Shown here: in pieces, positions 1 to 32,130 of the stretch | Layout of the letters: each line of letters opens with the position of its first letter | How positions within the stretch are numbered: position 1 is the first letter of the stretch | Origin: Terrimicrobiaceae bacterium | GTDB lineage: Bacteria; Verrucomicrobiota; Verrucomicrobiia; Chthoniobacterales; Terrimicrobiaceae | Direction: 5' to 3' | Assembly (NCBI GenBank): GCA_021463905.1 | Contig: JAJTZA010000052.1 | Span: forward strand, 1 to 32,130 | Length of the DNA stretch: 32,130 bases | The notes under the pieces: model-generated | Database searches by the model: none | The model's input: the letters and a program-made list of their open reading frames with translations, nothing else | Told to the model about the DNA's origin: nothing | Translations under genes and position numbers: made by a program

Positions 1-377
1 AAAATTTGCGTATTGGGTCCGGGAGACCACTGATTTTGCAAATTCGCATCCTTACCAGCAATTGTGCCCCAGGGAAAATCGTGTTTATAAAATGAGATCG
101 TGTCGAAATCATCACCCAAAGCCATTCCTGTCGAAGTCCTTAAATCACACTCCGTATGGATTTTGTAGTCATATCTATCCTGCGTCAAAAAATCGAGGAG
201 TATGAAGCCAATGTTGGAATTCCATGTGCTATTAACGTAAGGAGCATTCGTTGTCGGAGTAAAATAAATTCGATCGGGGTTTGTGATGTCTATTTCCAAT
301 AGAATGGCTGCGTGGGAAGCAGCAGACATTCCAAAAAGAAGGCCAGCTGCGAGGAGTGTGTGGAGTGTGGTTTTCAT
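1..377 (-). CDS. Secreted protein of unknown function, N-terminal part only
   Basis: A reading frame opens with ATG at 377 and stays open to the left edge of the window (125 codons), so the C-terminus is missing. The first ~22 residues (MKTTLHTLLAAGLLFGMSAA, then SHA) form a typical signal peptide with an AxA-like cleavage site. The rest shows no domain I recognise. The first codons closely match those of the PEP-CTERM gene starting at 2709 (both begin MKTTL), and the gene lies in the same direction downstream of it, so it may be a third member of the cluster. The coding sequence is AT-rich (a sampled 60 bases had 23 G/C). Whether it ends in a PEP-CTERM tail cannot be seen. No clear ribosome binding site precedes the start. 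Confidence 0.6.
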   Translation of the reverse strand, partial: MKTTLHTLLAAGLLFGMSAASHAAILLEIDITNPDRIYFTPTTNAPYVNSTWNSNIGFILLDFLTQDRYDYKIHTECDLRTSTGMALGDDFDTISFYKHDFPWGTIAGKDANLQNQWSPGPNTQI

Positions 378-456
378 AAGTGTCTGATTTTTATTGTGTG
401 GTTGGTCGAGGAGGAAAATTTTAGGGAGTTGGTGTGCGCCTGGGAGTGCGCCGCAT

Positions 457-537
457 TGTAGCCGCGTCACTCTGTGACGCGTTGGGGGAGTCGTGTGTTT
501 CAGGGATGAGGAGCGGCAGGGGACTGCCGCTGCTACA
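457..537. repeat. Double-hairpin REP-like repeat, copy A
   Basis: This ~81 bp element starts with TGTAGC and ends with its complement GCTACA. Inside are two perfect 8 bp stems: CGCGTCAC/GTGACGCG with loop TCT, and AGCGGCAG/CTGCCGCT with loop GGGA. A second copy with the same ends and both hairpins lies at 2754-2831; only the middle linker differs. Copy A lies between the stop codon of the 721-residue PEP-CTERM gene and the start of the next gene. The structure resembles REP/BIME or MITE-type elements. It might also act on mRNA ends, but neither hairpin is followed by a U-run, so a classical intrinsic terminator is unlikely. Confidence 0.8.
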
Positions 538-543
538 GATGCT

Positions 544-2709
544 CTAACGGCGCGTGGCAAAAATGATGATACTGAGGACACCGAGGAGGAGCAGGGTACC
601 GGTTGAAGGTTCGGGGATGACCTGCACGACGAGGTCGTACTGATCTAAGTGGAAGTTATCTTGTTCAAAGTAGGCGGCTTTGTAGGGATCGCCGGGAGCG
701 CTGAGCTGGTGGCGGTTGCCATAGCCCCAGTTTTGGATGCCGAGGGCTGAGAAATCCGTGACGCTGTCTTTTATGAAGGTGTAGCGGCCTTCCGCTGTGT
801 TGGCATCGAGTCCAAGGAGGCTGGTGACACTGAAGCTGGGGTCCATGCTGATCGTGTAGCCGACGGAAAGGGATTGGTTGATGGCAAAGGCAAATTTTGC
901 CCCGCTGGCCAGCGAGAGGTTTCCGTTGAGGGTGCCGTCGCCGCCGACTTGGGCGTCGGCGAGAATATAGACCCCTCCATCGGCGGTGAGGATGCCCCCA
1001 TTGGCCACGGTGAGGCTGTCGCCCGCGCCATGAACCGTCAGAGTGCCGGCGGCAGAGACCACGCCACCATCGTTCACGGTGAAGGTGCCGGTGCCATTCT
1101 GCCCGACATGGAGATTGCCGGTCAAAGTCAGGGTCGAATTGGTTCCGCCGACCGTCACCGTGCCGGTGCCGCTGGCCGCATTGCCAATGAGCAGGCTCCC
1201 GCTTTCGACTCGACCGCCGTCGGCGACGGTGAGGGTGCCATTTCCCGCCTCACCCACGGAGAGCCAGAAAGTGTTGGTCCATGTGGCATTCGCTCCGTAA
1301 ACGGTGGCAGCACCAGTCACTCCGGCATTGTCCCCAATCGAACCGAAGGACGATGTGACGTTTCCGCCCGTCAGGATGTCGAGTCCACCATAGGCGGCAT
1401 CGCCAATGTAAACGCCCGAGCTGTTGTTCCATTGCGAACCGGGATCCTTGACCTTCACATACCCACCACCACTGGTGGCCGCTCCGACGTAGGCGACGGT
1501 ATTCGAAACCACGCCGCCATATTGGATGATTAAATAACCTTGTCCGCCATTTCCGACCTTTAAGTCACCGGTCATGGCCCAGGCGGAACCCACCTCATTG
1601 ATCAACACTGAGCCAGTACTGCCGTTGGTGCTGCCAAGGACTCCCGTGGCACTCTCGACGCGTCCGCCGCTTTGCACAGTCAGTTCTGCCTCACCGCTAT
1701 CGCCCACCACGAGTTGGTAGGTATTGGTCCAGATCGAGTTCGAGCCCGTGATGGTGGCTGTGCTGGCATTGCCCTGCGGGCCATTGAGCGATCCCCATGC
1801 CGAGGCGACCTTGCCTCCATTGGAAACGGTCAGGATGCCCTGTCCCGCCAGCCCGACATCCAGCCCGCCGCTGATGTTCCACTCCGACCCCGCTCCGCTC
1901 ACGCTGCCCTGACCAACGGCGCCCTGCAACATGCCGAGGTAGCCATGCACCGCGGAGACTTTCACGGCGTCCTTAATTTCCATCTCCCCCGCGCCGCGAA
2001 AACCCACGCCCAGCGATCCGGTACCGTTAATGTTGAAAGTCAGAAACCCACCTCCGCTGACGGGCAACTCCTGATTGATGATACCGTGCGTGCTGTCAAA
2101 GAGGAGTTTTTCTCCAGGGACGACAAAATCCAGCACCACCCCGTGAGCAGACATATAGCTCTGACTGCCGATAAAATTCAGATTGGTCATCGAGGTGTAG
2201 AGGGTCTGAGTATGCACCGACGCGCTGGCGTCCACCGTCAGATTCCCCGAGCCGCCTTTGCCGATATAGAGGTCTCCGGAGTTGTCCCAAGACGTCGCAC
2301 TCCCACTGAGAGTCACCGACCCCGAGCTTCCCGCGAGGTGGCCAATCGAGGTATTCACACTGCTGAGGCTCGCTCCGCCGGAAAGCAGCACCTGCCCCGT
2401 CCCGGCATAGCCGATATACAGATCGCCGGTGTTGTCCCAAGTTGACATCGAATTGATGGTGACCGTGCCGCTGCTGTTCGCTTGATTCCCCACACGGGCT
2501 GCGGTGTTGGAAACATAACCATAATCGTCGAGTTGCAGGCTCCCGGTTCCCGTGTCCCCAATGAGGATCGGCCCGCCGACATCCCAGTCCAGATTGATCA
2601 AGGGGTTCGGCACCGGCGTGGGCGTGACATCGCCTGTCGCCGTCACAGAGGTCGCGTGAGCAAAAGGCGCGAGCGCGATGGAGAGGAGGGTGAGGAGTGT
2701 GGTTTTCAT
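544..2709 (-). CDS. PEP-CTERM protein with T5SS/PEP-CTERM-type repeats (721 aa)
   Basis: This is a secreted repeat protein of 721 residues. Residues 1-19 are a signal peptide (MKTTLLTLLSIALAPFAHA). The body consists of many ~50-60 residue units with the pattern SxWTNTGxLxVGxxGxGxLTV, then GGxVxS, IGxxxGSTG and VxVxG. This matches the T5SS/PEP-CTERM-associated repeat, which is expected to fold as a beta-helix. The C-terminus is a canonical PEP-CTERM signal: PEP, a hydrophobic stretch (LLLLGVLSIIIF), then ATRR and the stop. Such tails are recognised by exosortase, and the mature protein is expected at the cell surface or in the extracellular matrix. No autotransporter barrel is present. The start ATG at 2709 overlaps the TGA of the upstream paralogue (ATGA), suggesting coupled translation; no Shine-Dalgarno is evident. 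The exact function is unknown; a matrix or adhesion role is an inference. Confidence 0.9.
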   Translation of the reverse strand: MKTTLLTLLSIALAPFAHATSVTATGDVTPTPVPNPLINLDWDVGGPILIGDTGTGSLQLDDYGYVSNTAARVGNQANSSGTVTINSMSTWDNTGDLYIGYAGTGQVLLSGGASLSSVNTSIGHLAGSSGSVTLSGSATSWDNSGDLYIGKGGSGNLTVDASASVHTQTLYTSMTNLNFIGSQSYMSAHGVVLDFVVPGEKLLFDSTHGIINQELPVSGGGFLTFNINGTGSLGVGFRGAGEMEIKDAVKVSAVHGYLGMLQGAVGQGSVSGAGSEWNISGGLDVGLAGQGILTVSNGGKVASAWGSLNGPQGNASTATITGSNSIWTNTYQLVVGDSGEAELTVQSGGRVESATGVLGSTNGSTGSVLINEVGSAWAMTGDLKVGNGGQGYLIIQYGGVVSNTVAYVGAATSGGGYVKVKDPGSQWNNSSGVYIGDAAYGGLDILTGGNVTSSFGSIGDNAGVTGAATVYGANATWTNTFWLSVGEAGNGTLTVADGGRVESGSLLIGNAASGTGTVTVGGTNSTLTLTGNLHVGQNGTGTFTVNDGGVVSAAGTLTVHGAGDSLTVANGGILTADGGVYILADAQVGGDGTLNGNLSLASGAKFAFAINQSLSVGYTISMDPSFSVTSLLGLDANTAEGRYTFIKDSVTDFSALGIQNWGYGNRHQLSAPGDPYKAAYFEQDNFHLDQYDLVVQVIPEPSTGTLLLLGVLSIIIFATRR

Positions 2710-4592
2710 AAAAGAGTGGAACTTGAGGTTGTGCTTACCAAGAAAGGTATTGTTGTAGCCGCGTCACTCTGTGACGCGCAGGAATCGGGTGTTTTGTGGA
2801 CGAGGAGCGGCAGGGGACTGCCGCTGCTACAGTTGCTGCTGCGGCGCGTGGCGAAAATGATGAGACCGAAGGTGCCGAGGAGGAGCAGGGTGCTGGCCGA
2901 GGGCTCGGGGATGACGACGACTTGGAGGCTGCCTTGCTGGAAGTAGGCGGATTTGCCGCCGCCAAGGTCGTAAGCATTATTGACTCCCCAATTTTTCAGG
3001 CCAAGGGTGGAAAAGTCGGTGGAGGTTCTGTCAATGAGGGTGTAGATGCCATTGGCCACCGAGTCGTCCAGACCGAGGAGGTTGGCGATGCCGAAACTGG
3101 AATCAATGCTCACAGTTCCGATTACGGAAAGGGTTTTGTTGAGGGAGAAGACGATACTTGTGGCACTGGCGAGGATGAGATCCCCCGTAATCACCCCATC
3201 TCCTCCGATGGAACCACCGCTCAGGATGCTCGCTACACCAGACAGCCCGCCATCTACCAAAAGTTCGCCTGATGCAATAACTCCGGGGGCAGTGAGTAAG
3301 CTTCCCGCACCAATTTCTATGCGACTTTGGGCATTTACCGCGACTGGTGTGTCATTAACAACCAGCACCCCTGTATTGCCTAATGTTCCACCATTTATAA
3401 TACGAATATCGCCCGCACCGTCCTCGCCGACGACCAGCGCCCCCCAGACATCCCATGCTGCGTTGTCAATGATAACCCTGCCAAGGCTCCCGGCTTCTTT
3501 ACCCAAAACTGTGAAACCGTAACCGCTTAATACCCGACTACCGCTTGTCGCCTGGATGACCGCAGTGCCGTATTCGCCGATGATGTGAGAGTTGATGACT
3601 TCCAATACCGAATCGGTACCCGTCAAATAGATGGTGGAGGATTGGGAGGGACCGCTCCCTGAGCTTAGGGTGGCAGTATCTGTGCCGACCGCTGCTCCGG
3701 CTTCGATGCTGAGCTGACTGTACGTACTTCCATTATTACCCACCAGGAGGGCACCGCTGTTGAGCCAGACGGTGCGATTTCCGGTTACGGTCACCGAGCC
3801 ACCGGAGCCTGCCTCCATTCCCAGATAGCCTGCCGAGGAGCGCATGGTGGTGCCACTGTTTATCGTGGCGTAGCCGCTGGATTTGTAGCCCACGCCGAGG
3901 ACGCCGCTGCCGTCCATGTCGAGGTGCAGGGCGCCGCCGTTTCCAAAAGTATTTGTGTCGGTGCCGTCGAGAATAAGGGGCTGCGCGGAATCAAACACGA
4001 GGCCCTTGGCGTGGATGGTGCCATTGCCATGAAGGTTGGCCATGTCGGTGTAGAGCGTCTTTGCGGTGACATCTCCGCCATTGGTAATGGTGAGGCTGCC
4101 TGTGCCATTCCCTCCCACCCGAATGATGCCTGCCAAGCTCGTCACATTCCATTGGGAGCCTGAGCCATCAATGGTTACTGCGCCTGTGCCGCCCGAGGTC
4201 CCGCCAATGACGCTGTCGCCACTCGTCAGATGCCCGCCGCTGGTGACATTGAGCGTTCCACTTCCCTGCCTCCCGATATAGAGGTCGCCGGAGTTGGTCC
4301 ATGCCGAGCTGGCCCCATCCACCGTTACCGTGCCGGTGCTGCCGATGACCACGCCGAGACTGGTAATGGTACTGTTCAGTGCGCCGCCGTCGGTAATCGT
4401 CACCGTCCCCGTTGCGTTCGAGCCCACGCTCAGCGGGCCGCCAACATCCCACGACGCTTGCGGGTTGGGCGAGGGAAAGGGGGCCACGTCTCCGAGCGCG
4501 TTTACGGACGGCGCGGCGTGGGTCGTGGAGAGGAGCGCTGCCGTGAGGACAGACAGGACGAATGGGACAGATGAGACGGCGCTCGCTTTCAT
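2706..4592 (-). CDS. PEP-CTERM protein with T5SS/PEP-CTERM-type repeats, extended C-terminus (628 aa)
   Basis: This is a paralogue of the neighbouring 721-residue protein with the same architecture. It has a signal peptide (residues 1-~26, ending THA), a shared WDVGGP segment, repeated SxWTNSGxLxIGxxGSGTLxV / GGxxxS / IGxxxGxTGxVTV units, and a shared TLYTDMANL segment. The sorting signal (PEP, LLLLGTFGLIIF, ATRR) ends near residue 584. The frame does not stop there: it runs 44 more residues through the repeat at 2754-2831 and ends with a TGA that overlaps the next gene's ATG. PEP-CTERM signals normally lie at the very C-terminus, so this tail may disturb exosortase recognition, or the element may have removed an older stop codon. 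The gene is probably the first of the cluster; the 4593-4784 gap holds its promoter, which I could not pinpoint. Confidence 0.88.
   Translation of the reverse strand: MKASAVSSVPFVLSVLTAALLSTTHAAPSVNALGDVAPFPSPNPQASWDVGGPLSVGSNATGTVTITDGGALNSTITSLGVVIGSTGTVTVDGASSAWTNSGDLYIGRQGSGTLNVTSGGHLTSGDSVIGGTSGGTGAVTIDGSGSQWNVTSLAGIIRVGGNGTGSLTITNGGDVTAKTLYTDMANLHGNGTIHAKGLVFDSAQPLILDGTDTNTFGNGGALHLDMDGSGVLGVGYKSSGYATINSGTTMRSSAGYLGMEAGSGGSVTVTGNRTVWLNSGALLVGNNGSTYSQLSIEAGAAVGTDTATLSSGSGPSQSSTIYLTGTDSVLEVINSHIIGEYGTAVIQATSGSRVLSGYGFTVLGKEAGSLGRVIIDNAAWDVWGALVVGEDGAGDIRIINGGTLGNTGVLVVNDTPVAVNAQSRIEIGAGSLLTAPGVIASGELLVDGGLSGVASILSGGSIGGDGVITGDLILASATSIVFSLNKTLSVIGTVSIDSSFGIANLLGLDDSVANGIYTLIDRTSTDFSTLGLKNWGVNNAYDLGGGKSAYFQQGSLQVVVIPEPSASTLLLLGTFGLIIFATRRSSNCSSGSPLPLLVHKTPDSCASQSDAATTIPFLVSTTSSSTLL
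2754..2831. repeat. Double-hairpin REP-like repeat, copy B (inside a coding region)
   Basis: This ~78 bp copy has the same TGTAGC/GCTACA ends and the same two 8 bp hairpins as the copy at 457-537. It lies inside the open frame of the 628-residue PEP-CTERM gene, 6-9 bases after the codons for the terminal Arg-Arg. It adds about 26 codons to that frame. In copy A the equivalent position holds a stop codon just before the element. The matching placement suggests either that the gene-plus-repeat unit was duplicated or that the element inserts preferentially at such sites. Confidence 0.8.
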
Positions 4593-4784
4593 GAACTAAA
4601 TGAAGAAATCAGGAACAAGTTTTTCTGATTTGGCTTTCACTATCACGAAAAAACGCTCATGCGCACCCCCTACTTTGGTAGGGTATCGCTTGGGGGAGCG
4701 CAGCCGCCCTCTGCCGGGTGCTTCTTCCCACTCGGACAGGGATTGTGGTATTTCCGTGGTGTGGTTAAGTGACCTTCAGACGCG

Positions 4785-5594
4785 ATGCGATTTTTTCTTC
4801 AGCTTCTTCCGGCGCCGCTGATTCGATATGCGGGACGCCTTCAATTCCGGATGCCATTCCTGCGTGGGCTGATCAACCGGGTCGGGCAATCGCTGGCCGG
4901 GAGCGGGGTGATCCTACGGGGCGAAGGCAGGGGGCTGCGTTTCAATGCGACGGGGTGCAATCCCGGGTACCTTGCGGGCACGTCTGTTCCCGAGGAACAG
5001 GCTCTTGTGGCGCGTCATTCGCACCGGGGTGGCGTCGTTTACGACCTGGGTGCCAATGCGGGCTTCTACGCGATGATTGCAGCGCGTCAGGTCGGACCCG
5101 AGGGTGCCGTCTATGCCTTTGAACCGACACCCGCACTGGCGGAACGCATCCGCGAAAATGCCGCGCTGAACGGATTTGAAAATGTCCACGTGATCGAAGC
5201 GGCGGTTTCGGATGCAGACGGAGTCGTCCGCTTTGGAGTTGCAGGCCCGCTCAGCGTGAAAAACTCGCTGCAAAGTGCGGCGTCCGGACCCTCCATCGAG
5301 GTGCGCACCCTGCGGCTGGATACCTTCTGTAAAACTCACCCGCACCCCAGTCTGTTGTTGATGGACATCGAGGGCGCGGAGTTGGCCGCCCTGCAGGGTG
5401 CGCGGCAAATGCTGGCTTCCAGCCGTCCCGTGGTGATGGTGGAAGTTCATTGGCTGGGAGAGGACTTTTTGAATTTCGTGGAAGCGGAGATGAAGCCGCT
5501 GGGCTATGCCGCCACCACCTACGATGGAAGCCCGCTCCCCTCCGAGCTGACCCGCTACCATGCCCTGCTGCTGCCCGGCATCCGGCGACTCTGA
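4785..5594 (+). CDS. FkbM family methyltransferase
   Basis: This is a 269-residue SAM-dependent methyltransferase of the FkbM type. The SAM-binding motif I is VYDLGANAGFY near residues 84-94, followed by the acidic loop AFEPTP. The FkbM-typical LLMDIEGAELAAL lies near residues 190-202. Family members O-methylate sugars or polyketides. Here the likely substrate is a sugar of the exopolysaccharide made by the following glycosyltransferases, which is an inference from context. The gene is divergent from the PEP-CTERM cluster, with a ~190 bp gap between them, and lies 133 bp before the ligase gene. No good ribosome binding site precedes the ATG. The basic, hydrophobic N-terminus (FFLQLLPAPLIRYAGRLQF) may associate with the membrane. 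Confidence 0.88.
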   Translation: MRFFLQLLPAPLIRYAGRLQFRMPFLRGLINRVGQSLAGSGVILRGEGRGLRFNATGCNPGYLAGTSVPEEQALVARHSHRGGVVYDLGANAGFYAMIAARQVGPEGAVYAFEPTPALAERIRENAALNGFENVHVIEAAVSDADGVVRFGVAGPLSVKNSLQSAASGPSIEVRTLRLDTFCKTHPHPSLLLMDIEGAELAALQGARQMLASSRPVVMVEVHWLGEDFLNFVEAEMKPLGYAATTYDGSPLPSELTRYHALLLPGIRRL

Positions 5595-5612
5595 CACCCC
5601 ACCCGCGCACGC

Positions 5613-5641
5613 TTGTCATAAACCCATAAATCGGGTATTCT
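5613..5641 (+). promoter_or_regulatory. Candidate sigma-70-type promoter for the glycosyltransferase operon
   Basis: In the short gap after the methyltransferase gene, TTGTCA (5613-5618; 5 of 6 to TTGACA) is followed after exactly 17 bases by TATTCT (5636-5641; 4 of 6 to TATAAT). Transcription would start near 5648, ahead of the ligase gene. This is a consensus match only; read-through from the methyltransferase gene is equally possible. Confidence 0.35.
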
Positions 5642-5727
5642 GGGACGCGTGAAAACGGCTCTCTTGGAAAGCTTTGAAGGACTACAGGGGGGAGGATGGG
5701 TTTTCATTCACCCTTAAAAAAACAATC

Positions 5728-7101
5728 ATGGAATGGGCAGTGACCATCCTCCTCATCCTCCCGGCCATCGCGCTGTTTCTGGCGCGTTCGACATGGCTGA
5801 TTGACTACCTGGTCTGGGTGACGGCGCTCAATCGGGGTATTCGGCGTGTGGTGGACTGGAGCCAGAGCGCGTTCAGCCCGCTCTCACCGATCAGCCTGAC
5901 GCCGCTGATGATTTCCGGCCTGGTGTTTCTGCTGGTGGTGCAGGACTACGGGGGATTCCCCGCATATTTCCGAAAAATTTGTCTTATTTTTGGTGCGGCG
6001 CTGGCGGTGGCTTTTACCGTGGGGTTGGTGAGGAATCAGTTGGCTGCCGTCTATGCACTGGCCGAGTACGTGGCACCTCTGGCCATTATGGGTCGGGCTG
6101 CCGCGATGAACGGGAACGAGCGGATTCTGGACCGCTGGATTCGCACGATTGGCTGGGCTGCCGTGGTGGTGAGTGCCTACGGGTGGTATCAGTTTTATAC
6201 CATTCCGCCTTGGGATGCCTTCTGGGTGCGCGCGGTCGGCTTCGAGGGCTACCTCGGGCAACTGCGTCCGACGGAGATGACCGTGTTTTCCACCATGAAC
6301 GAACGCGGGACGCTGGCTGGATTCCTTGCCTTTGCGGTCATCCCGATGATAGTCTCGCGGCGCTGGCGCAATGTGGGCGGCTGGATTTCCGTATTGTTCA
6401 TTCTTTCCACCATCCTGCTGACATTTGTCCGCAGTGCCCTGATCACTGTCGGTCTGGCCGCTGTACTTTTTCCTCTCCTGAACCGTGGAAAAAACACCCT
6501 CCGCGTGGTGATGATGCTTTCGCTCATTGCGTTGTTTGGCACCTTCGCATTGCAACGCCTCCCATCCTCGGAAAAAATTGGCAAGCGGGTTTCGAGCATA
6601 GGTAGCATCACCAAGGATGGCTCGTTTCAGGGCCGCATGGAAATCATGGACTATGGGATCGGCGCAGTGCTCTCGAACCCCATCGGCTCCGGCCTGGGCT
6701 CGACCGGCCTCGCCGGGCGCGTCAATACCGGCCAGGTGGAAGCGGGTGCCACCATCGGCGATAATGGCTACTTCGCCGTGCTCTTCCAGTTTGGCTGGAT
6801 CGGCTCAGCGCTGTTTTTTTACGGGTTCTATCTGCTCTGGAAACAAACGCGGACGTTCGAGCGTCATGGCATCCGAACGGAATCCATGATGATGTTCAAG
6901 GCGCTCTTTGCCACCGGTGCGGTGGCTCTCTTTGCGGGAGACTGGCTCTCTGGAGCGGGAGCCATTGTCTTTTTTATTTTTGCGGGATTTTCCGCGCATC
7001 CTGGGCTTGCGATTGAGTCGTGGAGGCGTCGGCGCGAGAGTCTGCGCGAGAGTCTGCGCATGGTGGATGCGGGAGGGGTTTCCGCAAGGGAGCGTGTCTG
7101 A
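5728..7101 (+). CDS. O-antigen ligase/polymerase-like membrane protein (Wzy_C type)
   Basis: This is an integral membrane protein of ~457 residues with about ten or more hydrophobic segments spread over its length. The region with GRMEIMDYGIGAVLSNPIGSG, a long periplasmic-type loop and then DNGYFAVLFQFGWIGSALF matches the Wzy_C pattern of O-antigen ligases and polymerases (NP-x-G-x-G, then a conserved DNxY, then a hydrophobic segment). Such enzymes polymerise or transfer undecaprenyl-linked glycans on the periplasmic face, so this is the best candidate for the repeat-unit polymerase of the locus. An in-frame TTG at 5674 would add 18 residues. I prefer ATG 5728 because the protein then begins directly at the first membrane segment, but neither start has a convincing ribosome site. 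Its TGA overlaps the next gene's ATG (TGATG). Confidence 0.85.
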   Translation: MEWAVTILLILPAIALFLARSTWLIDYLVWVTALNRGIRRVVDWSQSAFSPLSPISLTPLMISGLVFLLVVQDYGGFPAYFRKICLIFGAALAVAFTVGLVRNQLAAVYALAEYVAPLAIMGRAAAMNGNERILDRWIRTIGWAAVVVSAYGWYQFYTIPPWDAFWVRAVGFEGYLGQLRPTEMTVFSTMNERGTLAGFLAFAVIPMIVSRRWRNVGGWISVLFILSTILLTFVRSALITVGLAAVLFPLLNRGKNTLRVVMMLSLIALFGTFALQRLPSSEKIGKRVSSIGSITKDGSFQGRMEIMDYGIGAVLSNPIGSGLGSTGLAGRVNTGQVEAGATIGDNGYFAVLFQFGWIGSALFFYGFYLLWKQTRTFERHGIRTESMMMFKALFATGAVALFAGDWLSGAGAIVFFIFAGFSAHPGLAIESWRRRRESLRESLRMVDAGGVSARERV

Positions 7102-8249
7102 TGCGAGTCGCCTTTGCCATGATCAATTGTAATCGCCGCGATGGCAGTGCGCGTGCGGTGAATGAGGTTGCCGAGCGGTTGGCCCGGCGGGGGCATCAGG
7201 TCAGCCTCTTCGCGCGAGAGGCCGAGGACCTGGATCTGGGCCTGGTTCGGTGGCACCGCATTCCGGGGCCGCACTGGCCCGAGGTGGCGGATTTCTGGAC
7301 GTACCATCAGATCGTCAACCGTCGGCTCCGGAACGGCGAGTTCGACATTATCCACTCGATTGGTTGCAATACGCTGCGCGCCAATGTCGTCACCATCCAG
7401 AACATCCAGCCCGCAAAAGAAAAAATCCTGTCGCGGTTTCAGAAGGCGGAAGCGGTTTCGTGGCCGCGCCGCTTCACCCGCTGGCTTTACCTGCGCGTCA
7501 CCAGCCGGGCGGAACGGCGGCTCTACCAAAAGAGACCCGGCGTCCGTCCGCCGGTGTTTTTGCCGGTATCGCGCGGGGTCGAGGCCGAGCTGCGGTCGCA
7601 CTATGACATTGGAGAGGCGGTTGTACGAATTGTTCCGAACGCCGCCGACACCGGGGTCTTTCACCCTCTCCCTGAGCACATGCGGCGCGCGTGGAGGCTG
7701 GCGAACGGACTGGGTGAGGAGGACATCCTCGCGATTTTTTCCGGTGGCGAGTGGGCACGCAAGGGCCTCGACCTGGCGATCCAAGCCCTGGAGCACCTGC
7801 CGGTGCCCGCCCTCAAGCTTTTTGTGGCGGGCGATGATCCGGACCGCAATCGCTTCCAGGCCATGACCGAGCGGGCCGGGCTCGCCGGACGGGTCATTTT
7901 TGGCGGTTTCCGGAGCGATATCGCCGAAGCGATGGCCTCGAGCGATCTGTTTTTGTTTCCGAGTCACTACGAGGCCTTCAGCCTGGCCACGATCGAAGCG
8001 GCGGCCTGCGGTCTGCCGCTGGTGGTCAGCCGCATCAACGGAGCGGAGGATTTTGTCCGTCCGGGTTGGAATGGAGTGTTTATCGGGCAGAACCCTGAAG
8101 ACATTGCCGGTGTGCTTCGTCCGCTGGTGGAGAGCGCGGAGACGCGCCGGGTGCTGGGTTCGCATGCGGCGGAACTTGTCCGTCAGGATTATACCTGGGA
8201 TCGGGTGACCGATCTGACCGAGGCGGCCTACCGGGAGGCGGCATCATGA
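7101..8249 (+). CDS. GT4 family glycosyltransferase
   Basis: This is a 382-residue GT-B-fold retaining glycosyltransferase. The N-terminal half begins MRVAFAMINCNRRDGSARAV, with the glycine/serine acceptor-side loop and then ERLARRGHQV. The C-terminal half carries FSGGEWARKGLDLAIQAL, VAGDDPDR and the E-x7-E donor motif (EAFSLATIE, residues 291-299) followed by AACGLPLVVS. It would add one sugar from a nucleotide donor to the lipid-linked repeat unit in the cytoplasm; donor and linkage cannot be predicted. The frame extends 27 codons upstream into the ligase gene, but ATG 7101 is clearly the start: it gives a proper GT4 N-terminus, has AAGGGAG about 8 bases ahead and overlaps the ligase stop. 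The 3' end overlaps the next start by ATGA. Confidence 0.9.
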   Translation: MRVAFAMINCNRRDGSARAVNEVAERLARRGHQVSLFAREAEDLDLGLVRWHRIPGPHWPEVADFWTYHQIVNRRLRNGEFDIIHSIGCNTLRANVVTIQNIQPAKEKILSRFQKAEAVSWPRRFTRWLYLRVTSRAERRLYQKRPGVRPPVFLPVSRGVEAELRSHYDIGEAVVRIVPNAADTGVFHPLPEHMRRAWRLANGLGEEDILAIFSGGEWARKGLDLAIQALEHLPVPALKLFVAGDDPDRNRFQAMTERAGLAGRVIFGGFRSDIAEAMASSDLFLFPSHYEAFSLATIEAAACGLPLVVSRINGAEDFVRPGWNGVFIGQNPEDIAGVLRPLVESAETRRVLGSHAAELVRQDYTWDRVTDLTEAAYREAAS

Positions 8250-9337
8250 TTGCCTGGTTTGCGACCAAGGGGAGCGGCACCAACGAGGCGCACCGGATGG
8301 CTGCGCTGGTCAGTGGTCTGCCCGCCACTGCGGAAATCCCGTTCGACAAACAGCGCAAAATCTCCGGCTTTTTCCGTGTTCTGTCCGAAGTCCGTCGCCT
8401 GCGACCGGAGCTTCTGGTGATGGAAGGCAGCGGGCTGGCAGGCGGCGGCGCGTGCCTCCTGGCTCGGTTGCTGTACCGCATCCCCTATGTCGTGAGCAGC
8501 GGCGACGCGATTGGGCCGTTCATTGGCAGCCACCATCCGGGACTCGGGCCGATTTTCACCCTCTACGAGCGGATGCTTTGCCGGTGCTGCGCGGGATTCA
8601 TCGGCTGGACCCCCTATCTGACCGGACGCGCCATGACCTTTGGAGCGCGACGCGCCATGACCGCACCCGGCTGGGCAATTGGCGGAGACAATCCACAGCC
8701 CAACGCGCGGGAGACGGTACGCATGCGCCTGGGAATCGGTGCTGACCGGATTGTTTTCGGGCTGGTGGGTGCATTGGAGTGGAACGCGGCCAAGCGCTAC
8801 TGTTATGGACTCGAGCTGGTGCGTGCGATCCAGCGCATCCGGCGTCCCGAGGTGGTGGTTTTGATTGTGGGTGGCGGCAGCGGCCTCGAGCGTCTTCGTG
8901 AGGAAGCCGGATCCCTTCTGGGCCGGAGTGTTTTTTTGCCCGGCCCGGTGCCCCTGGAAGAAGTGAGCGCGGTGCTGTCGGCTCTGGATGTCGCCCTGCT
9001 GCCACAATCGCTGGATGCGGTCGGCATGTTCCGCTATACCACGAAGATCAGCGAATACACGACCATGCGCCTTCCCATCATCACCAACCGAATCCCCATG
9101 GCTTACGACCTGGATCATGACGGGATTTGGCGGCTTCCCGGAAGAGCACCCTGGGACGAAACATTCCTTGCGGCACTGGCGGCCCGCATGGAGAGCGTGA
9201 CGCGCACCGAGATTGCCGGAACGCGTGAACGGATTTCCGGCCTCGGAGCGGTCTTCAACGAGGAGAGCCAAAAAAAATCGGTGAGTGCATTTCTTGCCGA
9301 GCTGCTGGAGGATTTGCATGCGTCCCCGGCTGCCTGA
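8246..9337 (+). CDS. Glycosyltransferase, atypical GT-B type
   Basis: This 363-residue protein has the two-domain outline of a GT-B glycosyltransferase. The N-terminal half contains RPELLVMEGSGLAGGGACLLA and a SGDAIGPF segment. The C-terminal half contains FGLVGALEWNAAKRYCYGLE, VLIVGGGSGLERL and VFLPGPVPLEEVSAVLSALD. In place of the usual E-x7-E donor motif it has MFRYTTKISEYTTMRLPIITN (about residues 261-281), in which K267-ISEY resembles the K-x2-E-Y-x-A-x-G-x-P variant of some GT4 relatives. It has no signal peptide or membrane segment. The start overlaps the previous stop (ATGA) and the next gene begins 20 bases before this one ends. Its place in the coupled run supports a role in repeat-unit assembly; donor and acceptor are unknown. 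Confidence 0.72.
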   Translation: MIAWFATKGSGTNEAHRMAALVSGLPATAEIPFDKQRKISGFFRVLSEVRRLRPELLVMEGSGLAGGGACLLARLLYRIPYVVSSGDAIGPFIGSHHPGLGPIFTLYERMLCRCCAGFIGWTPYLTGRAMTFGARRAMTAPGWAIGGDNPQPNARETVRMRLGIGADRIVFGLVGALEWNAAKRYCYGLELVRAIQRIRRPEVVVLIVGGGSGLERLREEAGSLLGRSVFLPGPVPLEEVSAVLSALDVALLPQSLDAVGMFRYTTKISEYTTMRLPIITNRIPMAYDLDHDGIWRLPGRAPWDETFLAALAARMESVTRTEIAGTRERISGLGAVFNEESQKKSVSAFLAELLEDLHASPAA

Positions 9338-9767
9338 AGCCCTCTGGAGGTATTCGCGAGCATTGCACCGTCGGGGGTGGCGGCGGGCGGCGCGGCTGTT
9401 GAAGACCCTCAACTGGGCACTCAACAAGTGCCTGCTTCCAGCCGAAGCCGAGGTGGGGGAGGGGGTGATCCTCGAGCACTACGCGCTGGGTATCGTCATG
9501 CACCCGCAGGTGACTCTCGGCGACCGCTGCCGTATTTATCACCACGTCACCCTGGCCTCGGAATCTCCTATTGGCTCCGGACACCGCATCATCCTTGAAG
9601 AAGGAGTGACCATTGGTGCTCACAGTATCGTCATCGGGCGCGGCAACAGAACCCTGCGCATCGGTAAGGGCAGCATCCTGGGCGCGGGGTCGGTCCTCAC
9701 CAAAGACATTCCCGCCGGAGAAGTCTGGGCGGGCAACCCGGCCCGCAAAATCCGCGATCTCCCATGA
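9318..9767 (+). CDS. Hexapeptide-repeat acyltransferase, serine O-acetyltransferase-like
   Basis: This is a 149-residue left-handed beta-helix acyltransferase. Hexapeptide-type steps include IVMHPQVTLGDRCRIYHHVT, LEEGVTIGAHSIVIGRG and RIGKGSILGAGSVLTKDIPA, ending with WAGNPARKI. This is the layout of CysE-like serine acetyltransferases and of EPS acetyltransferases. The His pair in YHHVTLA corresponds to the catalytic His region. In this operon it more likely O-acetylates a sugar of the exopolysaccharide than makes O-acetylserine, since it lacks the long N-terminal domain of true CysE. I chose ATG 9318 over an upstream in-frame ATG (9285) because GGAGG lies about 7 bases ahead. It overlaps the upstream gene by 20 bases and the downstream gene by ATGA. 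Confidence 0.85.
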   Translation: MRPRLPEALWRYSRALHRRGWRRAARLLKTLNWALNKCLLPAEAEVGEGVILEHYALGIVMHPQVTLGDRCRIYHHVTLASESPIGSGHRIILEEGVTIGAHSIVIGRGNRTLRIGKGSILGAGSVLTKDIPAGEVWAGNPARKIRDLP

Positions 9768-10684
9768 ATCCCAAGCCAGTGCTTTTCACGCTCTACGAAA
9801 ACGACTACCATTACGGCGTCGCCGCACTCATCAATTCCGCCCTTCACTGCGGATTTCCCGGCGAGGTTCATGTCTTTCACCGGGGAGGGCTGCCTCCCTG
9901 GGCCGGGTCACTTGAACGCACGGATCAGGATGGCGGCTTTGTGGTCGGCGGAGTCCCCGTCACCTTCCAAAACATCAATCCCCTCCGGCATCTCGGCTAC
10001 CACAAACCCTTTGCCGCCCTCGAGGTGTTGGACAAGTACTCCCAATGCCAAGCCGTATTTTATTGCGACCCGGACCTTGTGTTTTTGTCGCCCTGGGAGT
10101 TCTTCGAGGACTGGGTGGGGCAGGGCGTGGCCGTCTGCCAGGATTCGCATTTTCCGTTCTTGTCTGCCGATCATCCCTGGCGGGCTGAGTGGCGGCAGCT
10201 CCTTGTGGCGGCCGGACAGCGTGTGGTGACGGATTCCCCGTATGCCAACGGCGGATTTTTTGGAGTTTCGCGCCGGGATGCGGAGTTTCTCAGGATTTGG
10301 TCGGAGGTAACGCTCGCCTACGAGTCGACGGGGAATGACACCAGGGAATTCCGCATGTCTGAGCGGCACCGGGCTGTTGTGGGCTGCCAGGACTTGATGA
10401 GTGCATCTCTGATGGGATGGGGCGGCCCGCGCTCAACCGTCGGGCCGGAGGGCATGGGATTTACCGGATACCACTTCCTCCTCTCGCACGACATCAACCA
10501 TCCCAAGGCGTGGCGGTGTCCCTTCATTCGGCGGGCATTGGGCGGCTATCCGCCCACGCGGGCGGCAGGACTGTTTTTGGAGCAGAGCGATGGGCCGATC
10601 CGCGCATTTTCACGCGGGCAGTTGGCGATAAAAAAGCTTTCCTATCGGGTCGGTCAGTTGATTTCGCGGGTGTGGCGTCGGTGA
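9764..10684 (+). CDS. GT-A-type glycosyltransferase, GT8-like
   Basis: This 306-residue protein has GT-A/GT8-like features. The N-terminus PVLFTLYENDYHYGVAALIN is typical of a nucleotide-sugar Rossmann-like half. A DxD metal-binding motif is seen as YCDPDLVFL (D102-P-D104). YANGGFFGVSR (160-170) fits the conserved NxG stretch of GT8-like enzymes. HDINHPKAWRCPF near residue 245 resembles the H-x(n)-K-x-W end motif. It probably transfers a sugar in the cytoplasm during repeat-unit assembly; the donor is unknown. It overlaps the acyltransferase stop by ATGA, and the next gene begins with a GTG that overlaps its own stop. It has no membrane segment. The family assignment rests on motifs read by eye. 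Confidence 0.75.
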   Translation: MNPKPVLFTLYENDYHYGVAALINSALHCGFPGEVHVFHRGGLPPWAGSLERTDQDGGFVVGGVPVTFQNINPLRHLGYHKPFAALEVLDKYSQCQAVFYCDPDLVFLSPWEFFEDWVGQGVAVCQDSHFPFLSADHPWRAEWRQLLVAAGQRVVTDSPYANGGFFGVSRRDAEFLRIWSEVTLAYESTGNDTREFRMSERHRAVVGCQDLMSASLMGWGGPRSTVGPEGMGFTGYHFLLSHDINHPKAWRCPFIRRALGGYPPTRAAGLFLEQSDGPIRAFSRGQLAIKKLSYRVGQLISRVWRR

Positions 10685-11802
10685 TCCAGGTTGGCATGAA
10701 TTTTGAGGCTTCCGCAGGGGGAGCCGACCGCTATTTTCGCGGCTTGCTTTCCGGGTTGGATGCTCTGGGTGTGCCTTACCTTGCGGCAGCGTTTGGGAAG
10801 AGCGCGGAGACCGGCCCGTCCGCCAGCAGGCGCATCTCACTCGGCCCGCCCACAGCTCCTCTCTCCGCCCGCTGGTGCGCACTCCGGCGATTTGGAAAGT
10901 ACGCGTTTTCCGAAAGCCCAACGAGACTTTTGGCGGCCCACTTCGCGCTTTATGCCGCTCCCCTGGTTTCATTGCGAAATGCTCCTCCCCTGGTGGCACA
11001 CTTTCACGGCTCCTGGGCTGCCGAGTCCGCTGCGGAGGGAGAAGGGCGGATCGCCGTGGCTGCCAAAGCCCTCGTCGAGCGATACGTGCTCGCGCGTGCA
11101 CACCACTGCATCGTCCTCTCCAACGCCTTCCGGGAATTGCTGACAAAATCCTGCGGAGTGGTGGGAGAGCGCATCACCGTCATTCCCGGAGGTGTGGACA
11201 CGGAACGGTTTTCCTGCCCGCGCGCCGACCGGGCCGCTCTGCGCCGCCATCTGGGCTGGCCGGAAGACAAGCGCATCCTTCTTTGCGTGCGGAGGCTCGC
11301 ACGGCGCATGGGTCTCGAAGAATTGCTGAAGGCATTGGCGCAGGTGGTTCACGCTCATCCCGACGCACACTTGATCATTGCGGGGAAGGGGATCATGGAA
11401 AAGCCGCTTCGCGAGATGGCATCCGCGCTGGGCCTGGAGGCCTCCGTACAATTTGTGGGGTTTCTGCCGGAGGTCAGCCTGCCGTTGGCCTATGCGGCTT
11501 CCGAAGTCTCGCTGGTGCCGAGTCAGACGCTGGAGGGTTTTGGTCTGGTGACCTTGGAGTCGCTGGCCTGTGGGACGCCGGTGTTGGTCACTCCTGTGGG
11601 TGGTCTGCCGGAGGCTGTTTCCGGGCTGGCTCCCTCCCTGGTGCTGCCGGGGGCCGATGCGGGAGCACTTGCTGACGGCCTCAACTGTGCCCTGCGCGGG
11701 GGGCTGCCTTCCTCCGAGGCGTGCCGCGCCTACGCCGAGAGTTTTGCGTGGCGCAATATCGCCCGGCGTGTTCTGGCCGTCTATGAAGGAGCGTCCCGAT
11801 GA
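10681..11802 (+). CDS. GT4 family glycosyltransferase
   Basis: This is a ~373-residue GT-B retaining glycosyltransferase. The N-terminus has the glycine-rich loop NFEASAGGADRYFRGLL. The C-terminal donor domain has VIPGGVDTERF, LLCVRRLARRMGLEELLKAL, HLIIAGKGIMEKPL and the E-x7-E motif in LEGFGLVTLESLACGTPVLV, followed by TPVGGLPEA. It likely adds one sugar to the growing exopolysaccharide unit. The frame is open far upstream within the preceding gene. I chose GTG 10681 because it overlaps the preceding TGA (GTGA) and leaves the conserved N-terminal loop near the start. ATG 10696 is an alternative five codons in. Its stop overlaps the next ATG. Confidence 0.87.
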   Translation: MIQVGMNFEASAGGADRYFRGLLSGLDALGVPYLAAAFGKSAETGPSASRRISLGPPTAPLSARWCALRRFGKYAFSESPTRLLAAHFALYAAPLVSLRNAPPLVAHFHGSWAAESAAEGEGRIAVAAKALVERYVLARAHHCIVLSNAFRELLTKSCGVVGERITVIPGGVDTERFSCPRADRAALRRHLGWPEDKRILLCVRRLARRMGLEELLKALAQVVHAHPDAHLIIAGKGIMEKPLREMASALGLEASVQFVGFLPEVSLPLAYAASEVSLVPSQTLEGFGLVTLESLACGTPVLVTPVGGLPEAVSGLAPSLVLPGADAGALADGLNCALRGGLPSSEACRAYAESFAWRNIARRVLAVYEGASR

Positions 11803-12923
11803 TCTGCTACCTGGATCAAAGCGGCCAGTTGGGTGGAGCGGAGCTGTGTCTCGCGGACATTGCGCGTCATTGCGGCGGACGGGTGGTTCTGCTCTCCGAG
11901 GGGCCCTTTGCGCGGTTTTTGCAGGATCGCCAGGTGGAAGTGACGGTGCTTCCGATGCCCGGCGTGCTTTCGCGAACAACGCGTGCGGCGCGATTCCGGG
12001 AGATTGTGTTTCGTTGGCCTGCAGGGCTGCGCTATGTCAACCAGCTTCGCAAGGCACTGCGGGGCGCGCGGCTGCTCTATTGCAATACACCCAAGGCCCT
12101 GATTTATGGGACGGTCGCCAATTGGGGGAGTGGCCGTCCGGTGGTGTTTCACCTCCACGACCTGCTCACTCCTGAACATTTCAGCCGCTCCAATCTGCGG
12201 CTTCTGGTCATGGCCGCCAACCGCGCCCGAGCCGTCATCGCCAACTCCCGCGCCACGGCGGATGCCTTTCGTAACGCTGGCGGAAAAACAACGGTGACCG
12301 TCATCCCCAACGGCTTCGCAACAGAGCCATTTGACACCGTCCCCCTCACCACCATCAAAGCCCTCCGCGCTGAATTCAATCCCGGGAACCGCCCGGTTGT
12401 GGCCATCTTCGGACGACTGGCCCGCTGGAAAGGGCAGGATGTTTTGTTGCGCGCCCTGCACCAGCTTCCCGGGGTCATGGCCTGGGTCGTGGGCGATGCG
12501 CTTTTCACCGGAGATGACCGGGCCTACGCGGACAATCTGCATCACATCGCCCCTGCGGAGCGTGTGCGGTTTTTGGGATTTCGCAACGATATTCCTGCGC
12601 TGATGCTGGCGGCGGATGTGGTGGTTCATTGTTCTGTTGCGCCCGAGCCTTTTGGCCGTGTTCTTGTCGAGGGAATGCTGGCCCGCAAGCCGGTGGTGGC
12701 AGCCAGGGGAGGCGGTGCCGACGAAATTGTCGAGGGGGTGGGGACGCTTCTTCCTGCCGGGGATGTGGACGCACTGGCGCAAGCGCTCAGGGTGCTCACG
12801 ACCGATCCGGAACTGCGGGAAACACAAGGTCGCCTGGGCCGGGAAAGGGCGGTCAGCCGCTACGGACTTTCCGGAGTGCTTGACCAAACCACGGACCTCC
12901 TCCATTCCCTGATGCCCGCATGA
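11799..12923 (+). CDS. GT4 family glycosyltransferase
   Basis: This is a 374-residue GT-B glycosyltransferase. It begins MICYLDQSGQLGGAELCLAD, with the acceptor-side GGAE loop typical of GT4 enzymes. It has VIPNGF at the domain junction, VVAIFGRLARWKGQDVLLRAL in the donor domain, and EPFGRVLVEGMLARKPVVA as the E-x7-E motif, followed by GGGADEIV. It presumably transfers a hexose or related sugar to the undecaprenyl-linked repeat unit; the donor cannot be told. It is joined to both neighbours by ATGA overlaps. It and the genes before and after it are divergent members of one family rather than recent duplicates. Confidence 0.9.
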   Translation: MICYLDQSGQLGGAELCLADIARHCGGRVVLLSEGPFARFLQDRQVEVTVLPMPGVLSRTTRAARFREIVFRWPAGLRYVNQLRKALRGARLLYCNTPKALIYGTVANWGSGRPVVFHLHDLLTPEHFSRSNLRLLVMAANRARAVIANSRATADAFRNAGGKTTVTVIPNGFATEPFDTVPLTTIKALRAEFNPGNRPVVAIFGRLARWKGQDVLLRALHQLPGVMAWVVGDALFTGDDRAYADNLHHIAPAERVRFLGFRNDIPALMLAADVVVHCSVAPEPFGRVLVEGMLARKPVVAARGGGADEIVEGVGTLLPAGDVDALAQALRVLTTDPELRETQGRLGRERAVSRYGLSGVLDQTTDLLHSLMPA

Positions 12924-14020
12924 TGAAGCTGGCCCTTGCCCACGACTATCTCATCCAGATGGGAGGAGCGGAACGCGTCGTCGCCACAATGCACCGCCAT
13001 CACCCCCGGGCACCAATTTTCACCAGCGCCGTCCGCCGCCAGACCCTCCTCAGGGATTTCGATGATGCCGACATCCGCACCACATGGCTCCAGTCACTGC
13101 CGGGCATCGGGGATCCCAGGCATTTCAAAAAATACCTGCTCCTGTATCCCGCCGCGTTTCGCTCGTTCGCGCCCGTCCAGGCCGATTGCGTCTGGATCAG
13201 CACGAGTACGTTTGCCAAATACCTGCGCGTGGCACCCGGGGGCCGCTCCATTTGCTATATGCACAATCCCACCCGCTTCCTCTGGCAGGCGGATGAATAC
13301 GTTCCCAGCGAAGTGGCCAACCCGCCCCTCCGTGCGCTCATTGCCCTCCTGTCCCCGTGGCTCCGACAAGGAGACCGTCAAGCCGCGCGACGTATGGGAG
13401 TCCTCGTCGCCAACTCGAAAAACGTTCAGGAGCGCATTCGTCGGTGTTATGGACGCGAGTCTGTGGTCATTCACCCGCCGGTGCGAACGGAGAGTTTCTC
13501 GATCAGCCGCGAGGATGATGGCACTTACCTCATTCTTTCGCGGCTCATCGGCTACAAAAACATTGACCTGGCGGTTCGCGCATTCAACCGCTCGGGAAAG
13601 CCGCTTGTCATCATTGGCGAGGGATCGCACCGCGCCAAGCTCGAAGCCCTCGCAAGTCCCAATGTCCGCATTCTGGGACGCCAGTCGGAAGAGACTGTCC
13701 GGGATGCCTTGCGACGGTGCCGCGCGTTGATTTTTCCCGGTCATGAGGACTTTGGGATCGTGCCGGTCGAGGCGATGGCCTGCGGCAAGCCGGTCATCGC
13801 TCTGGCCAGGGGCGGCGCGCTCGAGACCATCCACCCGGACGAAACCGGAACCTTTTTCTCAGAATCCACCGAGGAGGCGTTGCTCGAGGCCGTCGCGCGC
13901 AGCGAGGCAACGTCCTGGGATGCGGAACGTATCCGCCAACACGCCGGGCAATTTTCCGAAGAGGCGTTTATTGAGGCCACCGACCGTCTGCTCAATAAGC
14001 GGTCTTCGGGGGACGAATAA
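12920..14020 (+). CDS. GT4 family glycosyltransferase, WbaZ-like
   Basis: This 366-residue glycosyltransferase resembles the WbaZ/mannosyltransferase branch of GT4. It starts LALAHDYLIQMGGAERVV, has the conserved YMHNPTRFLW segment, then ANSKNVQERIRRCYGR, VIHPPV, LILSRLIGYKNIDLAVRAF and IFPGHEDFGIVPVEAMACGKP, where ED...E is the E-x7-E motif, followed by GGALETI. This branch often transfers mannose or a related sugar in O-antigen and EPS synthesis, so mannose is a possible but unproven donor. It is the last gene of the plus-strand operon. Its start overlaps the previous stop by ATGA, and its 3' end overlaps the convergent sugar-phosphotransferase gene by 29 bases. Confidence 0.9.
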   Translation: MMKLALAHDYLIQMGGAERVVATMHRHHPRAPIFTSAVRRQTLLRDFDDADIRTTWLQSLPGIGDPRHFKKYLLLYPAAFRSFAPVQADCVWISTSTFAKYLRVAPGGRSICYMHNPTRFLWQADEYVPSEVANPPLRALIALLSPWLRQGDRQAARRMGVLVANSKNVQERIRRCYGRESVVIHPPVRTESFSISREDDGTYLILSRLIGYKNIDLAVRAFNRSGKPLVIIGEGSHRAKLEALASPNVRILGRQSEETVRDALRRCRALIFPGHEDFGIVPVEAMACGKPVIALARGGALETIHPDETGTFFSESTEEALLEAVARSEATSWDAERIRQHAGQFSEEAFIEATDRLLNKRSSGDE

Positions 14021-15398
14021 TGTGGACGGCGGTCCGCCAGAGGATGCGGAGGTCCAGGACCGGCTCCCACTTTTCGATGTAATCAATGTCGTATTCGACG
14101 CGGCGCACAATCGCTTCCGGGGTGGCCGTCTCGCCCCGGAAGCCATGAATCTGAGCCAGTCCGGTGATGCCTGGTTTGACGAATCCGCGGATCGGGTAGT
14201 TGGACATGCGCTCGGAAAAAAGCGTGTCATGTTCAATCATGTGGGGGCGGGGGCCGACCACGCTCATGTGCCCGGAGAGGACATTCAGAAATTGCGGGAA
14301 CTCATCCAGGCTGAATCTCCGGAAGAACCGTCCTGCCGGATAGACGCGGGTGTCACCTGCGCTGGCCTGCCGCGCTGAGTCGCTGTTGCCCACATACATG
14401 GTCCGAAATTTGAGAATCACAAAGCGGCGGTTATCGAGGCCGGAGCGGGTCTGACGGAAAAAGAGCGGCCCCGGAGCCTGCAGCCGCTGGAAAAACCAGA
14501 CCACCACCATCAGAAGCGGAAGGACAAAACAGACCACCGGAAGACTCACCACAATGTCCAACGTCCGCTTGATCGCCCGGTTGATCACGTTCTGCAGCGG
14601 CTCCTGCCGCAGCTCGATCAAATCAATGTTGTCACACTGAAAATACGAAAGTCGGCGCTGGAGGAAAATATCCAGATCATTGACGAGAGAGACGCGGCAG
14701 CCGTGTGCCTCGGCCATGCGGAGCCAGTCGCCCAGCCGTCGGCGATCCCTCGGGCTGCCAATAAAAAACAGGTTACCGATTTCCGGATGCTGGTGGAGGA
14801 TTTCGCTGAGGTTGTCCGGTGCTCCGAGGCAGGGGAGGCCTCGTGGAAGCTGATCCGGCGTCGCATCCGTGGCGATCCCCACAGCCTCGAATCCAAAAAG
14901 ACGGGATTTTTCGAGCAGGGGGCTGACGTATGCCAGCTCCGCCGGATTCCCCACCAGGAGCATCTTTTGCGCATTCCTCCCCAGAAAAAACCGCAGAATG
15001 TCGAGAGCCAAAAACCGCGAGAACAAGACGAGCGCGAGATAGACCGCCGGAAAATACAGAACGAGGAAGAAGCGGGAAACCCGGGTGTCCCACAGGAGAG
15101 CCAGGAAGACGAGGCTCAGTGCGCCGGAGAACAGGAGGTGGGGCCAGACAAAGCGGTGGCTTTCCATGATGCCCGAGGAGACCGAGAGGATGTCGTATTG
15201 CTTGGATCGGAGGAACGAGAGGATCAGCGTCAGGATGAGAAAAATGTATAAGGACAAATAGTGCGGCATCATTCCGGGCAGAATGACGGACGTTCCCATC
15301 CGCAGCCCGATGTAACACCCCCAAAACACCAGGGTAATCACAATCGCGGCGCACACTTGGAACGCCTGAACCAAACCGAGTTCGCGATGCTGAAACAT
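13992..15398 (-). CDS. Undecaprenyl-phosphate sugar phosphotransferase (WcaJ/WbaP type)
   Basis: This 468-residue polyprenyl-phosphate hexose-1-phosphate transferase should start repeat-unit synthesis by moving a sugar-1-phosphate from a UDP-sugar to undecaprenyl phosphate at the inner membrane. The N-terminus has four membrane segments (about residues 11-32, 48-62, 86-102, 110-132). A CoA_binding_3-like Rossmann domain follows ([20 protein letters not shown] onward), then another hydrophobic segment (~281-303). The catalytic bacterial sugar transferase domain has KFRTM (330-334), the acidic pair in [14 protein letters not shown] (D365, E366), VVGPRPH (381-386) and KPGITGLAQ (408-416). Length and layout fit the WcaJ family. 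It is the last gene of the minus-strand export operon, 26 bases after the beta-barrel gene. The sugar (glucose, galactose or an amino sugar) is not determinable. Confidence 0.93.
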
Positions 15399-15424
15399 AA
15401 GGTGAAATGAGCCTTTATCCCATT

Positions 15425-17050
15425 TCAGAACCGCAGGTTAATGGCAAGACCGATGGTGTTGCTCGTGTAGGAATCTTCATCTGAGGCGGCAAAGCGCTTT
15501 TGCAGGGTATCAAAAAAAATCAACTCGACCGTCCGGGTGAGGGCATAGGAAAGCGTGAGTCCTCCCTCGAGATAATCCAGGTTGCTGCGCTCCATCTCAC
15601 CATCCCCCCATTGGTCAATATGACCCACCTCCGCGCGCAGAGTCAGATCGGTCTTTTCATAAAATCGAACGAGCAATTTTGCGGCCACGGCCGTACGCAT
15701 TTGGAGGGAGACACTCTCGAAGGCGTCGGTGTTGATTTCCCGGTACACGCGCAGCAACGCGCCGAGGCGGTGGGTGAGGTGGTAGGCGGCGGTGACGTCA
15801 AAGATTGGGGCGTTGAAGGCGTTCAAGTCCGCCACGCCGGGTTGGAGCTGCCGCGTTTGATAGCCGAGCCGTCCCATGAACCGCCAATGGTAATCGGGGC
15901 GGTAGAGCCACTGGAGTCCCAGCGACTGATAGTTCTGGGTTCCGATGGGTGCCCCGGATTGGCCATATTCGATAAACGCGCCGCCGGCCAGGCGGGAGCT
16001 GAATTGATAATCCCAGGCCAGGACGCCCCGATGGTCGGTTCGCTGGCCGCCGGGGTCATTGTCACTCACCGATCCAAGATACGAAAGGAGACCCTCGGAT
16101 TTTGCGGTGAAGGGGTAGCGGGCGAAGGCGTTGGCTGTGAAGGTTTGTTGCTTGGCGATGCCGGTGCTGTTGACGAAGACGCCGGTCTGCGTCTGGTATC
16201 CGAAGTCCGCGCCGATCTGGAGTTTGGTGAAGGGGTAGCGCAGGGTGAGGTTGATGTTTTCGTTGGCCGCGTTCATCTCCTTGTAGCGGTTGTAAAACAC
16301 GAACGAGGGCGAGTAGCTCAGCGCGGCCAGTCCGCGCGTCCCGGTCTCCACGTAGAGACGCGGGTTGAAGGTGTAGAAGACATCGGATTGCTGTCCGGTG
16401 GAGGCTCCGAACACATTGTCGTTGAAAGCGACGGATTGGAAAAAATCCATGGCATAGCGAAAGGGGCCCGCCGTTCGCAGATTCCTGCGCTGCTTGGCAA
16501 AAACCAGGCTCGGCTCCGGGATGTCCGGCATGATCAGACTCACCTCGCTCTCCCGCATCATAAATTGCTCGGTCGTCTTGCCGATCTCGTAAAACACCGG
16601 ATGGCCGCGATCCAGGAGGATGATCTCCCGTTCCTGCGTCACAGGATAATCAATCACTCCCAGGGGCGGAACCTCGTTGAAAGGATTGGCGAGAAGAAAC
16701 ACCGCCTCCGGATCGTAGTCGCCAGGAGTGGACTCCGGCAGGGGAACCCCGGTTCGCGTCACCGTCTCGAAAAGCGATTGCGCATCGTTGCGGATCGTCG
16801 AATCAATCGGAAATCCCTTGGGCAGCGCACTCAGCGGGTCCTCGGGCGGCAGCATCGGAAAATCCAGCCGGTACGCCGACGGATCCACCGTATCAAAGAC
16901 GCGCGCATCTCCCGAGCTGAGGTTTTCCAGGGTGGTGGATTCTGTCCGGACGGATGCGAGGGGCAGAACCGTGACGGCAGCCAGCATGAGGGTGGCCCAG
17001 CGGCGTGGGTTTCCAGGACGCGCCCTCATTGAACCGTGGCACCATCTCAC
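15425..17050 (-). CDS. Outer-membrane beta-barrel protein of the EPS export operon
   Basis: This ~541-residue protein has an N-terminal signal sequence (RRWATLMLAAVTVLPLASV) and then a ~170-residue region without a recognised fold. From about residue 200 to the end there are many short alternating strands with aromatic girdles (for example YSPSFVFYNRYKEM, LQIGADFGYQTQTGVF, WRFMGRLGYQTRQL). The chain ends INLRF, with the terminal Phe typical of outer-membrane barrel proteins. Lying between the Wzc-like and WcaJ-type genes, it may be the outer-membrane exit for the polysaccharide or an associated porin; this is an inference. The GTG at 17050 overlaps the stop of the preceding gene (GTGA). ATG 17029 would give a shorter, equally plausible signal peptide. 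I recognise no enzymatic motif. Confidence 0.8.
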   Translation of the reverse strand: MRWCHGSMRARPGNPRRWATLMLAAVTVLPLASVRTESTTLENLSSGDARVFDTVDPSAYRLDFPMLPPEDPLSALPKGFPIDSTIRNDAQSLFETVTRTGVPLPESTPGDYDPEAVFLLANPFNEVPPLGVIDYPVTQEREIILLDRGHPVFYEIGKTTEQFMMRESEVSLIMPDIPEPSLVFAKQRRNLRTAGPFRYAMDFFQSVAFNDNVFGASTGQQSDVFYTFNPRLYVETGTRGLAALSYSPSFVFYNRYKEMNAANENINLTLRYPFTKLQIGADFGYQTQTGVFVNSTGIAKQQTFTANAFARYPFTAKSEGLLSYLGSVSDNDPGGQRTDHRGVLAWDYQFSSRLAGGAFIEYGQSGAPIGTQNYQSLGLQWLYRPDYHWRFMGRLGYQTRQLQPGVADLNAFNAPIFDVTAAYHLTHRLGALLRVYREINTDAFESVSLQMRTAVAAKLLVRFYEKTDLTLRAEVGHIDQWGDGEMERSNLDYLEGGLTLSYALTRTVELIFFDTLQKRFAASDEDSYTSNTIGLAINLRF

Positions 17051-19674
17051 GGCGCCTGCCGCCAGATTTCGATAATTTCCAGCAGGAGGCTGCGGGCATG
17101 ATCCGGTGCCACGCCGGTTCGCTCGATGGTTCCTTTCAGATCGTCAAAAATCTGCCGCCTCCGGCGTCCTGCCTCGGACTCCTCATCGTCCATCGGAGTG
17201 CCGATTTCGTTGCGACAGGTCTTCAGGGCGAGGAGCAGCCTGGCGCGACCCTCCTCGCGCGTCAGACCGGACTTCTGGAGGAGATCGAGCACTGCGCTGA
17301 ATTTTTCACGGCGGCGCGATCCTGCATCCGTCAGGTCGCGGCGGCCCGGAGCCTTGAGGGGAAGCGTCGCACCGCACGCGCAGATTCTCTCACGGTGTGG
17401 GAGCTGGTATTCGGGGTCGCTCATGCGCGTGGTGGGCGCATGACCGTTCGGGAGGGTGGTCAATGACAGAAAGTCCTCGATGGTTTCGTATTTGCGTCCG
17501 CAGGAAGGGCAGAGGACGGGGAATCCCGCGCCCTCGCCAGCAGGACGCACGCGGGAGGAGAGCGGCTTCTGCGACAGTGGCGCGTCCTTCACCGCCGCGC
17601 TCCGGGCGAGGTTAAAGACCAGCCCGGTGACTTTCACTCCGGAGCGCGTGAGGAGATCCGCCGCCCGCCGCGCTGCGGACTTGGTGGTGTGACGGCTGTG
17701 AATGACGAGACAGACGGTCGGAAAATTTTTGGCAAAGCAGAGGGTATCGCTCAGCGTGGCGACCGAGGCGGAGTCCACGATGATCCGGTCGTAGAGCGCT
17801 CCGGCACCGTCAAGCAGGGCGTGGAAGCGCTGACGCGAGAGCACCTCGACGGGATGAGCGGAGGGGGTGCCTGCCGTGATGACGTCGAGATTGGGAATGC
17901 CGGAGGAGAAAATGACACTCGAGAGGGGTGCGCGCCCCAGCAAAAAATCCGAGAGCCCCGGGTGTCCCTGATCCACAAATCCACGCTCCTCGATGGCCGG
18001 GTCGCGCAGGTTGGCGTCAATGAGCAAGGCGCGGAAATTGTTTTGCGCCAAGGCGATGGCCAGATTGATGGTGCTGAAGGTGACGCCCGTCCAGCTCGAA
18101 GCTCCTGTGATGAGGATAAACTTTTCGTCTCCGGACACGGACTGGAGGGCCGTGCGCAAGTTGCGGAAGGCTTCGGCAGTCTCGGAGCGTGGAGCATGGA
18201 GGGAGGCACCCTCCGTCCAGCGCAGCACGGGATCCCGGGGGTGGTCATTGCTGGGAATCGAGGCCAGAACCGGCAGACCCAGAAGTTTCTCCGCCGCTTC
18301 GGGGGTCTTGATGCTCGTGTCCAACTGCGTGATCAACGCGATGATTGCCAGCCCCAACAGCAACCCCGCGAAGACGCTGGAGAGCAGAACCTGGCGGGGT
18401 GCCACGGAAACAGGAACCGCATACTGCGCCAATGAGGAAATTTGCAGGAGCACCGGCTGGTTGCTGTTTTGAGAAAGCTCCTCGCTCAGCCGCTTCAGCG
18501 TCGCCTCGTAGGCGAGTTGATCCACATCAATCTGCCCCTTGAGGACCTGCGAAAATACGGCCATGTCCCGGATATCAAAAACCTTCTGCTGTTGCTCGGC
18601 GGTTTCTTTGAGGAGTTCCTCCTCGCTCCGTCGCGCGGCGGCCAGCGCCGCTTCCACGCCGCGGGCAATGTCCTGCACTCGGATGCGAAACGAGTCCTCG
18701 AGGTCCTTCAGCTCGGTGGAGGCCTGAACCACAAAGGGATGGCCGCTGCGGTAGCGCTGCTCGAGTTTGGCGAGGTTGCCCCTCAGCTCATTGATGCGCG
18801 CCGCCAGGGTGGCGACTCCCGGTGACTGCTGGACTATGGAGAGACTGGCCAGCTTCTCGGTGTCGCCGTCACACTTTTCCACTTCGCTGTAATCGCTTTC
18901 CACCTTGAGCCGCTCGCTGCGTGCCTGGGTCGCACGGCGATCCAGGTCGCGCAGTTTTTCCGAAGCCAGATCACTTTCCTGATCCACCGAGACATTGCCC
19001 CGGGCGCGGGTGTAGTCGTTCAGCTTCTTCTTGGACTCGGTCAGCTTCGCATTGAGCTTTTCGGCCTCGCCTTTGAGCCGCTCGACATTGGCCTGGATCG
19101 CGGCAGCAAGCCGCTCGCGGTCAATGGCAATTCCCTCTTCAGCCAGCGCATTGGCCACTTCGGTGGCAATCAGCGGATCCTGATGATCAAAGGTGATCGC
19201 AATCAGGATCGTGTCGGGAATCAGAGCCGCCTTGCTGTTTTGAAAGAGCAACCCCGTCACTTCATCCTCCGTGCCACTCAAGCGCCCCGACCCCAGAAAG
19301 CCCGCGCGCGCTGTCAGATTCAGTTTGGCCACCACACGCCGCATCAGCTCAGGGGTGAGAAATGTCCGCTCGACGGTCTTGAGATCCTCCGGAAGCAGCG
19401 GGCTTCCTGCCGCCGGACTCCCGCCGGTCAGGGAGACCCCCGTTGTCGAGGGACGGCGCTCCGCCTTGATTTCGGACTGCGCCTGATAAATGGGCCGGAT
19501 AAACCGCGTGATGATCTTTCCGCACACAAACCCAAAAACGAGCGTCAGCGCGACAATCCAGTAGAGCCGCCGCAGGGTGTCCAAAAACGCCTTGAAATCA
19601 AATGAGCCAGCCCCTGCCGGATTTTGCGCGGCTTGGGAAAATGGATCGTCCAGCGCAGGATCAGGAGGATTCAT
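17047..19674 (-). CDS. Wzc-like chain-length/tyrosine-kinase protein with degenerate P-loop and new C-terminal domain
   Basis: This 875-residue inner-membrane protein has a Wzz domain: membrane segment ~39-56, periplasmic coiled coils ~185-265 and ~290-400, second membrane segment ~428-449. A cytoplasmic domain resembling the BY-kinase/ParA-like fold follows (~490-690). Such proteins control chain length and export with the Wza channel. The P-loop is abnormal: ITGASSWTGVTFS (521-533) has Val531 where the invariant Lys should be. Walker A' keeps D553 but has Asn555 (LLIDANLRDP), and the Walker B position keeps D634 (IIVDSA). ATP binding is therefore doubtful. Instead of a Tyr-rich tail there is a possible zinc-binding CPSC...CAC segment (C722, C725, C765, C767) and two similar helical units (~787-825 and ~837-875). 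The start overlaps the export lipoprotein stop (TAATG). Confidence 0.9.
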   Translation of the reverse strand: MNPPDPALDDPFSQAAQNPAGAGSFDFKAFLDTLRRLYWIVALTLVFGFVCGKIITRFIRPIYQAQSEIKAERRPSTTGVSLTGGSPAAGSPLLPEDLKTVERTFLTPELMRRVVAKLNLTARAGFLGSGRLSGTEDEVTGLLFQNSKAALIPDTILIAITFDHQDPLIATEVANALAEEGIAIDRERLAAAIQANVERLKGEAEKLNAKLTESKKKLNDYTRARGNVSVDQESDLASEKLRDLDRRATQARSERLKVESDYSEVEKCDGDTEKLASLSIVQQSPGVATLAARINELRGNLAKLEQRYRSGHPFVVQASTELKDLEDSFRIRVQDIARGVEAALAAARRSEEELLKETAEQQQKVFDIRDMAVFSQVLKGQIDVDQLAYEATLKRLSEELSQNSNQPVLLQISSLAQYAVPVSVAPRQVLLSSVFAGLLLGLAIIALITQLDTSIKTPEAAEKLLGLPVLASIPSNDHPRDPVLRWTEGASLHAPRSETAEAFRNLRTALQSVSGDEKFILITGASSWTGVTFSTINLAIALAQNNFRALLIDANLRDPAIEERGFVDQGHPGLSDFLLGRAPLSSVIFSSGIPNLDVITAGTPSAHPVEVLSRQRFHALLDGAGALYDRIIVDSASVATLSDTLCFAKNFPTVCLVIHSRHTTKSAARRAADLLTRSGVKVTGLVFNLARSAAVKDAPLSQKPLSSRVRPAGEGAGFPVLCPSCGRKYETIEDFLSLTTLPNGHAPTTRMSDPEYQLPHRERICACGATLPLKAPGRRDLTDAGSRRREKFSAVLDLLQKSGLTREEGRARLLLALKTCRNEIGTPMDDEESEAGRRRRQIFDDLKGTIERTGVAPDHARSLLLEIIEIWRQAP

Positions 19675-20294
19675 TAAAAAATGGTTTCCGGAATGTGGAT
19701 GATATCGCCTGCCGAAATGAGAAAGCTCTGAGCCTCCGGCGACTGGGCGTTCACCATCAGTCTCTCGACGCGATCCCCCGTCTTACGGCTGATCACCGCT
19801 CTTCGCGTGTTGCCGATCACGGTGTTGCCACCCGCCATGGCGATGGCTTCCGGCAGCGAGACGGTTTCCTCCGGAGGAATGACAAATGTGCCGGGCGTTT
19901 TCACCTGGCCCCATACAGTGAAGCGCCGTGGAGCATAGGCCAGCACGGTAACGGTGACCTGCGGGTTCACGAGCTGGCTTTTGTTCAGCCTGGCTGCAAT
20001 GTTGGTGCCGGCTTCTTTTATGGAATAGCCCTCCACTTTGACGCGCCCCACAAGGGGGACGGAGATCGTTCCGTCCCCAAGAACGCGCTGACGCATGGTC
20101 ATGAGCGGCTCCTGAAACACATCCACCTGCACCACATCGCCCACACGAATCAGATAACTGCTGCCCGGCTCAGGTGGCTCGATCAGCGGAAACTGCGGAT
20201 TGACCCGCTTGGCCGGGGAACTGCAGGACACCAACACGAACAGACTCAAAAGAGCCCAAGTTCCGGGCCACAGGCGTTTGAGTATCAAGATCAT
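19674..20294 (-). CDS. Polysaccharide export lipoprotein (Wza-like, Poly_export/SLBB)
   Basis: This is a 206-residue outer-membrane polysaccharide export protein. The signal peptide ends in a lipobox (LVSC, Cys24), so the protein should be lipid-anchored. Poly_export features follow: YLIRVGDVVQVDVF, VLGDGTISVPLVGRVKVEGYS, then VNPQVTVTVLAYAPRRFTVW and an SLBB-like segment (GQVKTPGTFVIPPEETVSLPEAIAMAGG). It is shorter than E. coli Wza (about 380 residues) and has only one SLBB-like domain and no C-terminal amphipathic helix. It may therefore need another outer-membrane partner, perhaps the beta-barrel protein two genes downstream. It is the first gene of the minus-strand export operon and overlaps the next start by one base (TAATG). 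No clear ribosome site precedes ATG 20294. Confidence 0.92.
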   Translation of the reverse strand: MILILKRLWPGTWALLSLFVLVSCSSPAKRVNPQFPLIEPPEPGSSYLIRVGDVVQVDVFQEPLMTMRQRVLGDGTISVPLVGRVKVEGYSIKEAGTNIAARLNKSQLVNPQVTVTVLAYAPRRFTVWGQVKTPGTFVIPPEETVSLPEAIAMAGGNTVIGNTRRAVISRKTGDRVERLMVNAQSPEAQSFLISAGDIIHIPETIF

Positions 20295-20358
20295 CTGACG
20301 GAGTCATAAAAAAAATCAGCGCACGAAACAATCATTTTTCGCAAATGACCCTTGGTGC

Positions 20359-20409
20359 CCTCGAATCCTGACGATCGCCCCTGCGGGACAGATCGTCACC
20401 TGATCGAGG
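20359..20409 (-). promoter_or_regulatory. Nested inverted repeat upstream of the EPS export operon
   Basis: Three symmetrical arm pairs are nested: CCTCGA/TCGAGG outside, TGACGATC/GATCGTCA (8 bp, perfect) inside, and CCC/GGG around a three-base loop at the centre. On the minus strand this would form a ~51-base hairpin ending about 65 bases before the start codon of the export lipoprotein gene. There is no U-run on either strand, so it is not a typical intrinsic terminator. It could be a structured mRNA leader or a double operator for a dimeric regulator. The symmetry is seen directly; the regulatory role is inferred. Confidence 0.5.
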
Positions 20410-20442
20410 CGCGCCCGCCCGGAATCCTGGGCAATTCCGGAA

Positions 20443-20583
20443 TTAGAGGTCAGACCTTATTATCAGGAAATCCGCTCCTATTTTATAGAGTAGAAACAAA
20501 ACATACCGTCACGATCCCATTTCCAGAGGTTCGGGAATCCAGCGCAGAGTCATCGGGGTTTCTTGAAGCAGGCGTTCGGTGAC
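20443..20583 (-). pseudogene. Relic of a REP-associated (Y1-type) transposase C-terminus
   Basis: The minus strand encodes TERLLQETPMTLRWIPEPLE then MGS, an in-frame TGA (20509-20511), and then RYVLFLLYKIGADFLIIRSD, leucine and a stop. From memory, the first part matches the conserved end of REP-associated tyrosine transposases (pattern R-L-x-x-E-T-T-M-T-L-x-W-I-A-x-R-L-x-M-G-S/T). Nothing upstream of 20584 continues the transposase, so this is only a tail fragment carrying an internal stop. The codons for ADFLIIRS coincide with the 22 bp direct repeat found again at 25246-25267. I infer a decayed mobile element. Confidence 0.55.
20451..20472 (+). repeat. 22 bp direct repeat, left copy
   Basis: The sequence CAGACCTTATTATCAGGAAA followed by TC occurs here and again, identically and in the same orientation, at 25246-25267. 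Similarity continues weakly for about ten bases to the right. The two copies flank the three-gene ABC exporter cassette, with about 4.8 kb between them. The left copy lies within the transposase relic. Confidence 0.75.
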
Positions 20584-20710
20584 TGACCCCTGCCGCTTGC
20601 CGTCATTGATGCCGGGCGCTTCGGCGCGGGCAAAGGGAAAAAGGTTCCTGCCCCCGCCGACACCGCAGCCTCCCTCCGGCGGACGCCCCGAAACGGTCAA
20701 ATGCCTTGCG

Positions 20711-21937
20711 TCATTGCCCGGGCCGCGGCGCGATCCGGGCGCCCTCGTTCACGGTGTCCGGAGGATGGAGAATCACCCGCTGCCCTTCGCTCAGGCCGCT
20801 TTTGACTTCCGCAAAGATGCCATTGCTGTGCCCAATCTCGACCGGGACGGCCTTCGCCCGACCGCTCTCGTCCAGAAACGTCATCCACGCATTCCCGCGG
20901 CGGAACAGCGCGCCGGTCGGAACTTGCAAAATTCCCGCGCCGGTCCAGGTGACGATCCGCGCCTCCACCCGATAGCGGTCCCCGAGCCGCCCTTCGGGGA
21001 GATCGGTAAAATTGACGCGGACCTTCACGCGTTGTTCCTCCACGCCGAGGGCGGAGACCTTGAGGAAACCTCCGGGCTCGACGAGGACGACCCGTCCGTG
21101 CAGCGGTTCGCCGCCGCCCCATTGTTCGATGGAGACTTCCGCGCCGGGGCGGACGTTCACCGCGTCGCTGGAGAGTAGTTCGATTTCTGCTTCGAGGTCC
21201 TTCGGGTCGCCGACCTCCAGGAGCGGAAGACCCGGAGTGACCGTCCGTGCGCTCTCCTCGAACACATTGAGCACGAACCCGGAAACCGGCGAACGGATTT
21301 CCAGGGGCTGCCCGGTTTCGGCGGGTGCGCCGGTCGCCTGAAGGAGTGCCGCCCGGGCCTGCTCCAGCTCGAATTCCGCGACCTTCAGGGCAAAGCGCGC
21401 GGAACCAAGCTGGTTGTTCAGCATGTCCACGCGGTTCTTGGCGGTGTCAAATTCCCGGACGGCAATGGCGCCTTTCGTGCGGAGCTGGTCGGCGCGGGCG
21501 AGTTCCTTGCGGGCCAGCTCCAATTCGGAGGAGGCGCTCTCCACCTGTTCGACCCGCTGCATGCGGGCCGCTTCGGCGGACCGCACCGCCGCTTCCGCCT
21601 GCGCCTTTGCGCGCGGATCCAGAAAGCTGGACGGCTGCGCCTGGATCACGGCCAGCACGGTCTTGCCCGCCTCGACCGGATCCCCCGCGCGCACCGGCAC
21701 GCGGCGCAAATACCCGGCAACCGGCGGCGAAACCACATACCGGCTGCGAATGCGCGTCTTGCCTTCCTCCAGGACGGAAACCACAAGCGGTCCGCGCAGG
21801 ACCTCCGCCGTATCCACCACGACCGGCTTCGGCAGAAGACCGAGAACGAGCAGCCCAAGGACAAGCGCCCCCGACAGCGGGAGCAGAATTTTGCGCCATA
21901 CTCCCTTGCCGGAGCGTTTGGTGGGTGAGGGTTTCAT
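20711..21937 (-). CDS. HlyD/MacA-type periplasmic adaptor protein
   Basis: This 408-residue membrane fusion protein has a cytoplasmic basic N-terminus and one membrane anchor (about residues 17-35). The first half of a lipoyl-like domain follows (PPVAGYLRRVPVRAGDPVEA), then an alpha-helical coiled-coil hairpin (~105-200, rich in Ala, Glu, Arg and Leu), the second lipoyl half (IRSPVSGFVLNVFEESARTV), a beta-barrel domain and a C-terminal membrane-proximal part (PTGALFRRGN...). It would bridge the FtsX-type permease in the inner membrane to an outer-membrane channel. No TolC-like gene is in the window. The start codon directly abuts the permease stop (TAAATG), so it is the third gene of an ATPase-permease-adaptor operon of the MacAB/DevBCA kind. 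The substrate is unknown. Confidence 0.92.
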   Translation of the reverse strand: MKPSPTKRSGKGVWRKILLPLSGALVLGLLVLGLLPKPVVVDTAEVLRGPLVVSVLEEGKTRIRSRYVVSPPVAGYLRRVPVRAGDPVEAGKTVLAVIQAQPSSFLDPRAKAQAEAAVRSAEAARMQRVEQVESASSELELARKELARADQLRTKGAIAVREFDTAKNRVDMLNNQLGSARFALKVAEFELEQARAALLQATGAPAETGQPLEIRSPVSGFVLNVFEESARTVTPGLPLLEVGDPKDLEAEIELLSSDAVNVRPGAEVSIEQWGGGEPLHGRVVLVEPGGFLKVSALGVEEQRVKVRVNFTDLPEGRLGDRYRVEARIVTWTGAGILQVPTGALFRRGNAWMTFLDESGRAKAVPVEIGHSNGIFAEVKSGLSEGQRVILHPPDTVNEGARIAPRPGQ

Positions 21938-24304
21938 TTATTCGCGGGCTTTGAGGACTTCGAGCAGATCGAGATGTTTGATGCGGCGGCTGACCACGTA
22001 AAACGAAAAACTGGAGGAAAGCAGTACGATAAGAACGGCTGTGGCGTAGGATTTTTGCGTGAGCACGAGGGGAAGGCGGACCGTTTCGGTGCTGGCGGAC
22101 ACGACGATGAAATTTGCCAGTTGCCCGCCAATCCAGAGCCCGACCGGGATGGCCACCAGGGTGAGCATGAGCAACTCGCCGATCAGCACGCCGGCCACCT
22201 CGCGGTTGGTGAATCCCACCACCCGCAGCGTGGCGAGATCCCGTCCCCGCTCCGACAGGGCGATGCGCGCGCTGTTGTACACCACCCCGAAGGCGACAAT
22301 GATGGAAAAGGTAAAATAGATGCTCTGGATCAGGTTGATCGAGTCCGCTGTGGTCTTGCGAAAACTCTCCTGCAATGCCGCAGTCACGCTCACCCCGCCG
22401 ATCCGGGGCACTTCTTTGACGGCATCCAAAAATTCCACCCATCGGTTCCGGTCCACGGAAACATGGGCGCCACTCACCGTGGAGCCTTCCTGCATGAGAC
22501 GGCGCAGCGCATCAATGTCCATGTACGCCTGCAACCCGGAATAGTCCGTGATGAGCCCGGCCAGCGGTGCCGTGTGCACCGGGCGGCGGCCTTCCTGCAC
22601 CTCCATCTCAAGCGCATCGCCAGGGTGCGCCCCAAGCATTTCCGCGAGCTTCTTTGAGATCAACAGTCCGTTCCGGGGAATCGAAAGCGGACGGCCCTGT
22701 GCATCGAGCGCCCGGTTGAGCAACGTGCCCGGCGGCACGCCGGTGATTGCAAGGCGGTGGCTCCGGTGCCCGTACCGCAGCCGCACCGGAACGCTGCGGA
22801 ATGGCTCCGCATGGATCACGCCGGGAAGGTGCCGGAGACTGTCGAATGCGGGGGCCGAACTGGGTTCGATCAGGCTCACCGTGGCATCCTGCCGCTGCGC
22901 TTGCGTCCATTGGAAATCGAGAAGAAAGGAAATGCCGTCGCGCATCGCCCCCGGCACGATCGGAATGCCGACCGCCAGGGCCAGCCCCAGCGTCGTGAAG
23001 AACGCTTGCCAGGGTTTGCGTTCGAGGTTGCGCAGGGCCATGCGCATGGAGGGACTGAAGAAATTCTGCACGCCGAGGCGTTCCAGGAAGGACGGCTTGA
23101 ATTCCGCCGGAGGTTCCGGGCGCATGGCTTCGGCGGGGGGCAGGCGCACCGCCTGCCGGACAGCTCCGATCACGCCAAGAAACGACGCGGCGGAGCTGAT
23201 GGCGAAAGCCAGCCCAATCGCGCCGTAATCCAGATGGAGCGTCAGTTCGGGGAAGCGGAAGAATTTGTGGTAAAGATGCACGATCGTGGCGCCCAGTTTC
23301 GCTCCGCCCAGTCCCCCGGCCACCAGCCCGATGGCGACGATCACCAGGGCAAATTTCACATAGTGGCTGCCGATCTGTGCGCCCGAATAGCCGAACGCCT
23401 TGAGTTGGGCGATCTGTTCGCGCTGCAGGCGGATCACCCGCGCGAGTACCGCGCTTGTCATGAACGTCGCAATGCCGAGAAACACGATGGGAAACGCCAC
23501 GGACAGCCCGTTGAGAATGGCAATCTCGTCGTCGAGTTCCTTGGCGGAGGGATGGTCATGGCGGTCGAAGGCAATGAGCCCGCCATAGGGTTCGAGCAGG
23601 CGGTCGAGTTCGGCCATCACAGGTGCGGTGTCCGCTCCGGGAGCGACATCAATGACGACACTATTGAACGCGCCATCGAGGTCGTAGGCCGCCGCCAGAT
23701 CGCGTTCATTCATCCAGAACACACCGAAGCGTTTGTTGTCCGGCAGCGCCTGCCCCGGACGGGTCTCAAACACATACTCCGGCGAGAGCGCAATGCCGAC
23801 GATCTCCAGGGTTTCCTTTCCCCCGCGCAGAATCACCTCCACGGTGTCGCCCGGACGAAATCCATGCGCGTCCGCAAACGCTTCCCCCATGAGCACCTCC
23901 CGGGCTTTGCCCGGCTCCGGATACCGCCCCGCGCGCAAATAGAGCAGGTTCATCTGCATCGGACGGTCTTCGGGAAGAGACAGAATCGTGCCGTCCGCGG
24001 GCTCGGCAAGGCCGGGCAGATCCATGCGGACGCTTCCCTTCACCCGGGTGTCCACGGCGGCCACGGAGGGGATCCTTTCCAGGCGCTCCCGCAGAGAGTT
24101 CGGGGCGCGTTTCAGGTCGCAGAAGACATCGGCAAAACGGTGTTCTTCGTAGTAGTGCACGCGTGTGGTGTCGAGGGACAGAATCAGGCTGCGCGCCATG
24201 ATCATCATGGCGAGCCCGCACGCCATCACCAGGCCGACCGCCAGCATCTGGCCCTTCATTTTTCCGACATCGCGGAGAAGCTTGCGGTCAAGCGCTCTCA
24301 TCAC
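21938..24304 (-). CDS. ABC transporter permease with two FtsX domains
   Basis: This 788-residue membrane protein has the duplicated FtsX layout. Membrane segments are visible near residues 19-40, 268-290, 317-343, 361-383, 433-451, 657-680, 705-730 and 752-774. Two large periplasmic regions lie after the first and fifth segments. FtsX domains are at ~265-390 (with [20 protein letters not shown] as the coupling helix) and ~655-780 (with [20 protein letters not shown]). Eight segments with two extracytoplasmic domains fit the long LolCE/MacB-related permeases that extract or export lipids, peptides or lipoproteins rather than import solutes. It overlaps the ATPase gene by ATGA and abuts the adaptor gene. 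The substrate cannot be predicted from sequence. Confidence 0.93.
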
Positions 24305-25011
24305 CAGTGCAGGGAGCGCACCGGACGCCGCTGTTCATTGCGTGCGATGTGGGAGATTTTTCCGTCGGAAAGATGGATCACCCGGTCAGCCATCTCGGCC
24401 AGCACCGCGTTGTGCGTGATGAGGACGGTGAGCGTTTGCAGGTCGCGGTTCACCTTCTCGATGGCCTCCAGCACGGTGATGCCGGTGTTGACATCCAGCG
24501 CGCCGGTCGGTTCGTCGCAGAGGAGCACTTCGGGACGCTTGGCAATGGCCCGCGCGATGGCGACGCGTTGTTGTTGGCCGCCGGACATCTGGGACGGAAA
24601 ATGGTCCATGCGATCCCCGAGATCCACGAGGCGCAGGGCGTCCTCCGGCGCCATCGGATCCGGGGCAATCTCGGTGATCAGGGCCACATTCTCCCGCGCG
24701 GTCAGACTGGGGATCAGATTGTAAAACTGAAACACAAAGCCCACCGAATCGCGGCGGAAGGTGGTGAGTGCCTCCTCGTCGGCGTGGGTGAGGTCGCGTC
24801 CGCGATAGGTGAGCGTACCGGAGGTTGGCACATCGAGGCCGCCGAGATTGTTGAGGAGCGTGGATTTCCCGCTGCCGGACGCCCCCAGGAGGACGATGAG
24901 TTCTCCGGGATACAGGTCGAGGTCCACGCCGTCGAGCGCGCGGACCTCCACTTCGCCGCTCGCATACACCTTGGTGATACCCCGCCCGATAAAGAGAGGC
25001 GGGGCAATCAT
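24301..25011 (-). CDS. ABC transporter ATP-binding protein (MacB/LolD-like)
   Basis: This is an ~236-residue nucleotide-binding subunit with all motifs intact: Walker [10 protein letters not shown] (43-51), Q-loop [10 protein letters not shown] (Q95), signature [14 protein letters not shown] (142-155), Walker [13 protein letters not shown] (162-173) and H-loop ITHN (H200). These match the LolD/MacB subfamily, which powers FtsX-type permeases. I placed the start at ATG 25011, where [15 protein letters not shown] gives the usual short N-terminus and a G-rich stretch (GGCGGGGG) lies ahead. An in-frame ATG at 25080 would add 23 residues unlike family members. It is the first gene of the exporter operon and overlaps the permease start by ATGA. 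Confidence 0.93.
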
Positions 25012-25345
25012 TGAGCCCCCGCCTTTGGCCGGCCACCCCTCAGTCTGGTCATCCGGATCCTCACAGACGAAAAGGTTCATCCGTCCCGCTCAGGGAATGT
25101 CCGCCAAAGCAGGCGAGGAAGACCGGGGTGCAGACGTCATATCGGACTTTTGCGAAAAAATTTCGTCAAGTCAATCGGTATCAGCGATTCCGAAACGGAT
25201 TTGCCGAAGGCGCTAGGAAGGCAGGTAAAATCAGGAGATCAGGGACAGACCTTATTATCAGGAAATCTGCTTCCGTTTTTTGTCGCATTTCTACGTCTTA
25301 CTCCTCTCGTCGAGCTTCCATTCGTCTGGAAAAATCTTGCTTGGG
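25012..25345. other. Intergenic region between the ABC exporter operon and the CsgG/hydrolase operon
   Basis: This ~330 bp has no convincing gene. It lies downstream of the secreted hydrolase gene (ending at 25346) and upstream of the ABC exporter operon; both read leftward. It carries the right copy of the 22 bp direct repeat. It should hold the exporter promoter. A minus-strand TTGACG (25164-25169) overlaps an inverted repeat CGAAA-AAA-TTTCG (25153-25165), but no good -10 box lies 17 bases further, so I do not call a promoter. No terminator with a clear stem and U-run was found for the hydrolase operon. Confidence 0.5.
25246..25267 (+). repeat. 22 bp direct repeat, right copy
   Basis: This is identical to 20451-20472 and in the same orientation. 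Here it is not joined to a recognisable transposase fragment, although the minus-strand frame again reads ADFLIIRS through it. Together the two copies bracket the ABC exporter cassette. They could be remnants of the same mobile element family or recombination scars. Confidence 0.75.
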
Positions 25346-26278
25346 TCAATGTTTGTCTCGGGAGTCCGTTTGCAAATAAGTTCGCCATGCTTCCGCAGTT
25401 ACTGGCCCGGGCAGCCAGATTGCCTCTCGCTTGTTACCTTTGAATTCACTGGCTGACGCGACGTCTAGGGTGAGAGGATTTCCTAGCCAGCCGGATTGGA
25501 TCGAAAGCGTCCGGAGGTTGCTTGTTCCGCCACCGATTGTTTGAGCCGCCCCCAGTCTGAGGGGAATCACCTCCTTGAGGAAAGCTGCTGCCAATGGTTT
25601 TGTCTGACCGACGCTGTGTCCCTCGGTAGGATGCAGTGCTAAAGTCCATGCCGCCCGATCCTGTTTGGCATTCTCGTAATGTTCCATGGAGGTTTTTATC
25701 CAGTCTGGTTTATCCATTTTCCCCACACAGGCAAGGATGGGAATCTTGGTGCGCGATCTGTCCGTGCCACCATGTCCGTCCGGGCACTTCACGTTGACAA
25801 TAGCGATCACACGGCGAGGATTGCGCCTAGAAAAACTATTCGCCGTGTTACCTCCGGCACTTGATCCCCAGAAAGCGAGGGGTGACTGTGCGGCTTCTGG
25901 ATGTCCGTTGGCACGCCCCAACTCAGCTACGGCTTTTTCAATCGTGGCCGTTGTTTTTCCATCGGGGTCGAGTTGATACGATCCATCCGGCTTGAAAAGT
26001 CTCGCTCCGACCAAGGCAAAATCGTTCTCGACGGCGATTTCGCGCCAAAGCGAATCGTCCACTGCTGTGCGGGCATCACCGTTTCGTCCCGGAATGAACA
26101 ACAGAATGCCGCGAATTTTTGGGAGTCCCTCCGGTGCCCACCAACGAAATTGTGCTTCGTCAAGATACGGAGAAGGTACTTTGTCGGCTGACCATTCTGT
26201 GGAATTGGGCGATGGTTGCTGTGCCCAAGCCGCAGGTAAAAGGACAAGACACAATAGAAGAATAGGTTTGATTTTCAT
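25346..26278 (-). CDS. Secreted alpha/beta hydrolase (esterase-like)
   Basis: This 310-residue protein has a clear signal peptide (residues 1-19, ending AAWA). The mature part has an alpha/beta-hydrolase outline: RGILLFIPGRNGDAR as the oxyanion-side strand, the nucleophile elbow GSSAG (Ser140) followed by GNTANSF, a candidate acid at D189 (ACVGKMDKPD) and a candidate His at H221 (HPTEGHSVG). This is the pattern of PHB-depolymerase/feruloyl-esterase-like secreted esterases. About 75 residues follow the catalytic His and form no recognised domain. It probably acts in the periplasm or outside on ester-linked polymers; the substrate is unknown. It is the last gene of a five-gene coupled operon, and its ATG overlaps the stop of the 1341-residue gene (ATGA). 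Confidence 0.82.
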   Translation of the reverse strand: MKIKPILLLCLVLLPAAWAQQPSPNSTEWSADKVPSPYLDEAQFRWWAPEGLPKIRGILLFIPGRNGDARTAVDDSLWREIAVENDFALVGARLFKPDGSYQLDPDGKTTATIEKAVAELGRANGHPEAAQSPLAFWGSSAGGNTANSFSRRNPRRVIAIVNVKCPDGHGGTDRSRTKIPILACVGKMDKPDWIKTSMEHYENAKQDRAAWTLALHPTEGHSVGQTKPLAAAFLKEVIPLRLGAAQTIGGGTSNLRTLSIQSGWLGNPLTLDVASASEFKGNKREAIWLPGPVTAEAWRTYLQTDSRDKH

Positions 26279-29200
26279 GGATTCGTAGGTTTCAGGTGAT
26301 TGTGAAGAAATGCTTCGGCCAGCGATTGTTCGCTCGGAGACGGTCTGTAGAATGTGGAGTCGAGAAGGTGAAAGTCCACATTCGCACCGAATCCATCGAG
26401 CACCGTATGAAAAATTTCCGCGTTGTAGCGGCGACCACTGAAAGAAGCTCCATGGTCGTCATTGGCCCCCGCCGTAAGCAAGACAGGCATTCCTTTATAA
26501 ACCGAGGTGGGCTGCAAACCGATCTCCTGATCCTGCCACGGAAATGAGGCTCCGGCATGTAAGGAAAGCGAAGCCACGAGTTCCGGCTTCCATCGGGCGA
26601 AACGCGCAGCGCACTGAGCACCCGCACTACGTCCATACAAATGGAGCTTTTCCGCCTTCACCGCATGTCGCGAGCGGATTTGCGCAATCGCTTCGAGCAT
26701 GGCATCGCCGGACCAGAGCTGAGGAAAATGATACGGTGCGCAGGGATGATCCGCCCTCCATACGGTGTGATTCTGAAAAAATTGCGGGACGACCAAAACG
26801 AGATTGTGCGCGTCGGCAAAAGTGCTCCAATCCGAACTCTCCTCCAGTAACTCCAAGCCGCCATCATTGAACGCCGGAAGCATAATCATGATGGAAGAGT
26901 CCGCATTGATGATGGGTGGCAGACGATAAAACACCGTGACTTCGGCGTTCTCGAGCTGAGGGGTTGGAATTCGCAGGGCGAACGTCCGTTCCGGAAGCTT
27001 GGCGGAATCGGGATCGAAACGCAGTTCTTCCAGGAGGCGAACAGCAAGTGAGCGCAAGTTTTCGCGTTGACCGACAACATTCAGAAGTTCTCGACGGAAA
27101 TTCCGAGGCATTCGCAGCATCAACGAAATCTCAAGATTAGCTGTTTTGTCGAGAACCTCTTGCAGAAGCCGAATGGCGGCAGCCTTGTTGCGGGCCCGAA
27201 TTTTCAAACGGGCCAGATGAAACAATGCCGAAGCCTGCAATGCCTGATGGATGCTATCAACGCTTGTGATGCCGGGTGGCCCTTTCACCACCAACTCGAA
27301 CAATTGTTCCGCTTCAGCATAACGCCACCCCCACATGAAAAGAATGCCAGCGTCCATGACCATAGCACGTTCGTCGTCCGACAAGGCCCCGCTGCCATAG
27401 GTGCGCATGATATCGGGAAAAAATGGCAACAAGAGTTGTGTGGCTATTTCTCGGTTGGACATTGAATCGTCCAAAACCCAATTGCTCTGCTCCCACCAGT
27501 TGCGGATGGAAGGTATCTCAGCAACGAAAGCTTCCTGCGCATGCTCGCGCAGCACCCGTAAAAACGCCGGAATATCCCGCATGAAGTTCGGCGGGCCGGT
27601 TAATTGATCCGCTCCCTGTCTGCGAATTTCCTCCAACGTCACATCACGCCAGTCCAATTGATACAATCCAAACGGACGCGGCGTGCGATCAGGCACTCCA
27701 ATCCGCTTGACAGCCCGGGCAGACGCTTCGGCAAGCTGCCGATGGAAGGCTGAAAATTCCTCCGCGCTCAAGTTGTGCGCCGGAGCACCCATAGCCGGCA
27801 CCAACCAATGAATCGGCGCGTCCACGACACTGAACTGCTCTGCGTTGCGGACACGATCAAGCCAGTGGCACAATCCATCCACAGCAAACCGGATCAACTT
27901 CCGACTGTATTGCCTCCAAGCAGGATAATCTCCCATGTGAGGATGTGGCGTGCCATCGGGATGACCGAATTCGTGAATGCACATCCATGCTGCCCAACTT
28001 GCCATCGAAAAGCTTCCTGCGAATCGCTGCATCCATTCCGGATCCATGGTTTTTCGTCGCGCACTTCTTCCACCAATGGCCAAAGCCGCCCGGGATTCCA
28101 GAGCAATTTCTTCAGGAGTCAAAAAATCGAGCTTCCGAAAATCCTCCACACGCCACGACTCGGCATGCACGATCTGGATTCTGCCATCCGCATCAATTTC
28201 CATCCGGAACGGGCGGGGAGTGACTTGTTTGGGATCAAGCACCATCCCGGACTCTTCCGAGGCTGCGCGTCCAAGCCATTCCATGCTCTCCGTCATCGCC
28301 TTGAGCTTATCCGCCTGCGGAAGACTCGGCGCGTCGGAAAGCATGCGAGTGGTTTGACGGGCTTCCTCCGCTACTTCCTGTGGAGTCAAAATCGCCTGCA
28401 TATCCGTAAGCCAAATAAAACGGGCCAACGCGGCGGACGGATGCCCTGCATCGTGCTCAAAGAACGCCTTCAAATCCGTCAATCCATCACGCTCTTCGCC
28501 GGTGAGATGGCGTCCGGCAGCCACGGCAGGCAGGAACTGTTGAATGTACTGCAACTCGACCCAAGGACGTTGCGGATCGTCGGCAGGCAACAAGCGTAGG
28601 AGCACCTGACGTTTGGCCGAGTCCAAGTAATCTCCGAGCAGACTCTCCGAGCCTGTGAGGCTTCCAAAACGTAACCCAATCACCAGAGGATGATTCGGTT
28701 CCTGCAAAAGCAGAGCCAGACCTGTTGCAAATCGCTCCGCTTGATCTTGGGAAGTTTTCAGCGTGCGCAGCAGATTGTCGGTAGCGGGAAGTTGCGCGGC
28801 CACCGGCTTGTCCACCTCTTCCTCTTGCGCCTTTTCACGCAATAAAAAGTTAAATGTGTTCGCAAGCTCCGCATCCGTTCGGGCATCTGTGGAGTCAATT
28901 CGCATCCGTTTTCGGGCAACAACCTTCCCCGATAGATCATTGGCGAGAATCCATTCGATTTCTTCACCATGCAGCCATCCCCTCAAGGTGAAACGCGTGG
29001 TGAATCCGTCGGCCGTTGACCAGCTCGATGCGGATCCTGGCGTTGCCGCCGCAAGATAATCCAACTCGTGCCCCAGTGCTGCCAGTGACTCCGGCAGTAA
29101 GAGATGCGATCCGGCCAATTGCCTGATGGCGGCCTTTTCCCAATGCCGTGCCACGCCGCGATCGCCTGTTGCTGCTGTCTGGACGCCCAAAAACGTAAGT

Positions 29201-30300
29201 CCATCGCGCGGGGTGATAGCTCCGTCTGCGGCAACTCCCCGCCCTTCCAAACCGGTTTCCAACCAGCGTTGCAGTGCCTTGGAAAATTCCGGCAATCCCA
29301 AAGCGTCGTAGCAACGCTGCTCCCACTGATAAGCCGCAACAAAGCGATGATTAGCCTCTCTTGCTCTCCGAAATTCCTGCAATGCCGGTAAGATTTGCCC
29401 CGAAGAATAGGCACTCACACCCCGATAGAACGGCAGGAGTGCTTCGATGCCCACACGCTGTTGGTAGGGCACCACTTTGCTGCCTTTGGCTCCTGCGATG
29501 AGCGGAAGCAGATTTTGCCAAAATACCTCGGAGTTTGCCATCGTCAGCCCCCATTGGAAAACAGCCAGAACAGAACCATCGGCAGAAAATATTTTTACCT
29601 CCACGGAATCCTTGTCTGTTCGTTCCACCGTCAGAATTTGGCCCGCTCCTGCAAATGCCGGTAAAACTTTCTCCATTTTCTGGAAACCGCCTTGAACGGA
29701 AAAGCGCTCGTCGAGCACCTGCCAGGCGAGGGAACGATCCAAGATGGGAATGCTGTATCTACCGAGAAATTCTCGAATCAATTGACCGACGGCCCGAGCC
29801 TCCGGATCGTTAGACTCGAGAATCACCACTTTTGTTCCTTCCACGTCGAGCACCGGGGAAATCCCCGCCAACAACCGAAGGCTCTCCTTCTGCAGTTTAC
29901 CGAACGGAAGGCGGATGGCGCGTTTCAATTCCCGACCATCGAGCGCATTCGCCAAGATCAATGTCCATGCGGTGGAGTCGGGTTCTTGCTCCAAAAGAAC
30001 GAACAGATCGGCAGTTGAGCCAAGCCTCATAGCAAGCGGACGTAACGATGCGGCAGAAAGAATCTGCTCAGCTTGCAATGCCGAAAAATTGGCCCGTTCC
30101 AGCACTTCCACCCCTTGAACTCGTGACAACGCTGTCTCGATCAGTGCCGTTGCATCCGGGGGGCCAAAGATGGCAACACGCCGCGTTTGTTTTTCGCTTA
30201 GGTTCTGGTTGCCGACCGCGTCTTTCGTCGGTTCGCCGAAAGCGGAAAATACCAGCAGAATTCCCGCAACGATTGCGGCGACAGGGGCGGCGAATCTCAT
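26275..30300 (-). CDS. Large secreted multidomain protein: CsgG-like N-terminus, HExxHxxGxxH motif, C-terminal alpha/beta hydrolase
   Basis: This is a 1341-residue protein with a signal sequence (~1-22). Residues ~40-130 resemble a CsgG-type fold (RVAIFGPPDATALIETALSR, then VLERANFSALQAEQIL). A second similar stretch starts at ~155 (TKVVILESNDPEARAVGQLI, DRSLAWQVLDERF). A TPR-like segment (~280-345) and a long helical part follow. Codons 776-786 read HEFGHPDGTPH, an exact HExxHxxGxxH zinc-binding pattern of metzincins, preceded by a hydrophobic helix; Pro781 inside it is unusual. The C-terminus has an alpha/beta-hydrolase core with LHLYGRSAGAQCAARF (nucleophile Ser1225) and LLTAGANDDHGASF. 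I know no family with this order. It overlaps both neighbours by ATGA. The role is unknown; a cell-surface processing or degradation function is an inference. Confidence 0.85.
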   Translation of the reverse strand: MRFAAPVAAIVAGILLVFSAFGEPTKDAVGNQNLSEKQTRRVAIFGPPDATALIETALSRVQGVEVLERANFSALQAEQILSAASLRPLAMRLGSTADLFVLLEQEPDSTAWTLILANALDGRELKRAIRLPFGKLQKESLRLLAGISPVLDVEGTKVVILESNDPEARAVGQLIREFLGRYSIPILDRSLAWQVLDERFSVQGGFQKMEKVLPAFAGAGQILTVERTDKDSVEVKIFSADGSVLAVFQWGLTMANSEVFWQNLLPLIAGAKGSKVVPYQQRVGIEALLPFYRGVSAYSSGQILPALQEFRRAREANHRFVAAYQWEQRCYDALGLPEFSKALQRWLETGLEGRGVAADGAITPRDGLTFLGVQTAATGDRGVARHWEKAAIRQLAGSHLLLPESLAALGHELDYLAAATPGSASSWSTADGFTTRFTLRGWLHGEEIEWILANDLSGKVVARKRMRIDSTDARTDAELANTFNFLLREKAQEEEVDKPVAAQLPATDNLLRTLKTSQDQAERFATGLALLLQEPNHPLVIGLRFGSLTGSESLLGDYLDSAKRQVLLRLLPADDPQRPWVELQYIQQFLPAVAAGRHLTGEERDGLTDLKAFFEHDAGHPSAALARFIWLTDMQAILTPQEVAEEARQTTRMLSDAPSLPQADKLKAMTESMEWLGRAASEESGMVLDPKQVTPRPFRMEIDADGRIQIVHAESWRVEDFRKLDFLTPEEIALESRAALAIGGRSARRKTMDPEWMQRFAGSFSMASWAAWMCIHEFGHPDGTPHPHMGDYPAWRQYSRKLIRFAVDGLCHWLDRVRNAEQFSVVDAPIHWLVPAMGAPAHNLSAEEFSAFHRQLAEASARAVKRIGVPDRTPRPFGLYQLDWRDVTLEEIRRQGADQLTGPPNFMRDIPAFLRVLREHAQEAFVAEIPSIRNWWEQSNWVLDDSMSNREIATQLLLPFFPDIMRTYGSGALSDDERAMVMDAGILFMWGWRYAEAEQLFELVVKGPPGITSVDSIHQALQASALFHLARLKIRARNKAAAIRLLQEVLDKTANLEISLMLRMPRNFRRELLNVVGQRENLRSLAVRLLEELRFDPDSAKLPERTFALRIPTPQLENAEVTVFYRLPPIINADSSIMIMLPAFNDGGLELLEESSDWSTFADAHNLVLVVPQFFQNHTVWRADHPCAPYHFPQLWSGDAMLEAIAQIRSRHAVKAEKLHLYGRSAGAQCAARFARWKPELVASLSLHAGASFPWQDQEIGLQPTSVYKGMPVLLTAGANDDHGASFSGRRYNAEIFHTVLDGFGANVDFHLLDSTFYRPSPSEQSLAEAFLHNHLKPTNP

Positions 30301-31214
30301 TCGGGCCGGAGCTTGGGTGCGATGCGTTCGAGCAGGGAGAGAGATGCTTCCTGCAGAGCTGTTTTGCCGGCGACGGCTTCAGCCGTGTCAACCGCAGTTG
30401 CTGTTTCCGAATCCACCACCAACACCGATCCATTCATGGACTCAACGCGAATCTCCACCCGGGCGCGTGCGGACAAAAGCTGCCCTCGTCGTGCTCCGGG
30501 CTGACTGAAAGCCTCCCCAACAATGCGCAGACTTGGCATCGAAGCCACCCCTCTGGGATCGAAGATTTTGAATCCAAGCTCCATCAGTACTTTTTCAAAT
30601 TCCGTTTGCGCCGCCGGATCAATGACAGGGCGTCCCAAATCCTGCTCCGTAATGCGCACGGAAACGGTGCGCCCGCCTCCTTCCACGAGCTTGCGCAAAG
30701 CAGCCACCCGCTCCGCACGCGTGACAACCTTCGGAACAAAGGCAGTGTGATTTTTTTCGATGAGGGCACTGATTTTATCCGCCAATTCCTGAGTGGGTTC
30801 GGCAAGACTTTTGCCAGCGGTTGCTGTTTCACCGAACACCCTCGATGTTTCCGTACTCATGACCTTGGCCACCAGCAGAGTATTGTCGGAGGTTGAAATA
30901 ACTCGTCCCATAATCATGGCCTTTGCGCCAAGAAGCTGTCCGACGCGAGCGGCGGATTCCGCATCGGTGAGGCCGGAAAGACCAATGGTTTGTTCGCTGA
31001 GAATTTTATCAATCTCGGTGCGCTCTACCAGCCGGAGCGAGGGATTATGTCCGAGAAGAACTCCAAGCCGTTCGGAAACTTCCACAGCGGCAGGTTGCAG
31101 GCGGACATCCGAGGTTTCAAAACCCAGAATGGCGACGGTCAGCGGCTGCGCGTCGGCTTTTAGTGACGCGGGTATCAGGGTGAAAATGGCAAGTAAGGTG
31201 ATAATAATCTTCAT
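30297..31214 (-). CDS. CsgG-like secreted protein
   Basis: This 305-residue protein has a signal peptide (1-~22). The first half matches the CsgG/HfaB pattern: LTVAILGFETSD, then LRLVERTEIDKILSEQTIGL, then ESAARVGQLLGAKAMIMGRV. CsgG proteins form outer-membrane secretion pores for curli, and more distant relatives occur in many secretion or envelope systems. The usual lipobox Cys after the signal peptide is not seen, so membrane anchoring is uncertain. The second half (RTVSVRITEQDLGRPVID, then SLRIVGEAFSQPGARRGQLL and AVDTAEAVAGKTALQEASLS) looks like a second domain often found in CsgG/LPP20-like proteins. It overlaps both neighbours by ATGA, so it is made together with the large CsgG-like/hydrolase protein. 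The function is inferred only at family level. Confidence 0.83.
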   Translation of the reverse strand: MKIIITLLAIFTLIPASLKADAQPLTVAILGFETSDVRLQPAAVEVSERLGVLLGHNPSLRLVERTEIDKILSEQTIGLSGLTDAESAARVGQLLGAKAMIMGRVISTSDNTLLVAKVMSTETSRVFGETATAGKSLAEPTQELADKISALIEKNHTAFVPKVVTRAERVAALRKLVEGGGRTVSVRITEQDLGRPVIDPAAQTEFEKVLMELGFKIFDPRGVASMPSLRIVGEAFSQPGARRGQLLSARARVEIRVESMNGSVLVVDSETATAVDTAEAVAGKTALQEASLSLLERIAPKLRPE

Positions 31215-31987
31215 GGTATGCTTTTGGTAAGAGATTCGGCGAGGTGAAGGAATTGAGCCTGGGCCAGCGGATCCTGCGCAAAATCATGGTGAATGGGGCG
31301 TTGTCCCCAAAGGATCAACTTTCCATTTTCCTGCGTTTCGAATCGCGACTGCCAACTGCGGTCGGGTGCTGCAAAAACCATAATCACTCGCGCCAGTCCG
31401 GACGTAATGAGGAAGTCCTCCTTGTCGGCGGCATCCACCACCAACATGCCATCGCGCCCATCGGCTCCTGGGGTATTCAAGTCAGCCTCCACAAACTGGA
31501 TGTTTAAGCCGCGCAAAAACTCACGCATACCGGGCAACTCTCCAGCCAGAGCAAGCGGAATCTTCGCCGCTGCCATCGCCTGCCATCGTCGAGTGAAGGC
31601 ATCTGGCGGAAAAAGCACCAATCGAATCACCTCCAGCGGTACAGATTTTTTTTCACTGCCTACGTTGAAAATCGCCCCGCGATAGGTTTCCGTTTTTTCC
31701 GAAGTTGGCAGATCCAGCGCAAAGCGTCCTTGCGTCAGAATAGGGTTTTTCTCAGGAGTACGATCGTAAGAAAAGGTGGATTTTCCGACAGGAACCGCAA
31801 GGGCATCTCCATCCAAAAGCCAAACAATCTCGACCTTCGGCATTGAGTCGGCCGGATGGCGGGCAAAAGTCGCCTCAACCGCTGGGACTTTATCACCGCC
31901 AAAGCGGGCCACCACGGGCGGAATTCCCTGCCCGACCGAACCGTCCAAGGCCAGCAGAATAACCAGTGTCGAAATAGTAATGCTCAT
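31211..31987 (-). CDS. Secreted protein of unknown function (258 aa)
   Basis: This 258-residue protein has an N-terminal signal-like sequence (SITISTLVILLALDGSVGQG). The first half (to ~115) looks beta-rich (VEIVWLLDGDALAVPVGKST, LTQGRFALDLPTSEKTETYR). The second half resembles an alpha/beta fold with alternating strands and helices (KIPLALAGELPGMREFLRGL, DGMLVVDAADKEDFLITSGL, ARVIMVFAAPD, NGKLILWGQRPI). It may be a two-domain periplasmic protein. I recognise no family or catalytic motif. It precedes the CsgG-like gene with an ATGA overlap, and its own ATG overlaps the stop of a further upstream gene, so it belongs to the same operon. Confidence 0.75.
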   Translation of the reverse strand: MSITISTLVILLALDGSVGQGIPPVVARFGGDKVPAVEATFARHPADSMPKVEIVWLLDGDALAVPVGKSTFSYDRTPEKNPILTQGRFALDLPTSEKTETYRGAIFNVGSEKKSVPLEVIRLVLFPPDAFTRRWQAMAAAKIPLALAGELPGMREFLRGLNIQFVEADLNTPGADGRDGMLVVDAADKEDFLITSGLARVIMVFAAPDRSWQSRFETQENGKLILWGQRPIHHDFAQDPLAQAQFLHLAESLTKSIP

Positions 31988-32130
31988 GTTCTATGAATAG
32001 TTCGGGCAATGGCATGGATGCCGGATTGCTGATTCACCAACCCTGATTCTCCGACCAGAATTACCTCGCCGGAGCCTGTGATGAGGGGGGTGACACAAAT
32101 CGAACCCCCGGCGATGTTCACACAAACCGA
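31984..32130 (-). CDS. C-terminal end of an unidentified protein, cut by the window edge
   Basis: A minus-strand frame is open from the right edge to a TGA at 31984-31986 (48 codons plus stop). It reads ...CVNIAGGSICVTPLITGSGE, VILVGESGLVNQQSGIHAIA and RTIHRT. Its stop overlaps the ATG of the next gene (ATGA), exactly like the other four junctions of this operon; that junction pattern is the main reason to call it a gene. The glycine- and hydrophobic-rich sequence suggests beta structure, but no family can be named from so short a piece. Confidence 0.5.
   Translation of the reverse strand, partial: SVCVNIAGGSICVTPLITGSGEVILVGESGLVNQQSGIHAIARTIHRT

Follow-up and report, generated by a model that had tools for sequence, protein, structure and literature searches.

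Does the block of five tightly packed genes at one end of a Terrimicrobiaceae contig encode an undescribed envelope or secretion system, as a preliminary description proposed, and what would its CsgG-like protein and the giant protein encoded next to it do there? The window, that is, the whole stretch of DNA analysed, is an entire contig of 32,130 bases from a 2.04 Mb genome that is 72% complete. ORF calling returned, at the positions first reported, four ORFs and one fragment, all on the minus strand:

31984..32130, minus strand: fragment (48 aa) assigned to ASF, an anti-sigma-like protein (ASF profile match and C-terminal alignment)
31211..31987, minus strand: G2, secreted protein of 258 aa (ORF calling)
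30297..31214, minus strand: CsgG-like protein of 305 aa (Pfam, AF2, Foldseek)
26275..30300, minus strand: giant protein of 1341 aa (AF2, Foldseek, relatives)
25346..26278, minus strand: EST, secreted alpha/beta hydrolase of 310 aa (motif alignment, synteny)

All four junctions read ATGA in the window sequence (4/4), as first described, and 4-nt overlaps also occur in relatives, between the ECF, ASF, G2 and CsgG genes of one genome (G196) and at the giant/EST junction of two others (G206 and G374). A hydrophobic signal-like segment is found in each of the four proteins with an N-terminus, in agreement with the signal peptides claimed for them (assessed by hydrophobicity only), and none of G2, the CsgG-like protein, the giant and EST carries a further strong transmembrane (TM) segment. 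The rest of the window holds other gene groups. At 4785-15398 lies a glycan cluster comprising an FkbM methyltransferase, an O-antigen ligase domain, two GT4 glycosyltransferases and a sugar transferase. At 20711-25080, on the operon's strand and 265 bases apart from it, a HlyD-type membrane fusion protein (Pfam) sits beside ORFs that by eye resemble an ABC permease (21938-24304) and an ABC ATPase (24301-25080). Two large overlapping ORF pairs (721/628 aa at 544-4592 and 541/875 aa at 15425-19674) matched no Pfam family at E 1e-5.

Because the window is the entire contig, the first gene, left as an 'unknown' in the preliminary description, is truncated at the contig end. Its 48-residue fragment matches an ASF-family profile built from relatives (26 bits) and aligns with the C-terminal positions of ASF, so that the gene is predicted to encode the C-terminus of a one-TM anti-sigma-like protein, an identity that had been missed. 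In relatives, the first gene of the operon encodes an ECF sigma factor; behind it come a small one-TM ASF, G2, the CsgG-like protein and, last, a large protein. The ECF proteins match Pfam sigma-70 regions 2 and 4, and the ASF gene lies directly behind the ECF gene and overlaps it. The ASF proteins have one strong TM segment with an N-terminal region ahead of it; they match none of the Pfam anti-sigma families, and we regard ASF as a putative anti-sigma factor. On this comparison, the window block appears to be the distal part of a longer, ECF-headed operon, and the DNA immediately past base 32130 is expected to encode the rest of ASF and the ECF sigma factor. As the ECF gene and promoter of the window copy fall beyond the contig end, what follows on regulation applies to this copy by analogy.

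How constant is this arrangement? Within the order, 11 of 213 genomes, one of them the source of the window, carry the CsgG-like family, as do 61 of 388 genomes of a Verrucomicrobiota sample; a scan of named genomes gave ~50 full-length relatives, nearly all from Verrucomicrobiota. The lineages are Chthoniobacterales/Spartobacteria, Limisphaerales/subdivision 3, Opitutaceae, Methylacidiphilaceae and Verrucomicrobiales. Neighbours were counted wherever a CsgG locus had 2.5 kb or more of upstream DNA (43 loci), and CsgG-domain loci from other phyla (n=26) served as controls. Same-strand upstream neighbours included an ECF gene in 26/43 and G2 in 36/43, versus 0/26 for both in the controls; under the thresholds used, no ECF was detected at 17 of the 43 loci. 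The gene order is thus conserved in related genomes, and the literature searched gives the set no name. G2 itself (34 aligned members adjoining CsgG) has no relative in Pfam, NCBIfam or PDB, and PDB sequence searches with the profiles of CsgG and of G2 brought no usable match; from its sequence pattern, G2 would be Ig-like in its N-terminal half and alpha/beta in its C-terminal half.

The large protein at the end of the order is the variable element. A tree of the CsgG family splits into two well supported clades, and window-type giants occur only in the window's clade, with replacements (4 label changes, a number as low in none of 500 shuffles). At other loci the large partner joins a CsgG-like domain to ankyrin, Sel1, TPR, propeller-like or EF-hand regions, and two Opitutaceae copies consist of ECF, ASF, G2 and CsgG with no large partner adjoining the core. 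Since the large partners vary or are absent, the constant core is ECF, ASF, G2 and the CsgG-like protein, and the Opitutaceae copies indicate that the giant is not essential to it. Some relatives carry tandem CsgG-like copies, up to six, as in a single operon at L058 (4425-10873). Individual loci show further variations: a 998-aa CsgG-like protein whose C-terminal half differs, with a distant CsgG-like gene behind it (L036 84-4170, genome G053); 1123-aa and 504-aa ORFs with giant-like pieces behind the CsgG-like gene, perhaps an intact or a decayed large partner (L031 9944-14929, genome G062); and, ahead of the operon, ORFs that by eye resemble an alpha-2-macroglobulin/PBP1C pair (L028 2-5955, genome G064).

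When the DNA ahead of the ECF genes of relatives was searched for bipartite words, one motif emerged: TCMAAGGA, 15 nt, CGTC, in most cases with TT or AT next to it. All family loci (1.09 Mb) were then scanned strictly (spacing 14-16), which returned 24 sites. Of these, 13 distinct sites precede the ECF gene (two further records are duplicates), 5 precede G2, mostly at loci where G2 is uncoupled from ASF, and 4 lie elsewhere. None was found in 0.47 Mb of control loci, and by our own estimate, which assumes equal base frequencies, chance would give ~3 in 1.09 Mb and ~0.02 in the upstream windows. An ECF-type promoter thus precedes its own gene in relatives, while the corresponding site of the window copy is off the contig; the window genome, 72% complete, contains no strict match. 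Across the phylum, matches were only moderately above a reversed-pattern control, and the motif is therefore too common outside the family loci to define a genome-wide regulon.

We then consider the CsgG-like protein, for which the preliminary description had pointed to the export or anchoring role usual for CsgG. The family assignment holds (Pfam PF03783, E=7.5e-8, 32.4 bits versus a cut-off of 20.8). Behind a Sec-type signal peptide the protein has two domains (25-155 and 183-302), both alpha/beta in the AF2 model (pLDDT 89.5, 50 sequences), for which Foldseek returned the CsgG pre-pore 4uv2 as best match, LpoB (4q6l/4q6z) and several LptE structures. On the model, domain 25-155 is assigned as LpoB/CsgG-like, and domain 183-302 would be LptE-like, judging by alignment length and topology. 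An outer-membrane ring, serving to export or anchor either the giant or fibres, would suit the Pfam score, the pre-pore match and perhaps the several tandem copies of some relatives. Against such a ring, strands 99-107, 112-120 and 126-133 of the model are linked by turns of 4-5 residues, so short that they leave no room for the TM hairpins of CsgG; a lipobox is absent from the window protein, and nearly all family members have signal peptides that lack one (even a loose match occurs in just 4 of 71 relatives); no CsgE, CsgF or fibre subunit was recognised in the operon; and the giant has a signal peptide of its own. Without lipobox or space for hairpins, a secretion pore is unsupported, and the CsgG pore was rejected as a candidate on the AF2 model (no hairpin insertion) and the lipobox survey; we hold the ring to be very unlikely. 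A role in export or anchoring is thus unsupported, whereas the proposal of an envelope operon that is coupled, conserved and apparently undescribed stands.

Three known proteins offer a comparison. The window protein resembles CsgG, the curli export lipoprotein, in its superfamily match and N-terminal domain fold, but differs in lacking a lipidation site, TM hairpins and curli genes and in having an LptE-like domain. It shares the N-terminal domain fold of LpoB, the peptidoglycan synthase activator (4q6z, TM-score by target 0.67). Of the features that mark an LpoB activator, the fold of the LpoB C-terminal domain is present and outer-membrane lipoprotein status is not (no lipobox); in the window protein the LpoB-like part is fused to a second domain, and the operon contains no PBP partner. 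LptE, the LPS transport lipoprotein, is matched over ~130-150 columns, probably by the C-terminal domain, but the window protein is two-domain and not lipidated, and no LptD is encoded in the operon. The best reading of the model is a periplasmic adaptor built of an LpoB/CsgG-like and an LptE-like domain, rather than a pore.

The giant had been described as starting with CsgG-like domains and carrying protease- and esterase-like parts. Behind its signal peptide, we find CsgG-like N-terminal domains, a helical solenoid (~507-1094) and an alpha/beta-hydrolase domain (~1106-1336). The CsgG-like start is supported by profile cross-matches within the family and by relatives, but the window protein itself gives no Pfam hit there. 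Full-length relatives come from G008, G064, G206, G196 and G374 (~23-29% identity), and at a further locus (L068) two separate genes encode the giant, the break falling at a natural domain boundary near residue 450. An AF2 model of residues 430-1341 (pLDDT 77.8) shows the solenoid followed by the hydrolase domain, and Foldseek confirmed alpha/beta hydrolases. Two sites bear on catalysis:

27943..27975, minus strand: HEFGHPDGTPH, residues 776-786 (alignment of seven sequences)
26341..26634, minus strand: active-site region of the giant's hydrolase domain (alignment with relatives and EST)

The metzincin motif noted earlier is literally there, and HExxHxxGxxH is a rare chance match in the shuffled giant (~9e-5), but it does not denote a conserved metalloprotease. 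The pattern occurs in 0/6 giant relatives (the nearest is HEVNHMFGKPF in G064), a Pfam M60 hit on the giant stays below cut-off, and the best 50 structure matches, made up of alpha/beta hydrolases and DPP-type proteins, include no metalloprotease fold. In the model, which around the motif is of moderate pLDDT and built from seven sequences, the string sits at the end of a solenoid helix and runs into a low-confidence loop. A conserved protease role was rejected on the alignment and the helical solenoid; HEFGHPDGTPH may be a lineage-specific metal site of the window giant.

The esterase part of the giant fares no better. In the window protein, the serine is kept in GRSAG (1223-1227), but the catalytic histidine is replaced by tyrosine in STFYRP (1315-1320); four relatives read GYGGG and one GYAPG at the serine site, and the Ser-Asp-His triad is whole only in the G008 giant, being broken in 6/7. 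EST, first described as a stand-alone secreted esterase, is an alpha/beta hydrolase whose triad (GSSAG, GKMDKP, EGHSVG) is intact in all five aligned operon copies. Cross-hits identify EST as a paralogue of the giant's C-terminal domain. Of the six operons with a full-length giant, five (window, G206, G064, G196 and G374) have EST directly behind the giant, and in G008 a polysaccharide deacetylase takes its place. Stand-alone proteins related to this domain, found elsewhere in the phylum, keep largely intact motifs, so active-site decay looks specific to the giant fusion. At L119-L140, such relatives often form tandem pairs, mostly with GYSAG and a retained histidine. EST and the giant's C-terminus share their fold with extracellular PHA depolymerases and poly(aspartic acid) hydrolases (NF050058, E=1e-8; 6ve6, E=2.3e-5), but the giant domain lacks the full triad and scores are far below family cut-offs. 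On these alignments, the hydrolase domain of the giant is predicted to be a degenerate, dead paralogue of EST, EST is likely the sole active enzyme among the operon products, and the giant is best explained as a periplasmic scaffold.

These findings also bear on the idea that a surface complex takes up or processes a polymer through protease and esterase activity. The secreted EST with its intact triad, the polysaccharide deacetylase of G008 and the glycan synthesis cluster elsewhere in the window speak for it. However, the metzincin motif is unconserved with no metalloprotease fold among the top matches, the giant's hydrolase domain is dead in 6/7, and no glycan cluster adjoins the operon in the order-level relatives read gene by gene. 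We found no conserved evidence for polymer uptake and regard such a complex as very unlikely. Two further candidates were discarded: a viral origin (viral contigs yielded no relative of the CsgG-like protein) and a defence system (no PADLOC match).

What, then, is the block? Gene order, the promoter motif in relatives, folds and catalytic residues are computational observations, and we consider it probable that together they denote an ECF/anti-sigma-controlled periplasmic envelope module of Verrucomicrobiota. ASF, which spans the membrane once and has a cytoplasmic N-terminus and a periplasmic C-terminal domain, presumably keeps the ECF sigma bound until an envelope signal frees it; the ECF would then direct transcription at TCMAAGGA-N15-CGTC(WT) before its own gene and, in split operons, also before G2. 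The products would leave the cytoplasm through Sec and work in the periplasm, together or as a complex, possibly in envelope homeostasis or remodelling. Such an operon recalls the sigmaE-RseA type, in which an ECF gene is followed by an overlapping one-TM gene, a bipartite promoter precedes the ECF gene and envelope proteins are encoded; it differs in that ASF matches no known anti-sigma family and that a G2/CsgG-like/giant set is undescribed with an ECF in the literature searched. Searches for ECF with CsgG and for CsgG in Verrucomicrobiota, the main ECF re-classification falling outside their scope, likewise found no description of the operon. The regulatory logic is known and the protein set apparently undescribed.

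A different job for the secreted proteins is compatible with the same regulation: the large partners, along with G2 and the CsgG-like protein, could form a sensor arm that binds a ligand or reports the envelope state to the periplasmic domain of ASF. The minimal Opitutaceae versions (ECF, ASF, G2 and CsgG, no large partner nearby), the varied repeat or binding domains of the partners (ankyrin, Sel1, TPR, propeller, EF-hand), which suit recognition, and the dead catalytic site of the giant point this way, whereas EST, an intact enzyme, suits an output. We give the sensor arm somewhat less than an even chance; the sequence data are consistent with both roles. In its broadest form, the envelope module may tentatively be seen as a Verrucomicrobiota-wide, modular and hitherto undescribed sense-and-respond system, with a conserved core of a new anti-sigma family, G2 and the LpoB/CsgG-LptE-like adaptor, to which one or another large periplasmic partner, of the propeller, EF-hand, ankyrin or pseudo-hydrolase type, is attached.

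Soil and water harbour Verrucomicrobiota in abundance, but the regulation of their envelope has been little studied. The operon described here is conserved, has a promoter signature of its own and occurs in about one sixth of the sampled genomes of the phylum; it offers a sigma/anti-sigma pair and secreted partners that are directly testable, and it shows that a CsgG annotation in Verrucomicrobiota need not mean a secretion pore.
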